Assembly (NCBI GenBank): GCA_017536545.1
Contig: JAFXHF010000016.1
Span: forward strand, 1-64,000
DNA from: a bacterium
Lineage (GTDB): Bacteria > Cyanobacteriota > Vampirovibrionia > Gastranaerophilales > Gastranaerophilaceae
Length of the DNA: 64,000 nucleotides
Direction of reading: 5' to 3'
Below, in pieces: positions 1 to 64,000 of this stretch. Position 1 is the first letter of the stretch. Each line of letters begins with the position of its first letter. The translations under genes were made by a program, and so were the position numbers. The notes under the pieces are model-generated. The model saw only the letters and a list, made by a program, of their open reading frames with translations, made no database searches and was not told where the DNA came from.

Positions 1-282
1 CCTGTTGCTATTGATTTCTGTTTCTTTAGAGATAATAGACCAGAAGTTGTTGTAGATTTTGGTGAACGTATTGAAGTTACAAACGTGGAAGCCGAGATTG
101 ATAGAAAAGAATACACTAACTTCTTGGCTGCAAAATTAACTGAAACTTGTGATAAACAATTTATGAAAATTTCACAAGGTCAGGTTGAGGATTATGAATT
201 CTTATTTAAACCAAAATTAAAATGGTACAGACGTATTGAACAACGTCTAAAACGTATTGATATCCCTGAATCTGGCGTATAA
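1..282 (+). CDS. C-terminal end of a probable 1-acyl-glycerol-3-phosphate acyltransferase (5' truncated by the window)
   Basis: The reading frame is open from base 1 and ends at 280-282, so only the last 93 codons are present. The residues PVAIDF, then a basic-aromatic stretch and VVVDFGERI, resemble the region after the catalytic motifs of PlsC-type lysophospholipid acyltransferases, where a phrase like 'P-V-A-I ... R-P-x-V-x-V-x-F-G-x-x-I' is usual. These enzymes add the second acyl chain in phospholipid synthesis at the inner membrane. The catalytic HX4D motif would lie upstream and cannot be seen. The family call is therefore an inference from the tail alone. Confidence 0.45.
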   Translation, partial: PVAIDFCFFRDNRPEVVVDFGERIEVTNVEAEIDRKEYTNFLAAKLTETCDKQFMKISQGQVEDYEFLFKPKLKWYRRIEQRLKRIDIPESGV

Positions 283-315
283 TTGTTGCTATATGTAAAT
301 TTTGGGCTCAAGATG

Positions 316-343
316 GGCAAAAATCTTTTTTAGAGGATTTTAT
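316..343 (+). promoter_or_regulatory. GCAA-N18-TTTAT two-box promoter-like element
   Basis: GGCAA at 316-320 and TTTAT at 339-343 are separated by 18 bases. The second box ends 24 bases before the ATG at 368. The same pair, spaced 17-19, stands before at least nine other unusual genes in this window. Confidence 0.5.
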
Positions 344-367
344 AACCTTGAAAAGGAGAATTTATCT

Positions 368-811
368 ATGCAAATTTCAGCGATTACCCCAAATTATAAC
401 TATTCAGTAAATAACAATATGAAAAGAAATAATGTTTCTCAACCATCATTCCAAGGTGGTTTAAATAAGCTTGAAATGGACGTTGTATTACAACGTTTGG
501 CAAAAGTTAATGATGAAGTTTTTGAAAGTTTCAGTATGCCAAAATTAAGAGAAGTTATTGATTACCTTGTTAAAAGATATGAGTGTTTGGGTACTCGTTC
601 TTGTGGTATTCAGGTTGTAGGTAATGATGATTTACCAAAATTATTAGGTAAAGATGCGGCTGTGAAATATGATTTGAAAGATAAAATTGGTCTATGCGTA
701 GCAGTTGGTGATAAATATGGTCCGATTGAGAAAATGACAAACATTTATCAGGCAAAAACATTCTTGCTACACCCAAAAGAATTGGAAAAAATGAATCAAG
801 CGGTTTCTTAA
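368..811 (+). CDS. FxG-tagged protein of unknown function (147 aa)
   Basis: I do not recognise a family. The start is placed at ATG 368 because AAAGGAGAA lies at 352-360; an upstream in-frame ATG at 302 has no ribosome site. The first ~27 residues are Asn/Ser-rich and polar, then PSFQGG, the Phe-x-Gly tag shared with eight other proteins here. The rest is a small soluble domain with Cys-rich patches (ECLGTRSCGI) and no membrane segment or signal peptide. A GCAA-N18-TTTAT element precedes it and a strong hairpin terminator overlaps its stop codon. It converges on hydF. Confidence 0.75.
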   Translation: MQISAITPNYNYSVNNNMKRNNVSQPSFQGGLNKLEMDVVLQRLAKVNDEVFESFSMPKLREVIDYLVKRYECLGTRSCGIQVVGNDDLPKLLGKDAAVKYDLKDKIGLCVAVGDKYGPIEKMTNIYQAKTFLLHPKELEKMNQAVS

Positions 812-825
812 AAACCGCTTTTTTA
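798..825 (+). terminator. Rho-independent terminator
   Basis: AAGCGGTTT and AAACCGCTT pair around a short loop and are followed by a T run. The hairpin overlaps the stop codon of the 368-811 gene. It is nearly symmetrical and could also stop hydF transcripts coming from the other side. Confidence 0.8.
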
Positions 826-2025
826 GTGTTGTTTTCTAAAAATGTTTAGTGCTCTATCTAAAATGCCTAAGCAATATGAGATTGTGATTCCGTAGTTTGT
901 TATAGGAACTTGTTTCTGGCTTGAAATCAGAATTCTTGAAAGAATTTCTCTACGGTTTGTCATACAAGCTCCGCAGTGTATGATTAAACTATATTGACTA
1001 ATTTCAGGAAAGTCGTGTCCTGAATAATGTTCAATAACAAGTTCTTTCTCTGTTTTTTGTTTCAAAAGTCTAGGAATTTTAACTTTCCCAATATCATCTT
1101 CAATTGCGTGGTGTGTGCAACTTTCAAGGATTAGAACTTTATCTCCGTCTTTTAAATTTTCAATAGCTTTTGCACCTTTTTCAAACTCGGATAAATCACC
1201 TTTTAATCTTGCAAAAAGAATTGAAAAAGATGTTAGTGGAATTTCTTTTGGGACGATTGCATCAACTGTTTTAAATGCTTGAGAATCAGTTATAACAAGA
1301 CTTGGTGGATTTTTAAGATTATCTAACGTATCTTGTAATTCAGATTCTTTAACTACGATTGTTATACAGTTTGAATCAAGTAAATCTCTAATTGTCTGAA
1401 CTTGAGGTAAAATAAGTCTGCCTTTTGGTGCTTCTTTATCGATTGGTGTAACTAAAATTACTGTACTTTTTTCTGGAATTAAATCCCCTGCAATTTTTGG
1501 TGAATTTACGAATTCTTCAGGTAATAATTTTACTAAAACCTCTTTAAATCTATGAGTTAAATTATCATCAGTTTTTGTTGATGTAATTAAAATATGAGGA
1601 CAAATATTGTTTAATTCAGCTAAAGTATTATCATTTATCCCTTGGAGATCTGTTTTATTAACCACAATTATAAATGGTATTTTTAATTCATTAAATTTCT
1701 CAATTAACCCGTGTTCAAAATCATCTATGCCATTGTAGTCGCAGATAATTATGGCAACATCTGTCCTGTTTAGAACTTTTAGAGTTTTTTCCACACGATC
1801 TTTACCCAAATCTGAAAAATCGTTTATCCCTGCAGTATCTAAAAATGTCACAGGGCCAATAGGCAAAAGTTCCATTGATTTTTCAACAACATCTGTAGTT
1901 GTTCCTGCGATATCTGACACAATAGAAATATCTTGATTAGTAATTCTATTTAGAAAAGATGATTTACCAACATTTGTTTTTCCAAAAATACCTATATGAA
2001 GACGCATAGATTTTAATGATTTCAT
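823..2025 (-). CDS. hydF: [FeFe]-hydrogenase H-cluster maturation GTPase HydF
   Basis: HydF is the scaffold GTPase on which HydE and HydG build the 2Fe subcluster before it is passed to the hydrogenase. The N-terminal Era-like GTPase domain shows the P-loop GKTNVGKS (residues 15-22), a TTTD switch, DTAG and NKTD. The C-terminal cluster domain has the diagnostic C-x-H (C303, H305) and, 44 residues later, HCGAC (H350, C351, C354). The length of 400 aa is normal. GAGGGG precedes the ATG. HydE, HydG and the hydrogenase are not in the window. Their presence elsewhere is inferred, and it implies anaerobic H2 metabolism. Confidence 0.95.
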   Translation of the reverse strand: MKSLKSMRLHIGIFGKTNVGKSSFLNRITNQDISIVSDIAGTTTDVVEKSMELLPIGPVTFLDTAGINDFSDLGKDRVEKTLKVLNRTDVAIIICDYNGIDDFEHGLIEKFNELKIPFIIVVNKTDLQGINDNTLAELNNICPHILITSTKTDDNLTHRFKEVLVKLLPEEFVNSPKIAGDLIPEKSTVILVTPIDKEAPKGRLILPQVQTIRDLLDSNCITIVVKESELQDTLDNLKNPPSLVITDSQAFKTVDAIVPKEIPLTSFSILFARLKGDLSEFEKGAKAIENLKDGDKVLILESCTHHAIEDDIGKVKIPRLLKQKTEKELVIEHYSGHDFPEISQYSLIIHCGACMTNRREILSRILISSQKQVPITNYGITISYCLGILDRALNIFRKQH

Positions 2026-2041
2026 AACACCCCTCTTATTG

Positions 2042-2073
2042 AAAAAGACCGACCTTGTAAGGTCGGTCTTTCA
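2042..2073 (-). terminator. Rho-independent terminator of rpsO
   Basis: A perfect 13-bp stem (AAAGACCGACCTT with its complement, 2044-2071) is followed by T5 on the minus strand. It sits between rpsO and hydF, so the two genes are transcribed separately. Confidence 0.85.
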
Positions 2074-2087
2074 AAAGTTCTATCAGA

Positions 2088-2357
2088 TTAACCTCTGATA
2101 CCTAATTTTTTAATCAATTCTCTGTATTCGTCAAGGTTTTGAGATTTGATGTAAGCAAGTAATCTTTTTCTTTTACCTACCATCATCAAAAGACCTCTTT
2201 TTGTAGCGAAATCTTTTTTGTTTGATTTTAAGTGTTCTGTAAGTTCGCTGATTTTTTGAGTCATCATAGCTACTTGAACTGCTGATGAACCAGTGTCTTT
2301 TTCATTCTTGCCGAATTTTTTAACAAGTTCTTGTTTGTTTTTTAAGTTAATTGACAT
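2088..2357 (-). CDS. rpsO: 30S ribosomal protein S15
   Basis: S15 binds 16S rRNA early in assembly of the small-subunit platform. The 89-aa protein has the full family pattern: TGSSAVQVA near residue 22, the helix with LTEHLKSNKKD, and the basic KRKRLLAYIK motif near residues 62-71. It is flanked by its own terminator and is not in an operon with pnp, a common partner in other bacteria, within this window. Confidence 0.97.
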   Translation of the reverse strand: MSINLKNKQELVKKFGKNEKDTGSSAVQVAMMTQKISELTEHLKSNKKDFATKRGLLMMVGKRKRLLAYIKSQNLDEYRELIKKLGIRG

Positions 2358-2494
2358 ATTAGTTTTTCCTTTTCTTGTTGAGTGATTATTGGCGTAAGCA
2401 CTCTACAAGTTGAATAATAATATGAGCATGCTAAAAAATCAAGTGGGTTGTAATAAACCCGAAACCTTTCGTAATCATGCTTTACATGATTTCC

Positions 2495-2526
2495 CAAAAG
2501 AAACCTCCGACTCTTGGTCGGAGGTT
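2495..2526 (-). terminator. Terminator of the acidic protein gene
   Basis: AACCTCCGAC and GTCGGAGGTT pair (2502-2526) and TTTCTTTT follows on the minus strand. A second small inverted repeat, AATCATG/CATGATT, lies at about 2473-2491 with no T run. Confidence 0.75.
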
Positions 2527-2600
2527 ATAAGATTACTACACTACTTTTCTAACCTACTTTAATCTTTCACATATATATTGAGGAATTTAATTATTTCTTT

Positions 2601-3686
2601 TTAGTATTTGAAGTCCGCTGTATTGTACGGTTGGCCTTCAGCTTCAGCTATGATTTTGATGATGTTGTCATAGTTTTTAGCTACGTCGTTGTCAACCCAG
2701 AACCAACTTCTCATTTCTTTATCGATTTCAGCGAAGTCTGCTCTACATTTATCTAGAACTCCAAGTTCTCTAGCTTTAATCATTAAGGCATTTTTGATTT
2801 GTTTACCGTATTTGATTTTTTGATCTCTATCGGCATCCCACATAAATGCTGTCATAAATGATTCGCCTTTTTCACTGCCGTGTGTATCTTTCCAAGCTAA
2901 CATTACATCAATTACGTTGTCTTGGTTGATTTCCTCGCAGATTGCGTTGAATTCTTCGTCTTCAGTACCCCAGCAGTATGTTGCATTATAGAATCTGTCT
3001 GCCATAACGAATGCTTCATCCGAGTATGTAGCGTGGTCGCCAATGCCGTCACCATCTTCGTCATCAGCTGGTTCAACGTCGTCGTCATCATCGTTTAGGT
3101 CGTCAACATCAACGCCGTCATTTCCATCAGCTCCTGAGCTTCCAGATGAGCCATTAGCTTTACCAATTTTACCAGCTTCAGTTACAATAGCTCTTACGCT
3201 TTTTTCAATAGCTGCTGCTTTTTTGTATACTTCTGAACCAGACAATTCTGTCTCAGCTGCTAGATCATTTAACTTAGCTTCTTGTTCGTCTAATTTTTCT
3301 AATAATTTTTCAATTTGTTTTTTCTGTTTATCTGAGTAGTTACCTTGGAGTAACATTGCATTCAATCTATTTTTAGTCATCGCAATTGTTGCCAAGCAAG
3401 AGTTAATAGTTTGGATACCCATATTACCTGTTACTTGTTCAATTTGCTGTTCCATCCCACCGATGAATGGATTAGTGTTGCCTAAGCTAACACCCCAGTT
3501 ATTATATAATGTTGGAGCTTGTCCTTGGATAGCTGCCAAACCTTGTCCGTTTAATGTACATCCAATTTGTGATGATGCATAATCCGGTATAGTAAATACT
3601 TGTGTGTCTCCACCAAAATTTGTTACACCCATTGGCAAGTATGGCCAATAAGGTATGTTTCCTAATGATACTGCGTCAATTCCCAT
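2601..3686 (-). CDS. Acidic protein with a TSP3/EF-like calcium-binding run; possible annexin-like C-terminus
   Basis: The 361-aa product has an unusual aromatic N-terminus (PYWPYLP, TNFGG), a helical coiled-coil-like middle (about residues 80-170), and an acidic stretch (about 185-217) ending DEDGDGIGDH. That ending resembles the D-x-D-G-D-G-x-x-D calcium-binding loops of thrombospondin type-3 repeats. The C-terminal helical part has a GTEDEEFNAI phrase that recalls one annexin repeat (GTDE), but this is weak. There is no signal peptide. The start has a GGGG ribosome site. A decayed copy of its 5' end lies just upstream at 3724-3808, and the GCAA-TTTAT element lies beyond it. Function unknown. 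Confidence 0.7.
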   Translation of the reverse strand: MGIDAVSLGNIPYWPYLPMGVTNFGGDTQVFTIPDYASSQIGCTLNGQGLAAIQGQAPTLYNNWGVSLGNTNPFIGGMEQQIEQVTGNMGIQTINSCLATIAMTKNRLNAMLLQGNYSDKQKKQIEKLLEKLDEQEAKLNDLAAETELSGSEVYKKAAAIEKSVRAIVTEAGKIGKANGSSGSSGADGNDGVDVDDLNDDDDDVEPADDEDGDGIGDHATYSDEAFVMADRFYNATYCWGTEDEEFNAICEEINQDNVIDVMLAWKDTHGSEKGESFMTAFMWDADRDQKIKYGKQIKNALMIKARELGVLDKCRADFAEIDKEMRSWFWVDNDVAKNYDNIIKIIAEAEGQPYNTADFKY

Positions 3687-3723
3687 AATTTTATTCCCCG
3701 TGTTGTGTGTAAATTGTATTCTT

Positions 3724-3808
3724 TTAAGTGTGTGTAAATTTTGATGTATCTGCTGGCAAATAAAACCAACAAGGTATATCAGCTAATGATGTCAAAACCA
3801 ATTGCCAT
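3724..3808 (-). pseudogene. Decayed duplicate of the 5' end of the acidic protein gene
   Basis: On the minus strand an ATG at 3808 opens M-A-I-G. After one frame shift the residues LADIPCWFYLP appear, matching the neighbour's SLGNIPYWPYLP position for position, and then a stop at 3724-3726. The leader before each copy also shares GGGGAATAAAA. This is a fragment of a tandem paralogue, or of a copied 5' end, not a working gene. Confidence 0.6.
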
Positions 3809-3849
3809 TATTCTTTTTCCCTGTATAAGTTTTTATTCCCCGTACCTAT

Positions 3850-3878
3850 ATAAACAATTTTCGTTTTCAAAAATTGCA
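3850..3878 (-). promoter_or_regulatory. GCAA-N19-TTTAT two-box promoter-like element
   Basis: TGCAA (3878-3874) and TTTAT (3854-3850, continuing ATAGGT) are 19 bases apart on the minus strand. The element stands 41 bases before the relic ATG and reads on toward the acidic protein gene. The copy before the 5662 gene is identical in both boxes and in spacing. Confidence 0.55.
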
Positions 3879-4006
3879 TGTTCGACTTGATTTGACATGC
3901 TTTTTCGACTTTTTGAGTTGCTGAAAAACACACAATATCTGTATTTTAGCCTTTGTAACATTTCTTAATAATTAGGAGGTTTTAGAGTTTATGCTATGAT
4001 ATTTTT

Positions 4007-4411
4007 ATGAAAACATTGGCAAGATTTATACAAATAAAAAGAGAAGAGTTAGGTTTAACTCAAAAGGGGCTTGCTATTGCGGCAAATATACCTGTTTTTA
4101 TTGTTGAAGAAGTTGAGGCTGGAAAAGAATTATTTTTGGCGGTAACTGTAAGGCAGGCTTTGGCTAAAGTTTTGAAATGTGAGCCTGATGAGATTAAAGT
4201 TTTAGAAAAAGATATAGTAAACGATATTGTGTCGCCAGAGATTATTGAGAGTTTAAAACAGCTTATCTTAAATGGTGCTGGGGGCTTGAAATGTCCAAAA
4301 TGTGGGGCATTATTAGATACAAGAATTGCTAGAATGTATGATTTGGAAGATAATTTAGTATTACACCCAAAGGCTCATTGTACAAAATGTCCATTCCAAA
4401 TTCTTTCATAA
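4007..4411 (+). CDS. XRE-family regulator with a C-terminal zinc ribbon
   Basis: Residues 4-60 form a Cro/C1-type helix-turn-helix (REELGLTQKGLAIAANIP, then the recognition helix). The C-terminus carries two Cys pairs (C96/C99 and C125/C128), typical of a small zinc ribbon. It is a likely DNA-binding regulator; targets are unknown. The gene overlaps no neighbour and precedes tyrA by 12 bases, so the two may be co-transcribed. A -10 box TATGAT (3995-4000) ends six bases before the ATG, which suggests a leaderless mRNA. The AGGAGG at about 3975 is too far upstream to serve this ATG. Confidence 0.8.
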   Translation: MKTLARFIQIKREELGLTQKGLAIAANIPVFIVEEVEAGKELFLAVTVRQALAKVLKCEPDEIKVLEKDIVNDIVSPEIIESLKQLILNGAGGLKCPKCGALLDTRIARMYDLEDNLVLHPKAHCTKCPFQILS

Positions 4412-4423
4412 TAGGAGTAAATT

Positions 4424-5176
4424 GTGAAAATCGGTGTTGTTGGTTTAGGTTTAATAGGTGGCTCAATATTTAAGGACTTAGTTTCACTTGGATATGAGGT
4501 TATTGCTGTTTCTAATTCTCAAGATGGTGAAAATATTTATAAAAATTACGAAGTTCTAAAAGATTGTAATTTGGTATTTGTTTGTTCTGCAATGAACAAA
4601 ACTTTAGAAATATTGGATAGTTTGGAAGAAATCTTACCAACAGAAACGGTTGTTACAGATGTTTGTTCATTGAAACAATTTGTTTGTCAAAAGAAACGTC
4701 CATATAAGTTTGTACCATCTCATCCTATGGCTGGGACTGAACATAAAGGTTTTGAAAACTCTTTTGAGGGTTTGTTTAAAGGTGCAAAATGGGTGATTAC
4801 GCCTGTATTTGGAGAATCTGTTGAGCTTGTAGAAATTATTGAAAAACTAGGTGCAAAGCCTGTAATTACAACTCCAGAAAAGCATGATGAAGCAGTTGCC
4901 TTGATTTCTCATATGCCTATGGTTGTTGCTCAAGCTATTTTTAAAACTGCACAAGATAACGATTTGGCTTTGAAAATTGCAGCATCAGGTTTCCGTGATA
5001 TGACAAGACTTGCCATGTCTAATACAGAAATGGCAAATGATATGGTTCAGATGAATGCAGATAATATCCAAATGAGTTTGTTAAAATTATATAAATCAAT
5101 TGGCGATCTAACTAACTCAGATTATCTTGCTCAGATAGAAGAGATTAAGTCAAATCGCCAATCGATGTTTTTATAA
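4424..5176 (+). CDS. tyrA: Prephenate dehydrogenase
   Basis: TyrA oxidatively decarboxylates prephenate to 4-hydroxyphenylpyruvate for tyrosine synthesis, using NAD(P). The N-terminal Rossmann motif GLGLIGGS (residues 7-14), the SHPMAGTEHKG segment and the helical GFRDMTRLA segment are all present. At 250 aa it is slightly short and has no ACT domain. The start is GTG at 4424, with AGGAG nine bases upstream. Together with the DAHP synthase at 5834 and aroC at 52046 it covers parts of aromatic amino acid synthesis. Confidence 0.93.
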   Translation: MKIGVVGLGLIGGSIFKDLVSLGYEVIAVSNSQDGENIYKNYEVLKDCNLVFVCSAMNKTLEILDSLEEILPTETVVTDVCSLKQFVCQKKRPYKFVPSHPMAGTEHKGFENSFEGLFKGAKWVITPVFGESVELVEIIEKLGAKPVITTPEKHDEAVALISHMPMVVAQAIFKTAQDNDLALKIAASGFRDMTRLAMSNTEMANDMVQMNADNIQMSLLKLYKSIGDLTNSDYLAQIEEIKSNRQSMFL

Positions 5177-5188
5177 ATTTAGTTTAGC

Positions 5189-5662
5189 TTATGGAGTTGG
5201 AGTTGCTGGAGCTTTTTTGAAGAAGTTTTTAACTGTTGTCCAAGCATTGCCTGCGAATTTTTTAACTGCTTCGAAGCCATTTTTAACACCATCAGTTACA
5301 GTTTTTACGATAGGTGCATTTTTAAGAACTCTAAATTTTTCAAGTGCCCAAGCTTTAGTATTTCTTAATGCTGGTATTACTGTATTCTTAACAAATGGAA
5401 TTTTTGCAATTTTACCACGGAATACGAATGCTAAAGCGGCTGCTGCAATTGTTGCACCTAATGCGATTAAACCGCCTTTACCTTTTTTCTCAGTTTTTTC
5501 TGGATCATAAATACCAGGTTTAATAGTTGTTAATTCACCTGTTCTTGGATCAATGAAAACAGAATCTTTATGAGGATTAATTTTTCTATCACTTGTAAAT
5601 GTTGTTGCTGGAGCATACGCTGTTGAATAACCATAACCTACTGGAGCTGCAAATAATGTCAT
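5189..5662 (-). CDS. Small membrane-anchored amphipathic protein of unknown function
   Basis: I recognise no family. The 157-aa product has a Tyr/Ala-rich N-terminus without a signal peptide, one membrane span at about residues 63-80 (GGLIALGATIAAAALAFVF), then a basic, amphipathic C-terminal half of repeated Lys/Val/Phe helices ending in Ala-Pro-Thr repeats. It is convergent with tyrA. It carries the GCAA-N19-TTTAT element and so may belong to the same regulon as the FxG proteins, although it lacks an obvious FxG tag. Confidence 0.7.
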   Translation of the reverse strand: MTLFAAPVGYGYSTAYAPATTFTSDRKINPHKDSVFIDPRTGELTTIKPGIYDPEKTEKKGKGGLIALGATIAAAALAFVFRGKIAKIPFVKNTVIPALRNTKAWALEKFRVLKNAPIVKTVTDGVKNGFEAVKKFAGNAWTTVKNFFKKAPATPTP

Positions 5663-5721
5663 AATACACTTTTCCTTTCTAACCTTATAAAAATAAATAC
5701 AAAAATTTAACCTACACCTAT

Positions 5722-5750
5722 ATAAAGTTTTTTTGAAAAAGAAATTTGCA
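5722..5750 (-). promoter_or_regulatory. GCAA-N19-TTTAT two-box promoter-like element
   Basis: TGCAA (5750-5746) and TTTAT (5726-5722, continuing ATAGGT) are 19 bases apart. CATGCAA and TTTATATAGGT are identical to the copy at 3850-3878, while the spacer sequences differ. Confidence 0.6.
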
Positions 5751-5833
5751 TGAAAATTTTAATTTGTTACAAAAAATACCCAAAATCCTGTGATAATGGG
5801 TATTTTCCTTGTTTACATTTTGTAACAATTAAA

Positions 5834-6883
5834 TTATTCTACATCAGAAACTGTTGAACTTTTTTCTAAATGAAGAGTATCAATTAATGAGTTCAATCTT
5901 GTAAATACTTCTTTAAATTGTGGGATTGAAAGACTTTGTTTACCATCACTAAGTGCTTTTGATGGGTTGTGATGAACTTCCACCATAACACCATCTGCAC
6001 CAACTACCAAACCTGCTTTTGCCATAGGTTCGATTAAATATCTTTGACCTGTGCCGTGGCTTGGGTCAACAATTATTGGTAAGTGTGAGTATTTTTTAAT
6101 TACTGGCACTGCAGAAATATCAAGCAAGTTTCTGGTGAATGCACTGTCAAAACTTTTTAATCCACGTTCGCAAAGAATAACATTTTCGTTTCCGTTATAC
6201 ATAATGTGTTCTGCTGCAAGTAGAAATTCTCTAATAGTACTTGATGCTCCACGTTTAAGAATAACAGGCTTATTACATTGTCCAACAGCTTTTAAAAGTT
6301 TAAAGTTTTGCATATTTCTTGCTCCGATTTGGATAACATCGGCGTATTTGCAAACTAGTTCTAAGTCTGTTGAATCCATTAATTCTGTAACAACCAAAAG
6401 GCCAGTTTCTTCTTTAGCCTGTGCTAAATATTGTAAGCCTTTTTCTCCTAAGCCATCAAAATCATATGGAGAGGTTCTTGGTTTGAAAGCTCCACCACGC
6501 AAGAATTGGCAGCCAAGTTCTTTTGCTGCAAATGCAACCTGTCTTAATCCTTCATAATCGTCTTCTACTGAACAAGGGCCAACCATAGCAACTGGACGAT
6601 TTGCACCACCAATTTTTACACCGTTTTCAAATTCAATTACTGTATCTTCTGATTTTCTATCACGAGAAGCTAGTCGGAATGGTTCACGGATGAATTTAAT
6701 CTGTTTTACACCTTCCATTGCATCAATTCGATTTGGGGAAAGTGTTGTTTTATCGCCTAAAGCGTCAATTACTGTGTGAACATCCCCTTCTTTTACTAAA
6801 ACTTGAAAGCCGTGTTCTTGTAATAAATCTCGGACTGCTTGAACGTTTTCTAACGTTGCATCACGTTCCATAATTATAATCAT
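5834..6883 (-). CDS. aroF: 3-deoxy-7-phosphoheptulonate (DAHP) synthase, class I-beta with N-terminal ferredoxin-like domain
   Basis: This enzyme joins phosphoenolpyruvate and erythrose-4-phosphate, the first step of the shikimate pathway. Residues 1-75 look like the small regulatory ferredoxin-like domain of Thermotoga-type enzymes. The TIM barrel follows, with GPCSVE, RGGAFKPRTSPY, GARNMQN, LKRG and IVDPSHGTG. Length 349 aa is typical. GAGGAAAATACA precedes the ATG. The symbol follows common usage; aroG or aroA(f) naming is equally possible. Confidence 0.92.
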   Translation of the reverse strand: MIIIMERDATLENVQAVRDLLQEHGFQVLVKEGDVHTVIDALGDKTTLSPNRIDAMEGVKQIKFIREPFRLASRDRKSEDTVIEFENGVKIGGANRPVAMVGPCSVEDDYEGLRQVAFAAKELGCQFLRGGAFKPRTSPYDFDGLGEKGLQYLAQAKEETGLLVVTELMDSTDLELVCKYADVIQIGARNMQNFKLLKAVGQCNKPVILKRGASSTIREFLLAAEHIMYNGNENVILCERGLKSFDSAFTRNLLDISAVPVIKKYSHLPIIVDPSHGTGQRYLIEPMAKAGLVVGADGVMVEVHHNPSKALSDGKQSLSIPQFKEVFTRLNSLIDTLHLEKSSTVSDVE

Positions 6884-6928
6884 TGTATTTTCCTCTTATA
6901 TATTAATTCTAATTTGATTATAGAAAAT

Positions 6929-7582
6929 CTATTTTAAATAATCAATAATTTCTTTAGGGATATTTATAATTATTTGTGCATTGTTTTTTATTAAAAATTC
7001 TTTATCTCTAAACCCCCAAGCTACACTGATACATGGCATATTTGAGTTCTTGGCTGTTAAAATATCAACATCTGAATCGCCAACATAAATAGCTTGATCG
7101 GGTGTTAATTCTAGTTGATTTAGGGCTAATTTTACTGTGTCTGGAGCAGGTTTTTTCTTTATTCCTGCCGCTTCATTTTCTCCGATTGCAATGTCAATTA
7201 AATTTGGGAAATATTTCTGACATAAATCTTTTACAGCTAAGTCAAATTTATTTGAAACAACTGCAATTTTGTAATTTTTTTCTTTTAATTCTATTAATAG
7301 ATTAATTATATCATTATAAGGTGCAGTCTTATTATATTTATTAATAGAGTAATGTTGTTTAAAGATTTCAAGACATTTATTGAAATTTGGATTATTTTTC
7401 CCATCTGGAATTGCTCGTTCGATAAGTTTTGCAACGCCATTTCCAACAAATGTACGGATTTCTTCTTTACTTCTTGTTGGATAATTAAATTCTGACAGTG
7501 CAAAGTTTGTACTATCTGCCAAATCATCTAATGTATTCAATAATGTTCCGTCTAAATCAAAAATTATAACTTTAATATCCAT
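6929..7582 (-). CDS. HAD-family phosphatase, phosphoglycolate phosphatase-like
   Basis: The HAD motifs are in order: DLDGTLLNT (catalytic Asp near residue 9), VVSNK (motif II), KKPAPD, and VGDSDVDI (motif IV). The cap is the small helical type of Gph. The substrate is not certain; phosphoglycolate, pyrophosphate and other small phosphates are all seen in this group. There is no ribosome site. TATAAT at 7594-7589 ends six bases before the ATG, which indicates a leaderless transcript. Confidence 0.82.
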   Translation of the reverse strand: MDIKVIIFDLDGTLLNTLDDLADSTNFALSEFNYPTRSKEEIRTFVGNGVAKLIERAIPDGKNNPNFNKCLEIFKQHYSINKYNKTAPYNDIINLLIELKEKNYKIAVVSNKFDLAVKDLCQKYFPNLIDIAIGENEAAGIKKKPAPDTVKLALNQLELTPDQAIYVGDSDVDILTAKNSNMPCISVAWGFRDKEFLIKNNAQIIINIPKEIIDYLK

Positions 7583-7657
7583 ATTAATATTATATTGCCA
7601 AAACGAAAAAATATTTGTATAATAATTTTAGTTAGGACTGCTGTAGAGAGGGTAAAA

Positions 7658-8387
7658 ATGGGAAAAGATAGATATAGCTTCAATTTCGGGGGGGGGGCAA
7701 CCGCTTAAAGGCTCTCCAAGCGTAAATAAGCGAGGTTTTACATTAGCAGAAGTTTTGATTACCCTTGGGATTATCGGTGTTGTTGCTGCAATGACTATTC
7801 CGAATTTGATTTCTGGGTATCAAAAGAAAGCCACAGTGACCAAGCTTCAAAAAGCTATTTCAACTTTAAACCAAGCTTATAAATTGTCATATGACGAATA
7901 TGGTGATCCTGAGGATGCATTCTCTTTAGGTGCTAAGGAATATTTTAAACAATATTGGGCTCCTTTTATTAAAGTATTAACTTATTGTTCTACTCCTGAA
8001 GTTTGTGGTTATTCCTCTAATACTCCTTTTACATTTATTGATGGTTCTAAAATTACAACAGTGTTGGTTTCTCCAACTGCTCGTACTACTTTCCTTACTC
8101 CAGATGGATTTTTGTACATAATATTTACTGGTGGTGGTGATGCTAATGGTAATATGATCGCAAATAAAAGTGTTTATGTTGATATAAATGGTGGCGAGAA
8201 GCCAAATATGATGGGAAAAGATTTGTTTATATTAACTCGTGTTGAGGATAAGGGAATTTTACCTTACGGGTATAGTTACTCAGATAATGTGAATAAACAA
8301 GGATGTTCAAGAAGTAATGGTTATCATTGTGCAGAAAGAATAAAACGTGCTGGTTGGCAAATTGACAAGTCGTATCCTTGGAAATAG
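7658..8387 (+). CDS. Type IV pilin-like / pseudopilin protein, frameshifted by a G10 tract (possibly phase-variable)
   Basis: ATG 7658 has GAGAGGG upstream and opens a short leader that runs into ten G (7688-7697), after which the frame stops at 7706-7708. With nine G the whole gene is one frame of 242 aa. It has a 26-residue leader ending K-R-G, then FTLAEVLITLGIIGVVAAM, the class III prepilin signal with Glu at +5 and a hydrophobic helix. The C-terminal domain has several Cys and Gly-rich loops. Translation from the TTG at 7755 would lack the cleavage site, so it is unlikely to be the real start. As given, the gene is off. Its partners could be the PilMN/PilO platform at 55716-58029. Confidence 0.8.
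7688..7697 (+). repeat. Homopolymer G10 in the pilin-like leader
   Basis: Ten consecutive G lie inside the coding leader in a strongly AT-rich genome. One G fewer restores the frame. Such tracts change length by slipped-strand mispairing and are also a common sequencing-error site. Confidence 0.95.
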
Positions 8388-8733
8388 TAGTTTTTAAAAT
8401 TTAAAATTTTGTGAAAATTTTAAAAAGGATATCCTATTAGATATCGTACAGCACAATGCTTTTGGATTTATTTTTTGTGAAAATTATCACAAAAATTTTT
8501 GATAATTTCTTAAATTTTGCCGATTTTTTCCTAAAATCACAAAAAATTATGAAAAAATCCACCATTTTGATGAATTTTTATTTATAATTTTGTATATAAT
8601 TTAATTATAGTTTAGAAATGTTAAGAATTGAAACCCCACATATAAAAGGCTTTCGGGATATTTCTAAAAAAAGTTATTCCATTAATTTTAAAAAAGTAGT
8701 ATTATAATTTTGTGATAAAAGGAGGTTACAAAC
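8388..8733. other. 346-base AT-rich gap with inverted repeats
   Basis: Just after the pilin-like stop, AAAATTTT is repeated around GTG (about 8400-8422), a weak terminator-like hairpin. A second inverted repeat (AAAATTATC and GATAATTT) lies near 8477-8510. A promoter for the next gene is probable at the end (TATAAT near 8703). I saw no coding region. Confidence 0.5.
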
Positions 8734-8964
8734 ATGTTTACATCTAGCAAAAAAGAACAAAAAGAAATGCAAGTACAAATTATTGAATCAGCAGGTAAAA
8801 TCTACAATTACCTATCTGACAAAGGTGAAGTTACTATCAACAAATTAAGAAAAGATATGGATTTAGATGATAATTTCACTTACATGGGTCTAGGATGGTT
8901 ATCAAGAGAAGATAAAATTTCTTACACTCAAAAACCAAAATCAATTACAGTTAAATTAGTTTAA
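8734..8964 (+). CDS. Small winged helix-turn-helix protein (DUF2582-like)
   Basis: The 76-aa product reads as a single winged-helix domain (AGKIYNYLSDKGEVTINKLR, then LGWLSREDKI and a short wing). It matches in pattern the small DUF2582 family of bacteria and archaea, whose role is not established. AAAGGAGG lies ideally before the ATG. It is a single gene with its own terminator. Confidence 0.75.
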   Translation: MFTSSKKEQKEMQVQIIESAGKIYNYLSDKGEVTINKLRKDMDLDDNFTYMGLGWLSREDKISYTQKPKSITVKLV

Positions 8965-8980
8965 TTGTTAGAAAGATTTA

Positions 8981-9014
8981 GAAGACCGAACTTTTTATAA
9001 AGTTCGGTCTTTTC
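8981..9014 (+). terminator. Rho-independent terminator
   Basis: AGACCGAACTTT and AAAGTTCGGTCT form a perfect 12-bp stem around TTAT, followed by a T-rich tail. It ends the winged-helix gene. Confidence 0.85.
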
Positions 9015-9059
9015 TAATTTCTTAAATAGTGCTATAATTTGCACATAAAAGGAGTAAGT

Positions 9060-9461
9060 ATGAATAAAAATATTTTTAGCCCAAAAGGTAAAATCAATCA
9101 ATCTTTTTTTATAATTTATTATGTCTTGTTGATGACAGTTTATATTATTGGTGGAATTGCTTTGATGGTGGTTGTTTATAAGAACAATTTGAATTCGCTG
9201 TATTTTATGTGGCCATTGTTGTTAATCAAAATTCTACTATTATTTAATTACAAGAAAAGATTGTTAGATATCATTGGTAATTTACCTTGGGCGATTGTTT
9301 TGGCGTTTTTATTAACTTTTGATGCAGAAGGATTAGCAGCTTGTCAGTTGATTAAGGATCCTCAAATTTCAATGATTACGTTTTTTGCTGCAGCATTATT
9401 TATTTTATTTGTTCAGCCAGCAATCATTGCAGTAATCCCATCAAAAGAGATAAAAGAATAA
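9060..9461 (+). CDS. Small inner-membrane protein, DUF805-like
   Basis: The start is ATG 9060, eight bases after AAAGGAG; the in-frame ATG at 9039 lies upstream of that site. The 133-aa product begins [12 protein letters not shown], like the FxGRxxRxxF opening of DUF805 proteins, and has about four membrane spans (approx. 14-35, 42-58, 72-88, 102-124). Function is unknown. It sits 25 bases before rubrerythrin and may be co-transcribed with it. Confidence 0.6.
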
Positions 9462-9486
9462 TTATAATTTTAAAGGAGAAAGAGTA

Positions 9487-10026
9487 ATGGATTTAAAAGG
9501 AACAAAAACAGAACAAAACTTAATGACAGCTTTTGCAGGCGAATCTCAAGCAAGAAATAAATATACTTATTATGCTTCGCAAGCAAAAAAAGATGGTTAT
9601 GTGCAAATCAGTAAAATCTTTGAAGAAACTGCAAATAATGAAAAAGAACATGCTAAGTTATGGTTCAAATATCTACATGGTGGTAAAATTTCTTCAACTA
9701 TTGAAAATCTAAAAGATGCTGCAGATGGTGAAAATTATGAATGGACCGATATGTATGCAACATTTGCAAAAGAAGCTAAAGAAGAAGGCTTTGATGAATT
9801 AGCAGCATTATTTGAAATGGTTGCTAAAATTGAAAAAGAACACGAAGATAGATATAGAAAATTATTGGCAAATATTGAAAATGGTGAAGTGTTTGTAAAA
9901 TCTGAACCAAATACTTGGGAATGTGGAAACTGTGGTCATGTACATGTTGGAGAAGGTGCTCCAGAATTATGTCCAGTATGCAAACACCCTCAATCTTATT
10001 TCTTTGTGAAAGCAAAAAATTATTAA
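9487..10026 (+). CDS. rbr: Rubrerythrin
   Basis: Rubrerythrin is a cytosolic non-haem iron peroxidase that protects anaerobes from H2O2. The N-terminal ferritin-like four-helix domain carries the diiron ligands (E19 in FAGESQAR, E52xxH55, and the later E-x-x-H in EKEHEDR). The C-terminal rubredoxin-like domain has C146/C149 and C162/C165. The length of 179 aa is normal. AAAGGAGAA precedes the ATG. Confidence 0.96.
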
Positions 10027-10046
10027 TATTTTAGAAAATTTTCTAG

Positions 10047-10076
10047 GGCGAAACTTAAAAAAGTTTCGCCTTTTTT
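10047..10076 (+). terminator. Rho-independent terminator of rubrerythrin
   Basis: GGCGAAACTT and AAGTTTCGCC pair around AAAA and are followed by T6. Confidence 0.9.
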
Positions 10077-10078
10077 AC

Positions 10079-10104
10079 GCAAAAAATATTTTTACAGGGT
10101 TTAA
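10079..10104 (+). promoter_or_regulatory. Variant two-box element (GCAA-N17-TTTAA)
   Basis: GCAA (10079-10082) and TTTAA (10100-10104) are 17 bases apart, 22 bases before the ATG at 10127. It differs from the consensus in the last base of the second box, so it is a weaker member. Confidence 0.35.
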
Positions 10105-10126
10105 TACTTACAGATAGGAAAAAATA

Positions 10127-10693
10127 ATGGAAATAAGAAATATAAATAATACCCCAAAATTTACTGGAATATACAGGTTTCCAAATGTTGATGCAAAAAC
10201 CGTTGCAAATATTTCGGAGCATATGACTTTTTTTGCAGGTGTTACAAGAAGTCCTGTGTATATGTTTGCGGGAAAGCATCCACTGGAAGCAAAAGTTGTA
10301 GAAGTTATCACAGAAACAGTTCCAGAATGTAAACAATATTCTTATGATTGGCTTGTTCAAAATGCGAAAAATTTTGGCTTAACTTTACCTACTTCTGGTA
10401 ATGTTGATGCGTGGGTTTTTACTAATAAAGAGGTTTCTCTTATAAAAGAATGTTGTGAAAAATTTGATTCAATTTTAAAAGGGAAAAAGTCTTTTTGGAG
10501 TTCTTTGAAAAGCTTATTTGTTGTTTCAGATACTCCTAAAAAGAGATTACCAAGTCATTTGAAAGAATTGGAAGAGTTAGTGAGCACGAATGAGAAAATG
10601 GTTGAAATTTTCCAACAAGTAATTCAAGACAAAAAAGTTGTGAAAGTTGATAGTCTTCATAATTTAATTTTTTCAGTATCTACAAAAGGTTAA
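10127..10693 (+). CDS. FxG-tagged protein of unknown function (188 aa)
   Basis: No family recognised. The first residues are polar (EIRNINN) and then TPKFTG, with the tag Phe at position 12. The remainder is a mixed alpha/beta soluble protein with a Lys-rich helical C-terminus. There is no signal peptide or membrane span. The start has AGGA eight bases upstream. Its stop codon overlaps that of the convergent gene at 10690 by four bases (TTAA), leaving no room for a terminator between them. Confidence 0.75.
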   Translation: MEIRNINNTPKFTGIYRFPNVDAKTVANISEHMTFFAGVTRSPVYMFAGKHPLEAKVVEVITETVPECKQYSYDWLVQNAKNFGLTLPTSGNVDAWVFTNKEVSLIKECCEKFDSILKGKKSFWSSLKSLFVVSDTPKKRLPSHLKELEELVSTNEKMVEIFQQVIQDKKVVKVDSLHNLIFSVSTKG

Positions 10694-11256
10694 GGGGTAT
10701 AAGTGTAATCTAAAGACCCTGGGGTATCAGGTACGAACCCTTGTTTTTCATAAAAACCAGTGGCATCTTTATCTGAGTATAGTTTGATAATTTTTCCACG
10801 GTACTGCTCTTTAATTTCATCAACCATACTTTTTCCTATTTCAGAATATCTGCGAAATTCTGCAACATCATAGCTATGAAAAGGATTTGTTTGTAGCACT
10901 TCAAGTTGAACATTGTTGGTGTTTTTTTTATTCCAAACCATAAATTGTCCTAAGATTTCATCAGGATTTAGATTTTCAAATCCGTATTGTTGATTTGTTA
11001 AAAAGAAAATTTTGCGAGATTTTTGTGGTCTTTTTAATCCATGAAGCCAATTAGCAACATCTCTAATTATTTCAACAAAACAGTTGCCGAAAATTTTCCA
11101 CTCATTGCATGTATCTCTGATAACTTGTATATCAAGTGGATTGTTAGCGTCAAACTGCACAAGTGAAACTTCATGAGGAACAAACTCACCGTTTGCGGCA
11201 AGTTTTTTGATTGTTATTGGTTTTATATATGTTCCGGTAAATGATACTTGTTGCAT
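10690..11256 (-). CDS. FxG-tagged protein with a GNAT acetyltransferase-like C-terminus
   Basis: The tag is at the very start (QQVSFTG, Phe at 6). In the last third, a helix followed by KIIKLYSDKDATGFYEKQGF reads like the end of the GNAT fold, where the acyl-CoA-binding helix leads to a 'fYek.GF' motif. The central part is not typical, so the substrate is unknown and the GNAT call is tentative. It lies 18 bases downstream of the other FxG gene at 11275 and is probably in the same operon. It is convergent with 10127-10693. Confidence 0.65.
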   Translation of the reverse strand: MQQVSFTGTYIKPITIKKLAANGEFVPHEVSLVQFDANNPLDIQVIRDTCNEWKIFGNCFVEIIRDVANWLHGLKRPQKSRKIFFLTNQQYGFENLNPDEILGQFMVWNKKNTNNVQLEVLQTNPFHSYDVAEFRRYSEIGKSMVDEIKEQYRGKIIKLYSDKDATGFYEKQGFVPDTPGSLDYTYTP

Positions 11257-11274
11257 ATTTATCTTTCAGGGTAA

Positions 11275-11835
11275 TTATAACGAAATTTGGGTATTATTGA
11301 ATTCTGTAATATCAAAGATGTCTTCTACATCATCTGCAGATTTAACCCCTTTTAATTCTGGGAAAATAATTTCAGTTCCTTGAGAATTGCCTCTGATATA
11401 AATTCTTTCGGTAGTATTTATTCTATCACCAACAAGGATAGATGTATCAATATCTGGTCTGTCGCAAATTACTTCTGCAATTCTATTGGTAGTTATAGTT
11501 GTTTTGGCATCATTTGGTTTACCACCAATAATCCAAGCTGTTAGTTTTTCTTGGGTAGATGCTTTTAGTTGATTAACTTTTTCTTCTAATTCATACAAAA
11601 GCTCATCAATTTTTCGACTAGGAGCATAGCGTTGAATAACCCCTTCATTATCACCTCTGACAAAAACAATAACTGGCATTGTTTCCATATCTACGCCAAA
11701 AGTTCTTTTTGTAAGAAATTGATTTGTTGCAAATGAACACTTTCTGCGTTCAGTAGTCACTCGTTGGGCTAAATCATTAAATCTTGAATTTGAAAAAACT
11801 AAATTACTTCTACCTTGGAAACTAATATTTTGCAT
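11275..11835 (-). CDS. FxG-tagged protein of unknown function (186 aa)
   Basis: The product opens QNISFQG (tag Phe at 6) and shows no domain I recognise. It has a Leu/Glu helix near residues 75-95 and mixed strands elsewhere, without signal peptide or membrane span. It is first of a two-gene unit with the GNAT-like FxG gene and has a GCAA-N18-TTTAT element upstream. The ribosome site is AAAGG about 10 bases before the ATG. Confidence 0.75.
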   Translation of the reverse strand: MQNISFQGRSNLVFSNSRFNDLAQRVTTERRKCSFATNQFLTKRTFGVDMETMPVIVFVRGDNEGVIQRYAPSRKIDELLYELEEKVNQLKASTQEKLTAWIIGGKPNDAKTTITTNRIAEVICDRPDIDTSILVGDRINTTERIYIRGNSQGTEIIFPELKGVKSADDVEDIFDITEFNNTQISL

Positions 11836-11858
11836 CTTATTATCTACCTTTCGATTAG

Positions 11859-11885
11859 ATAAAGTCCCCTAAAAAATAGAATTGC
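11859..11885 (-). promoter_or_regulatory. GCAA-N18-TTTAT two-box promoter-like element
   Basis: GCAA (11885-11882) and TTTAT (11863-11859) are 18 bases apart on the minus strand, 23 bases before the ATG at 11835. Confidence 0.5.
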
Positions 11886-11920
11886 TTAAATTTTTGTATA
11901 ATGTAAAATTTCGTAAAGAA

Positions 11921-12673
11921 TTAGTGTTTTATTTTTAGTTTTAATAACAGAGCACTCATAGTTGCACCGACAATCATGCCGACTGCAGAACTTATTGATT
12001 GCATAAATAATGGTTTAATATCATTATTAATCACTTTTTCTCGTTTTTCAGCTTTTTGCTTGATATTTTTTACTGCACTTGCTGAGAATTTTAAAGATTT
12101 AATTTCGTCACCAATTATTTGAGCTTTAAGCCCATTATCTTCAAGAACCATTGTTAGTAGATCTTTTAATATTGGATCTTTTGGGATTTTTGTGTTTGGT
12201 AATGTTATATCAACCTCATCATTGCCAATTCTTCCTTTTACGTGGAAATAATCAGGTCGGAATGTTTTTCCGCAGATTTTTTCATTGAAGAAGTTAGATA
12301 GTTTTGATGGCTCGTTATAATCTATTGCTAATACGAATTCTTTATTATCATATTTGCCATCATATACTTTATCTTTGCAATGCATCAGCATATATTTTTT
12401 ATTAAGAGTTCCTTCAAACCAAGTTTCATCTTCATTGTTAGTTACAACTTTAAAAAATGCAGGTCTTTTATTTACATGACCCTCTACAACTGTACCAATT
12501 GCAGCTTTTTCCTTATTTAGTTGTAAATCAGCAACCAAATCACGATAAATTACAACAGTATCTTTTTGAGTTTCTGTTGTAACTTGTTTTTCTACTTGTT
12601 TGTATTTGTCTAGCAAGTTCGTTGAAGATACTTCTGTACTTGCTTTGAAACTGATTTGTGGACTGAAATCCAT
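11921..12673 (-). CDS. FxG-type tagged protein with a C-terminal membrane anchor
   Basis: The 250-aa product begins with PQISFKA (tag Phe at 9, Ala instead of Gly). A soluble domain of beta character follows (about 35-190), then a charged linker and one membrane span at about residues 226-245 with a basic tail (LKIKH). This is a tail-anchored layout with the tag end in the cytoplasm or the reverse. Family unknown. It is transcribed separately from 11835, with its own GCAA-N19-TTTAT element. Confidence 0.72.
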   Translation of the reverse strand: MDFSPQISFKASTEVSSTNLLDKYKQVEKQVTTETQKDTVVIYRDLVADLQLNKEKAAIGTVVEGHVNKRPAFFKVVTNNEDETWFEGTLNKKYMLMHCKDKVYDGKYDNKEFVLAIDYNEPSKLSNFFNEKICGKTFRPDYFHVKGRIGNDEVDITLPNTKIPKDPILKDLLTMVLEDNGLKAQIIGDEIKSLKFSASAVKNIKQKAEKREKVINNDIKPLFMQSISSAVGMIVGATMSALLLKLKIKH

Positions 12674-12709
12674 TTAGTTTACTCCGAGTATTATTTTTCC
12701 TTATATCTA

Positions 12710-12738
12710 ATAAAAACATTTTGCCTGTGAAAATTGCC
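12710..12738 (-). promoter_or_regulatory. GCAA-N19-TTTAT two-box promoter-like element
   Basis: GGCAA (12738-12734) and TTTAT (12714-12710) are 19 bases apart, 36 bases before the ATG at 12673. Confidence 0.55.
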
Positions 12739-12775
12739 ATGATATTTTTATTTTGATTTGGTTTATAATTGTTCT

Positions 12776-13756
12776 ATGGAAAAAAGTAAAAGATTATTTT
12801 ATATTGAAATTCTGCAAGCGTTTGGTATTTTGTGTGTATTTTTAGGACACGCATTGAGGATTTATCACGATGGTGGTTGGTATTTTCATAAAACACAAAC
12901 AATTTTGGCATTTGATATAATCGACAAATTTATTTATTCATTCCATATGCCATTGTTTATGTTTTTGTCTGGTTTTCTGTTTTATCTGAATAAAGATAAA
13001 ATCCAAAATGCTTGGGAATATGTTTTAAAGCGTGTTAAAAGGTTACTTTTACCATTTTATCTAGCTGGATTTTTGTATGTTTTACCAATGATTTGTTTTA
13101 TAAATCCGCTAGATAAATCTATTGGATTTTATTATACAAGTTTTCTAACATTGGATTATACGTGGCATTTGTGGTTTTTGATTGACTTATTTATTATAAC
13201 TTTGTTTTTTGTTTTGTATTATTTCAAGTTTAATAAAATAAATAAGTATGTATTATTGGTAGTTTTGATTGGATTTAATTTATTAGCAACAATTGGTCCA
13301 AGTTCGTGTTTGGCAAGAATACCTAAGTTTGCAATATTTTTCTATCTAGGATGTTTATTTGTAGAACATAAAGATTTTATCGAAAAAACTTTAGCAAGAT
13401 ATATTTGGGTAATTTTATCGATATTTGCGGGGGCAGAGATTTTGCTATACTTTGCATACAAAAATGTTTTGATAGATTTGTCTGGGGCAGTTTTGGCAAT
13501 ATTATCCTTCTACTTGTTAGCACTAAAACTTTCTCAAAAAACAAATGGACAAAATAAAGTTGTATCGTTTTTATCTGTTAATTTATTGTCCTTATATATA
13601 ATTCACGAACCAATAATGGCATTGATTTTGAAATATTTCAAATGGGGAAATGATGGAAATCCTTTTGTGGTTTCTGGATTGATGTTTTTTGTATCGTTGT
13701 TGTGCAGTATATTATTTATTAAAGTCAAAGATTTTATATTAAACAAGACAAAATAA
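12776..13756 (+). CDS. Acyltransferase family 3 membrane protein
   Basis: The 326-aa protein has about ten membrane spans and opens FYIEILQAFGILCVFLGH, the R/E-x-L-Q-x-x-x-I-x-x-V-x-x-x-H pattern of acyltransferase-3 proteins that add acetyl groups to surface sugars. The partner glycan is unknown. The start is ATG 12776. TATAAT at 12764-12769 ends six bases upstream and no ribosome site is present, so the mRNA is probably leaderless. The TTG at 12758 overlaps the promoter and is unlikely. Confidence 0.82.
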   Translation: MEKSKRLFYIEILQAFGILCVFLGHALRIYHDGGWYFHKTQTILAFDIIDKFIYSFHMPLFMFLSGFLFYLNKDKIQNAWEYVLKRVKRLLLPFYLAGFLYVLPMICFINPLDKSIGFYYTSFLTLDYTWHLWFLIDLFIITLFFVLYYFKFNKINKYVLLVVLIGFNLLATIGPSSCLARIPKFAIFFYLGCLFVEHKDFIEKTLARYIWVILSIFAGAEILLYFAYKNVLIDLSGAVLAILSFYLLALKLSQKTNGQNKVVSFLSVNLLSLYIIHEPIMALILKYFKWGNDGNPFVVSGLMFFVSLLCSILFIKVKDFILNKTK

Positions 13757-13785
13757 AAAAGATAGGAACAAGTCCTATCTTTTTT
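13755..13785 (+). terminator. Rho-independent terminator, two-sided
   Basis: AAAAAAGATAGGA and TCCTATCTTTTTT pair around a 5-base loop. It serves the acyltransferase from the left and the tRNA from the right. Confidence 0.85.
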
Positions 13786-13788
13786 ATT

Positions 13789-13862
13789 TAGCAAGGGAGA
13801 GACTCGAACTCTCGACCTCTCGGGTATGAGCCGAACGCTCTAGCCAGCTGAGCTACCTTGCC
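13789..13862 (-). tRNA. tRNA-Met (CAT anticodon)
   Basis: The minus strand folds as a complete cloverleaf of 74 bases. The acceptor GGCAAGG pairs with CCTTGCT (first pair G-U), the D arm is GCTC/GAGC, the anticodon loop is CTCATAC with CAT, and the T arm is GAGAG-TTCGAGT-CTCTC. The discriminator is A and CCA is not encoded. It is not the initiator, because the first pair is not a mismatch and the anticodon stem lacks the three G-C pairs. A tRNA-Ile with lysidine-modified CAT cannot be fully excluded. Confidence 0.93.
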
Positions 13863-13965
13863 ATATCCTTTTTCCTATTCATTTTTCAACGGCTTTCGAC
13901 CGCATAAATCTATCTTACATGAAGAAAAAATTTTTTCAAGTATTTTTTTTGATATAATTAAATCT

Positions 13966-15327
13966 ATGATTAAGGATTTAACACGAGGCGAGCCATTAAA
14001 GTTAATTGTACTGTTTTCTATCCCACTTTTGATAGGAAATATTTTTCAGCAATTGTATAATATTGCAGATATTGTGATTGTTGGAAGGACTCTTGGCGTT
14101 GATGCTTTGGCTGCTGTTGGTGCTACTGCACCGTTATTTTTCTTGATTATGTTTGCTGTTGTGGGGATGAACAATGGATTTGCGGTAATCACTGGACAAA
14201 GATTCGGAGCAAAAGATTTTGATGGAGTTAGGCGTTCTGCAACTGTTTCAACAATTCTGAGTACCGCTTTTACTTTGTTTTTCTCAATTCTATTTGCAAT
14301 TTGTATGAAGCCAATTCTTTTTATGATGAATGTCCCAACAGAAATTTTGCATGACGCTTATTGGTATATTCAAATCTGTACTTTTGGGCTTGTGTTGGTG
14401 AATTTTTATAATCTTTTGGCTAGTATTGTAAGAGCTTTGGGTGATAGTAAAACCCCGTTATACTTCCTGATTTTGGCATCAGTTTTAAACATATTTTTGG
14501 CTTTGTTATTTATTCTTAAGTTTCATTGGGGAGTTTCTGGAGCAGCTGTAGCAGTTGTTTTATCTCAAGGTTTTTCAGCGTTATTGTGTTTGATTTTTGT
14601 AAAATTAAAATTTCCTATTCTACATACAAAAAAATCTGATTGGATTTTTGATTTTATACATAATCAAGATGACAGAGAATTTGCAAAAGAGCACTTGAGG
14701 GTAGGTATTCCTGCAGCGTTACAATTTTCGGTTTTAGGAATTGGGATTTTAATAATCCAAAGTGTTTGCAATTCGTTTGGTGCTAATGTAATTGCAGCAT
14801 TCACTGCAGCATTGAGAGTAGAGCAAATTGCGACTTTACCTATGATTTCATTTGGTATTGCTTTAGCATCGTTTGTTGCACAAAATTTTGGAGCAAAAGA
14901 AGTTGGAAGAATTAAAGAAGGGGTCATAAAATCATCTTTAATAAACATTGGATTAAGCCTTTTGATGGCATTTGTGATGAGGTTTTGGGGGCCAGAGATT
15001 ATTGAGGCGTTTATCGGAAAAGCAAATCCTGATGTAATTAAAATAGCTCACGAATATTTGTGGATAAGTACTTTATTCTATTGTTTCTTAGGACAAATTT
15101 TTATATTCAGAAACGCTTTACAGGGTATGGGAAGACCATTAATCCCACTAACATCTTCTTGTGCAGAGCTTATGGTTAGAGCTTACGCTGCAGGATTTTT
15201 AGCTGTTGAATTTGGATATTTTGGAATCTTCTATGCTGGCCCGATTGCTTGGATTACGGCTGCTGTAATTGTTACGATTGGATATTTTATAAATATAAGA
15301 AAGGTTGAAAGAAAGTTTGCAAAATAA
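13966..15327 (+). CDS. MATE-family efflux transporter
   Basis: The 453-aa protein has about 12 membrane spans in two similar halves, beginning DLTRGEPLKLIVLFSIPLLIGNIFQQLYN, the standard opening of the DinF/NorM-like MATE group that exports cationic drugs or metabolites with Na+ or H+. The start is ATG 13966, where TATAAT (13953-13958) ends seven bases upstream, again leaderless. The frame is open to 13858, but that part overlaps the tRNA and is not real. The substrate cannot be read from sequence. Confidence 0.9.
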   Translation: MIKDLTRGEPLKLIVLFSIPLLIGNIFQQLYNIADIVIVGRTLGVDALAAVGATAPLFFLIMFAVVGMNNGFAVITGQRFGAKDFDGVRRSATVSTILSTAFTLFFSILFAICMKPILFMMNVPTEILHDAYWYIQICTFGLVLVNFYNLLASIVRALGDSKTPLYFLILASVLNIFLALLFILKFHWGVSGAAVAVVLSQGFSALLCLIFVKLKFPILHTKKSDWIFDFIHNQDDREFAKEHLRVGIPAALQFSVLGIGILIIQSVCNSFGANVIAAFTAALRVEQIATLPMISFGIALASFVAQNFGAKEVGRIKEGVIKSSLINIGLSLLMAFVMRFWGPEIIEAFIGKANPDVIKIAHEYLWISTLFYCFLGQIFIFRNALQGMGRPLIPLTSSCAELMVRAYAAGFLAVEFGYFGIFYAGPIAWITAAVIVTIGYFINIRKVERKFAK

Positions 15328-15352
15328 AAGGAACTTTTGAAAGTTCCTTTTT
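15327..15352 (+). terminator. Rho-independent terminator
   Basis: AAAGGAACTT and AAGTTCCTTT pair over a short loop, followed by Ts. It ends the MATE gene. Confidence 0.8.
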
Positions 15353-15357
15353 GTGTG

Positions 15358-15735
15358 TTATCTTTTATCTGTTGTTTTTATTATGTGCCAACCAAATTTT
15401 GTACCAACTGGATCAGAAATTTCTCCAATTTTAAGGTCAAACGCAGTATCTGCGAATGATTGAACCATTTGTTTTCTGTTAAAGTATCCTAAATCCCCGC
15501 CACGTCTTCCTGATGGGCATTGAGAATATCTTAGTGCAGCATCTTCAAATGTTATTTCACCATTTTTGATTTCTTTTTTAAGTTGAAGTGCTTCTTTTCT
15601 GCTACTAACTAAAATATGGCTTGCTCTAACTTCCCTAATATCTAGGTTTGGATTGAAGAAACCACCTGCTGCGAATACATTTAATCCGCTAAATACGATT
15701 GCTATTGATAAAAATAATTTTATTAAATTTTTCAT
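15358..15735 (-). CDS. Exported parvulin-type peptidyl-prolyl isomerase
   Basis: A signal peptide (about 1-23, ending VFAAG) is followed by one parvulin domain: ASHILV near residue 40, then the typical LRYSQCPSGRRGGDLGYF and GWHIIKTT at the C-terminus. Such proteins help fold exported proteins in the periplasm. At 125 aa it is a single-domain form, without the SurA N-domain. AAGGGGAA precedes the ATG. Confidence 0.9.
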   Translation of the reverse strand: MKNLIKLFLSIAIVFSGLNVFAAGGFFNPNLDIREVRASHILVSSRKEALQLKKEIKNGEITFEDAALRYSQCPSGRRGGDLGYFNRKQMVQSFADTAFDLKIGEISDPVGTKFGWHIIKTTDKR

Positions 15736-15783
15736 AAGTTTCCCCTTTTTATTAAATGTAATATAAAATTTTTATTTTACACG

Positions 15784-16431
15784 CTACAGTTGTATAGTTC
15801 TTAGTACAAAATAATAGCGGTAGTTACCCCAATAAACGATTATTGAAATAAAATTGTTCTCTAAATCTGACGCTTCTAAATATGTGTCAGGGATTGGATC
15901 ACGTTTAGAACTCTTGAAATGTTTACCAACAAACTTTAAAGTTTTTTCTCTGATAAGTTGAATTTTTGTCATTTTAATTTGTGGTAAGTGGTTCTTATAA
16001 AAATCAACTGGAACGATTTCTTTTTTATAACAAGGAATTATATATTTAACTTTTCCTTGTTGTTTGAATAATATGTACCATGAGCCTTTGTGCTCTCTTG
16101 GAGTCAAAAGATAATATCCAGGTTCGATTGCTATTGATTTGAAAAATAGTGGAGTTGTAAGTCTGAATAGTGGATATGGTGACCAAGTTGAATACATTGT
16201 GTCTTGGTATTCTCCAGGATCGATGTTGTGCATATATTTGAATTCTGGCACAGGCATATCTCGATACATTTGCTCGATATCAATAGCTTCAGTGTACTCA
16301 TCATCAGCAATTTCCTGTGCGTTTACATCGTCAGGATATGTTGTTTCTTGTTGTTCCTCCGCAAGTGTCGGTGTAACAAGCATGAAAAAGCCAAATAAAA
16401 TTATAAATAAACCCAGAAAAAATTTTTTCAT
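15784..16431 (-). CDS. Exported protein of unknown function (215 aa)
   Basis: There is a clear signal peptide (residues 1-24, ending PTLA). The mature part begins with a Glu/Asp-rich stretch and continues as a Tyr-rich, beta-like domain. No family recognised. It lies 48 bases upstream of the parvulin gene in the same direction, so the isomerase could be co-transcribed with it. There is no clear ribosome site. Confidence 0.7.
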   Translation of the reverse strand: MKKFFLGLFIILFGFFMLVTPTLAEEQQETTYPDDVNAQEIADDEYTEAIDIEQMYRDMPVPEFKYMHNIDPGEYQDTMYSTWSPYPLFRLTTPLFFKSIAIEPGYYLLTPREHKGSWYILFKQQGKVKYIIPCYKKEIVPVDFYKNHLPQIKMTKIQLIREKTLKFVGKHFKSSKRDPIPDTYLEASDLENNFISIIVYWGNYRYYFVLRTIQL

Positions 16432-16531
16432 ACTTAAATTTTAATATTTTTTTGATGAAAATCAATCATTCTAATAATTGATAGTGAAAAATATTATAGA
16501 CCAGATTTCAACATTGTGATAAAATAGGTTT

Positions 16532-17677
16532 ATGGATAGACAAGAATTTATAAATGCAAAACGTATTGTAGTTAAACTAGGGACAAATGTTTTAAGAAAT
16601 GATGAAGGTTATGTATCACTACCTAGGGTGTATACATTTATTGAAGATATTGCAAACCTTGTGAAATCAGGCAAGCAGGTGATTGTTATCACATCTGGTG
16701 CTGTTGGTTTAGGTAAGAAGCGTTTAGGTTTAGAAGATACTCAAGGTACTGCTTTAAAACAAGCTTGTGCAGCGATTGGACAAGGTAAATTGATGTCAAT
16801 TTACGAAAACGGCTTCGAAACTTATGGTTTGATTGCGGCTCAAATTCTTTTGACAGAAGATGACTTTTCTGTTCGTGAAAGATATTTAAGTTTAAGAACA
16901 ACATTGAACAAACTTTTGGAGCTTGGTGTAATTCCTGTTATTAACCAAAATGACACGGTGTCAACTCTTGATGTTGCTTTGCGTTATGTTAAAGAGGACT
17001 TGCAAGTTTGTTTTTCAGATAACGACAAATTGTCAGCACTTGTTGCAAGTGAACTAGATGCAGATTTATTGATTATCTTATCAGATATTGATGGTTTGTA
17101 TAGTGACAACCCTAAAACTAATCCAAATGCTGAACATATCAAAGAGGTTAATAAAGTTGATGAAAATATATTGGCATTAGCATCAGGTGTTTCTGATGGT
17201 GGTCGTGGCGGTATGGAAACTAAATTAAAAGCTGCAAAACTTGTTACTCGTTTTGGAGGTAAGGTTCTTATCGCAAATGGGAAACAGCCATTTATTATCA
17301 AAAGAATTTTCGATGGTGAAGATTTGGGTACGATGTTTTTACCATCTGATGAAAACCTTTCTGATAAAAAACGTTGGATTGGTTATGCAACAAACATCAT
17401 TGGGAAAATTGTTGTTAATGCAGGTGCAAAAGAAGCTCTATTTGCAGAAAAAAGTTTGTTGCCAATAGGTGTTGTGGAAGTTATAAACACATTCAAGAAG
17501 GGTGATGTAATTTCTATTTTAGATGAAGATAAAAATGAAATTGCTCGTGGTATTGTTAATTATGATTCAGAATCTTGTAAAAAGGTTATTGGATCACATT
17601 CTGACAATATTGCAGAAATTCTTGGATTTAAAAATTATGATGCGATTATAACTAGAGATAATATTACTATTCTTTAA
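16532..17677 (+). CDS. proB: Glutamate 5-kinase
   Basis: ProB phosphorylates glutamate to start proline synthesis. The amino-acid-kinase domain shows KLGTNVLR, ITSGAVGLG, INQNDTV and SDIDGLY, followed by DGGRGGMETKL. A C-terminal PUA domain is present (from about residue 275), as in full-length enzymes. The length is 381 aa. TAAAAT (16520-16525) ends six bases before the ATG, with no ribosome site, so it is likely leaderless. proA follows after 12 bases. Confidence 0.95.
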   Translation: MDRQEFINAKRIVVKLGTNVLRNDEGYVSLPRVYTFIEDIANLVKSGKQVIVITSGAVGLGKKRLGLEDTQGTALKQACAAIGQGKLMSIYENGFETYGLIAAQILLTEDDFSVRERYLSLRTTLNKLLELGVIPVINQNDTVSTLDVALRYVKEDLQVCFSDNDKLSALVASELDADLLIILSDIDGLYSDNPKTNPNAEHIKEVNKVDENILALASGVSDGGRGGMETKLKAAKLVTRFGGKVLIANGKQPFIIKRIFDGEDLGTMFLPSDENLSDKKRWIGYATNIIGKIVVNAGAKEALFAEKSLLPIGVVEVINTFKKGDVISILDEDKNEIARGIVNYDSESCKKVIGSHSDNIAEILGFKNYDAIITRDNITIL

Positions 17678-17689
17678 TTTGGAGAAATT

Positions 17690-18946
17690 ATGAGTAAAGA
17701 TTTTAGAAAAATTGCTAAAGCTGCGAAACAAGCATCTTTAGAGATTGCAGATATATCTACTAAATTGAAAAATGAAGCATTAAACAAAATTGCTGAAATG
17801 TTTGAGCTTCATAAAGAAGAGATTTTTGATGCTAATAGAACAGATTTAGAAGAAGCAGAAGAATTATTGGCAAAAGGTGAGATTACAAAATCAACCTTTA
17901 ACAGACTCCGACTAGATGAGTTTAAGATGCGTGATATGATTCAAGGTGTTCGTGATATTGCATCTTTGGAAGATCCTGTGGGGAAAAAATTACTAGAAAG
18001 AGAATTGGATAAAGATTTAACCTTGTGCAAAGTATCTTGTCCAATAGGGGTTTTGGGAATAATTTTTGAAGCAAGGCCAGATGTGATTTCTCAAATTTCA
18101 GCGTTAGCAATCAAATCTTCAAATGCGGTTATTTTAAAAGGTGGTAAAGAATCTAAAAATACTAATCAAAAGATTATGGAAGTTATAAATTTTGCACTTG
18201 ATATGGTGCCAAACTTCCCTCATAATGTGGTTCAACAAGTATTTTCTCGTGATGATGTAAAAGAAATGCTTGAATGCGATGAATATATCAATTTGATTAT
18301 TCCTCGTGGCGGAAACAAGTTAGTAAAATATATCAAAGAAAATACGAATATCCCAGTATTAGGGCATGCTAGTGGTATTTGTCACGTATTTGTTGATAAA
18401 TTTGCAGATATAGATATGGCATCAAAAATTGTTATTGATGCTAAAACCCAATATCCAAGTGCTTGTAATGCGGTGGAAACTCTTTTAATTCACAATAGCT
18501 TCCAAAGAGCACCTGAACTTTTGGCATCATTACAATTAGCGGAAATTAAATTAGAAAAAAATCCAGAAGCTTGGGATATTGAATATGGTGAAAAAACATT
18601 AGCGTATAAGTTTGTTAATTCTATTGATGAAGCAATTGAACATATCAACACTTACGGTTCTGGTCATACTGATAGTATTGTTACATCAAATGTAGAAAGA
18701 GCTGAATTGTTTATGAATAAAGTAGATTCAGCAGGTGTTTATTTCAACGCTTCAACTCGTTTTGCGGATGGCTTTAGATATGGATTTGGAGCAGAAGTTG
18801 GAATTTCTACAAACAAAACCCACGCTCGTGGCCCTGTTGGTTTAGAGGGTTTGACAATTTATAAGTACAAACTTGTTGGTAACGGCCATATTGTTGAGGA
18901 TTATGCAAAAGGTAAAAAACAATTTCATCATAAAGATATAGTTTAA
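17690..18946 (+). CDS. proA: Gamma-glutamyl phosphate reductase
   Basis: ProA reduces glutamyl-5-phosphate to the semialdehyde with NADPH, the second step of proline synthesis. It is an aldehyde-dehydrogenase-fold enzyme of 418 aa with the phrases CPIGVLGIIFEARPDV, IPRGG, and the catalytic Cys in YPSACNAVETLL, ending in GRGPVGLEGLT-like residues. GGAG lies seven bases before the ATG. It forms an operon with proB. Confidence 0.96.
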   Translation: MSKDFRKIAKAAKQASLEIADISTKLKNEALNKIAEMFELHKEEIFDANRTDLEEAEELLAKGEITKSTFNRLRLDEFKMRDMIQGVRDIASLEDPVGKKLLERELDKDLTLCKVSCPIGVLGIIFEARPDVISQISALAIKSSNAVILKGGKESKNTNQKIMEVINFALDMVPNFPHNVVQQVFSRDDVKEMLECDEYINLIIPRGGNKLVKYIKENTNIPVLGHASGICHVFVDKFADIDMASKIVIDAKTQYPSACNAVETLLIHNSFQRAPELLASLQLAEIKLEKNPEAWDIEYGEKTLAYKFVNSIDEAIEHINTYGSGHTDSIVTSNVERAELFMNKVDSAGVYFNASTRFADGFRYGFGAEVGISTNKTHARGPVGLEGLTIYKYKLVGNGHIVEDYAKGKKQFHHKDIV

Positions 18947-18961
18947 TTTCGACCAAAACCC

Positions 18962-18990
18962 TTGACAAATTCTCATGTATCTGCTACAAT
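18962..18990 (+). promoter_or_regulatory. Sigma-70 promoter of the SprA-like gene
   Basis: TTGACA (18962-18967) and TACAAT (18985-18990) are separated by 17 bases, close to consensus. This is the best housekeeping promoter seen in the window and contrasts with the GCAA-TTTAT class. Confidence 0.85.
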
Positions 18991-19024
18991 AGTAGCAACA
19001 AGTAGGAATGTGTAGGGGAATGTT

Positions 19025-19375
19025 ATGAACGCAATATCTAAACAGGAATTGATTACAAGAAATTATAATCATATCTATGCTCATGAAATGGCTCATAAGA
19101 TGGCTGGCGGTAGCTTTGCTGGGAATATTGTTATTGAACGTAATTCTGAAGGTATTCCTGTAGCTGGTCATGTACCAATCAAAATGCCTGTTTTAGATAA
19201 AAGAGATCCTCAAAGTACAATTGATCACGCAAATGTTGTTATTCGTGCAGCGTTAGCTCCTGGTGAACCATCAGCTCAAGATTTTAGAGTTGCGGCTCAA
19301 GCTGAGAGAATTAAAATGCAAGCACTTGCTTTTAAAGGCAAACACCAAGGTAATAAATTAGATATCCAAGGATAA
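19025..19375 (+). CDS. SprA-related putative zinc metalloprotease domain protein
   Basis: The 116-aa protein contains YAHEMAHKMAGGSFAG (H20, E21, H24, an HExxH zinc motif), then an ERNSEGIPVAGHVPI segment and a late ALAPGEPSAQDFRVAAQA stretch. Each matches in order the SprA-related family (AHExxH..GG...Y, GG-V-I, AAALAPAEPS-QD-VAA). Activity of this family is unproven. A strong sigma-70 promoter and GGGGAA precede it. No signal peptide is seen. Confidence 0.75.
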   Translation: MNAISKQELITRNYNHIYAHEMAHKMAGGSFAGNIVIERNSEGIPVAGHVPIKMPVLDKRDPQSTIDHANVVIRAALAPGEPSAQDFRVAAQAERIKMQALAFKGKHQGNKLDIQG

Positions 19376-19492
19376 TAATAGATTTATTATTTTCAGTTAT
19401 TCTTCCTCTTGCAAAGTATTATTACAAAATGTATAAATACATGAATTTTGGCGTTTTTTGTATATAATATTATTAAAAACGTAGGAGGTTCA

Positions 19493-20617
19493 ATGGAAAA
19501 TATCGTTTCAAGTTTTGGAAATAATAATGAAAGATCAAGTATAAACCCTACACGCATCAAAGTTATTGGTGTTGGTGGCGGTGGCGGAAACGCTGTTAAT
19601 AGAATGGTTAAAGCTAAACTTGCTGGTGTTGAATTCTGGCAAATGAATACAGATTTACAAGTTTTGACATTCAGTGAAGTTCAAAATAAATTACAATTAG
19701 GTACATCAACAACTAAAGGTCTTGGTTCTGGTGGCGACCCAGCTACTGGTGAAAAAGCTGCTATGGAAGCGAAGGAAGAAATTACAAGAGCTTTAGAAGG
19801 TGCTGATATGGTGTTCATCACTGCTGGTATGGGTGGTGGAACTGGTACTGGTGCAGCTCCTGTTGTAGCTCAAATTGCTAAAGATTTAGGTATTTTGACA
19901 ATCGCATTCGTTACAAAACCTTTCCGTTGGGAAGGTAAGAAAAGAATGGCTCAAGCTGAAGCTGGTATTGAAAAATTGAAAAAATACACAGATTCAATTT
20001 TGGTTGTTCCAAACGATAAATTACTTCAAGTTGTTGAAAGACAAATGGGCTTAAGAGAAGCATTCTGTGTAACAGATGAAGTTCTTTATAGAGGTATCCA
20101 AGGTATTTCTGACATCATCACAATCCCTGGTATGATTAACATCGACTTTGCTGATGTTAGAAAAGTTGTTAAAGATTCTGGTACAGCATTGATGGGTATT
20201 GGTAGAGCTCAAGGTGAAGGTAGAGCAATTAAAGCTGCTGAAATGGCTATTAATTCTCAACTCCTTGAATCTTCAATTGATGGTGCTCGTGGTATTATCG
20301 TTAACATTACTGGTAGCTCAAATATGACATTATATGAAATTACTGATGCTACAAATATTATCAATAATGTTGTAAGAGATGATGCTGATGTAATCATTGG
20401 TACTGCAATTAACGAAGCATTCCAAAATGAAATTCAAATTACAGTTATTGCAACTGGGTTTGCTGAAAAATCTCAAAATTCAATTAATACTCCACAATTA
20501 TCAGCTGCAGAGTATTTTCAAGGGAAAACAACAACTTCATCATCTTCAACAGGTGATTTGAGTTTTCCTAAAATGCCATCTATGAGCTTGGATGTTCCAG
20601 ATTTCTTAAAAAGATAG
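19493..20617 (+). CDS. ftsZ: Cell division protein FtsZ
   Basis: FtsZ is the tubulin-like GTPase that forms the division ring. The nucleotide loop [13 protein letters not shown] (residues 26-38) and tubulin signature [12 protein letters not shown] are intact. The C-terminus has a short Ser/Thr linker and the partner-binding peptide DVPDFLKR. The start is ATG 19493, after TAGGAGG; 374 aa. It stands alone, without ftsA or ftsQ, as in Cyanobacteria. Confidence 0.98.
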
Positions 20618-20632
20618 GTGGTAATTAGATAT

Positions 20633-20665
20633 AAAAAAGAGGAAGTTTTTACTTCCTCTTTTTTT
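20633..20665 (+). terminator. Rho-independent terminator of ftsZ
   Basis: AAAAGAGGAAGT and ACTTCCTCTTTT pair around TTTT with a T7 tail. It abuts the stop codon of the convergent giant gene and can act from both sides. Confidence 0.9.
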
Positions 20666-20666
20666 A

Positions 20667-23600
20667 TTAAAATTCAGCATCATAATCGTCAGAACTTTTG
20701 GTGTGAAATTCTAACTCGTCATAGTGTCGACCTGTATATTTTGTTGCGAAATCTTCAACTTTTTGAATTTCTGCCAGATATTTTTCTCTTAATTCAATAG
20801 CTGGTGAATTTGGAGGTATTTGAAGTTGTTTAATCAAGTCGATGTATCTTTGATAGCCTTTTAATGCCGAATTTAGCTTATTAACGTCTGCTTTCGCAAG
20901 ATACTCTATACCAGATTTTAAATTTTCCATATGTAAATATAATAGAGCTGTTTTTGGATGTTGTGGGTGTTTTTCGATTTCGTCTAACAAATCGTTAAAT
21001 GAAGCATCAACTAATTTGTCAATTTTTCTATAATTTGTATTGTGAACTCGACGTTTAAGAGTTTGTCTTAAATCTTCTAGTTTTTGTGCCCAGTCTGGGT
21101 CATTGTCGATGTTTCCAAGTTTTGTAATCTCTTTTTTAACTGCTTTTAGTTGAGTGTTAGCTGATGTAAATATGCTATCAATACGTTTAATGAATTTGCA
21201 CATTCTCTTCGTATTTATATTTTTGGCATATAGTTCGATTACTCGTTCTGATAGACCAAGTTGTTCTATGAAAAGAAGTGCAGTTTTTTCATCTGTACCA
21301 TGAATTAGTGGAGTTAAGATTATATTGAGAGCTTCATCTGAATCTAGTGAAACAGTTCTTCCATCTTTCAATTGAAGTTGTGAATTTCTAAATTCATCCC
21401 TTACAATATTTAGGTTACCTTCTTTTGCACATTCCATAATGATATATTGCATATCTAGAATATTTGCAATTTCTAGGGCACCTTGAATATTGTGTCTATA
21501 TACCTCTTTAACATCTTGTAATTGAACTTTTTCTTGTTCAGAATATTTTCGTTTATCATCATCTGAAGGTTTTGCAAGAAGTAGCATATATTCGTTTAGC
21601 ATTTCTTCAGGTCTTTTAAGAATTCGATGTTTCTTTGTAAATTCTTCAAAATCGGCAAAAATTTCTGGAGCATTATCTTTATTTTTTACTCTAGCTTTGA
21701 TGTATTTATCTAATAATTCGTATGCTCTATTTTGGTGTTTTGGAGCAAAAACATTCATCACAAATGCTCGTTTGCGAGTTTCAATTTCTTTAATTTCTTC
21801 TTTAGCAGAATCCAACATTGTTTTACCGTCAAGTGTAGTTGCATACATACTCATTTCGTTAAACATTGTTGTAATAAGTTCTTGTAGTTTTGCATAATTT
21901 ACATTATCTTCAAGTGCAAGTATGTCTTGGCCAGCCTTGATTGTGTCTGCAATTGACTCATCTTCACCAAATATTTCAAGAATACTATAAATTTTATCGT
22001 TTACATATTTTCTATCTTTTGCACTTGGAATATCTTCTGGAGATTTTTCCCATAAGAATTTATAAACTTCAGTTATTGTGTTGTACGCAGTATCTTTTTC
22101 TTTATAATCTTCAATATCTTCCATTGATTCATTGATACCATTGAAAAGATTTCTGATTAGAACTTCTTCTTCTTTGGCTTCTTCCATATCAATTTTCGGA
22201 TAAGCAAAATAAACATTATACTTGTCAAATAGAGTTTGTTGTAATGGTTTATATCTTTTATTAGGTAGAGAAAGAAGCATTAGCGAATAATAATAATCTA
22301 GATATAGGTCATCCAAGGTTCGTTTATTTTTATAAGTTGCACCACGGAGAACTTTGCCAAATTTGTTAAAATCATAAATTGGGGTAGTTTCACCCATTTT
22401 TACGTTATATTCATAATCTTGATAATAAAGCATAGAAAATAGCATATTCTCAGTTTTTTCATCCATTGCAAGGAATTGTTTTAGGATGTCATAGCCTGTG
22501 ATTGGTTTAATTCCAAGTGCTTGATCATCAATTGTAGAATTATATTTTTGTTCAAATTCTTTAGTTGTCATATTTTGCATTTCAGTAAAAATTTGAACAA
22601 ATTCTTCATCTGAATATGGAGAAGCTACATTATCAATCCAATTGATAATATGTTTAGGTAGTTTCTTTTTAACAGATGAAGAATCGTCCAAATCGGCCAA
22701 CGTGAATCCTAAATTAGTACGTAACATATCCCGTACTTGGTTAGCCAAATCTGTAATTTGTTTATCTTTATTTTCTGCTTTTGGAAGTTTAGTAGTTAAT
22801 GTTTGCGTAAAGTTAGCTATCATCAAATCAATTGTTTTGTTTAAGCTACCATCGAACTCTGCTTTGTTAATTCCTTTTAGAGAGTTAATCAAATTAGTAA
22901 TTTGTTTTTTGGTAATTCTGATGTTATTTTCTTTAGCAAATTTTTCTAATAGTTTTGTAACATCTTCTCTTACGCTTTCTGTTCCATATTGTGTGATTTC
23001 TGGGTTTTTACCAAAAGCGTAGTTAAAGTTTTTACGTGCATCTAATCTGATTAATTCTTTGTTTCTTTTCAAATCTTCCATTGTTGTATGCTTAAAGAAG
23101 ATTTTTTCATCAGGTAGTTCGCTGTATGATTTTAGTAGTGCAATTTTTTCAAATAGAACTTTTAATTGGTCGCTATCTGGTAATTTGTCGTAAGCTTCTT
23201 TTGTTTGTATTCCTTTATCAAATGGTTGGTTACCAAAGACTCTGCGTTGAATTCTTAAGAAATCATTGTAAGCATATTCACCGATGAATTTTGTTTTATT
23301 GATAATATCTCGAACTTCAGTTTGAGTTTTTTCAGATGTTAGTTTTTCAAAGTGTTTAAAATCTCTTACAGGGTTAATCAATGTATTTTGTCTAATTCTT
23401 CTAACTTGCATATCTGCAAGTGGAGACTTACCTGCTATTGTAGTATCTTCGTGCATAGCAAAACGATACTCTTCAGTTTCAGCTAGTTTTGTTTTGCCGA
23501 TTTCATTTTGAAGGTTTTCTACAAGTTTACCATTTAGGTATTTGCTATCAGTGATGTATCCTAATTCACCGCCAAATCTTCTTCTATAATCGGTTCTGGT

Positions 23601-26531
23601 TAATTCAGCTTCATCAACCCAAGTGTTTGCGTGCTCTGTTGGCCCCCAAGAGTTATCATGGAATAGAGCTTCTTTTGTTTCAAATCCATTTTCAGTTCTT
23701 ATCATTACATCTCTAATATCTGCTACATATTGAGCGTGCATAGCTGGGTGTCTATGGTTAACGGATGTACCTGTTACACCTGAATATGGTGAAGATTTGA
23801 TTTTCGCAATCGCAAGTGGACCATTTGTTTCAGCATAATATGGTCTATCTGTCATGTGTTCAAAAATTCTTACTTGTTGGCTTGCATCAAGTCCAGATTT
23901 TCCTTCACTCATATATTCATGACCCTTTTTAAACCCAACTTCTCTGTGTAGTTCGTTAAGTTCTTCTTGGATATCTTTATGTTGGTATTTTAGGGATCTT
24001 GTTACTGATGAGTACCATTGATTAATTTTTTTCTCAATTTGGTCTAGGACTTCTTTTTCGTGTTTTGAGAAAGTAAATAATTCGATTGGTAAATCTTTTA
24101 ATTCTAGTTCTACGCCATTATGATTTGTTAAGGCGTTTGAAATTTGAGAAAATCTTTCTTGTAACATTCTCAAATCTTTTTCAGGGATGATAGTACCAGA
24201 ATTTTCAAGTTTTTTCATAATGATAGGTTTTGCCATTACGGTATTTAGAATTGTGCCATCATCATCGCGAACTTCTAGTATTTTTTGGAATATGGTAGTA
24301 ATTTTTGCAGTTTCGTTAAAGTTATTACCGATATACTGCATTATTTGTCCAATTTCATCCATAGTTGCTTCAGGTGGAAGGTTATGAAGGGTTTTAAATT
24401 TGGTAATTATTTCTTCTCTTGGTGGGTTTTCTAAAAATACTTCGTTTAATTCTTCATATTTTTCTTTAAAGTCTTGCATAAGACTTTTATTCCCAATAGA
24501 GTTGAAAATTTGGATATATTGTTCTTCAGTACAATCCTTACTTTGTAGAATTTTTGTGTATCTATCAAGAACATCAAGAACTTTACGCTTATCTTCTTTT
24601 ACGTCTAAATTAGATGCCATCATTCCTAGAACTATAGGTTTATTTGCTTTGATAGCTTTTCTAGCGACATCAATATCGTTGATTAATGCATCTTTTCTAC
24701 TACCAAGTAGAATATTTTCATAAAAACTATCCATAACATCTGTCATTATATAGATGAATGATTCTTTATTTGTTTTTAGAGCTTCGATTAGAAATTCTGG
24801 GTCATTTTCTGTTCCAAGGTTTCTTGCTAAACCTTCTTGAATTTTTGGATTTAGTTTACCATCTTCTAATTTTTTGATTAACATATCGATATTCTTGATA
24901 ATACGAGTTTCTCTATCTGGAATTTTGTGAACGATAGTTAAATCTTCAAGGACTTCAGGGATTTCTAACCCCCATTTGTATTGTGTTCTATATGTCGCAG
25001 CAGCTTCATATAAACCTTTGGCTCTGCTATAAACTCTTGCTTGATAACTTCTTGATTGACCTTCACTTAGATTATTGATAGATTGAACTAATTCTAGAAT
25101 TTCTGGAGTTCTTTGTTCTAATTTTTCTAGGTTTTTGTTAGGTAAACTGATAGATAAAAACGCATTGATTTTTTCTCGTTTTGCTCTTTCAGTTTCGTTT
25201 GGTAAGAATACAAAATCACGGGTGTAGTCTTTAACCTTGTCGGCTTTGCTCGAATTGCGTACTTCAAGTCGCAATAAGTCTGTAAAGACGGTTCTAAGTG
25301 TTTGCGAGTCAGTATCAGGTGCGATTTCAGCTAAGATACTTCTCAATGTTGAATTTAGTTTAACTACTGCCTTAATATTACCTCTTGCTTTTTGTACATC
25401 ATTTTCTTTTTGTGCTTTTTCCATTCGTTTTTTATAGCTACCAATAGCATCTTTAGCTTTTAATAAGGTTCTATAATAATCCTGTTTTGCTTCTAATTCT
25501 TTTGTTGGTAAATTAGGCATCAAATGGCAATCGTGGAATGTGTCAAAGTCTTCTTTGTCAAAAGTGCTATACATCCCAATAAATTCATTACCTGAACCTG
25601 TTGTGTTTGCAATATGCATCCAGTAAAGGGCAGAAGTATCAATAATTCTATAACCTTTTGATAGGGCATAATCAAAATCTAAACGAGTTTTTGAAATAGG
25701 AACTTTTGTTCCTGAGCCAAGTTTATTTATATCGTAAACCATAAGAACTGGAGAGTCATCAAGTTCAGACATAATAATATCAACAAAATTTACCTTGTCT
25801 TCGTAAGCAAGAGCTTTTCGACAAATGGAAATAGCAGCACACATACCGTGTTCTAGCTGGTTAATAGCTTTGATATTTGGGATTTTTGATTCAGGAGTAT
25901 CAACTGTGATGTCATTGATAATCTCAGCTAGAGCTTGAGTTTTTTTGTTCGCAAGTTGGGGATTAATTTTATACTCAGGACTCATAAAATAGTTTAATTG
26001 CTTCAAGATGTATAATTTTTGAGCAGTTGAAACTTCTGATGAAATGATAAAATAATCAAGATTTCTGCCCAATTGTTTAATATTTTCACTTTCAATTTTC
26101 TCAAGCTGTTTAGGGTCAACTTTCGAAATGATTGCTGAGCGAAGTTCTAGAAGTTGTTTTTCTTCTTCTGATAGGGGTTTTGACTTGCGTAATTGTTCTA
26201 ATCTTGGGGTTAATCTTTCCTGCACTTCTGGTGATGATTTTGCTAGGGATTTTCTGATTGCATCATCAAGTTTTACTTGCCAATCGTTGAATTGGCTTTT
26301 TCCTAAATCGATACGAGTTTGATATCTTAAATTTTCTGCAACATCAAGTAAAAATTCGGCATTTTCCTGCCCTGATACTTCTGAAAGACTTTCTATTGCG
26401 TTGTTAATACGTCTTTGGTTAATCGTGTTTAAACTATAAGGATTGTTTTCTTTTAGCTGAGCTACGGCTTTTCTATCTTCTCTTTTGCCCTTAAAATTTT
26501 GAGCAAATGGATTTATGTTATATATTTTCAT
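20667..26531 (-). CDS. Giant FxG-tagged protein with a papain-like cysteine protease core (1954 aa)
   Basis: The product opens with QNFKGK (tag Phe at 13). Near residues 224-235 NQLEHGMCAAIS matches the papain (C1) active-site phrase: Q225 (oxyanion) is six residues before C231, as in papain. The matching His (H932 in AMHAQYV) and Asn (N960 in HDNSWGP, the NSWG signature) come some 700 residues later, so a very long helical insertion splits the fold. The remaining ~1000 residues are mostly alpha-helical and charged, with no recognised domain. No signal peptide and no membrane span were seen. GCAA-N19-TTTAT and AGGGAAAAAT precede the ATG. It is probably a cysteine protease or a transglutaminase/hydrolase relative; the substrate is unknown. 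Confidence 0.8.
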   Translation of the reverse strand: MKIYNINPFAQNFKGKREDRKAVAQLKENNPYSLNTINQRRINNAIESLSEVSGQENAEFLLDVAENLRYQTRIDLGKSQFNDWQVKLDDAIRKSLAKSSPEVQERLTPRLEQLRKSKPLSEEEKQLLELRSAIISKVDPKQLEKIESENIKQLGRNLDYFIISSEVSTAQKLYILKQLNYFMSPEYKINPQLANKKTQALAEIINDITVDTPESKIPNIKAINQLEHGMCAAISICRKALAYEDKVNFVDIIMSELDDSPVLMVYDINKLGSGTKVPISKTRLDFDYALSKGYRIIDTSALYWMHIANTTGSGNEFIGMYSTFDKEDFDTFHDCHLMPNLPTKELEAKQDYYRTLLKAKDAIGSYKKRMEKAQKENDVQKARGNIKAVVKLNSTLRSILAEIAPDTDSQTLRTVFTDLLRLEVRNSSKADKVKDYTRDFVFLPNETERAKREKINAFLSISLPNKNLEKLEQRTPEILELVQSINNLSEGQSRSYQARVYSRAKGLYEAAATYRTQYKWGLEIPEVLEDLTIVHKIPDRETRIIKNIDMLIKKLEDGKLNPKIQEGLARNLGTENDPEFLIEALKTNKESFIYIMTDVMDSFYENILLGSRKDALINDIDVARKAIKANKPIVLGMMASNLDVKEDKRKVLDVLDRYTKILQSKDCTEEQYIQIFNSIGNKSLMQDFKEKYEELNEVFLENPPREEIITKFKTLHNLPPEATMDEIGQIMQYIGNNFNETAKITTIFQKILEVRDDDGTILNTVMAKPIIMKKLENSGTIIPEKDLRMLQERFSQISNALTNHNGVELELKDLPIELFTFSKHEKEVLDQIEKKINQWYSSVTRSLKYQHKDIQEELNELHREVGFKKGHEYMSEGKSGLDASQQVRIFEHMTDRPYYAETNGPLAIAKIKSSPYSGVTGTSVNHRHPAMHAQYVADIRDVMIRTENGFETKEALFHDNSWGPTEHANTWVDEAELTRTDYRRRFGGELGYITDSKYLNGKLVENLQNEIGKTKLAETEEYRFAMHEDTTIAGKSPLADMQVRRIRQNTLINPVRDFKHFEKLTSEKTQTEVRDIINKTKFIGEYAYNDFLRIQRRVFGNQPFDKGIQTKEAYDKLPDSDQLKVLFEKIALLKSYSELPDEKIFFKHTTMEDLKRNKELIRLDARKNFNYAFGKNPEITQYGTESVREDVTKLLEKFAKENNIRITKKQITNLINSLKGINKAEFDGSLNKTIDLMIANFTQTLTTKLPKAENKDKQITDLANQVRDMLRTNLGFTLADLDDSSSVKKKLPKHIINWIDNVASPYSDEEFVQIFTEMQNMTTKEFEQKYNSTIDDQALGIKPITGYDILKQFLAMDEKTENMLFSMLYYQDYEYNVKMGETTPIYDFNKFGKVLRGATYKNKRTLDDLYLDYYYSLMLLSLPNKRYKPLQQTLFDKYNVYFAYPKIDMEEAKEEEVLIRNLFNGINESMEDIEDYKEKDTAYNTITEVYKFLWEKSPEDIPSAKDRKYVNDKIYSILEIFGEDESIADTIKAGQDILALEDNVNYAKLQELITTMFNEMSMYATTLDGKTMLDSAKEEIKEIETRKRAFVMNVFAPKHQNRAYELLDKYIKARVKNKDNAPEIFADFEEFTKKHRILKRPEEMLNEYMLLLAKPSDDDKRKYSEQEKVQLQDVKEVYRHNIQGALEIANILDMQYIIMECAKEGNLNIVRDEFRNSQLQLKDGRTVSLDSDEALNIILTPLIHGTDEKTALLFIEQLGLSERVIELYAKNINTKRMCKFIKRIDSIFTSANTQLKAVKKEITKLGNIDNDPDWAQKLEDLRQTLKRRVHNTNYRKIDKLVDASFNDLLDEIEKHPQHPKTALLYLHMENLKSGIEYLAKADVNKLNSALKGYQRYIDLIKQLQIPPNSPAIELREKYLAEIQKVEDFATKYTGRHYDELEFHTKSSDDYDAEF

Positions 26532-26560
26532 TATTTTTCCCTATCAAAATCGTATGTCGG

Positions 26561-26589
26561 ATAAACGTTGATGAATAATATTTTTTGCC
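26561..26589 (-). promoter_or_regulatory. GCAA-N19-TTTAT two-box promoter-like element
   Basis: GGCAA (26589-26585) and TTTAT (26565-26561) are 19 bases apart, 29 bases before the ATG of the giant gene. Confidence 0.55.
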
Positions 26590-26712
26590 ATGTATTTTTG
26601 CTAATATTTACATTTGTAATAATTTTTGAAACATTAAATAAAAGTTAAAAATCTGGGTTAAAAGATAAAAACGTGTTAGAGTATTATTAGAAGATTTAAT
26701 GAGGTAATTAAA

Positions 26713-26994
26713 ATGAATAATCAACCTGAAGTTATACAATATCAGACATCTGGAACTTGTTGTCAGGTGATGCAGGTGGCAATTCTTGATGGAAAGATAT
26801 TAGAAGCAGAATTTTATGGCGGATGTCATGGAAATTTGCAAGGAATTAAAAGTCTGATTAAAGGGATGTCTGTTGATGAAGTGATTGAAAAATTACAAGG
26901 GATTAAATGTGGTCCAAAATCAACAAGTTGTCCTGATCAATTAGCACAATGTTTAATTGAATATAAACAAAAAAGTCTTACACAATCAAAGTAG
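26713..26994 (+). CDS. TSCPD domain protein
   Basis: The 93-aa protein ends with the family-naming TSCPDQLAQCL, after CCQVMQV, GGCHGN and CGPK. These Cys-rich phrases match the short TSCPD proteins (TIGR03905 type), which are related to a domain at the C-terminus of ribonucleotide reductases and of NrdJ partners. Its biochemical role is unknown; metal or Fe-S binding is plausible from the five conserved Cys. It is followed 10 bases on by the NifX-like gene, so the two form an operon. Confidence 0.85.
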   Translation: MNNQPEVIQYQTSGTCCQVMQVAILDGKILEAEFYGGCHGNLQGIKSLIKGMSVDEVIEKLQGIKCGPKSTSCPDQLAQCLIEYKQKSLTQSK

Positions 26995-27004
26995 AGGTGA
27001 AATT

Positions 27005-27397
27005 ATGAAAATAGCAGTAACATACGATAATGGCGAAGTTTTTCAACATTTTGGTCATGCAGAGCAATTCAAAATTTATCAAGTAGAAGACGGCACAATT
27101 ACATCTTCTGAAGTTGTTTCAACAAATGGTTCTGGGCATAGTGCAATTGCTCAATTCTTAGTTGATAATTCTGTTGACACATTGATTTGTGGCGGTATTG
27201 GTGGCTGTGCTCAAAGAGCTTTAGCAGAAGGCAATATCAAACTTTATGGTGGTGTTGTTGGTAGTGCAGATGAAGCTGTTTCGGCATTGTTATCAAATTC
27301 ACTAGTGTTTGACCCTAATGCGAAATGTTCACATCACGAGCATTCTCATTCTGAAGGTGAACACCATCACGCTTGTGGTGGACATTGTCATCACTAA
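27005..27397 (+). CDS. NifB/NifX-domain protein with a His-rich tail
   Basis: The start is ATG 27005, after GAGGTG. The 130-aa protein is a single dinitrogenase-iron-molybdenum-cofactor-binding domain (MKIAVTYDNGEVFQHFGHAEQFKIY, then a CGGIGGCAQRAL loop). The last 25 residues are a His/Cys-rich tail, suited to binding metal. No nitrogenase genes are present, so a role in Fe-S or metal-cluster trafficking is more likely. It pairs with the TSCPD gene. Confidence 0.88.
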   Translation: MKIAVTYDNGEVFQHFGHAEQFKIYQVEDGTITSSEVVSTNGSGHSAIAQFLVDNSVDTLICGGIGGCAQRALAEGNIKLYGGVVGSADEAVSALLSNSLVFDPNAKCSHHEHSHSEGEHHHACGGHCHH

Positions 27398-27412
27398 TTT
27401 AATAAGAGATTT

Positions 27413-27452
27413 AAAAGGCGGGATTTATAACTAAATCCCGCCTTTTTTTTTT
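27413..27452 (+). terminator. Rho-independent terminator, two-sided
   Basis: AAAAGGCGGGATTTA and TAAATCCCGCC pair over a short loop and are followed by T10. It separates the NifX-like gene from the convergent autotransporter. Confidence 0.9.
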
Positions 27453-27466
27453 TCCTTTTCTTTAAA

Positions 27467-30400
27467 TTATAATCTCCAGTTCATACCACCTTGGAAAATT
27501 ACACCAAGACGTCCAACATTTCTAATGGTTGCTTGACCGTACATATTAAATTTGTCAGAGAATGATCTTGTGAAACCGAAGCCATATTGTAGATATCCAT
27601 TTTTCATTTCTATGTCGGATAATCCAACATTTCCAGCTTCTCCGCCCATTCCTGGGATAAAGTTCCAAGCATAAGCCACTGTTGCGTATGTACTCCAATC
27701 TTCGTGGTCAATTACGAAATTCACTCCAGGAGCAATATTAAAGCCATTCAAGAATCCTGCGGTCATACTCATTTGACCGAAATTACTATGCCAGTTTTGT
27801 TGACCGAATAAGTTATAAGCAAGAGTCAAGTTTGGTTGAACTTTGAAGTGTGATTTAGTTATCCAATCATAAGATGATTTTGTTGCCACACCTAAGAAAT
27901 AGTTGAATGCATCTTCTGAGTATCCTGCAACATCAATATTTGCTCCGTATACACCAACATAAGCAAGTGCTGAGTGCATAGCTTTATCTTTCATAAATGT
28001 TCCCATAAAGCCTGTTTGAGCACCGTTTTGCCACATTCCAACTCTATCATAAGTTTGGCGTCCACCATTGTATGCCAAGTAAGCTGTTGGCATCCAACTC
28101 CAACCATTTTTAAGATCTCTTAGTCCGAAATCTCCACCAACAATGAAGCCCCAAGCGTTATTTCTAACTTTATCTACACCAGCATTAACTCTAAGTGTTT
28201 CCATGTTGCCATAGACTTCAGTCCAAATTTGACCATCACGAAGAGTTCTTTCATAGCTTGCATTTCCGTCAAGAACTGCTGTCTTATTCTTAAACATCTG
28301 ATTGCCATTTGATGCAAAGTGTCTGATGTGTGCACGGTTGAACATTGTGTCATTAAACGCAAGTTGGTTCATATATGATGCTAAGTTAGAAACTTGACCA
28401 CGATATACTTCTGGGTTAAATCTAGCTAAATCGAAAGTATAACTACCATCATTTGCTGATGAAGGATTCAATTTATAGTAACCGATTGGTGTAAACACTT
28501 CTTTATCAGTTGCGGCAAAAGTTACTTCTTTTCCTAAATCATCGGTTTGGAATATTTTGCCCAATCTAATACTTTTATCAATTGGAGCATCATATCCGAA
28601 GATATCTCCACCCAAATTGTAATCTGAAATTCTAATTGTACCTTCTGTGTCGCTTGTTGCAACTCGGATTGAATTTGCAGTAATTGTATCAGTTGATGCC
28701 TGAGCATTGCTTCTTGCGTTGATGTCTATTGCAAAATTCGCAACTCCACCACCATATTCGCCATTATTGATTGTTAAATTATTGATTACACTATTGGTTC
28801 TAACTCTGTTTGCCATATTGATTAAACCAGATGTATCAATATTGATTTGATTTCCACCAGTAACTTGGATTAGTCCTTGCTCCGCAAGATAATTCATAAC
28901 TGATGTGTCATCAATTATAACATTTCCACCTTGATAAGCTGGGCTATTCGTTGAAAATGTTAGTGTAGAACCTTCTTTTAAGCTCAAGTTTCCGCCAGTA
29001 ATTGCACTGTTAGTGTCTGAAAGAACTAATGTTGAATTATTTAAGAATGTGTTACCGCCAGTTTGCACAAATGTACCAACATCTGTTGTAACTTTTGTTA
29101 GGTCATCTGAAATGTATAAATTACCACTTGTAACTTCTATATGACCATTTGTTTTATCATTTTTAGTCAAGTTTACTTCTGTGGTATTGCCGTTTAATTT
29201 AAGTTTTGAACCTGCTTCGATTTCTACAACAGAATCTTTATCCACAACACCGTCTGTTGTTGTGTATGTGCTATTGTTTTTAATTGTGAAATTACTACCT
29301 GTTACGTTTAATGCTGAAGAATTATTTTGACCATTCAATATGCTCAATTTACTTCCTTCAGTGACATTAACTGTTCCGCCTGTGATAGTACTACCTGACT
29401 CATTTAGTGTTAGTGATGAGTTGCCAGAAATGTTTGCGATACCACCAGATTGAACATAAATTCCAGTAGCAGATGTTGTTTTTTCGATACCATTTTTAAG
29501 GTTTAATGTTCCATTTGCAAGTGCTAAATGTCCGTCAAATGTGTCATTAGCTCCATCAAGTGTTACATTTGTATTTTCTCCACTAAGTATGAATGTTGAA
29601 CCACTTGATAAGTTAACTTTTGAAGCTTCGTCAATAGTTCCATTTGTAGTTGTGTATTTACTTCCTGTACATAATGAGAAAGTTCCGCCTGTTGAATTAA
29701 GTTCGGAAGTATTGTCTGAAGCGTTATTAACATTAAGTTCACCAGTAGAAGTGATATTTACTGTTCCACCTGTAATTTTGCTATTTGCATTATCTAATGA
29801 TAATTTTGAATCATCAATGTTAGTAATACCGCCAGTTTGATTAAACTTAGCAGAACTTGTAGTTCTTATGTTTGTTTTATTAGCAACTAAGTTTAATGTT
29901 CCGTTAGAAACTTTGATTTCGCCATCCCAACGGTCATCAGCGTCAATATTTGTAGTACCACCCTTAATGTCTAAAGTACCATTTTGAGTAATATCAATAT
30001 TAGCATTTGTTTCAATTATGCCGTTTTGAATTTCTAGTGTGCCAGTATCAGTTGCTGTACCAATATTAACATTACCGCCTGAAATTGCGTCTTTAGAATT
30101 ATTTAAAACGTTTGTGTTTGTAACTGTTAAATTACCGCCAGTTTGTTTAAATGTGCCTGAAGGATTTTTAGTAATACCTGCAAGATTTAGTGAACCATTT
30201 GCAAGGTTTACACTACCGTCCCAGATATCTGCACTGTCTAGAGTTACGTTGCCACCAGTGATATTGATTGAGCTATCTAAGGCAAGATTAGTTGTTACAT
30301 TTCTATCTATTGCACCTTTGGAAACATTCAAAGTTGCGGCTGCTGAATTAGTTCCAATATTAAGAGTTCCACCACTTAATAAGTCATTTGTATTGTTTAA

Positions 30401-32989
30401 TTCAAAAGTGGTATCACTAATAGTTGTTGTGCCAGCAGTTTGTTTTAAGATTGCATCATTTGATTTTGTAATCCCAATAAGTGCAAGGCTTCCACCTGAT
30501 ACATTTACATTTCCATTCCAAGTATCTTTATTGTCAAGAGTAACATTACCACCTGAGATATTAAGTGTAGCATTTGAGTTTACGTTTGTTGTTGCTCCAG
30601 ATAGAATTGTACCTTGAGATACCCCAACTGTAGTTAAAGTTGTTCCGTTGCCGATATTAAAGGTTCCACCTGATACGTTATCAGATGCGTTATTTAAGTT
30701 AAAACCTGTACCCGTAACTGTTGTAATTCCGTCATTTTGTGCGAAAGTTCCAGTTGCATTTTTAGTTGCATTATCAATAGTTAGAGTTCCACTTGAAACA
30801 TTAACTGCACCATTCCAATTAGTGTAATTTCCTAGTGCAACTGTGCCCCCTGAAACATTTAATGCTCCTAAATTGTTGATTTCAACTGTTGTATTTCCAC
30901 CGATAGAACCTTTTGAAACATTTAGGCTTGAGTTTTCTGTTCCATTTCCGATTTTTAATGTTCCGCCAGTTATACTATCAGATGCATTATTCAAATCAAG
31001 GCCTGTTTTTGTAACTGTTGTTGTTCCACTAGTTTGTGTAAAAATACCACCCTTATTTGTAATTCCAACAAGAGCCAAGCTTCCGCCATTAACGTTGATA
31101 TTTCCACTCCATGTATCGGTGTTATCAAATGCAACTGAACCACCTGAAATATTCATAGCAGTACTTTTGTTTAGTTTTACTGTTGCTCCACTACCAATCG
31201 ATCCATCTGAAACATTTATGGTTGTTCCATTTTTGATATCAAGTGTTCCACCAGAAATATTATCGGCAGAATTGTTGAGATTAAATTGAACCGCTTGTAT
31301 TGAAGTATAACCACCTGATTGAGTGAATTTTGCATTTGTTTTTTTATCTAAGTTGTTTATTGATAATGTTCCGTCTGTAATGTTTAAATCACCGTTCCAA
31401 GTGTCGCCACTATCAAGTTCAACTTCTCCACCTGTAACACTTAATTTTCCGTTTCTGTTAATATTAACAGTTGCTGCGGATTCGATATATCCTTGAGAAA
31501 CACTTACTTCAGTGTTGGTAGTTTTGTTTCCAACATTAAATACACCACCAGAGATAATATCATCGCCGTTATCTAGGTCAAAACCAGATCCTACAACAGT
31601 TGTTTTACCGCCAGTTTGAGTAAAGTTTGCAGTTAAGTCTTTTGAAACATTGTTAAGAGTTAGTTCACCACTAGAAACATTAATTGTTCCGTCCCAATCA
31701 GAAGTTGAATCAAGGTCAACAAATCCACCATTAACATTTAATGTTGAACGATTGTTAATATCTACTGCAGTATTGGTAATTGCACCTTTTGATACGGACA
31801 TTTTTGAAGAAGTAATGCCATTACCAATTGTTAGATTTCCACCTGTAATATAGTCGCTTTCATTGTTCAAATCAAAAGTATTACCAGTTATTGTGGTTGT
31901 ACCATTTGTTTGTGTAAATGTTGTGTTATTTGATTTTGTAATTCCAACAAGAGCAAGACTACCTGAAGAAACATTTAAGTTTCCTTTTAGGGTATCATCA
32001 GCATCAAGGGTAACGTTACCACCTGAAACGTTAAGGGTACTTTTTTCTGTTAAATTAACTGTTGAATTTGTTGTAATAGTTCCGCTTGATACGTTTAATT
32101 TTGAAGTTGTTGTACCATTTCCAACATTTAATATTCCACCATCGATATTGTCGGAGGTTTTGTTCAAATCAAATTTGGTTCCAATAACGTTAACAGTACC
32201 ATCAGTTTGAGTCAAAGAACCTGTTTTTTGAGTATTATTGATATTAAGAGTTCCTCCTGTCATATCGATAATACCATTCCAAGTGTCAGTTGAATCTAGG
32301 TTGATTTCTCCGGCAGAAAAATCTATATCCCCATCAGCTGTAAGGTTTATGGTTGCATCTTGTGAGATTGTACCTTTACTCATTGTTATAGTTGTAGAGT
32401 TGCCAGTTGTACCAATATTTAAGGTTCCTCCACTGACTTCATCAAGAGAATTGTTAAAGCTAAGATTTCCAGTAACTGTTGAGGTTCCGCCAACTTGGAT
32501 AAAAGATCCGTCAACGCTTTTGTTTACGTTATTAAGAGTTAATGTGCCATTTTCAAGGCCAACAATACCCTCCCAAGTATCTGTAGAGTCTAATGTTGCA
32601 TTTCCTCCCATAACAGCAAGAATTGAGCTCGAAGAAATATTTGTATTTACCGCATTTGCGATTGAGCTTCCACTATTAATTGAAAGAGTTCCGCCATTTA
32701 GGTTTAATGTTCCACTACTAGCTGTTATTGTATCATTTATAATTGAGGCAGTGTAACCGGATACATCTAGAGTTCCACCATTAAGATTTATTTCGATTGA
32801 ATCTGTGTCTCCAAGTTTCCAAGTCTGAGTAATGCCACCTAGATCACTAAATTCGAATACCCCAGCAGTAGCTGTGGCTGATTTTCCCGAAGGGATATCT
32901 ACAGTTGCTGGATAAGCAGAAATTCCTGTATTACTTACTATCGCAATACAGGCCGCAACAGCCATAAATCTCTTCATTTTTCTATTCAT
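27467..32989 (-). CDS. Large autotransporter with a repeat-built passenger (1840 aa)
   Basis: There is a signal peptide (about 1-25: basic, then AVAACIAIVSNTGISA). The passenger, about residues 30-1450, is made of roughly a dozen degenerate 97-99-residue repeats rich in Gly, Thr, Ser and Asn. Each holds SGGxLNIGNG, LNVSGGNVTLD, DxWxG and FTQTxGTTTV phrases, typical of a right-handed beta-helix. The last ~270 residues are an autotransporter barrel (WTEVYGN, GFIVGGDFGL, LAYNGGRQ, ending NWRL). It would be displayed on the cell surface, likely in adhesion. The long antisense frames over it arise from its biased codons and are not genes. Confidence 0.93.
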   Translation of the reverse strand: MNRKMKRFMAVAACIAIVSNTGISAYPATVDIPSGKSATATAGVFEFSDLGGITQTWKLGDTDSIEINLNGGTLDVSGYTASIINDTITASSGTLNLNGGTLSINSGSSIANAVNTNISSSSILAVMGGNATLDSTDTWEGIVGLENGTLTLNNVNKSVDGSFIQVGGTSTVTGNLSFNNSLDEVSGGTLNIGTTGNSTTITMSKGTISQDATINLTADGDIDFSAGEINLDSTDTWNGIIDMTGGTLNINNTQKTGSLTQTDGTVNVIGTKFDLNKTSDNIDGGILNVGNGTTTSKLNVSSGTITTNSTVNLTEKSTLNVSGGNVTLDADDTLKGNLNVSSGSLALVGITKSNNTTFTQTNGTTTITGNTFDLNNESDYITGGNLTIGNGITSSKMSVSKGAITNTAVDINNRSTLNVNGGFVDLDSTSDWDGTINVSSGELTLNNVSKDLTANFTQTGGKTTVVGSGFDLDNGDDIISGGVFNVGNKTTNTEVSVSQGYIESAATVNINRNGKLSVTGGEVELDSGDTWNGDLNITDGTLSINNLDKKTNAKFTQSGGYTSIQAVQFNLNNSADNISGGTLDIKNGTTINVSDGSIGSGATVKLNKSTAMNISGGSVAFDNTDTWSGNINVNGGSLALVGITNKGGIFTQTSGTTTVTKTGLDLNNASDSITGGTLKIGNGTENSSLNVSKGSIGGNTTVEINNLGALNVSGGTVALGNYTNWNGAVNVSSGTLTIDNATKNATGTFAQNDGITTVTGTGFNLNNASDNVSGGTFNIGNGTTLTTVGVSQGTILSGATTNVNSNATLNISGGNVTLDNKDTWNGNVNVSGGSLALIGITKSNDAILKQTAGTTTISDTTFELNNTNDLLSGGTLNIGTNSAAATLNVSKGAIDRNVTTNLALDSSINITGGNVTLDSADIWDGSVNLANGSLNLAGITKNPSGTFKQTGGNLTVTNTNVLNNSKDAISGGNVNIGTATDTGTLEIQNGIIETNANIDITQNGTLDIKGGTTNIDADDRWDGEIKVSNGTLNLVANKTNIRTTSSAKFNQTGGITNIDDSKLSLDNANSKITGGTVNITSTGELNVNNASDNTSELNSTGGTFSLCTGSKYTTTNGTIDEASKVNLSSGSTFILSGENTNVTLDGANDTFDGHLALANGTLNLKNGIEKTTSATGIYVQSGGIANISGNSSLTLNESGSTITGGTVNVTEGSKLSILNGQNNSSALNVTGSNFTIKNNSTYTTTDGVVDKDSVVEIEAGSKLKLNGNTTEVNLTKNDKTNGHIEVTSGNLYISDDLTKVTTDVGTFVQTGGNTFLNNSTLVLSDTNSAITGGNLSLKEGSTLTFSTNSPAYQGGNVIIDDTSVMNYLAEQGLIQVTGGNQINIDTSGLINMANRVRTNSVINNLTINNGEYGGGVANFAIDINARSNAQASTDTITANSIRVATSDTEGTIRISDYNLGGDIFGYDAPIDKSIRLGKIFQTDDLGKEVTFAATDKEVFTPIGYYKLNPSSANDGSYTFDLARFNPEVYRGQVSNLASYMNQLAFNDTMFNRAHIRHFASNGNQMFKNKTAVLDGNASYERTLRDGQIWTEVYGNMETLRVNAGVDKVRNNAWGFIVGGDFGLRDLKNGWSWMPTAYLAYNGGRQTYDRVGMWQNGAQTGFMGTFMKDKAMHSALAYVGVYGANIDVAGYSEDAFNYFLGVATKSSYDWITKSHFKVQPNLTLAYNLFGQQNWHSNFGQMSMTAGFLNGFNIAPGVNFVIDHEDWSTYATVAYAWNFIPGMGGEAGNVGLSDIEMKNGYLQYGFGFTRSFSDKFNMYGQATIRNVGRLGVIFQGGMNWRL
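28700..32600 (-). repeat. Tandem ~290-base coding repeats in the autotransporter passenger
   Basis: Degenerate units of about 97-99 codons recur end to end. In the first listed unit the order is GGxLNVGNG, SKLNVSSGTI, STLNVSGGNVTLD, KGNLNVSSGSLALVGITK, FTQTNGTTTITG, FDLNN. At least eight clear units and about four more diverged ones are visible. The limits are approximate. Confidence 0.8.
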
Positions 32990-33084
32990 TAATTTCTAAT
33001 CGATTATTGTTCTAAGATACGTATCCAACATTCATTGTAATATGTTTCTTAGAAAGTTCAAGAAATTAACATTTTATAACAATT

Positions 33085-33969
33085 TTAAACGATAATCTTA
33101 TTTCTAAAATTTTCTTGTTGAACGATGCTGATTAATCTATTTAAGAATGCTTTGTATCTAGCTCTTACAGCTTCGCCTGAAAGAACAATATCAGCTTCTT
33201 CTTTGCAAGGTCTGATATAGATTTCGGCCTTATCAGATGCATTTTTATAAATTCCTTTTGCAGATTCTCCTAAGCCTCTTTCTTCAGCACGAACAAAGAA
33301 TCTATCTTTTTGAACATTTGCTCTAACATCAACGTAGATTTTAAATTCAAATGCATCTTTTATTTTTTCTGTTAATGTGAATAAACCTTCTGAGATAATG
33401 ATTTTTGAAGGATTTGCCAATGTATGATTGTCATGGCGAATTGCAGTCCCCGACATATCGTATTTTGGTAAGTATACTGATTTGCCGTTTAAAAGTTCCT
33501 TAATGTGTTCGCTCATAAGTTCTAGTTCTAGTGCTTGAGGAACGTCTAAGTCATAATTTTTTGCAAATTCTGCGAAGCTTCCTGCGGCTTTAACCATATC
33601 AGAACGGTCATAGTAATAATCATCTGTGTTTACACGAGTAATAACATCTTCAATCTCGAATTCAGTTGCAAAAGATTTAATTGTATCGATGATATCAAGT
33701 GTGATGGTAGATTTTCCACTTGCGGTTTCTCCTGCGATACCGATTGATGCTGGACGAGAAATGTGTCCTGATAAATATTTTGCCAATTTTGATAAAATTG
33801 CTGGCTTATAGCTTACAAGTACCGAACCTTCTGATTTTAGTTCTTCATCAAAAATCTTTTTTAATCTCTCTTCAACAGACTGAACTCTGTTATACGGGGT
33901 TGAAACATACATTTTCTTAGTATTTAATGCAGTTTCTTCTTTTGTTTTGTGAAGTATATATTCTACCAT
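33085..33969 (-). CDS. P-loop kinase, uridine kinase / phosphoribulokinase-like
   Basis: The 294-aa protein has a Walker A GETASGKST (about residues 79-87), then NTDDYYYDRSDM, YDLDVPQALE and KYDMSG. This is the order seen in uridine kinases (S-x-D-x-F-Y, NFDHPxAxD). An N-terminal extension of about 70 residues is not part of that family. It probably phosphorylates a nucleoside or similar small molecule; the substrate is uncertain. AAGGTGAG supports ATG 33969. A perfect palindrome (34002-34023) lies just upstream. Confidence 0.82.
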   Translation of the reverse strand: MVEYILHKTKEETALNTKKMYVSTPYNRVQSVEERLKKIFDEELKSEGSVLVSYKPAILSKLAKYLSGHISRPASIGIAGETASGKSTITLDIIDTIKSFATEFEIEDVITRVNTDDYYYDRSDMVKAAGSFAEFAKNYDLDVPQALELELMSEHIKELLNGKSVYLPKYDMSGTAIRHDNHTLANPSKIIISEGLFTLTEKIKDAFEFKIYVDVRANVQKDRFFVRAEERGLGESAKGIYKNASDKAEIYIRPCKEEADIVLSGEAVRARYKAFLNRLISIVQQENFRNKIIV

Positions 33970-34001
33970 TACTCACCTTTTTAAAAATCTATTACTACAT
34001 G

Positions 34002-34023
34002 TATAGTCTTTTTCATGACTATA
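34002..34023. promoter_or_regulatory. 7-bp perfect inverted repeat upstream of the kinase gene
   Basis: TATAGTC (34002-34008) and GACTATA (34017-34023) flank 8 bases, about 33 bases before the ATG at 33969. It may be an operator or overlap the promoter. Confidence 0.45.
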
Positions 34024-34103
34024 CCAAAAGTAAGTTCAAAAAAAAATATTTTTTGTCAAAATATTAACTTTGGTAAATATAATTTAACATTTATTTTTTT
34101 TAG

Positions 34104-34132
34104 GGCAATTTTTAAGAGTGATAAACCTTTAT
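34104..34132 (+). promoter_or_regulatory. GCAA-N19-TTTAT two-box promoter-like element
   Basis: GGCAA (34104-34108) and TTTAT (34128-34132) are 19 bases apart, 31 bases before the ATG of the calpain-like gene. Confidence 0.55.
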
Positions 34133-34163
34133 TAAAGCATAGGGGAAATAGGAGAAATATTTA

Positions 34164-35507
34164 ATGGGTCTAGAAAGTTTGAATTCAATAAGTGCATATA
34201 ATACAACTAGTTATGCTAACAATACTAATGGAAAAAGAAGAACTATTCCAAATATAAAAGATGAAGTTTTATATGTTGTTGTTCGTGATCCAGAAACTGG
34301 AAAAACATATAAAATGACTTATGAACAGTATGTTAAATATTTACATGATAGATTTGTAAAAAATAAACCTCAAGATAAAAAAGAAAATTCATATGAACTT
34401 GGTTCTGAAAAAAATGGTGTTCGAACTATTGATGTTGAAAATGTTACAGAATCAACTAAAGCTGGTTCATCAGCACCAAAGGATTATGCTGCTAATCCGG
34501 AAAAATATCAAGAATATAAAAATAACATTGAAGAAGAAAATGGTTTGATTGATAAATTTGCTCAAGGTAAACGTGGTGATTGTTATCTATTAGCATCAAT
34601 CGAAGCAATTAAAAACACAAAAGAAGGTCAAGAAATTTTGCAGAAAAACGTTCAGGAAAATTCTGACGGTTCATATACTATAACTTTACCTGGTGCCGTT
34701 GTTGTTAGAAATCACTATATTGAGATTGGTGAAGAAGACAAATGTGCAATTACAGGTCGTTATACAATTACAAAGGCTGCTATTGAAAAAGCAAAAGAAC
34801 AATCAGGCAGAGCGTATGCTTTTGGTGATATCAATGTAATTTTATTGGAATTAGCAATGGAAGCATTTAGAGCGGAAGTTGCACAAACTAATAAAGCTCT
34901 TGGTCAAAAAAGTGAAAGATATATTGCTGGTTTAATTGGTCCATGCTATAAAAACGACCCATTAAGTGGCGGAGAAATGTATGATGCTATTTTCATGTTG
35001 ACAGGGCAAAAATCTGATATTTACGATGGCGGAAGAAGAAAAAAGGAAACTTGTAAATTATATAAACCTGGTGAATATGGTTATGTTGGAGAAAATTCAA
35101 CAAAGCTTTCAAAAGGTAATATTGGTAAAAACTCAGATTTAGTTGAAGTAAATCAGGTTTATGATAAAGATTCAGATTTGCAAAAGTTACTTGACAAGTA
35201 TGCTGGCAAAGAAGATCAATTCTGTATCACGGTTGGATTTATGGTGGCTGTGGATGGTCCAGATGGTACAACTAAAGCTGGTGGTGGTCATGCTTTAACG
35301 GTAACAAAGATTACTGACAAGTACGTAGAAGTTGTAAACCCTTGGAATACAGCTAGAAAAGAACGAATCCCTCGTGGTGATTTTGAAAAAATGGCTTGTG
35401 CTTTAACAGTAACAGAAATGAGCAAAGATAAAGTAGATAAGTACTACGAAGAAAAAGTGGATAATAAACAAGAAAAGAAAAATGTTTTTAGTTGGTTGTT
35501 TAAGTAA
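34164..35507 (+). CDS. Calpain-like (C2) cysteine protease
   Basis: The 447-aa protein has a polar Ser/Asn/Tyr-rich N-terminus (1-30), then from about residue 125 a calpain protease core. FAQGKRGDCYLLASIEA carries Q134 and catalytic C140; GGGHALTV carries H376; NPWN carries N392. This is the Q/C/H/N set of the family in the correct order. The C-terminus is Lys/Glu-rich. Bacterial calpains are intracellular or secreted; no classical signal is present. GGAG precedes the ATG and the GCAA-N19-TTTAT element stands upstream. The substrate is unknown. Confidence 0.88.
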   Translation: MGLESLNSISAYNTTSYANNTNGKRRTIPNIKDEVLYVVVRDPETGKTYKMTYEQYVKYLHDRFVKNKPQDKKENSYELGSEKNGVRTIDVENVTESTKAGSSAPKDYAANPEKYQEYKNNIEEENGLIDKFAQGKRGDCYLLASIEAIKNTKEGQEILQKNVQENSDGSYTITLPGAVVVRNHYIEIGEEDKCAITGRYTITKAAIEKAKEQSGRAYAFGDINVILLELAMEAFRAEVAQTNKALGQKSERYIAGLIGPCYKNDPLSGGEMYDAIFMLTGQKSDIYDGGRRKKETCKLYKPGEYGYVGENSTKLSKGNIGKNSDLVEVNQVYDKDSDLQKLLDKYAGKEDQFCITVGFMVAVDGPDGTTKAGGGHALTVTKITDKYVEVVNPWNTARKERIPRGDFEKMACALTVTEMSKDKVDKYYEEKVDNKQEKKNVFSWLFK

Positions 35508-35550
35508 TTCCTTAATTGTTGTCCTCGAATTTTATTTCAAAATTGTAAAA

Positions 35551-35584
35551 AGACCTCTGATAATTTATTTTATCAGGGGTTTTA
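35551..35584 (+). terminator. Probable terminator of the calpain-like gene
   Basis: ACCTCTGATAA and TTATCAGGGGT pair (one G-T) around six bases, followed by TTT. Confidence 0.65.
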
Positions 35585-35630
35585 TGTTATAATCTTTTCA
35601 ACGAGTGAGAATTAAGTAGGGAGATAAGTT

Positions 35631-36806
35631 ATGAATATAAATACAAATTATCAAAATATTTCTGATAGTTATCTGTTCTCGACTATCAATAAAAAAGTGA
35701 GAGAATTTGCCGAAAATAATCCTGACAAAAAGATTATTAGATTAGGTATTGGCGATGTTACTCTACCACTTTGTAAAGTAGTTGTAGAAGCGTTAAAAAA
35801 TGCATCAGATGAGATGGGTGTAAAGGAAACTTTTAGAGGATATGGCCCTGAACAAGGTTATGAATTTTTAAAATCTAAAGTTCAAGCATATTACACAGAA
35901 AATGGTGTAAATCTTGATGGTGATGAAATATTTATTTCTGATGGTGCAAAATCTGATTTGGGTAATATTTTAGACTTGTTTGCGGTTGATAACACAGTTC
36001 TAGTTCCAGACCCTGTTTATCCTGTTTATGTGGATACAAACACAATGGCTGGAAGAAAAATTGTTTATATCGATGCTAATGCTGAAAATGATTTCTTACC
36101 ACTTCCTGATAAATCTGTAAAAGCAGATATCATTTACTTGTGTTCTCCAAATAACCCAACAGGTGCGGTTTATAACAAAGAACAATTGAAAGCATGGGTT
36201 GATTATGCAAACGAAAATAATGCAGTTATTCTTTTTGACTCAGCTTATGAATGCTTTATTTCTGATAAAGATTTACCAAGAACAATTTTCGAAATCGAAG
36301 GTGCAAAATCTTGTGCAATTGAATTTTGTTCACTATCTAAAATGGCAGGATTTACTGGTACAAGATGTGGTTGGACAGTTGTTCCAAAAGCATTGGCAGA
36401 TGGAGTTTTGAATAAAATGTGGTTACGCCGTCAAACTACAAAATACAACGGTGTTCCATATGTAATTCAACGTGGTGCTGAGGCTGTATTTACTGAAGCT
36501 GGTAGAAAAGAAATTGCTGAAAATCTAAATTACTACAAAGAAAATGCAAAACTTATTGCTGAAGTTCTTAAAAAACATAATATTTGGTATATTGGTGGAG
36601 AACACTCTCCATATTTATGGTTAAAATGTCCAAATGGTATGACTTCTTGGGAATTCTTCGATTACTTATTAGAAAATGTTCAAATCGTAGGAACTCCAGG
36701 TTCAGGATTTGGTAAAAACGGAGAAGGTTATTTCCGTTTAACATCTTTTGGAAGCCGAGAAAATACATTAGAAGCAGTTAAAAGATTAGATGAATTTTTA
36801 AAATAG
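35631..36806 (+). CDS. dapL: LL-diaminopimelate aminotransferase
   Basis: DapL makes LL-diaminopimelate from tetrahydrodipicolinate in one step, the route used by plants, Cyanobacteria and Chlamydiae for lysine and peptidoglycan. Class I/II aminotransferase motifs are present: RLGIGDVTLPL, FRGYGPEQGY, SPNNPTGAV, and the PLP lysine in SLSKMAGFTGTRCGW. The length of 391 aa is normal. AGGGAG lies before the ATG. The pathway choice supports a cyanobacterial-side organism. Confidence 0.95.
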   Translation: MNINTNYQNISDSYLFSTINKKVREFAENNPDKKIIRLGIGDVTLPLCKVVVEALKNASDEMGVKETFRGYGPEQGYEFLKSKVQAYYTENGVNLDGDEIFISDGAKSDLGNILDLFAVDNTVLVPDPVYPVYVDTNTMAGRKIVYIDANAENDFLPLPDKSVKADIIYLCSPNNPTGAVYNKEQLKAWVDYANENNAVILFDSAYECFISDKDLPRTIFEIEGAKSCAIEFCSLSKMAGFTGTRCGWTVVPKALADGVLNKMWLRRQTTKYNGVPYVIQRGAEAVFTEAGRKEIAENLNYYKENAKLIAEVLKKHNIWYIGGEHSPYLWLKCPNGMTSWEFFDYLLENVQIVGTPGSGFGKNGEGYFRLTSFGSRENTLEAVKRLDEFLK

Positions 36807-36807
36807 T

Positions 36808-36836
36808 TAAAAGCGGGATTAAATCCCGCTTTTTTT
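36808..36836 (+). terminator. Rho-independent terminator of dapL
   Basis: AAAGCGGGATT and AATCCCGCTTT pair, followed by a T7 run. Confidence 0.9.
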
Positions 36837-36838
36837 AT

Positions 36839-36867
36839 AGCAATTAATTTATTCTTTTGGTTTTTAT
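36839..36867 (+). promoter_or_regulatory. GCAA-N19-TTTAT two-box promoter-like element
   Basis: AGCAA (36839-36843) and TTTAT (36863-36867, continuing ATAG) are 19 bases apart, 18 bases before the ATG at 36886. Confidence 0.55.
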
Positions 36868-36885
36868 ATAGAAGTAGGAGAAAAT

Positions 36886-37725
36886 ATGATAGATTCAGTC
36901 TCACAAATATCTGGTACAAATTTGATTAAACAAAAAGTTGGACAAAATCAACAATCTCAACCTGTTGAAACCAAAGTTGTGCAAGAATTGCCAGATTCAA
37001 AAGCTATTACAGGACAAGATCTTGTTAGTGGTAATAATATTTCATTTAAAGATTTAGATAATCTTTTTAAAGAGATTAAGGATAAAAACGGTAGAGAATT
37101 TTGTGATAAGGCTTACGATGGGCTTGTAAAACTTATGGGCTTAGAGGGAATGGCTCCTGAAAAAATTACTTGGGAAAAGAACGAAGGTCGAGATTATATT
37201 GTAGGCGATTATAGGTTCTATAACAATTCAGTAGTTTTCTATACAGATACTTTCGACAAAATGGATAAGGCAACTCAATTAGGTATAATTGCACATGAAC
37301 TTACACATTGTAAACAGTTTGTGAATATGCTTAGAACTGAGGGTTTGTCTGTTGATAAGATTGCGTATGCTCATGCAGTTGCTGATATGAGGGCTATGCT
37401 AATCAATAACCCAGCGGTGATGGAAAAACATAAAAAAGCAAAAGCAGAAGGGAAAGAAAAAGAATTCATTCAAAAGAATACTATGCTTTGGGCTATGAAA
37501 ACCGCTGAAGAAATTAAACAAGCTCATGCTAAGACCCTGCAAATGCCAAAGCATCCACTAAATTCTGAAAATGGTAAAAAAGCTCAAGCTGATTGGGTTG
37601 CAAAATATAATTATAATGGTGCTGATATGGAAAGTTATAATAAAAATCCTAACGAAGTTGAGGCTATGACTTTTGAAAATATGATTAAGGGTGCTTTTCA
37701 AGCTTTTTGTAAAATGGAAAAATAA
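36886..37725 (+). CDS. HExxH zinc-metalloprotease-like protein (279 aa)
   Basis: After a polar, Gln-rich N-terminus (1-50), the protein has GIIAHELTHCKQF (H137, E138, H141). About 120 residues on, NPNEVEAMTF offers E257 or E259 as the third zinc ligand, as in gluzincins where a later Glu-x-x-Ala helix binds zinc. A Lys-rich helical insert lies between. There is no signal peptide. GGAG precedes the ATG and the gene carries the GCAA-N19-TTTAT element. The family is not recognised beyond the motif. Confidence 0.75.
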   Translation: MIDSVSQISGTNLIKQKVGQNQQSQPVETKVVQELPDSKAITGQDLVSGNNISFKDLDNLFKEIKDKNGREFCDKAYDGLVKLMGLEGMAPEKITWEKNEGRDYIVGDYRFYNNSVVFYTDTFDKMDKATQLGIIAHELTHCKQFVNMLRTEGLSVDKIAYAHAVADMRAMLINNPAVMEKHKKAKAEGKEKEFIQKNTMLWAMKTAEEIKQAHAKTLQMPKHPLNSENGKKAQADWVAKYNYNGADMESYNKNPNEVEAMTFENMIKGAFQAFCKMEK

Positions 37726-37797
37726 GTTAAGTAACTTTACATCCTTGATAATTTAGTTTTGTTAGATGTATTATGAAACTAGATTAAGGATGGTCTG

Positions 37798-38796
37798 ATG
37801 GTAGATTTCAAAAAAGTTTTAATTATCCGCACGGGTGCAATTGGTGATGTAATCCACACTACCAATACTTTTCGTGCTATAAAAGAAGCTCATCCTGAAG
37901 TTGAAATTCACTATCTAACATCAATTGATACAAAGTTATTAGAATTTGATAAAAATATTACCAAAGTTTGGACAATTAAAGATAAACAGTTGAAAGTATT
38001 TTCAAAATATATGAAAGAATGGGCTCAAATTTTGAAGGCTGAAAACTTTGATGCCGTAATCAATTTGCAACCATCAGTAAAATTAAGAATGCTTGCAACT
38101 ATGGCGGGTATTAAAAACCAATTTAACTATGAGAAAAATCCGAAACATCACGCTGTAATGAATTATTGGGAAACAGCTAAAAAAGCTTTCCCAGATATTA
38201 GGCAATATTCAGATTTGAAAATGTATTTAGATGAGGAAGTTTCTGAAAAGATGAAACAAGAGCTTTCTCAATACCGAAAACCCCTAGTAGTCCTAAATGC
38301 AGGACATGTTTTTGCTAAAAGGCAAGGTCGCACTTACCCTATTGAAAAATGGATCGAATTAGGAAACAAAATCCAAGAAAAATATAATGGAACAATTGTT
38401 ATAACTGGTGTTAAGGCAGATTGTGAAGTTCTAAAACCCCTAGAACAGATTCCTAACGCCGTTTCTTATGTTGATAAACTTACCCTAGAAGAAAATTCAG
38501 CGTTGATTAAAAACGTTGATATGTTGATATCTGGTGATAGTGGACCATTACATATTGCTGCTGCTCTTGGAGTTAAGGCGATTGGTTTGTTCGGGTCTAT
38601 GCCAATATCAAGATTTAGACCTTGCGGAAGAAATTGTTCCGTAGTTTTATCTCCAATGAAATGTGCCCCATGTGATCATATTAGATGCAAGTATTTGAGA
38701 GGTTCAAAAGACTTGTATTCTCCTTGTATGAAAATAATTGAAACAGACGATATAATGCTTGAAGTTGATAAATTATTTGCTAGTGGTCACATATAA
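37798..38796 (+). CDS. Glycosyltransferase family 9, ADP-heptose:LPS heptosyltransferase-like
   Basis: Heptosyltransferases add heptose to the lipopolysaccharide core at the inner membrane. The pattern is KVLIIRTGAIGDVIHTTNTFRAIKEAHPEVEI at the N-terminus and SGDSGPLHIAAALGVKAIGLFG (about residues 245-265) in the nucleotide-sugar half. Length 332 aa. AAGGA lies about 9 bases before the ATG. A 52-codon gene follows after 11 bases. The gene indicates an LPS-type outer membrane. Confidence 0.88.
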   Translation: MVDFKKVLIIRTGAIGDVIHTTNTFRAIKEAHPEVEIHYLTSIDTKLLEFDKNITKVWTIKDKQLKVFSKYMKEWAQILKAENFDAVINLQPSVKLRMLATMAGIKNQFNYEKNPKHHAVMNYWETAKKAFPDIRQYSDLKMYLDEEVSEKMKQELSQYRKPLVVLNAGHVFAKRQGRTYPIEKWIELGNKIQEKYNGTIVITGVKADCEVLKPLEQIPNAVSYVDKLTLEENSALIKNVDMLISGDSGPLHIAAALGVKAIGLFGSMPISRFRPCGRNCSVVLSPMKCAPCDHIRCKYLRGSKDLYSPCMKIIETDDIMLEVDKLFASGHI

Positions 38797-38807
38797 GGAG
38801 AAAAACT

Positions 38808-38966
38808 ATGATTACAAAAGAAGTCAATGATTGGATTCGCAAAGTCGAAACCAGAAATTATTCATCTTGGGACATTATGGAAGAGTTTGCAAGATTCCAT
38901 AAGTATTTGTCTAAAGAAGAAGTAATTCACATCAAAAAAAGACTTGAAAAAAATATTAAACGTTAG
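38808..38966 (+). CDS. Small protein of 52 aa, unknown
   Basis: ATG 38808 has AAGGAG at the right distance and an open frame to TAG at 38964-38966. The product (ITKEVNDWIRKVETRN..., Lys/Glu-rich, helical) has no recognised domain. It starts 11 bases after the heptosyltransferase and is probably co-transcribed with it. Support is the ribosome site, the spacing and the coding-like composition. Confidence 0.6.
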   Translation: MITKEVNDWIRKVETRNYSSWDIMEEFARFHKYLSKEEVIHIKKRLEKNIKR

Positions 38967-38978
38967 CTATATCTAGAA

Positions 38979-39002
38979 AACATATGAAAAATATGTTATA
39001 AT
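38979..39002 (+). promoter_or_regulatory. Inverted repeat with -10 box before the DUF2971 gene
   Basis: AACATAT (38979-38985) and ATATGTT (38991-38997) flank GAAAA. TATAAT (38997-39002) starts at the end of the right arm. A repressor site overlapping the promoter is possible. Confidence 0.45.
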
Positions 39003-39030
39003 ATTTATATAGTTCTGCGAGGTTTCTTAA

Positions 39031-39948
39031 ATGTCTTATTATGATGAGTTGCTGGAAAAAATCCCCAAGATAAAAAGAGTTTTGGATGATGATACAAATT
39101 GTCCGATTTATCATTATACAAAACCTGAAAAGTTGTTAAATATATTGTCTTGTGGTGCAATAAGGTTTTCTAACGCTCTGTATCTTAATGACAAAGAAGA
39201 AATTGCGTATTCTTACAAATTGATTGTCAATCTCATTGATGAATTTTCAAATGAGGGTTTAAATCCTGACCTTTTTGATAAAGTTAAGGCACATTTTCGC
39301 AATAAATACAAGCATATCATAGATGGTGATAATGATTTTGTGAACAAATTAGAGTATTTTACAACATCGTTTTCGACTGAGAGTGATAATTTAACGCTTT
39401 GGAATAACTATGCCAAGGGTAAGAATTATACTGGTTATAATATTGGTTTTGATAAACATAAGTTTATTACTGGTATGATAGAAAGTGGTTATCTACCAGT
39501 ATATGGTAGTGTAATTTATGATAAACATAAGCAAGTTAAGATTATTCATGCGATATTTAAAAAATGGAATCAGTTATTCAATCGTGCTTTAAAAGCGAAA
39601 AAGAATAATGAAGTTAAACTTTTTGATATTTTGTTTGAATTATTAGATGTTCTAAGTATTGTTAGTATATTTTTCAAAAATCCACAATTTGAATACGAAA
39701 GAGAATATCGTATTGTTATAGTTAATGTATATGGTATTGAAGGTTCAAAACCAACTGGAATTGTTGAGAAAAATGGGTTATTTGTACCATATTTAGAGTA
39801 TAAATTTTCAAAAGATGCAGTCAAATCAATAAACATTGGCCCAACATTTGATGAAAATATTTTCTATACAAGCACAAATAGAATGCTTCACAATTTTGGT
39901 TATGAAGATATTGAAGTTTATCGTTCGAAAATACCTTTAAGGTACTAA
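39031..39948 (+). CDS. DUF2971 family protein
   Basis: The 305-aa protein shows the DUF2971 signature: IYHYTKPEKLLNILSCGAIRFSNALYLND, then FSTESDNLTLWNNYA, GYNIGF and YEREYRIV. Members are of unknown function and are often found in variable gene regions. GAGG precedes the ATG. An inverted repeat overlaps its -10 box. Its stop codon overlaps the stop of the convergent FxG zincin by four bases (39945-39948). Confidence 0.8.
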   Translation: MSYYDELLEKIPKIKRVLDDDTNCPIYHYTKPEKLLNILSCGAIRFSNALYLNDKEEIAYSYKLIVNLIDEFSNEGLNPDLFDKVKAHFRNKYKHIIDGDNDFVNKLEYFTTSFSTESDNLTLWNNYAKGKNYTGYNIGFDKHKFITGMIESGYLPVYGSVIYDKHKQVKIIHAIFKKWNQLFNRALKAKKNNEVKLFDILFELLDVLSIVSIFFKNPQFEYEREYRIVIVNVYGIEGSKPTGIVEKNGLFVPYLEYKFSKDAVKSINIGPTFDENIFYTSTNRMLHNFGYEDIEVYRSKIPLRY

Positions 39949-41384
39949 ACTTTTGCAGATTCAATTCTAGCGTCGTTAATTAAAATATTTTCACCTATAG
40001 ATAAAGCTTTTGAGTATTTCATTGTTTTAAATACGTTATCTAATGGAAGGAACGATGGGTGATTAAGGGCTGCAATTTCGATTTCCCTTGCACCAATTTC
40101 AAGTGGACGTTTAATATATGCTGCGACCGTACCATTAGCTGCTGGTTCTGTGTAAGAAAAAATTCTTGTGATTTCTTTTCCGCTCCAATTCTTAGGCATT
40201 TCAGCAACCATTTGTTCAAACAATTCTCTACCTCGAGGTTTTAGTTCCCCTTTTAACCAGTCAAAACCTTTTACTGCACAAGCTTGAGCCCATTGATGAA
40301 TATGTTCTCTTTCGTGTAAAATTGTTAAAATTTTTGCAGCTTCTGGAGAAAGTTTTCTATATAGTTGACATAATTTATTGTATGAATCAAGAAGTGTTGC
40401 ATCAATTGTTTCTACAATAACAGCACCAGTTGTTTTGTTTTTATATGTGATAAAATATTCGCTTCCTTTTAACTCATGTTTAATAGGAACATATTCGTCA
40501 AATGGTTTAGGACCTCTGTATGGCTTATAATCGTTTAGATAGATTTTACAGTTATTAGCAACAGCCATACCGTGTGTAGTTTTGGCCATTGTTGTATATG
40601 CCAAATCAGGTTTTGTTTGAACGCCTTTTGCTTGGGCATATTTATCTAAAACAAGTTCTGGTATATTTTCTACAGCAACATTAAATTCTAGTAATTCTTG
40701 TTTAATTTGTGCTTTTTGGGCATCAGTTAAGTCTTTTAATGCTGAAATTTCTTTATCCACCGCATTTTGGAAATTAAAGTTTCTACTCATTTCAGCATCA
40801 GCTTTTGCTATTGTTTTAAGTTTTTTTAATGCACCTTTAGTATTATTTACTTCGTTTATTAATGCAGAATTTACACCGATTTTGCCGTATTTTATAAAGC
40901 TTTTGATGTTGCTTATTGCTTTTGGGACAAAAGGTGCAGATAATGCTATGTCAAATGTATCTTCCCCTATTTGTTGAAGGTGTAATCTAGCTTGGTCATA
41001 TGTCCCTTCTCTGTTTGTTCTTGCAAATTGGGTAGCATGTTTAACCGCTTTTGTAATAGCAAAACCAGCAAATCCAATAGCTAAAACCCCTCCACCAACA
41101 GCAGATGGGATACCAATTAGGGGTAAAGCCAATAATCCAACAGAAGTTGCGGCCATAAAAGCAAGTGTTTTCAATGGGTGTTGAATAATTGCGGTAACCA
41201 TTTCTTTACCTTGTTTTATAACTCCGCCTAAAAATAACTCAGTTCCTTCAGCTACACCAATCTTTTGATTTTTTGTTGCTTGAAAAGTTTTTAACTGTGC
41301 TTTTTTATTATTTTGCACAGTTTGTCTTTTATTCGTGGAGTATGGATTATATTCTCTTGTATCGATACCAGTGAATTGAATCAT
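39945..41384 (-). CDS. FxG-tagged membrane protein with an HExxH zinc-protease motif (479 aa)
   Basis: The tag is at the start (IQFTG, Phe at 4), then a basic polar stretch. Two or more hydrophobic spans follow (about residues 70-115, small residues and Gly). A helical middle follows. At H357-E358-R-E-H361 (ILHEREHIHQW) there is an HExxH motif, with a possible third ligand Glu in PLEIGAREIEIAAL about 85 residues on. The protease call rests on this motif alone. GCAA-N17-TTTAT lies upstream. It is convergent with, and overlaps by 4 bases, the DUF2971 gene. Confidence 0.75.
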   Translation of the reverse strand: MIQFTGIDTREYNPYSTNKRQTVQNNKKAQLKTFQATKNQKIGVAEGTELFLGGVIKQGKEMVTAIIQHPLKTLAFMAATSVGLLALPLIGIPSAVGGGVLAIGFAGFAITKAVKHATQFARTNREGTYDQARLHLQQIGEDTFDIALSAPFVPKAISNIKSFIKYGKIGVNSALINEVNNTKGALKKLKTIAKADAEMSRNFNFQNAVDKEISALKDLTDAQKAQIKQELLEFNVAVENIPELVLDKYAQAKGVQTKPDLAYTTMAKTTHGMAVANNCKIYLNDYKPYRGPKPFDEYVPIKHELKGSEYFITYKNKTTGAVIVETIDATLLDSYNKLCQLYRKLSPEAAKILTILHEREHIHQWAQACAVKGFDWLKGELKPRGRELFEQMVAEMPKNWSGKEITRIFSYTEPAANGTVAAYIKRPLEIGAREIEIAALNHPSFLPLDNVFKTMKYSKALSIGENILINDARIESAKV

Positions 41385-41411
41385 GATTACCTTTTATATT
41401 CTATATACATT

Positions 41412-41437
41412 ATAAAATACCTAAAAATATTATTTGC
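41412..41437 (-). promoter_or_regulatory. GCAA-N17-TTTAT two-box promoter-like element
   Basis: GCAA (41437-41434) and TTTAT (41416-41412) are 17 bases apart, 27 bases before the ATG at 41384. Confidence 0.45.
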
Positions 41438-41554
41438 TACTTTTTGAAAAAATTTATACTTTCTTAAATTTTTATAATATCAAAATTTTATAGAGTTTGT
41501 CTAATGTTCATAATTTTGTATAATGATACAATAATGAAAAACGGAGGAAGGTTT

Positions 41555-41860
41555 ATGCTTATTGAACTAAACGAAGAAAATTTCGATAAAGAAACAAAAA
41601 CAGGTTTAAAGTTGGTTGAATTCTATACTCCATGGTGTACATATTGTCGTAACCAACGTATTGAGCTTCAAGAGTTAGAAGATTCTGATATGTGGATTGG
41701 ATTGTTAGATTCTGATGAATGTCCAGAAATTGCAAGACGATTTGGTGTAAAAGGTTACCCAACATTTGTATTATTGAAAAATGGTGAAAAAATTGCAGAA
41801 TTTGTAGGGTTTCATCAAAAAGCTCAATTACTTAATTTGCTGATGAATTACATTGTGTAA
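41555..41860 (+). CDS. Thioredoxin-like protein
   Basis: The start is ATG 41555, after GGAGGAAGG; a longer frame from 41504 runs over the promoter. The 101-aa product has a thioredoxin fold with active-site WCTYC (C28, C31), followed by the cis-Pro region GVKGYPTFVLLKNGE. The Tyr in CTYC differs from the CGPC of standard TrxA, so it may act as a thiol reductase of another specificity. Its 3' end overlaps the convergent carbonic anhydrase gene by 13 bases. Confidence 0.85.
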   Translation: MLIELNEENFDKETKTGLKLVEFYTPWCTYCRNQRIELQELEDSDMWIGLLDSDECPEIARRFGVKGYPTFVLLKNGEKIAEFVGFHQKAQLLNLLMNYIV

Positions 41861-42474
41861 TGAATTGAATCCAAATCCTCATTTATCATATAAACTTCGC
41901 CAGTATGGTGATCAAAATGGCATTTAGCGATGTATAATTTGCCTTCGTCTACTGCTGATTTAATGATTTTAGAGTTTTTCATTAGGAAATTTTCAACCCA
42001 GACAGTGTGTTTGCGAGCAAACTTGTTATTACAATCGAGTTGTCCTGCATGATCTATAACTGGATAAACGCAATTTAAGATAGACTCAAAATCCCCAGTC
42101 ATTTCTGGATAATGTGAGTTTGCATAATTCATAACCCCACAATCATCATGTCCTAAAAGGATAATTAATGGTACATGTAATTTCTTTACAGCATATTCAA
42201 GGCTTTCTCGAACATTCGGCCCTACTGTAATTCCTGCAACTCGAACAACAAATAATTCTCCGATTCCGCAATCAAAGATAATTTCAGGAACAACTCTTGA
42301 GTCTGAGCAACTTAAAACACAAGCGTATGGTTCTTGGTAAAGTGCAAGCTTTTGTAATGTAGATAAGCACATATTTTTTGCTGTTGGAGTGCCATTTATA
42401 AAATTCTTATTTCCACTTAGTAATTTTTCTAATTCTTGACGTGCTTTTTCTGGAATATTAGTAGGTAAATTCAT
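41848..42474 (-). CDS. can: Beta-type carbonic anhydrase
   Basis: The enzyme interconverts CO2 and bicarbonate. Zinc ligands and catalytic pair are in place: C56-x-D58-x-R60 (CSDSR), H109 and C112 (GHDDCGVM). The length of 208 aa is usual. AGGAGAG precedes the ATG. In a fermenter it may supply bicarbonate to carboxylases. Confidence 0.95.
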   Translation of the reverse strand: MNLPTNIPEKARQELEKLLSGNKNFINGTPTAKNMCLSTLQKLALYQEPYACVLSCSDSRVVPEIIFDCGIGELFVVRVAGITVGPNVRESLEYAVKKLHVPLIILLGHDDCGVMNYANSHYPEMTGDFESILNCVYPVIDHAGQLDCNNKFARKHTVWVENFLMKNSKIIKSAVDEGKLYIAKCHFDHHTGEVYMINEDLDSIHYTM

Positions 42475-42529
42475 CTTCTCTCCTTATGTCTTTATCTATA
42501 TTATAAGATGTTTTACCTGTTGTCAAAAA

Positions 42530-43426
42530 TTATGCAGATTTTTCATTTCCAAAATCAGTGATTTTTTTGATTTTGCTGAAGTTTATTTTATCCATACTTG
42601 GTTCAAGGAATTTTTTGATAATTATGTGTTCTACAAACTTGTCGATAGGTCCTACAGTTAGTACTAATGCAGTAAATGCACCTAACGATTTCCAAGCTTT
42701 AAGCTTAAAAATGTCTTTTTCTAATTTTGACTTCATCTGGACAGAATCTGAGCATGTGTTGAGAATGTTTTTAAATTCTCCAGATGCAAAAGCTATAATT
42801 CTATCTCTATCAGAGTTTGCAATAGCACCTCTTTTACAATTTGCTAGTAATGTATCGTATGTTTTTACAACAATATTTTTACGTTTGAAGTGACGTTTTT
42901 TATGTGCATAGAAATTGTTAAAGTTTTCTTCGAAATTTTCAATAAGTTCTTCTTGGCTGTATAATGGGTTGAAAATGTCATTTGATTCTGCGTGATTACA
43001 AATAAATCTTAGGGTTTGTTCTTTAGCATTGGTTGAAAGTTTTTCGCCATGAATCTTATTTATATATGAGAATGCAGTTTGTCCAATATGTCCTGATGCT
43101 GTTGGTAATGCTATACTTGCCATAGCTTGGAAAACAGCTTGAGAAAATGCTCGTTTACCACTTGGGTCGTATTCATTACCTTTGTTTTTGTATTTGTCAT
43201 AAATGTCTGCACCAAAATACATCAATGCTGGTACCCAAAATAATCGAGATGCTGTTGGAGCAATTTCACTGATGGCAATACCGATATCGTTAGTATAGCC
43301 TAATCCTCTTAAAGGCCAGTTTGCAAGGGGGTCAATATATTCTTGCTTTTTAGACTTTTTTTCAGATTCTATAGGTTGATTTTGAGCTCCGTAAAACGGA
43401 GTTCTGCCTATTGAGGTAATTTTCAT
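42530..43426 (-). CDS. FxG-tagged protein of unknown function (298 aa)
   Basis: The start is ATG 43426, supported by GGAGA five bases upstream. The product opens MKITSIGRTPFYGA (tag Phe at 11). It has moderately hydrophobic stretches (about 75-90 and 255-275), and the rest is helical and charged. No family recognised. Unlike most tagged genes its promoter looks like sigma-70 (TTGACT-N17-TAGGAT, 43498-43470), and I find no GCAA-TTTAT pair. Confidence 0.72.
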   Translation of the reverse strand: MKITSIGRTPFYGAQNQPIESEKKSKKQEYIDPLANWPLRGLGYTNDIGIAISEIAPTASRLFWVPALMYFGADIYDKYKNKGNEYDPSGKRAFSQAVFQAMASIALPTASGHIGQTAFSYINKIHGEKLSTNAKEQTLRFICNHAESNDIFNPLYSQEELIENFEENFNNFYAHKKRHFKRKNIVVKTYDTLLANCKRGAIANSDRDRIIAFASGEFKNILNTCSDSVQMKSKLEKDIFKLKAWKSLGAFTALVLTVGPIDKFVEHIIIKKFLEPSMDKINFSKIKKITDFGNEKSA

Positions 43427-43469
43427 TAATTCTCCAAGTTTGTTAAATATAAAAATAATCGCAATTTTT

Positions 43470-43498
43470 ATCCTATCATAATATTGAAGAAAAGTCAA
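43470..43498 (-). promoter_or_regulatory. Sigma-70-like promoter
   Basis: TTGACT (43498-43493) and TAGGAT (43475-43470) are 17 bases apart, ahead of the FxG gene starting at 43426. Confidence 0.6.
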
Positions 43499-43521
43499 GG
43501 AAACGCTCTAGAGGTCTTGAT

Positions 43522-44001
43522 TTAAACCCCTTGAAATCCTGTATCGTCAAGTAGATTGTCGCTGTTCGCTGATGCAACTGCCATTTCATCGCATCGTTCG
43601 TTGAATTCGTGTCCAGCGTGTCCCTTAACCCAAATAAATTTAACGTTATGTGGTTCTTTTGCTTTTAATAATCTTTTCCAAAGGTCTTGGTTTTTAACGG
43701 GTTGTTTATTAGCTCCTTTCCAGCCCTTTTTTATCCAACCGTCAACCCATTTTTGGTTAAAGGCATCAACTAAATATTTAGAATCTGATGTTAATTCTAC
43801 ATCACACGGTTTTTTTAAAGCTTCAAGTCCAACAATTGCAGCCAAAAGTTCCATTCTATTGTTGGTTGTAACTTTGAAACCTTCGGTTAGCTCTTTTTTA
43901 TGAACTGTTCCATTATCATCTTCAGCGATAAGAATAGTTCCATAACCACCTTTACCTGGGTTTCCGCTGCATGCTCCGTCTGTGTATATTTTAATTAACA
44001 T
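43522..44001 (-). CDS. rnhA: Ribonuclease HI
   Basis: RNase HI cuts RNA in RNA-DNA hybrids. The 159-aa protein opens IKIYTDGACSGNPGKGGYG. Catalytic D8, E51 (NNRMEL) and D73 (TSDSKY) are visible, with WVKGHAGHEFNERCDEMA at the end. It follows the helicase gene by 13 bases in the same direction and is likely co-transcribed with it. Confidence 0.95.
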   Translation of the reverse strand: MLIKIYTDGACSGNPGKGGYGTILIAEDDNGTVHKKELTEGFKVTTNNRMELLAAIVGLEALKKPCDVELTSDSKYLVDAFNQKWVDGWIKKGWKGANKQPVKNQDLWKRLLKAKEPHNVKFIWVKGHAGHEFNERCDEMAVASANSDNLLDDTGFQGV

Positions 44002-44014
44002 CTTTTCTCCATTC

Positions 44015-46018
44015 TTATTCTTCTGATATATCCCATAATTCTAATATATCATCTGGGATTCTGTCTAAAAATCTTGATGGTTTTGATAATACCATATTCA
44101 TAGAATAATCGTACATATCAACAGGATATGTTATGTATAGATTATTTTTTGCACGTGTTGTTGCAACGTACATCAAACGCAATTCTTCATCCATTTCCTC
44201 TTCTGAATTAAATGAATAAGCACTTGGAAATCTTCCGTCAACTGCTCCGATAATAAACACACTATCCCACTCTAAGCCTTTTGCTGAATGAATTGTTGAA
44301 ATTGTTAGTGCTTCATCATCAGAATTTCTTTTATACATACCTTCAACACTCGCATCAGGTGGTTCAAGTGCCATATCACTTATAAAATCTTCCAAATTTG
44401 AATATTGTCCAGCTAAGTATTGGAAGTGGTCTAAATCTTTTTCACGTTTAGAAAAATCATCGTATTTATCTTTTAAAATTGGGCGATAGTAATTGATTAC
44501 TTCTTCAACAATATCAGATGGTTTTTTGGTTGCGATAGTGTTTCTTAGTTTGTCTAAAGTTTTAAGCATTGGAACAATACTTGTTGTTTTATTTGATGGT
44601 AAAAGTTTTATATCTGGGTTTAACTGCCCTTTAATTACTGGCATGATGTTGTTTACAGTTGCAGCACCAACTCCTTTTAAAAGTAATAAAATTCTGTTTA
44701 AACTAATGATATCATCAGGATTTATAATTACTCTTAGGTGAGCGACAACATCTTTGATGTGTGCTGTTTCCATAAATTTTGGACCGCCAAATTTTTGATA
44801 TGGGATTGCACGTTTAGAAAGTTCAATTTCTAGGGAATATGACATTCTGGCATTTCTTGCAAGAACACAAATATCAGATAGACTCACGTCTTCGTCCAAT
44901 AGTTCTAAAATTCTTTGACAAATGAAATCTGCTTCCATTTGAGTATCTTTTGCACAAATTAAAGCTGGCATTACAGGTGATTGAATTTCAGAAAATAGAG
45001 TTTTTGCAAATTTTTCTTTTGCTCTTGAAATTATTGTATTTGTCAGGTTCAAGATGTTTTGTGTACTTCTGTAATTCTGCTCAAGTTTAATAATCTTTGT
45101 CCCATCAAAAAGTTTTGGGAAATCTAAAATGTTTCTGTAGTTTGCACCACGGAAAGAATAAATACTTTGAGCATCATCACCTACAGCCATAATATTATTA
45201 TGTTCAGATGCTAAAAGTTTTATAACATCAGCTTGTAGAGTGTTTGTATCTTGGTATTCATCAACCATAATGTATTGATATTGAGTTGATAAAGTTTTTC
45301 TTAAACCATCGTTATTTTCTAATAAAAGTTTTACATATAAAAGCAAATCATCATAATCTAGAACGGAGTTCTCTCTTTTGTAACCGACGTATGCTTTGTG
45401 TATTTCGATAATTTGATCTTGGCAGTGTGCAAATTGTGGGAATTCATCCTCAATAATTTGTTTTGTTGGTGTTTCTTTGTTTACACTTTTTGAATAAATT
45501 TCTAAAATGGTATTTTTCTTTGGAAATCTCTTTTCTTTCTTAGGGTAAAGTTGACCAACAATGTGGCTTATGATATCTTCGCAATCTGTTTTATCCAAGA
45601 TTGTGAAATTATTTTTTAATTTTAAAAGTTGTGAATATTTCCGCAAAATAATATTGGCAAATGAATGGAAAGTTCCACCTGCAACTTTTTCACATCTATC
45701 ATCAAGAACAAGAGTTGCACGAGATAACATTTCTGCGGCAGCTTTTTTAGTAAAAGTTAAGAGTAGAATGTTTTCTGGTTTAACTCCGTCTTCAATGAGT
45801 CTTGCAACACGGTAGGTAAGGGTTTTTGTTTTTCCAGAGCCAGCTCCTGCGATAACAAGAATTGGACCTTCTTTTGATGTTACAGCATCTAGTTGAGCCT
45901 GATTTAAGTCTATTTCGTAGTTGACTTTGTAATCAGATTTGATTGCCTCACGTTTTTTAAGAACATATTTTTTACGTTCTGGCTTATTCTCTTCTTTTGT
46001 AACAATTTCATTTCCCAT
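44015..46018 (-). CDS. UvrD/PcrA-family ATP-dependent DNA helicase
   Basis: Superfamily 1 helicase of 667 aa. Motif Q/I LNQAQLDAVTSKEGPILVIAGAGSGKTKTL, motif II VDEYQDTN, motif III GDDAQSIYSFRGA, motif IV/V regions and motif VI LMYVATTRAK are all in order. It is likely to act in nucleotide excision repair or replication restart. The start ATG 46018 lies eight bases after TATAAT (46032-46027), with no ribosome site, so the mRNA may be nearly leaderless. uvrD or pcrA cannot be told apart here. Confidence 0.93.
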   Translation of the reverse strand: MGNEIVTKEENKPERKKYVLKKREAIKSDYKVNYEIDLNQAQLDAVTSKEGPILVIAGAGSGKTKTLTYRVARLIEDGVKPENILLLTFTKKAAAEMLSRATLVLDDRCEKVAGGTFHSFANIILRKYSQLLKLKNNFTILDKTDCEDIISHIVGQLYPKKEKRFPKKNTILEIYSKSVNKETPTKQIIEDEFPQFAHCQDQIIEIHKAYVGYKRENSVLDYDDLLLYVKLLLENNDGLRKTLSTQYQYIMVDEYQDTNTLQADVIKLLASEHNNIMAVGDDAQSIYSFRGANYRNILDFPKLFDGTKIIKLEQNYRSTQNILNLTNTIISRAKEKFAKTLFSEIQSPVMPALICAKDTQMEADFICQRILELLDEDVSLSDICVLARNARMSYSLEIELSKRAIPYQKFGGPKFMETAHIKDVVAHLRVIINPDDIISLNRILLLLKGVGAATVNNIMPVIKGQLNPDIKLLPSNKTTSIVPMLKTLDKLRNTIATKKPSDIVEEVINYYRPILKDKYDDFSKREKDLDHFQYLAGQYSNLEDFISDMALEPPDASVEGMYKRNSDDEALTISTIHSAKGLEWDSVFIIGAVDGRFPSAYSFNSEEEMDEELRLMYVATTRAKNNLYITYPVDMYDYSMNMVLSKPSRFLDRIPDDILELWDISEE

Positions 46019-46164
46019 ACGAGCCTATTATAGAACAGTTTTAATAAGATTTCCAATTTGTATATGTAAAGATTTTATAAGTCTAGCTGATAAATTTTAA
46101 ATTTTTTGAAAAATTTGCCGATAACGAATATGTGTGTCGAATTAACACGAGAGAGGTTAAAATA

Positions 46165-46743
46165 GTGAAAAAAGTATTTGCTATATTTTGTTTGATTAGT
46201 ATTTTACTTCTGGGTACTGTTTCATTTGCAGCAACGGCTAAGTTGTCAAACAAATCTGTTAGATGGAAAAACCCGAAATATATAAAAACTTATATTCCAG
46301 CAAATCACAGGCATACTCCAATGATGAAACGAGCATTTGCTGAGTGGTCAAGAAAAACTAATAATAAAATTATTTTCAAGTATACTGCTACAAAAACGAG
46401 TGCGGATATTACTGTTCGTTATGTTAAGAATATCCAAAATTGTGGAGAAACAAATAATGCTATAGGTTGTGCGAAATCAACATATTATCACTGTACAAAA
46501 GATAGTTGTCAGTTTAGACACGTTTATATTGATATTGCGGATCAAACTGTTAATGGCAGAGATTTAACACCTAAAGTTGAGATATATACAACAATGCTTC
46601 ATGAGATTGGGCATTCAATAGGTCTGGGGCATAATGACGAGAATAAGTACAGTATTATGTCAACTGTGCCTTATCGTTCAGTTTTGAAACAAGAAATAGA
46701 TGCTCAAGATTTAAAAACTTTAGCAGAGATATATGAGTGGTAA
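46165..46743 (+). CDS. Exported matrixin-like metalloprotease 1
   Basis: The start is GTG 46165, with GAGAGG upstream; the ATG at 46132 has none. The 192-aa product has a signal peptide (1-22, ending SFA), then one metzincin domain. It carries HEIGHSIGLGH (H146, E147, H150, H156: the canonical three-His zinc motif) and the Met-turn YSIM. Two disulphide-type Cys pairs occur in the middle. It is the first of a tandem pair; the second starts 16 bases on. Exported and probably periplasmic or secreted. Confidence 0.85.
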   Translation: MKKVFAIFCLISILLLGTVSFAATAKLSNKSVRWKNPKYIKTYIPANHRHTPMMKRAFAEWSRKTNNKIIFKYTATKTSADITVRYVKNIQNCGETNNAIGCAKSTYYHCTKDSCQFRHVYIDIADQTVNGRDLTPKVEIYTTMLHEIGHSIGLGHNDENKYSIMSTVPYRSVLKQEIDAQDLKTLAEIYEW

Positions 46744-46759
46744 TTCGAAGGAGTTAATA

Positions 46760-47293
46760 ATGAAAAAAATACTTGTTGTTTTTGGTATAGTTTGTATGTT
46801 TTTTGCTACTACTTGTTTACAAGTTTTAGCAGATGCTAGTTGGGATGATCCGAAAAATATTACAACTTATATTCAACCTCATCCCAAAAAAGAATTAATG
46901 AAACAAGCTTTTGCTACTTGGTCAAAGGCAACAAAAAATAAAATTGTATTTAAGTATGTTCAAGATCCTAAAAAGGCTGATATAGAAGTTAAGTTTGTTC
47001 GAGATATTTCAGATATTACGGGTAATAATTCGACTATTGGTCAAACTTATCATGAATCATTAGGACCTCATATGGTCTCTGCTGTGATAACTATTTCAGA
47101 AAGAGCCCCAAATGGTGCGTTATTTAGAAAAGATGCAGTTTATAGAGTTATGGTACATGAAATTGGACATGCTATAGGTTGGTTTGGGCATTCCGAAAAT
47201 AAAGACAGTATTATGTACCCTTCAAAAGTCAACAGAAATGCTACTATTACTCCAAGTGACATCAAATATATCAATAGATTGTACGGTTTTTAA
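46760..47293 (+). CDS. Exported matrixin-like metalloprotease 2
   Basis: The start is ATG 46760, after AAGGAG. The 177-aa product has a signal peptide (1-24) and a domain alignable with its neighbour (WDDPKNITTYI, FATWSKATKNKIVFKY). The zinc motif reads HEIGHAIGWFGH (H133 to H144), with one extra residue before the third His. The Met-turn DSIMYP follows. This is a variant of the canonical spacing. It may still bind zinc or may be inactive. Confidence 0.83.
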   Translation: MKKILVVFGIVCMFFATTCLQVLADASWDDPKNITTYIQPHPKKELMKQAFATWSKATKNKIVFKYVQDPKKADIEVKFVRDISDITGNNSTIGQTYHESLGPHMVSAVITISERAPNGALFRKDAVYRVMVHEIGHAIGWFGHSENKDSIMYPSKVNRNATITPSDIKYINRLYGF

Positions 47294-47886
47294 TTAACTT
47301 TATTACGTTGACTTGGCATATTTCTGTCGGCGTATGACCAGCCATTAATTTTATACAATCTACGGACATCGATTTTTTTGATTGTTTGTCCTTCTGAGAT
47401 AGGCATATACATAATACTTGTTGGTTTTGTCGAATTATCAGGCATTCCTAGTACATGTCCAACTTCGTGTAGCATTGTTATATATACATAGTTGTTAGAA
47501 TATTTCTTTGCTAATTTGCTTTTTGTAGCAAGAGTAATTTCGGCTTTTTTGATTTGATTGCCATCTGTAGTAACATTGTAACCACCAAGTTTAGTTTCTA
47601 AACCTTCAGTTTTATCTGTAAATTTTACAACAATATCAGCCTTTTTTGGGTCTTGTATGTAGTTAAATCTTATTCTATTACCAGATGCAGATTGCCAGCT
47701 TGAAAAAGCTCTACTCATTGTGGCAGAAGCCTTTTCATCTTTAGGGATATAGACATTTATTGGTGATTTTGTCCAATGCGGAACACTCATTGGTGCTGCG
47801 GTGTTTGTAGATGCAGCCTGAGCTATGCCAAATGATGCAAAAATAAGTACAAATATTGTGATAATTCCTAATAATTTTTTAACCAT
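47290..47886 (-). CDS. Exported matrixin-like metalloprotease 3 (Asp as third ligand)
   Basis: A signal peptide (about 1-25) is followed by a domain similar to the two genes opposite (SPINVYIP, FSSWQSASGNRIRFNYIQDPKKADIVVKF). The zinc motif is HEVGHVLGMPD (H140, E141, H144, D150), with Asp at the third-ligand position as in snapalysin-type metzincins. SIMYMP gives the Met-turn. A good sigma-70 promoter lies upstream (47910-47938). Its stop overlaps that of matrixin 2 by 4 bases. Confidence 0.83.
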   Translation of the reverse strand: MVKKLLGIITIFVLIFASFGIAQAASTNTAAPMSVPHWTKSPINVYIPKDEKASATMSRAFSSWQSASGNRIRFNYIQDPKKADIVVKFTDKTEGLETKLGGYNVTTDGNQIKKAEITLATKSKLAKKYSNNYVYITMLHEVGHVLGMPDNSTKPTSIMYMPISEGQTIKKIDVRRLYKINGWSYADRNMPSQRNKVN

Positions 47887-47909
47887 ATCTAAATCCCTTT
47901 CATATATGG

Positions 47910-47938
47910 ATTATACCTTATCTATTGGTAAAACGCAA
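47910..47938 (-). promoter_or_regulatory. Sigma-70 promoter of matrixin 3
   Basis: TTGCGT (47938-47933) and TATAAT (47915-47910) are 17 bases apart on the minus strand. Confidence 0.75.
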
Positions 47939-47991
47939 CTTATAGCAAATTTGTTCAAAATATGATAAACTTTCGATATAAGGAGTTTATT

Positions 47992-48549
47992 ATGACTGAA
48001 AAAGAAAAAATGATTAGTGGTGAAATTTATCAACCATTTTGTGAAGAGTTAGAAGCTGATAGAAATAGAGCTAAAAATTTGTGTATGAAGTATAATAGAC
48101 TTTTTCCAGAGCAAAAAGAGGAGAAAAAAGAAATATTAATCTCTCTTCTTGGTAATTATGGAAAAGATAGTGTAATTGAACCAAATTTTTTCTGTGATTA
48201 TGGTTATAATATTGAATTTGACGGCTTTGTGTATATAAATCATAATAGCGTATTTTTAGATTGTGCAAAAATTAAAATTGGAGATAATACATTTATTGGT
48301 CCAAATTGTGGTTTTTATACGGCTATCCATCCTATTAAAGCTGAAGAACGCAATAAAGGTTTAGAATCAGCAAAACCAATTACTATTGGTAAAAATGTTT
48401 GGCTAGGCGGAGGGGTTACAGTTCTTCCAGGGGTAACAATAGGTGATGGTGCAGTTATTGGTGCGGGTTCTGTTGTAACAAAAGATATTCCAGCAAATGT
48501 TGTTGCAGTTGGTAATCCTTGCAAAGTAATTAAAGAAATTGAACAATAA
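47992..48549 (+). CDS. Maltose/galactoside O-acetyltransferase-like protein
   Basis: The 185-aa protein starts at ATG 47992, after AAGGAG. It begins MTEKEKMISGEIYQPF, like the N-terminal Mac domain of maltose acetyltransferases. A left-handed beta-helix of hexapeptide repeats follows, with NCGFYTAIHP (catalytic His) and WLGGGVTVLPGVTIGDGAVIGAGSVV. Transfer of acetyl from acetyl-CoA to a sugar is expected; the acceptor is unknown. Confidence 0.9.
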   Translation: MTEKEKMISGEIYQPFCEELEADRNRAKNLCMKYNRLFPEQKEEKKEILISLLGNYGKDSVIEPNFFCDYGYNIEFDGFVYINHNSVFLDCAKIKIGDNTFIGPNCGFYTAIHPIKAEERNKGLESAKPITIGKNVWLGGGVTVLPGVTIGDGAVIGAGSVVTKDIPANVVAVGNPCKVIKEIEQ

Positions 48550-48552
48550 ATA

Positions 48553-48578
48553 GCAAAAAATATATTTACTAGTTTTAG
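48553..48578 (+). promoter_or_regulatory. Variant two-box element (GCAA-N17-TTTAG)
   Basis: GCAA (48553-48556) and TTTAG (48574-48578) are 17 bases apart, 10 bases before the ATG. It is a weak member of the class. Confidence 0.3.
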
Positions 48579-48588
48579 TAATCTTGCA

Positions 48589-50739
48589 ATGTTCATTCAG
48601 AATATACAAGTATTTAATAATCAAAATAAATATACATACAATTCTCAATCAAGAAATATCTCTTTTGGGGCTAATAAATTAAGGATATCAAAAGAGGTGA
48701 TTTTGAATGCTGAGCAAATAGAACAGTTATCTTTTATTGCCGATATATACAAAAAAGTTACAGCATTTTATTCTGGATTAAATGGACCTTATAGTTATAA
48801 GTTCAAAGATTGTTTCCCGAATATGCTTGCTGGTGAAAAACGAAAAGGGTTTATTTTTGAAGGCTTGTTACCTAGAGATGATAGACGTTTACAGATAGCT
48901 AAATTGGATCCTTCTAGTCAAGATGAACTTATATCTCTTAGAATTGTAGATAAAGAATATAATGACTTGTTGACGTGTAAAATTAATAATGAAGGTAAGG
49001 CTCAAATTTCAGCGGATGAAAAATATACTCCACTTTGGAAATTGAACCCGTTTGCTAAGAATGCAGAATTGAATTATGATGAATTTTTGTCAAAACTGTA
49101 TGTATCATTTTTTAATTTAAAAACTTATTCTGAAAATTTTATAAAGATAAGCAGACAATTAAAATCTGATATGAATGAAAAAACTGTTAGTGAAGTAATT
49201 TCTCATATTCAATCTGTTGGGATAAGTAAAGGTGTAAAATCTGAGATGGATACTCTAATGTCTAATTATTCACAATTAGATTCATTGCTAAAAACAGGTC
49301 GTTCTACTGATGCTGTTATGTACAAGCGTATGTACTTCGGTGAAGATTATGATTGTGCAAAAGGTATTTTATTTAAAAATGTTGGCAAAAATGGGGAAAC
49401 ATATCTTTACTGCCCAGCAAAATCGAAAGATGATAACAGAGTTTTGAGATTGGTTGTACAAGATAAAGAGGGTAGAGTCATAAACGGTTTTTTATTTTTT
49501 GAAGATGGACGTGTGATGAAACAAATTCGTACTGAGGGGCAAAAAGCGGAAGATTTCAGAATCCAAAATTTAATAGAACTTTCAGATACTGATATTAAAA
49601 ATTTAAAATTAAGAGAGACAATGGAAATCGTTGATGAGAATATAACCAAATTCAAATCTTTTGTATCTGAAAAAGTTCAGGCAAGAAGCGATAAAAAAAT
49701 AAGAAGACAAACAGAATTAACTCAAAAAGCTGAGCGTAAAAAACAACGCATGGAAAAAGTAGCTGAAAAAGAAAAAGCTATTGCCCAAAGAAAAGAAGCT
49801 CGTAAAATAAAAGAACAAGAAAATGCGAAATTAAGACAACAAAAAATAGAAATAGGGTTATTAAAAGAGGCTGAAAAGGTTGCGTTAGAAGAAGAAAAAG
49901 AAATTCTAGAACAACGTAAATTGCAAGCACAACTAAGAGAGATTGCAAGACAAGCTAAAGGTGTTCAGGGAAAATTACTAGGGGCATTTAATGATAGAAA
50001 ACCTACTCCAGCAGAGCGTGCGGCTGAAAGAAGAGTTAAGGATCGTTATTCGAAAAAAGAGTTGACACCAAAGAAAACTGAAGAAGTGAAAAAGCCAAAG
50101 AAAAGACTTGTAAAAGCCAAAGAGCAACCACAAGTTACTCATTCAAATTTAAGACTTCGTCCTGTTGTAAGAAATTTTGTAACTAAGACTCATAATTTTT
50201 ATGAGTTTAGTATTGCAAAATTTGTGAATGATTTAGGTAAATTATTTGCAACTCCTGTTGAAGAGCGTAGTCCACATCTTATTCATGAATATTTACCAGA
50301 TGGTCGTATATTTAAAGGTAGAATTACTATAAAAACTCCTGATGGGGCTCAAGTTACTGTATCAAAAATAAAATCTCCACTATATATGGATTTTAGTTAT
50401 TATTCAGTAAAAATTACTAAGGATGGTCAGATTTACGTGTTGAATTTTGATAAAGAAGCAGGTAAAGTTTTAAATTCAACACCTGAAGGTAAATTAATTA
50501 TTGATGAAAAACATCGTGTAAATTATTTAGGCAAGAGTCAGGTTGTCAAAAATTGTCCAATAGCAAATCAACTACCAATGTATTTGGATGAATTCTTTGT
50601 AAGACGTGATGACGCTGAACGTGTAGTTCTATCTACTGGTTTAAAAATGACAAAACTATCTTCTAGCAAAGAAAAAATGCTTGCTCAAAAAGAGCAAGAA
50701 ATTCTAGAAGCCTTAAAGTTAGAACCAGATTATGATTAA
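48589..50739 (+). CDS. FxG-type tagged protein with a long coiled coil (716 aa)
   Basis: A polar Asn/Gln/Tyr-rich opening of about 23 residues leads to RNISFGA (tag Phe about 26). A region of unknown fold follows. Then comes a long highly charged coiled coil (about residues 360-475, Lys/Glu/Arg/Gln), a basic linker, and a beta-rich C-terminal domain. No domain recognised. There is no signal peptide, and no good ribosome site before the ATG. Its stop overlaps that of the convergent mutarotase by 4 bases. Confidence 0.7.
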   Translation: MFIQNIQVFNNQNKYTYNSQSRNISFGANKLRISKEVILNAEQIEQLSFIADIYKKVTAFYSGLNGPYSYKFKDCFPNMLAGEKRKGFIFEGLLPRDDRRLQIAKLDPSSQDELISLRIVDKEYNDLLTCKINNEGKAQISADEKYTPLWKLNPFAKNAELNYDEFLSKLYVSFFNLKTYSENFIKISRQLKSDMNEKTVSEVISHIQSVGISKGVKSEMDTLMSNYSQLDSLLKTGRSTDAVMYKRMYFGEDYDCAKGILFKNVGKNGETYLYCPAKSKDDNRVLRLVVQDKEGRVINGFLFFEDGRVMKQIRTEGQKAEDFRIQNLIELSDTDIKNLKLRETMEIVDENITKFKSFVSEKVQARSDKKIRRQTELTQKAERKKQRMEKVAEKEKAIAQRKEARKIKEQENAKLRQQKIEIGLLKEAEKVALEEEKEILEQRKLQAQLREIARQAKGVQGKLLGAFNDRKPTPAERAAERRVKDRYSKKELTPKKTEEVKKPKKRLVKAKEQPQVTHSNLRLRPVVRNFVTKTHNFYEFSIAKFVNDLGKLFATPVEERSPHLIHEYLPDGRIFKGRITIKTPDGAQVTVSKIKSPLYMDFSYYSVKITKDGQIYVLNFDKEAGKVLNSTPEGKLIIDEKHRVNYLGKSQVVKNCPIANQLPMYLDEFFVRRDDAERVVLSTGLKMTKLSSSKEKMLAQKEQEILEALKLEPDYD

Positions 50740-51983
50740 TCATTTACAGAAAATGCGTAAATGATTTTTCTATTATATTCTTCTCCAGCTTTTAGAATAC
50801 CTTTTTCGGTGAAGTTTTCTGTGTTAATTGCGTTTGGGTAGAATTGAGGTTCAACACAGAAAGATGAACGTTTTTCGTATTTTGAACCGTGTTTACCGTT
50901 TGGTTGAGAAGCTTTGCCTAGGTGGTTTGCTGTGTAGAATTGGAACCCAGGAAGGTCAGTATAAACTTCTAATTCAATACCAGTTTTTTCTGATTTAACT
51001 TCAGCAACTTCGATTAGTTTTTTACCATCATAGCCATCAACACAATAGTTTTGGTCAAATCCTGAACCAATTTTCATTTGATCATCTTCAGAATTTATGA
51101 CATCTCCGATTTTATGTTCTTCTGAAAAGTCAAAAGGTGTTCCTTTTACTTGTCTGATATTTCCTGTTGGAATTGCAATTGAATTATTTTCTGTGATTGA
51201 TGATGAATTTGGAAGTTTTACGATATGGTCGTAAACGGAATTTTCTTGAGTATTTTCAACACCATCAAGGTTAAAATATGTGTGATTTGTCATATTGATA
51301 AGAGTATCTTTATCAGATTTTGCACTGTATTCAATATGAAGTTTGTTATCGTTATCAAATTTATAAGTTACTGAAGCTTCAACATTTCCAGGGTAACCGA
51401 TTTCCATATCTGGTTTTATGTATGTGAATTTGATACCGTCTTTTAAAACGGTTGCTTTCCAGTTTCTAACGTCAAATCCTTGAGTTCCGCCGTGGGAATG
51501 AGTTTGACCATTGTCTTTATTTTTCTCTAGGTCGTAAGTGTTTTCTCCGATAGTAAATTTACCGCCAGAAATTTTATTTGCACAAGGGCCGATGGTTCCG
51601 CCAGCATGTCCTACTGGAGATTCTTCATATGGAGTTACATTATCATAACCTTGAGTCACATCTTTTAATTCTCCATTTTTATCTGGAACTTTTATTGATG
51701 TGATTGTTGCACCAAAGGTTGATAAGTCAACGCTTGCACCATTTTTGTTTGTGATTGTATAAAGGATTGCCTCTTCGTTAGTTTTTTTGATTGTTCCGAA
51801 AGATTTTTGGGTAATTTTCATCCCATCAAAATTTGTATCAATGTTTTTATTTTCAACTTTTACACTTTTTGTAAAAGTGTCTTGAGCAAGTTGAGGTGGC
51901 ATTTGTATTTGGGTTTGAACCATACGTTGAGCCACGTTTGGTGTGTAATAAAACATTGTATGTGGGTTGAAATCTATCGGCAT
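50736..51983 (-). CDS. galM: Aldose 1-epimerase with an extra N-terminal segment
   Basis: Residues from about 60 to 415 match galactose mutarotases: HSHGG (about 162-166), INMTNHTYFNL, PGFQFYTANHL and the catalytic Glu in CVEPQFYPNA (E378). The first ~50 residues (a Phe/Tyr, then Gln-rich segment) are not part of the family. They look like the polar N-termini of the FxG group but lack a clean tag. GCAA-N18-TTTAT stands upstream. The enzyme balances alpha and beta anomers of sugars; why it would carry an extra N-terminus is unknown. Confidence 0.85.
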   Translation of the reverse strand: MPIDFNPHTMFYYTPNVAQRMVQTQIQMPPQLAQDTFTKSVKVENKNIDTNFDGMKITQKSFGTIKKTNEEAILYTITNKNGASVDLSTFGATITSIKVPDKNGELKDVTQGYDNVTPYEESPVGHAGGTIGPCANKISGGKFTIGENTYDLEKNKDNGQTHSHGGTQGFDVRNWKATVLKDGIKFTYIKPDMEIGYPGNVEASVTYKFDNDNKLHIEYSAKSDKDTLINMTNHTYFNLDGVENTQENSVYDHIVKLPNSSSITENNSIAIPTGNIRQVKGTPFDFSEEHKIGDVINSEDDQMKIGSGFDQNYCVDGYDGKKLIEVAEVKSEKTGIELEVYTDLPGFQFYTANHLGKASQPNGKHGSKYEKRSSFCVEPQFYPNAINTENFTEKGILKAGEEYNRKIIYAFSVND

Positions 51984-52011
51984 TAATAACTCCTTTTTAA
52001 TTTCATTATAG

Positions 52012-52039
52012 ATAAAAAAAGAAAATATTAAAAATTGCC
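52012..52039 (-). promoter_or_regulatory. GCAA-N18-TTTAT two-box promoter-like element
   Basis: GGCAA (52039-52035) and TTTAT (52016-52012) are 18 bases apart, 28 bases before the mutarotase ATG. Confidence 0.5.
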
Positions 52040-52045
52040 TGATTT

Positions 52046-53101
52046 TTATTTATTGTAATTTTTTCTTAACTCATCAATAGAGTCGCCACCGAATTTGCGT
52101 AAGATTTCATCAACCAAAATCCAAGCAACTCGAGCTTCTGCAACAACTGAACACGCTTCAACTGCACAAACATCTGAGCGTTCAAAATGGGCTTCTGTCT
52201 GTTCTTTTGTTTGAGAATCAACAGTTTTTAATGGGGTCTTCATTGTCGGAATTGGTTTCATAACCCCAAATACAACTAAATCTTCACCATTTGTCATTCC
52301 GCCTTCGATACCGCCAGCGTTATTTGTTTTGCGTTCAATTTCGCCGTTGTTGATATAAATTTCATCGTGGTATGCACTACCTTGGTATCCAAGAGGATTT
52401 GTTCCGATTTCTACAACTTTAACTGCAGGAATACTCATAATTGCTTGAGCTAATTTGCCGTCAATTCCTCTGTCCCAATGAACATGGGAGCCTAATCCAA
52501 CTGGGAGGTTTTTATATACAACTACAAATTTCCCCCCAACTGTGTCCCCTTTGCCTCTCATAATGTCAACTTCTTGCTCAAAATCTGCAGCACAGCAAGC
52601 TGAACCAATTTGAAGAACTTTTGAAGACCCTGTAATATCTAATTCTTTTAAAATAAGTTTAGCAATCGCACCAACTGCAACTTCTATTGCAGTTTTGCGG
52701 GCACTAGAACGTTCTAAAACGTTTCGTAAATCGGTTTGATTATATTTTACACTTCCCGCGTAATCTGCGTGCCCTGGGCGGTATGTTGAGAATGCTTTTT
52801 CATCAGTTACATCTTCTGGAGCAACGCTCATAATTTTTTTCCAAGATTCAAAATCTCGATTTTGAACAATTAAAGTAATAGGTGAACCTAAAGTTTTACC
52901 AAAACGAACTCCTGATGTAATTTCAACTGTGTCGTTTTCAATTTGCATACGTTCGCCTCTGCCGTAACCTTGTTGGCGACGTTTTAGTTCGTTGTTGATA
53001 AAATCTATATCTATCGTGATTCCTGCAGGTACACCCTCAATAATTGCAGTTAAACATTTTCCGTGGCTTTCTCCTGCTGTTAAAAATCTAAAGTTGTTCA
53101 T
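52046..53101 (-). CDS. aroC: Chorismate synthase
   Basis: AroC makes chorismate from EPSP, the last shikimate step, with reduced FMN. The family phrases GESHGKCLTAIIEGVPAG, RRQQGYGRGERM, SVKYNQTDLRNVLERSSARKTA and GGIEGGMTNGE are all visible. 351 aa. Its ATG overlaps the TAA of the upstream gene (TAATG), so the two are probably translationally coupled. Confidence 0.97.
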   Translation of the reverse strand: MNNFRFLTAGESHGKCLTAIIEGVPAGITIDIDFINNELKRRQQGYGRGERMQIENDTVEITSGVRFGKTLGSPITLIVQNRDFESWKKIMSVAPEDVTDEKAFSTYRPGHADYAGSVKYNQTDLRNVLERSSARKTAIEVAVGAIAKLILKELDITGSSKVLQIGSACCAADFEQEVDIMRGKGDTVGGKFVVVYKNLPVGLGSHVHWDRGIDGKLAQAIMSIPAVKVVEIGTNPLGYQGSAYHDEIYINNGEIERKTNNAGGIEGGMTNGEDLVVFGVMKPIPTMKTPLKTVDSQTKEQTEAHFERSDVCAVEACSVVAEARVAWILVDEILRKFGGDSIDELRKNYNK

Positions 53102-53577
53102 TATTCACCTTCGTCTTTGTGCTTTAGAAATGATTGGACTTTTGTCTGCATCATTTCTTCTTTTATTTTAAATCCTGAATCTGTATTTTGTACAATTTGA
53201 TACATCTTTAGCCAGTATGTTTCTTTCGAAGGTTGGCGTTCTGCGGTAATTCTTATACCTTCTGGAGTTTCCGTGGCGGTGATGTTTCTGTATGTGTTTT
53301 TGTACCTTCTTAGTTTAGCAGTTTTTTGTCCCATTTTCAATTCTTTAAAAAATCTTTTTGTTGGAACAACTATATCTTCTGTTTCTCCTGTTGGTTTTAC
53401 GACTTCTCTGATAATTTTTACATCTGGAGAATACATTTCTAACAGTTTTTCATCGTATGTATTTGCAAATTCTTGATATTGTTTGAAAAATTCGACTGCT
53501 TTTTGAGGGGTATTGGCTAGAGCTTGAGGGTAAAGTACTGAACAAAATAAAAGTAATAATAAAATTTTTGTTTTCAT
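53101..53577 (-). CDS. Exported small protein, NTF2-like
   Basis: The start is ATG 53577, after AAGGAGAAAT; the ATG at 53625 is upstream of that site. A signal peptide (about 1-21, ending ALA) precedes a 137-residue domain whose pattern (FFKQYQEFANTYDEKLLEMYSPDVKI) resembles NTF2-like folds. The role is unknown. It lies directly upstream of aroC, overlapping by one base. Confidence 0.72.
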   Translation of the reverse strand: MKTKILLLLLFCSVLYPQALANTPQKAVEFFKQYQEFANTYDEKLLEMYSPDVKIIREVVKPTGETEDIVVPTKRFFKELKMGQKTAKLRRYKNTYRNITATETPEGIRITAERQPSKETYWLKMYQIVQNTDSGFKIKEEMMQTKVQSFLKHKDEGE

Positions 53578-53675
53578 AATATTTCTCCTTGTATCTAGGG
53601 TAGTTAAAATTGCAAAGAGAAACATTACCTATTTTACTAGAATTATGTAGGTTTTTTGTGTAAGATAAATTTGTT

Positions 53676-54062
53676 ATGAAAAAAGTTTTGATAGTAGATG
53701 ATGTTCCTGGTTGGGTAAGATTTCATCAGAATAATATTGAATATTTAAACCTAGGTATTAAAATTGATACTGCGAATTCTGCAAGGGAAGCAGTTACAAA
53801 ACTAGAAGCATCCATTGATGAACCTTATACAACTATTTTTACAGACCTACAGATGGAAAGTGATTTCTTGCCAATGATGGCTGGAGAGTGGCTTGTAAAA
53901 CAAATAAAAACTTATTCAAAATATTATAAAGATACAAAGGTTGTAATAGTTTCAGCTTCTCCATCTATTGATAAAATTGCAGAACGAAACGAGGTTTTAT
54001 ATTTGCCAAAGGTTGTTGCAAGAAATTCTGATGCTGAGGTTTATAGAGAGTTTTTGGAATAA
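53676..54062 (+). CDS. Orphan response-regulator receiver domain
   Basis: The 128-aa protein is a single receiver domain: KKVLIVDDVPGW (acidic pair), FTDLQM (phosphoacceptor Asp), VIVSAS (switch Ser), and YLPK (conserved Lys). There is no output domain, so it would act by protein contacts, as CheY or Spo0F do. The histidine kinase at 61691 is a possible but unproven partner. TAAGAT (53661-53666) ends nine bases before the ATG and there is no ribosome site. The 3' end overlaps the convergent aldolase gene by 22 bases. Confidence 0.85.
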   Translation: MKKVLIVDDVPGWVRFHQNNIEYLNLGIKIDTANSAREAVTKLEASIDEPYTTIFTDLQMESDFLPMMAGEWLVKQIKTYSKYYKDTKVVIVSASPSIDKIAERNEVLYLPKVVARNSDAEVYREFLE

Positions 54063-54760
54063 TTAAAATACTCGTCTGCGGTTAAGTTTCCGCCATTGCG
54101 TCCACCTGCGATATGTGAAATATCAATATTGTTCACCCCAAGTTCAATTGCTTTTAGTGAATTTTTTAGTGCTAAACCTGAGGCATTATGAGCGTGGAAA
54201 TTTATATTATGGTAACCTAAAGTTTTCAATTTATAGTAGTAAGTTGAAATTTCATCAGGTTGTAATGTACCTTTACTGTCAGCAAAATATACACCCTCAA
54301 TTATATCTTTATTTTCCCAAGCGAAAAGTTTTAAATAACCGTTAGCATCAACATTAGAAATATCCATTAGTTGAAGATATATTTTATAGCCTTTTTTGTA
54401 TAAAATCTCTGCTATCTCAAGAGTTTCTGTAATTTTTTCTGAACGTCCTGCAATTCTTATAAAATCAATAAAATCCTTTTTAACCCCTGGGAAATCTCCT
54501 TCTGAAAACCTTGTAGTATCAACCATTACACCGATTTTAAGATCACCTTTTACTTGGAAGTATTTTTCAATAAATTCAGGGGTACAGTTATAAAATCTAC
54601 CTTTATCTTCATTATCAATATGATTGCGATATCCAATTTCAAAATAAGATACGTTTTTATCATTTAATTTTTGCATCAAATCGAAAACAAATTCGTCATC
54701 AAAATTCCAATTTGTTTCATATCCGCTATCTCTGATTGTACAATCTAATATTTTTACCAT
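54041..54760 (-). CDS. DRE-TIM-type metallolyase/aldolase-like protein
   Basis: The 239-aa protein has ILDCTIRDSGYETNW at the start (the metal-binding R-D signature), then EIGYRN and later FHAHNASGLALKNSLKAIELGVNNIDISHIAGGRNGGN. This is the order of HMG-CoA lyase and 4-hydroxy-2-oxovalerate aldolase-type barrels. It is short and its substrate is unknown. The -10 box TAAAAT (54772-54767) ends six bases before the ATG, so it is likely leaderless. It is divergent from the radical SAM gene. Confidence 0.8.
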   Translation of the reverse strand: MVKILDCTIRDSGYETNWNFDDEFVFDLMQKLNDKNVSYFEIGYRNHIDNEDKGRFYNCTPEFIEKYFQVKGDLKIGVMVDTTRFSEGDFPGVKKDFIDFIRIAGRSEKITETLEIAEILYKKGYKIYLQLMDISNVDANGYLKLFAWENKDIIEGVYFADSKGTLQPDEISTYYYKLKTLGYHNINFHAHNASGLALKNSLKAIELGVNNIDISHIAGGRNGGNLTADEYFNYSKNSL

Positions 54761-54877
54761 ACTCGAATTTTATCACAAAATAGTTATATTAATATATTTA
54801 CTTTTACCGATGTGGATAATTTATTTTAGGTGATTTGCGGGCAAACATGTTTTGTAATCAAAAGAGGAGTTTAGTTT

Positions 54878-55726
54878 ATGAAGAGTAATATTTATCAAGC
54901 AGAAGTATCATATTTAAAAGAGTTGAACAATTTATTTATAGAAATGACTGCCAAAAATTGTAATCAACAATGCAAACATTGCTATATTGATTTCCCGAAA
55001 TATTCCAGAAAAATCTCCGATTTTATTAGTACAGATTTAGTTAAACAGGCGTTATGTGATACTCAGGGAGAAAATATTAAATGGATTTATCTTACGGGTG
55101 CTGAACCTATGACACACCCTGATTTTAATTCGATATTAAGGTTGTGTTTAAAAAGGGCGAATGTTTGTATTTGTACTAATGGTTCTTTCATAAATGAGAA
55201 AAAAGCTAGATTTTTAAAACGAGTAGAAGAGGAGTCTTCAAATGAAATAATTTTTAAAATTAGTATAGATCATTATGATGAAGTTAAAAACGATGATATT
55301 AGATATCGTGGAGCTTTTCGTCATGGAATTTTTGCACTGAAACACCTGCTAAAGTACGATTTTATGCCAATTATTTCAGTGGTTAATTATTATAAATTGT
55401 CTAAAGATGATTTATGGCAAGGCTTTAGTGAAGTATTTAAGCGTTATGGGTTAGAGGATCTAGAACCATCAAATTTACAAATTATACCGTGGCATGATGT
55501 AAATTTTAAACTAGATGATGTGTGCGGGGAATGGCACAAATTAGATTGTGAATTTGGTAGGATTTTGACTGTTAATGGGATTTATACTTGTCCATTTTTA
55601 GCAAATGATTATCGAGGAAGATGTGGAGCGAGTTTTGTTGATTACAATAAAAAAAGCTCGCTTGAAACGAGCTTTTGTAATACTTGTATAACTTCTAAAA
55701 AACAATTATTCTCAATTATTTCTTAG
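54878..55726 (+). CDS. Radical SAM protein with C-terminal Cys cluster
   Basis: CNQQCKHCY gives the CX3CX2C site (C28, C32, C35) for the SAM-binding 4Fe-4S cluster. The glycine-rich strand (YLTGAEPMTHPDF) and the rest of the barrel follow. The last 40 residues hold further Cys (YTCPFLANDYRGRCG, CNTC), as in SPASM-like auxiliary clusters. 282 aa. It may modify a peptide or small molecule; the substrate is unknown. AGAGGAG precedes the ATG. The 3' end contains the terminator of the opposite pil operon and overlaps pilO by 11 bases. Confidence 0.83.
   Translation: MKSNIYQAEVSYLKELNNLFIEMTAKNCNQQCKHCYIDFPKYSRKISDFISTDLVKQALCDTQGENIKWIYLTGAEPMTHPDFNSILRLCLKRANVCICTNGSFINEKKARFLKRVEEESSNEIIFKISIDHYDEVKNDDIRYRGAFRHGIFALKHLLKYDFMPIISVVNYYKLSKDDLWQGFSEVFKRYGLEDLEPSNLQIIPWHDVNFKLDDVCGEWHKLDCEFGRILTVNGIYTCPFLANDYRGRCGASFVDYNKKSSLETSFCNTCITSKKQLFSIIS
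55648..55676 (-). terminator. Terminator of the pilMN-pilO operon, inside the radical SAM gene
   Basis: AAAAGCTCG and CGAGCTTTT pair around seven bases. On the minus strand T7 follows, so it is a good terminator for pilO. The same bases encode Lys-Ser-Ser-Leu-Glu-Thr-Ser in the radical SAM frame. Confidence 0.8.
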
Positions 55727-56303
55727 CGTATAATTTAATTCTAAAGTTTATAAGAAGAACTCTTTTGTTCTTTTTATAAGGAACGATTTCTGCAGATTGG
55801 ATATCTAGGAAGTGATCGTGTTTGTACAATTCTTTCAAGAAATTGTCGTAATTAGAATAATTACCAATCATTTCCATATTCAATCTTGCAACGTTATATT
55901 GGCTGCCAGCAGCTGCAACAAAAGCGTCATCAGTTGGGTCGTATTCATACTTGATAGATCTAACTTTGATTTTGTTAGCTCTAACAAGTTGAAGAATTTC
56001 AGCGAATTCTCCAGCGATAACCGCTTCAGTATCTAAACCTGTCATTACAGGTTTGTAGAATGGCTTGCCAAGCTTTTCATTTTCTTTTTCTTTATTTTTT
56101 TCAGCTTGTTCCTTTTGTCTGTATTGTTCAATTTTTGCTTGTTTTTCTTGAATTGAAGCTTTTTTAGTTTGAACTTCAGCCTGTGCATTTGTATAGCCTT
56201 GGTAGTTTTCATAGATTTTTGGTGCTGTGTAACCAATACCTACGACTACTAAAACTAGTAGTGCAATCGGAACCATAAATTGTTTTAATTTTTCGTTATC
56301 CAT
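55716..56303 (-). CDS. pilO: PilO-like type IV pilus inner-membrane protein
   Basis: The 195-aa protein has a short cytoplasmic end, one membrane span (about residues 10-27), a Lys/Glu/Gln-rich periplasmic coiled coil (38-75), and a ferredoxin-like C-terminal domain. This is the layout of PilO/GspM, which links the motor to the outer-membrane pore. It lies 19 bases after the PilMN gene. The family is diverse in sequence, so the call rests on topology and context. Confidence 0.75.
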   Translation of the reverse strand: MDNEKLKQFMVPIALLVLVVVGIGYTAPKIYENYQGYTNAQAEVQTKKASIQEKQAKIEQYRQKEQAEKNKEKENEKLGKPFYKPVMTGLDTEAVIAGEFAEILQLVRANKIKVRSIKYEYDPTDDAFVAAAGSQYNVARLNMEMIGNYSNYDNFLKELYKHDHFLDIQSAEIVPYKKNKRVLLINFRIKLYAKK

Positions 56304-56322
56304 CTTTTATCCTTTAATATTT

Positions 56323-58029
56323 TTATTGTGCTGCAGGTTCAGTTTTTTCTGCAGGTTGCTCTTCTGTTGTTTCTTCTTCTTCTTCAGCAGCATCAGGATT
56401 TTTAGCTTTTTCTTCAGCTCGTTTGATTCTTTCTGCATCTTTAGCAAGTTTCAACATAAAGCCTTTTAGTTCTTTATTAGTCATATTTGTAATTTCGAAA
56501 ATGTATGGAGCGTTATCAATAGTTGATGCTGTACTATTTATAACTTTATCCAAAGAACCAGCTTTTAAATCAAGTTTGCTGATACGTAAATTAGAATCGA
56601 TAAGTGAATCTTTTAAGTTTTTGAAGAATACATAAACATCTTCTACAGAATCAGCACAACCTTTAATGTTGATTTTACCATCTTCTGCGGTTAAGAAGTA
56701 TGTTAAGTATAGGTTTTGTGGGATTGATTCACCCAATGCGGCATAAGCCATAATTTTTGTTCTATTATTTTTAAGTACATTTTCAATTTCTAAAATTGGA
56801 TCGAATTCAGTTGTTCCTTTTTCTTCAGAGAACTTAGCAATTTCTGCATCAAGTTGAGTGATTTGAGCGTCCAAATCGCCAAATTGAGCTTGTTCTTTTG
56901 CTAACATATCTTGAGTAAACATCATACCCAAATATAGTGGAGTCATAACAATTGCCAAGATAATCAAAGCAAATACAGATGCTTTGTTTGGTGTAAATTC
57001 CATACCACCAATTTCGATTGTAGCAACTTGTGCACTGCTTTTACCTTTTTCTGCAATGTAGTTGATATCTACAGGCATCATGCCAGCAGGAGTAATAGCA
57101 CCAATAATATGTAAAGACACTTTAAGTTGATCTTCAGATAGAATGTTCAAACTCATTTCCATTAAAGGTTCTTTACGGAATTGGTTTTCTTCAACAGCGA
57201 TTGTTTGACCACCAAACTGTAAACGACTTGCCAAGATTTCTGCAGATACTAAATCTGTTTCTGAGATTACAATCAATGAGCTTGAAGGAGTACTCATTAA
57301 TGCAATTTGGGCAGCGTTTTCAATTGCTGCGTATATTTCTTCACCTTCATATGATTTCAAAGGTAATGGTTCTTCATAAAATTCAAGTATTCTTTTACCT
57401 TGTAAACCTAACATTTGGAAACCGCTATTGTTTACAATCATCAAACTCCAAGATTGGCCATCTTGCATTTGGGCTGCACCAATACCTGTTGTAGCTAAAC
57501 CTTTTAGATCTGCAAACAATGAACATTCAACACTACCAAGTGTTGCACCCATGCCAGCTAAAATTTCTTTAATTTTTGCAACTACATCAGCTTGGATAGC
57601 TGTATAGAATACGCTTCTTGAATCAGAGTTTGTTGAAGCTAATGCGTCAAACCAGCGAGGAATTGGTTCTTTACGTTTGAATACATATGTTTGTTCCAAT
57701 TCACCAATAACGATATTTGTGATTGCTGAATCATCTAAAAGAAGAGGCAATCCTTCTTTTAGACCAAACCAAACTGTTGGCAAACTTAAGTGAACAATTG
57801 CTTTTGCTGGGTTGATGTTACGCATTTGGAATAATGTTTCCAAGCCAGCTTTGAATTCATCATAATTAGCAATTTCTCTTTGTGCTTCATTATAATCTAA
57901 TTTTGTTTGAGCGTAGGATTTTACGTTTCCGCCCTTGTCAACTTCTATCATTTCAAGCCCACAAGCCGGTGAAACCGTTACGTAGACTTCAATTCCTCCA
58001 CCCATTCCAAATAAACTATTTAATGACAT
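56323..58029 (-). CDS. PilM-PilN fusion (GspL-like) pilus platform protein
   Basis: Residues 1 to about 335 look like a PilM actin-like domain (beginning IEVYVTVSPACGLEMIEVDKGG, with an ATP-site-like SLMIVNNSGFQMLGL). A membrane span follows at about 350-370. Then comes a periplasmic coiled coil and a ferredoxin-like PilN part, ending in a Glu-rich, low-complexity tail. PilM and PilN are separate in most type IVa systems; joined they match GspL of type II secretion. With PilO downstream this is the assembly platform. AAGG precedes the ATG. Pilin-like partner candidate: 7658. Confidence 0.8.
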   Translation of the reverse strand: MSLNSLFGMGGGIEVYVTVSPACGLEMIEVDKGGNVKSYAQTKLDYNEAQREIANYDEFKAGLETLFQMRNINPAKAIVHLSLPTVWFGLKEGLPLLLDDSAITNIVIGELEQTYVFKRKEPIPRWFDALASTNSDSRSVFYTAIQADVVAKIKEILAGMGATLGSVECSLFADLKGLATTGIGAAQMQDGQSWSLMIVNNSGFQMLGLQGKRILEFYEEPLPLKSYEGEEIYAAIENAAQIALMSTPSSSLIVISETDLVSAEILASRLQFGGQTIAVEENQFRKEPLMEMSLNILSEDQLKVSLHIIGAITPAGMMPVDINYIAEKGKSSAQVATIEIGGMEFTPNKASVFALIILAIVMTPLYLGMMFTQDMLAKEQAQFGDLDAQITQLDAEIAKFSEEKGTTEFDPILEIENVLKNNRTKIMAYAALGESIPQNLYLTYFLTAEDGKINIKGCADSVEDVYVFFKNLKDSLIDSNLRISKLDLKAGSLDKVINSTASTIDNAPYIFEITNMTNKELKGFMLKLAKDAERIKRAEEKAKNPDAAEEEEETTEEQPAEKTEPAAQ

Positions 58030-58139
58030 ATCTACCTTTTTACTCTTCTTACTATTATCTTATTTTTATTATACAATATATTTTGTAAATGAAAAATGCT
58101 TAACATAAATTTACACCATATGGAGGACATAACTTTTAT

Positions 58140-59048
58140 ATGCAAAAATTAGTCGAGAGAATAAATAAATTAAAACAAGAAAAGAAAGCCGTAATACTTG
58201 CTCACTGCTATCAACCTGTAGAAATCGATTTGGTTGCTGATTACGTAGGTGATTCTTTATATTTAAGTCAAGTTGCTTCAAAAACTGATGCTGAAATTAT
58301 TGTTTTTGCTGGAGTATCATTTATGGCTCAAACTGCAAAAATTTTATCTCCAACAAAAAAAGTTTTACTTCCTCAAAAGGATGCTGGTTGTGAAATGGCC
58401 GATATGATTAATTATAATCAAGTGTTAGAATTCAAAGCTAAACATCCAGACATTCCAGTAGTTTGTTATGTGAACTCTACTGCAGAAGTGAAATCAGAGT
58501 GTGATTTATGTTGTACAAGTTCTAATGCTGTAAAAGTTGTAAAAAGCTTGAACGCTGAAAAGATTTTATTCTTACCTGATCAACATTTAGGCAAATGGGT
58601 TGAAAAACAATTAGGCAACTTGGAAGTTATAACTTATCCTGGTTGTTGTCCAATTCATGAACAAATTTCTCCTGAAGAAATCGTTAATATTCGTAGCAAA
58701 TATCCAAAAGCTCTTGTATTGGTTCATCCTGAGTGTGAAATGTCTGTATCATTGTTAGCGGATTATGTTGGAAGTACTGCAGGAATTATGGACTTTGTTA
58801 AAAATTCGGATAACGAATCATTTATCATTGTTACAGAAAAAGGTGTTGTAGATAGGTTAGAACGAGATTATCCAGAAAAAGAATTTATTCCAATTAGAGA
58901 AAATCTAGTTTGTCCATCTATGAAAATGACAACTTTAGAAGATATATTAAATGTTTTAGAAAATGAAACAAATGAAATTATTGTTGATAAAGAAATTGCT
59001 AAAAAAGCAGTGAAATGTATTGATAGAATGTTAGAGGCATCAAAATAG
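58140..59048 (+). CDS. nadA: Quinolinate synthase A
   Basis: NadA condenses iminoaspartate and dihydroxyacetone phosphate to quinolinate for NAD synthesis, with a 4Fe-4S cluster. The family phrases AHCYQPVEIDLVADYVGDSLYLSQ, FAGVSFMAQTAKILSP, YVNSTAEVK, PDQHLG and HPECEMSV are all visible. Length 302 aa is normal. GGAGG lies 13 bases before the ATG, a rather long spacing. rlmB starts two bases after the stop. nadB and nadC are not in view. Confidence 0.95.
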   Translation: MQKLVERINKLKQEKKAVILAHCYQPVEIDLVADYVGDSLYLSQVASKTDAEIIVFAGVSFMAQTAKILSPTKKVLLPQKDAGCEMADMINYNQVLEFKAKHPDIPVVCYVNSTAEVKSECDLCCTSSNAVKVVKSLNAEKILFLPDQHLGKWVEKQLGNLEVITYPGCCPIHEQISPEEIVNIRSKYPKALVLVHPECEMSVSLLADYVGSTAGIMDFVKNSDNESFIIVTEKGVVDRLERDYPEKEFIPIRENLVCPSMKMTTLEDILNVLENETNEIIVDKEIAKKAVKCIDRMLEASK

Positions 59049-59050
59049 TT

Positions 59051-59803
59051 ATGGAAAATTCTGAAATTATTTATGGTAAAAATTCGGTGATGGAAGCTCT
59101 TATTGCTGGCAATCGTGAAATTAATAAAATTCTTATTTCGAAAAATATTCACTCTGATAATAAGATTAGTAAGATTAAGGAACTTGCTCAAGAAAGAGGA
59201 ATTGTTTTTCAATTCGTTGCCAAAGAGAAGTTTCAGCCTTATGCAGAATTTAACCATCAGGGAATTATTGCTCAAATTTCCCCTATTAAATATTATGATT
59301 TGGATGAATTTATAGAAAGTAAAGAGCATACTAACTCCTCATTAGTTATTTTAGATGGGGTTGAAGATTCTCATAACTTAGGTGCTATTATTAGAACTTG
59401 TGTTTGTGCAGGGGTTGATGGTATTATCATTCCTTCTCGTCGTAATGTTCAAGTTAATTCGGTTGTTGAAAAAACTAGTGCAGGTGCAATAAATCACATT
59501 CCTATTATAAAAGTAAATAGCCTTGTTAACGCAGTGCAAACATTGAAGGATAACAACTGGTGGATAATTGCAACAGATGCTTCAGCAAAAGATAATTACT
59601 ATGATGTTAGATATGATGATATGAACTTTGCAGTAATTATGGGGGCTGAGCATGCAGGAGTTTCAAAATCTCTATTAAAAGCTTCAGATTTTGTTGTTAA
59701 AATTCCTATGCAAAATAGTTTTAATTCTTTAAATGTATCAAATGCATTGAGTGCGATTATTTTTGAAACACTACGTCAAAAACTAATTAACAAGCGTAAA
59801 TAA
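59051..59803 (+). CDS. rlmB: 23S rRNA 2'-O-methyltransferase RlmB-like (SpoU/TrmH family)
   Basis: The 250-aa protein has an N-terminal substrate-binding domain (IIYGKNSVMEALIAGNREINKI) and a C-terminal SPOUT knot: DGVEDSHNLGAIIRTC, the GAEHAGVSKS loop and VKIPMQNSFNSLNVSNALS. These are the three SpoU motifs. RlmB methylates G2251 of 23S rRNA in E. coli; the site here is inferred. Co-transcribed with nadA. Confidence 0.92.
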   Translation: MENSEIIYGKNSVMEALIAGNREINKILISKNIHSDNKISKIKELAQERGIVFQFVAKEKFQPYAEFNHQGIIAQISPIKYYDLDEFIESKEHTNSSLVILDGVEDSHNLGAIIRTCVCAGVDGIIIPSRRNVQVNSVVEKTSAGAINHIPIIKVNSLVNAVQTLKDNNWWIIATDASAKDNYYDVRYDDMNFAVIMGAEHAGVSKSLLKASDFVVKIPMQNSFNSLNVSNALSAIIFETLRQKLINKRK

Positions 59804-59874
59804 TAATACAATCAGATGAGCCCAAAAATTATACTTAGTTATATCATAGTGTTATAGTAAGATTGGAGCATACT

Positions 59875-60894
59875 GTGAAAAAAGAATTTGAACACTTTGG
59901 TATACTTTCAGATGAAATTTCAGATGAAAATATAGATTTTAATAAACTTCAAGAATTAGAGGCAGAATCAGAAGATGAAGATGGGGAGGATGTCCTAAAA
60001 TCTGTTGAAGATCCTAAAATTCAGGAGAGTCTAGTTTCTGTAAATTCGGATGATAGTGTAAAAATTTATCTTAGACAAATTGGTAAAATCCCACTATTAT
60101 CTTCAGAAGAAGAACTTGAGTTGGCAAAAAGAATTCAAGAGCATCGTGATGAGTTTGCTAAAGATGTATTGGTAAATGCTAACTTACGTCTTGTTGTTAG
60201 TATTGCAAAAAAATATATTGGCAGAGGGTTATCTTTTCTAGATTTAATTCAAGAAGGTAATGTGGGTTTAATCAAGGCGGCAGGTCGTTTTGATTATAAA
60301 AAAGGTTATAAATTCTCTACGTATGCAACTTGGTGGATTCAACAATCTATTACAAGAGCAATTGCCGATAAAGCTAGAATTATCAGATTACCAATTCATA
60401 TGATTGATTCTATTGGTAAAATTCGTCGTGCGACAATTGATTTAACAACTGAACTTGGTCATCCGCCAACAAAACAAGAAATTGCTTATAGATTGGGTAT
60501 GCCTGTTTCTAAGTTGACTGCTATTGTTAAATCAGCTCAATCTACAGTTAGTATGGATACTCCAGCAACTTCTGATGAGGATTCTTCAAAAATAGCAGAT
60601 TTTATTGTAGATAATTCTACAATAACTCCAGATGGCAAGGTTACGCATGATAACTTATTAGAAGATATTAGACAAATTTTAAATCAGTTAAGTCAAAAAG
60701 AACGTGATGTTTTAATTTTACGTTATGGTTTGGATAACAATGGAATGAAGAAAACTCTTGATGAGATTGGTTCTCAGTATGGTGTTTCTCGTGAAAGAAT
60801 TCGTCAGATTGAAAACCGTGCTATTTCCAAACTTAAAAAATTATGCAAAAATGAAAAACTTCACGATGGCTTGATGAATTATTTCAATGCTTAG
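59875..60894 (+). CDS. rpoD: RNA polymerase sigma factor, RpoD/group 2 type
   Basis: The 339-aa factor has an acidic N-terminus, region 1.2 ([21 protein letters not shown]), region 2 ([45 protein letters not shown]), region 3, and region 4 ending [19 protein letters not shown]. It would recognise TTGACA/TATAAT promoters. The start is taken as GTG 59875, with TTGGAG upstream; the TTG at 59863 overlaps that ribosome site. Region 1.1 is short. Whether it is the primary factor or a group 2 relative is not certain. Confidence 0.9.
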
Positions 60895-60911
60895 AACGAG
60901 AGGGTTATCCG

Positions 60912-61121
60912 TTATTGTTTGTCTGGCACATATTTGATTAAATCACTTACTGTACAATTTAATGTATAGCAAAGTTTATTTAGGGTTTCAAAATCAATGC
61001 CTTTAGTTTTGTCATAATACAAATTATAAACAGTGTTATAAGAAAGGTTTGCAATTTTTGCAACCTCAGAGATATCAGTTTTTCTATGCCCTATCATTGT
61101 TGAAATATTGTTTACTATCAT
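60912..61121 (-). CDS. Small XRE-family transcriptional regulator
   Basis: The 69-aa protein is one Cro/C1-type helix-turn-helix (KTDISEVAKIANLSYNTVYNLYYDK, then a LNKLCYTLNCTVSDLI helix). The ATG at 61121 is preceded, six bases up, by TATTAT (61133-61128), so it is likely leaderless; the longer frame to 61199 overlaps the operator. It faces away from the 61232 gene, with a perfect palindrome between. Autoregulation and control of the neighbour are the simplest reading. Confidence 0.85.
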   Translation of the reverse strand: MIVNNISTMIGHRKTDISEVAKIANLSYNTVYNLYYDKTKGIDFETLNKLCYTLNCTVSDLIKYVPDKQ

Positions 61122-61160
61122 TCTTGTATAATATGCTATTTTTAAGGATAAGTTGATATT

Positions 61161-61196
61161 TTTCAGTATAATGAGTAATATATTATTATACTGAAA
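61161..61196. promoter_or_regulatory. Perfect 12-bp palindromic operator with mirrored -10 boxes
   Basis: TTTCAGTATAAT (61161-61172) and ATTATACTGAAA (61185-61196) are exact inverted repeats with a 12-base centre. Each arm contains TATAAT, one per strand. It lies between the XRE gene and the 61232 gene and is a likely XRE binding site covering the promoter(s). Confidence 0.75.
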
Positions 61197-61231
61197 CAAA
61201 TTAGAAATATTATGTTACAAAGGAGTGTAAG

Positions 61232-61684
61232 ATGTTAGTAGAATTAAACTCTGAGCAGATGAAAAGCTTGTTACGTATGCATCAGGTAAATATTGGTGAT
61301 ATGTCAATTGAAATGGTTGAAGATACATTAATGTTAAACAATGCTGGAGTTTTATCTGAGCTCAAGTCTATGAATTTACAGTTCTCTAAAAATGAATTGG
61401 CTAATTCTGATTTTATTGATTACTTTAGGAATTTAGTATGTGAACATTTGAATTTATCTCCAAACGAGGTTATTTATCATCATTATACAGTAGATGAAAT
61501 AGGCTTTAGAATCAGGATATTCCCCCAGAAAGAATTGTTTCTTATAATGAGTGATAGAACTAATGTAGTTTTAAATTGCCAAAAATTATATGAGGGTAAT
61601 GATTTTATAACTGAGTATCAAATAGGTCCTTATAGGCGACTTTGCAACTCTCAATACTATTTCAGATGGGTGGAGTATTTTTAG
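61232..61684 (+). CDS. Protein of unknown function (150 aa), probable XRE target
   Basis: AAAGGAG lies nine bases before the ATG. The product is a small soluble protein with His and Tyr patches (YHHYTVDEIGFRIRIF, GPYRRLCNSQYYFRW). No family recognised. Context is the main clue: a regulator and a palindromic operator sit directly upstream. Confidence 0.65.
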   Translation: MLVELNSEQMKSLLRMHQVNIGDMSIEMVEDTLMLNNAGVLSELKSMNLQFSKNELANSDFIDYFRNLVCEHLNLSPNEVIYHHYTVDEIGFRIRIFPQKELFLIMSDRTNVVLNCQKLYEGNDFITEYQIGPYRRLCNSQYYFRWVEYF

Positions 61685-61690
61685 GTTTAT

Positions 61691-62977
61691 TTACCCCGGG
61701 ATTTTAACGCAGAATTCTGTGCGAACATTCTCTTCGCTTGTTACGATGATTTCACCACCGTGAGCGACTGCAATTTGTTGTGATAAATAAAGTCCTAATC
61801 CAGTACCAACTTTACGCAATTTTTTTGCTGCAGAATAATATTTGTTGAAAATCATTTTGATTTCTTTTTCAGGGATTCCTTGACCATAGTCAATTACTGA
61901 AATTGTTGTGTAGTTTTGGACTTTACCAAGTTCAATATCAATAGACTTTTTAGTATTACTATGGTCAATGGCGTTTGAAATAAGGTTTTTGATTACTCGT
62001 CTTAATTGCATCGGGTCAGCCTCAATCAAGCATTCTGGTTTTATTGGTGTGAATTTTATTTTTAACTTGGCTTCTGTTGCAAGTGGTTTTACTTCTGAAA
62101 CAATTTCTTCAATAAATGAGTTTAACTCAAATTTTTCTTTAACAAGTTGGATACCTTTTTCTTTTAGTTTGTAGGTTTCAAGAAGAATTTGTACAAGGTC
62201 AAGTAAGCTTTTATTAGAAGCTTTCATATTATCTAGTGCAAATTTTTGCTTATCTGAAATTTCACCAAATTTGTTTGCCAAAAATAAATCAATCATATTC
62301 GATGCTGCAACAATTGGGACTTTCAGGTCGTGAGTTAGGGTTGCAACGAAGTCCTCTTTAAGAGTTTCAATTTCTTTTTCTGTTGTGATGTCTTTAATAA
62401 TTAGGACATATCTTTTTTTCTCAAGGGAAGATAATGCTTGAGAGCTTATTACAAAATTGTTTGTAGGTGTATGTTTGATAAAGATTTCGATATTATTTAA
62501 TTCTGATGAGATTTCAAAATTTTCATCGTTAACAGGTTGAATAAATTCAAACACATTTTTACCGATAATATCTTTTCCTTTAATCCCAAACCATTTTAGG
62601 ATTTTTGGGGTGGCTCTGAGAATATCAAACTTTTCATTAATAATTAATATACCGTCAGAAAGAGAGTTGATTACAGATTCAAGCAATTTGTTTTGACGCA
62701 TAAGTTCTGCTTGGTATTCGATAATCATTTTTTCACGGTCATTAAGTGTTTCTACCATTCTGTTAATACTATCAGTAACGTTTTGGTATGTTGGGTGCTC
62801 GATTTTTTCGATTTTAGTTGATAGGTTACCATAACGAATAGAATCAACTGTTGTTGTAACCTTGCCTAAGTAATCGTTGATTTTTGACCAACGTTTGTTG
62901 GTTCTTCTTGTGATGAAAAACAAACAGATAAATACAATGATTACACATATATTAATTACGTAAAAATATGAAAACAT
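61691..62977 (-). CDS. Membrane-bound PAS-containing sensor histidine kinase
   Basis: The 428-aa protein has one membrane span (about residues 5-24), a HAMP-like helix (35-90), a PAS domain (about 98-200), the HisKA phosphoacceptor H216 in ATLTHDLKVP, and a GHKL ATPase (N-box NLISNAIDHS, DYGQGIP, GTGLGLYLSQ). The signal and the partner regulator are unknown. No response-regulator gene adjoins it; the orphan receiver at 53676 is the nearest. Confidence 0.93.
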   Translation of the reverse strand: MFSYFYVINICVIIVFICLFFITRRTNKRWSKINDYLGKVTTTVDSIRYGNLSTKIEKIEHPTYQNVTDSINRMVETLNDREKMIIEYQAELMRQNKLLESVINSLSDGILIINEKFDILRATPKILKWFGIKGKDIIGKNVFEFIQPVNDENFEISSELNNIEIFIKHTPTNNFVISSQALSSLEKKRYVLIIKDITTEKEIETLKEDFVATLTHDLKVPIVAASNMIDLFLANKFGEISDKQKFALDNMKASNKSLLDLVQILLETYKLKEKGIQLVKEKFELNSFIEEIVSEVKPLATEAKLKIKFTPIKPECLIEADPMQLRRVIKNLISNAIDHSNTKKSIDIELGKVQNYTTISVIDYGQGIPEKEIKMIFNKYYSAAKKLRKVGTGLGLYLSQQIAVAHGGEIIVTSEENVRTEFCVKIPG

Positions 62978-63082
62978 TTATTACTTTTTTTACTCTTTCC
63001 ACTTATAAAGTATTGACGACTATGTTATAATTATATCAAATAGTAGCGGGTTTGTTAATACGTGAGGGAAAGTAGTAAACCA

Positions 63083-63565
63083 ATGTCAAATTTAAAACTG
63101 CCAAACTCAATAAAAATGGTGATTACAGATTTTGACGGAGTTGTTACGGATAATTGCGTTTATATTAACGAAGACTTTACAATGTCTCGAAAACTCAACT
63201 TTAAAGATGTAATGGGTTTTTCAATTTTGAAGAAAAATGGTTACGATGTTGCAATTATTTCAGGGGAAGCAAATCCTGCTATTACAGTGCTTTCTGAAAA
63301 GTTTAATATTTCGGAAGTTCATCAGAAAATTAGAATTAAGATTGATGTATTAAAAGCAATTATTGAAAAATATAATTTGACACAAGATGAATATGTTTAT
63401 ATCGGTGATGATGTAAACGATTTGGAGTGTTTAAATTATGCACAATACAAAATTACTGTTCCACACGCAGTAAAAAAAGTTAAAGCAGTAGAAGGTATTC
63501 AAATAACGGAAAATGCAGCTGGTGAGGGTGCATTTAGAGAGGTAGCAGATTGTCTAGTTGGATAA
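63083..63565 (+). CDS. KdsC-like HAD phosphatase (KDO-8-P phosphatase family)
   Basis: The 160-aa protein has ITDFDGVVTDN (nucleophile Asp), then IISGE, a conserved Lys region and YIGDDVNDLECL. It has no cap, as in KdsC, which makes KDO for lipopolysaccharide. The C-terminal AAGEGAFREVAD tail matches that group. It may act on KDO-8-phosphate or on a sialic-acid-like sugar phosphate. The start at ATG 63083 is uncertain; GTG 63062 is in frame. TATAAT at 63026-63031 has an extended TG. Confidence 0.85.
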   Translation: MSNLKLPNSIKMVITDFDGVVTDNCVYINEDFTMSRKLNFKDVMGFSILKKNGYDVAIISGEANPAITVLSEKFNISEVHQKIRIKIDVLKAIIEKYNLTQDEYVYIGDDVNDLECLNYAQYKITVPHAVKKVKAVEGIQITENAAGEGAFREVADCLVG

Positions 63566-64000
63566 AAAATGTTATTGATAGAATTAAAGATTTGAATGTA
63601 TCTGTAGACTCATATAGAAAAGACTCAATTATTCAGTCAATCCCGACTGTTGCTTACGTTAATAAAGCGAAAAAACTTATCGAAAATAAAAGATACGATG
63701 AAGCTGAAGTTGTCTTAAGAGAGGCTTTGGATATTTCTACTCAAGATTCTAGGGTTTATAAATATCTTGGTAAAATATATGAATATAATTATAACTATAC
63801 TGAAGCGATTGGTTTTTATAAGAAATCTTCAAAGTTAAATCCACAAGACAAAGAGATTTGGTTACGTTTGGGGATGAGCCAATTAAATGCAAAATTGTAT
63901 GATGAGTCTTTGAAATCTTTTGAAAAAGCTAATAAAGTTGCTCCAATGAATACAGATGTTCATACTGGTTGGGGTATGGCTTTGATGAAATTGAAAAAAT
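63550..64000 (+). CDS. TPR repeat protein, 3' truncated by the window
   Basis: A frame open to the window end starts at TTG 63550, just after AGAGG, and overlaps the end of the KdsC-like gene by 16 bases. From about residue 38 it contains tetratricopeptide repeats (AKKLIENKRYDEAEVVLREALDIS, then VYKYLGKIYEYNYNYTEAIGFYKKSSKLNP and a third unit). TPR proteins hold partners together; the partner is unknown. Overlap suggests co-translation. Confidence 0.75.
   Translation, partial: MSSWIKNVIDRIKDLNVSVDSYRKDSIIQSIPTVAYVNKAKKLIENKRYDEAEVVLREALDISTQDSRVYKYLGKIYEYNYNYTEAIGFYKKSSKLNPQDKEIWLRLGMSQLNAKLYDESLKSFEKANKVAPMNTDVHTGWGMALMKLKK

What the first reader, a model, noticed from the sequence alone, without database searches (positions are those of the whole stretch)
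20667..26531. Giant protein with a papain-like active site split by a ~700-residue insertion
Q225 and C231 (NQLEHGMC), H932 (MHAQYV) and N960 (DNSWG) are in the order and local context of C1 papain-like proteases, with the same Q-to-C spacing as papain. The gap between Cys and His is ~700 residues against ~130 in papain. The family should be new or highly diverged. It carries the FxG tag and the GCAA-TTTAT element.
Basis: partly seen in the sequence, partly recalled or inferred. Interest (0 to 1): 0.75.

Follow-up and report, generated by a model that had tools for sequence, protein, structure and literature searches.

The report
Giant split papain-fold protease family
Uncultured gut bacteria related to cyanobacteria carry a 227-kDa protein whose protease-type active site is cut in two by a ~525-residue helical block yet is predicted to fold together like papain and calpain; it is a previously unrecognised enzyme family that can now be tested.

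Summary
Window 20667-26531 (-) is one 1954-aa ORF with Q225, C231, H932 and N960 as described. In 105-108 aligned homologues these are invariant, and C231, H932 and Q225 are the only conserved residues of their kinds in the first 1040. AlphaFold2 with 64 homologues gives a confident model (pLDDT 90.8, pTM 0.84). The top structural matches use residues on both sides of the gap and are papain-like proteases: calpain core Z 11.1, staphopain 9.9, small papain-like toxin domains 9.7 (9l5u at 2.4 A). Sequence profiles (Pfam, NCBIfam, PDB) see none of this, even with the insertion removed. So it is a new family of the papain clan (CA), not shown to be C1. The inserted block is ~525 residues (344-869), not 700; natural short forms lack 543-767. 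The family is confined to Gastranaerophilales as far as searched, single-copy, patchy, under purifying selection (dN/dS 0.11), with clean empty sites. It bears a conserved disordered F-x-G/S N-terminus and a promoter-like element that other tagged genes in the genome appear to share. Activity, catalytic distances, substrate and location are untested.

The parts
20667..26531 (-). gene for the 1954-aa (227 kDa) giant split papain-fold protein
   Evidence: ORF; homologues with the same architecture; dN/dS 0.11 vs close relatives
26561..26588 (-). promoter-like element GCAAAAAATATTATTCATCAACGTTTAT upstream of the start codon
   Evidence: element class enriched upstream of homologues (25/70 vs 4.1 in dinucleotide shuffles); PWM from other genomes scores this gene 13.4
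26484..26531 (-). disordered N-terminus (residues 1-16) with F-x-G/S tag (F13, G15); invariant R17 follows
   Evidence: F13 106/108, G/S15 107/108, R17 108/108; pLDDT<50 for residues 1-13; no hydrophobic signal segment
25965..26483 (-). N-terminal helical domain, residues 17-189
   Evidence: model; weak matches to helical-repeat proteins only
25503..25964 (-). first half of the papain-like catalytic domain, residues 190-343, with Q225 and C231
   Evidence: model; VIA-align matches from residue ~189
25857..25859 (-). codon of Q225 (oxyanion-hole Gln position)
   Evidence: 108/108
25839..25841 (-). codon of C231 (predicted nucleophile, first residue of helix 231-244)
   Evidence: 108/108; model
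23925..25502 (-). all-helical insertion, residues 344-869, between the two catalytic halves; holds the near-invariant E776 (107/108)
   Evidence: model
24231..24905 (-). part of the insertion (residues 543-767) naturally absent from ~1375-aa homologues
23424..23924 (-). second half of the catalytic domain, residues 870-1036, with H932 and N960
   Evidence: model; VIA-align matches to residue ~1034
23736..23738 (-). codon of H932
   Evidence: 106/106
23652..23654 (-). codon of N960 in DN[ST]WG
   Evidence: 105/105
20670..23423 (-). C-terminal helical region, residues 1037-1954, no recognisable fold match
   Evidence: model of 1000-1954 pLDDT 87.9, pTM 0.79; only common-helix matches
20631..20662 (-). 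terminator-like inverted repeat (AAGAGGAAGT..ACTTCCTCTTTTTT) after the stop codon, between this gene and the convergent ftsZ
   Evidence: sequence read

Best explanation
It is a cysteine peptidase of the papain clan (CA), in a family not described in the libraries searched. C231 (activated by H932, oriented by N960, with Q225 forming the oxyanion hole) would attack a peptide bond of a protein substrate by the standard papain mechanism. The catalytic domain is assembled from two sequence-distant halves (~190-343 and ~870-1036). The ~525-residue helical block between them, together with the N-terminal (17-189) and C-terminal (1037-1954) helical regions, would form a scaffold that selects the substrate and/or gates the active site. 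Shown: ORF, invariance of the four residues, domain-level fold prediction joining both halves, purifying selection, restriction to Gastranaerophilales as far as searched, accessory presence at a fixed site in one genus. Inferred: catalysis, peptide-bond chemistry, role of the insertion. Not known: substrate and cellular location; there is no Sec signal or membrane segment.
For: Q225, C231, H932 invariant and the only conserved residues of their kinds, N960 the only fully invariant Asn, across 105-108 diverged members. AlphaFold2 pLDDT 90.8, pTM 0.84, with pLDDT ~95 around C231, H932 and N960. Papain-like proteases fill about the first 33 structural ranks, using residues on both sides of the insertion: calpain-1 core Z 11.1 (218 residues, 4.4 A), staphopain C 9.9, 9l5u 9.7 (129 of 138 residues, 2.4 A), falcipain 8.4. 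hhalign, though far from significant, puts NQLEHGMCAAIS on NQGxxGSCxxxA of C1 and xHDNSWG on xxxNSWG in register, at a score about equal to that between C1 and C2, two accepted clan mates. Natural forms with C-H gaps of 467-479 keep all four residues. dN/dS 0.11.
Against: No sequence profile of any papain-clan family matches, even with the insertion excised. Foldseek on the long model gave no match at E<=0.001; the structural case rests on VIA-align Z of 8-11, above but not far above the usual background of 7-8. Interatomic distances were not measured. No biochemical evidence exists.
Confidence: 0.75

Rival explanations
1. A papain-fold enzyme that does not cleave peptide bonds but uses the same Cys-His-Asn centre for another acyl-transfer reaction, e.g. 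glutamine deamidation, transglutamination, acyl transfer or peptide ligation, on a protein target held by the helical scaffold.
For: The structural matches include papain-fold members with other chemistry or small toxin domains: phytochelatin synthase (Z 9.0), papain-like toxin domains (Z 9.7). Sequence divergence from all peptidase profiles.
Against: The complete Gln/Cys/His/Asn set with N-[ST]-W-G, as in C1-type peptidases, is invariant; the highest matches are true endopeptidases.
Confidence: 0.18
2. A non-catalytic or structural giant helical protein in which the motif is a remnant.
For: No activity data; most of the protein is helical scaffold.
Against: All four catalytic positions are fixed while the C-terminal half diverges to 15-25% identity; dN/dS 0.11.
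Confidence: 0.04
3. As to role: an exported or surface effector protease carried to other cells or the gut environment by a system recognising the F-x-G N-terminus.
For: Conserved disordered F-x-G/S N-terminus; promoter-like element apparently shared with other N-terminally tagged proteins of the genome; accessory distribution with exact empty sites; no operon partner seen in the neighbourhoods compared.
Against: No Sec signal or membrane segment; no VirB4-type T4SS ATPase match in the genome; the tag could equally be a domain edge or a processing or localisation signal; nothing shows export.
Confidence: 0.3
4. As to role: a cytoplasmic regulated protease (for development, stress or anti-phage defence), gated through its helical parts.
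For: Cytosolic-type sequence; one copy per genome in most cases; patchy presence with clean empty sites, as in defence or accessory loci; a giant scaffold with an embedded protease is a familiar regulatory layout (general knowledge).
Against: No PADLOC match, no meaningful PHROG match; neighbours in this genus are housekeeping genes, not a defence island.
Confidence: 0.4

Closest known systems
Calpain protease core (MEROPS C2; PDB 1kxr, 6bdt)
   Same: Best structural match (Z 11.1, residues 189-1034); Q-x5-C motif, H and N in the same order; two-lobed papain fold inside a larger regulated protein
   Different: No PF00648 match for this protein; Cys is followed by Ala, not Trp; calpain cores lack a ~525-residue insertion; Ca2+ sites not tested
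Papain family C1 (PF00112) and bleomycin hydrolase (PF03051)
   Same: Q-x5-C, H, N-S/T-W-G motifs; papain fold (falcipain-2 Z 8.4)
   Different: No profile match even with the insertion removed; Cys-His spacing 701 vs ~134 in papain (papain value from general knowledge); no Sec signal
Staphopain (C47) and small papain-like toxin domains (9l5u; CdiA-CT 8ssm)
   Same: Compact papain-fold core superposes (2.4 A over 129 residues for 9l5u)
   Different: 130-180 aa single domains; no sequence match
Ubiquitin-specific proteases with long catalytic-domain insertions (C19, e.g. USP25/USP28; PMC6255862, PMC6509359, abstracts read)
   Same: Precedent for a papain-clan enzyme with a long insertion in the catalytic domain that controls activity through assembly
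   Different: Eukaryotic; no match found here; different motifs; insertions generally smaller (from general knowledge)

Membership tests
Clan CA (papain fold) | Cys, His, Asn/Asp in that order, Gln before Cys | tested here: met
   Q225/C231/H932/N960 invariant in 105-108 members
Clan CA (papain fold) | Papain-like two-lobed fold, nucleophilic Cys at the N-terminus of a helix, His and Asn on the sheet side | tested here: met
   AlphaFold2 model and VIA-align matches spanning both halves; a prediction, not a solved structure
Clan CA (papain fold) | Catalytic residues within bonding distance | not testable with these tools
   No coordinates are returned; implied by the superpositions only
Clan CA (papain fold) | Cysteine-dependent peptidase activity | not testable with these tools
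   Needs bench assay
C1 papain family (PF00112 / PF03051) | Match to the family profile | tested here: not met
   hmmscan of the full protein and of 15 insertion-free cores, E-value limit 10: no match; own genome has no PF00112 or PF03051 match
C1 papain family (PF00112 / PF03051) | Cys-His spacing near that of papain (~130) | tested here: not met
   467-765 in this family
C2 calpain family (PF00648) | Match to the family profile | tested here: not met
   No PF00648 match for P0001; the genome's PF00648 matches lie elsewhere
C2 calpain family (PF00648) | CysPc-type fold | tested here: inconclusive
   Best matches are calpain cores (Z 10-11), but staphopain and other papain folds follow within ~1 Z
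C2 calpain family (PF00648) | Ca2+-dependent activation | not testable with these tools
   no ligand information

The most novel reading that the evidence does not exclude
Gastranaerophilales possess a co-regulated class of proteins marked by an N-terminal F-x-G/A/S tag, delivered by an undescribed route; this giant is its protease member, whose two-piece papain active site is opened or closed by the inserted helical block on contact with its target.
Probability: 0.25. Interest if true: 0.85.

Novelty: new variant of a known kind. Interest (0 to 1): 0.6.

Why it matters
If active, this is a papain fold with an exceptionally large block inserted between catalytic Cys and His, in a lineage (non-photosynthetic gut relatives of cyanobacteria) whose interactions with host and neighbours are little known. 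It gives a specific, mutable residue (C231) and natural long and short forms with which to test what the insertion does, and links the enzyme to a tag and promoter element that may define a wider protein class of these bacteria.

Tried and rejected
Sequence routes led nowhere: Pfam, NCBIfam, PHROGs, PADLOC, PDB sequences, phage, plasmid and viral-contig collections gave no relative. Foldseek against PDB and BFVD with the whole 1040-residue model gave nothing at E<=0.001; most hits follow the long helices. C-terminal model: no fold match beyond common helical arrangements (inconclusive, not proof of a new fold). Phage or mobile-element origin: no phage or plasmid match, neighbours are ftsZ, TSCPD and FeMo-Co domain genes; rejected as unsupported. 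Defence-island context: not seen. VirB4-type T4SS as exporter: PF03135 not found in the genome. Tag plus element as a simple regulon: a first test in 160 kb of the same contig with a loose pattern failed (Fisher p=0.48); a PWM built only from other genomes' homologues gave a weak but positive association (Mann-Whitney p=0.012 for F-x-[GS]), and by eye most top-scoring genes have an S/N/V-F-x-G/A-like N-terminus, but that wider definition was made after the fact. In the 64-kb window alone the association was not significant (p=0.12).

Full report
1. Observation. Window 26531..20667 (minus strand) is a single ORF of 1954 codons. A terminator-like repeat follows the stop. The protein has no hydrophobic signal or membrane segment, pI 5.9, 227 kDa, six cysteines.

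2. Family. The genome holds one copy. Among 191 genomes of the same GTDB family 73 have a homologue; among 382 of the class 95 do, nearly all in the one family plus three genomes in two other families of the order. A scan of 84,980 species found only relatives titled Gastranaerophilales, Melainabacteria, Cyanobacteria MAGs or unnamed MAGs, many from rumen, deer, goat, horse and other guts; that scan used two conserved peptide patterns and kept the best 80 of 160, so very distant relatives could be missed. No phage, plasmid or viral contig encodes it. So it is an accessory, lineage-restricted gene, normally single-copy.

3. Conservation. In 70 aligned members identity to the query falls to ~23%, but Q225 and C231 are 70/70, H932 and N960 69/69. 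With 39 further sequences, including members from other families of the order, they stay fixed (108/108, 108/108, 106/106, 105/105), and C231, H932 and Q225 are the only Cys, His and Gln conserved at >=95% in residues 1-1040; N960 is the only Asn at 100%. W962, G963, E966, K221, R238 and R17 are also fixed; E776, inside the insertion, is 107/108. Close relatives give dN/dS 0.11. At the ftsZ locus five congeneric genomes without the gene have ftsZ directly next to the TSCPD gene (window 26713-26994), i.e. clean empty sites, while gene-bearing congeners carry it between them.

4. Structure. AlphaFold2 with 64 homologues gives mean pLDDT 90.8 and pTM 0.84 for residues 1-1040. Residues 1-13 are disordered. 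C231 is the first residue of helix 231-244; H932 lies in strand 931-946; N960 follows strand 949-959; local pLDDT ~95. Residues 344-869 are almost wholly helices between the two halves. VIA-align ranks papain-like proteases in about the first 33 places with both halves aligned: calpain-1 core 1kxr Z 11.1, 218 residues, 4.4 A, model 189..1034; staphopain C Z 9.9; 9l5u papain-like toxin domain Z 9.7, 129 residues of 138, 2.4 A, model 217..1034; CdiA-CT 8ssm 9.7; phytochelatin synthase 9.0; falcipain-2 8.4. The unrelated rows below start at 7.7. Foldseek alone, diluted by the long helices, had no match at E<=0.001 but did list falcipains. Without 344-869 the Cys-His spacing would be ~175, in the usual range of papain folds. 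Members of ~1375 aa lack 543-767 and have C-H gaps of 478-479, and an order-level relative has 467, so about 225 residues of the insertion are dispensable in nature. Coordinates are not returned, so distances between the catalytic atoms were not measured.

5. Sequence-level membership. No C1, C1-like, C2 or other papain-clan profile matches at E<=10, for the full protein or for 15 insertion-free cores; the insertion-free profile finds no papain in PDB sequences. hhalign of the core against cyanobacterial C1 domains aligns both catalytic motifs in register at scores too low for significance, but about as high as C1 against C2 (the C1 and C2 sets were small, 9 and 5 sequences). I therefore place it in clan CA by fold and catalytic residues and do not file it under C1 or C2.

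6. C-terminal half. Residues 1000-1954 are predicted as helices (pLDDT 87.9, pTM 0.79) with no informative match.

7. Tag and promoter element. F13 (106/108), G/S15 (107/108) and R17 (108/108) are conserved in the family. An element of type [AG]CAA[AT]4-N6-13-[GT]TTT.. occurs upstream of 25/70 homologues against 4.1 in shuffles. A PWM built from homologues of other genomes (consensus TAgCAAAAAATaTTTTTTtcAttTTTT) ranks at its top, in 160 kb of the same contig and in the window, many proteins with an N-terminal S/N/V-F-x-G/A-like tag; with the plain F-x-[GS] definition the association is weak (p=0.012 in the independent stretch, p=0.12 in the window) and a simpler pattern gave none. FxG within the first 30 residues: 13 of 56 window ORFs against 3.4 expected.

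8. Mechanism. Most likely a cysteine peptidase with the papain mechanism, whose helical insertion and flanks act as substrate scaffold or gate (confidence 0.75 for peptidase). Long catalytic-domain insertions that control activity are known in USP25 and USP28 (PMC6255862, PMC6509359; abstracts). Role and place of action are open; no literature on such a protein in Gastranaerophilales was found in the held library. The 2023 survey of papain origins (PMC10380794) tallies the Cyanobacteria/Melainabacteria group in a table of C1A presence or absence; the passages shown do not mention such a family.

9. Verdict. Real, more than chance, interpretation supported with corrections; a new variant of a known kind.

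Noticed in passing
G000:C24, locus L240:4550-16960 (-): A ~4136-aa ORF in the same genome with a calpain-like motif QGDIGDCW (PF00648 29.9 bits with its neighbours); not tagged.
   Followed up: partly
L239 (G000:C3), L241, L243, L244, L254, L256: Gastranaerophilaceae carry many shorter calpain-like proteins (QGxxGDCW), several with EF-hand-like acidic stretches in front, suggesting an expanded set of Ca2+-linked cysteine proteases.
   Followed up: partly
L245 (G296:C58): Two adjacent ~1200-aa proteins with N-terminal signal-like segments and PF00112 papain domains in a related genome.
   Followed up: no
window 302-811, 10127-10693, 39945-41384, 48589-50739: Other genes with an N-terminal F-x-G/A-type tag and the same GCAAAAAAT...TTTTA upstream element; no Pfam family at E<=0.001 for any of them.
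   Followed up: partly
window 19448-20617 and elsewhere in the genus: All seven congeneric genomes tested hold two ftsZ-like genes, at ~80-87% and ~63-68% identity to the window copy; the window genome's own second copy was not looked for.
   Followed up: no
window 27467-32989 (-): 1840-aa repetitive protein with signal-peptide-like start and autotransporter-like C-terminus, no Pfam match at E<=0.001.
   Followed up: no
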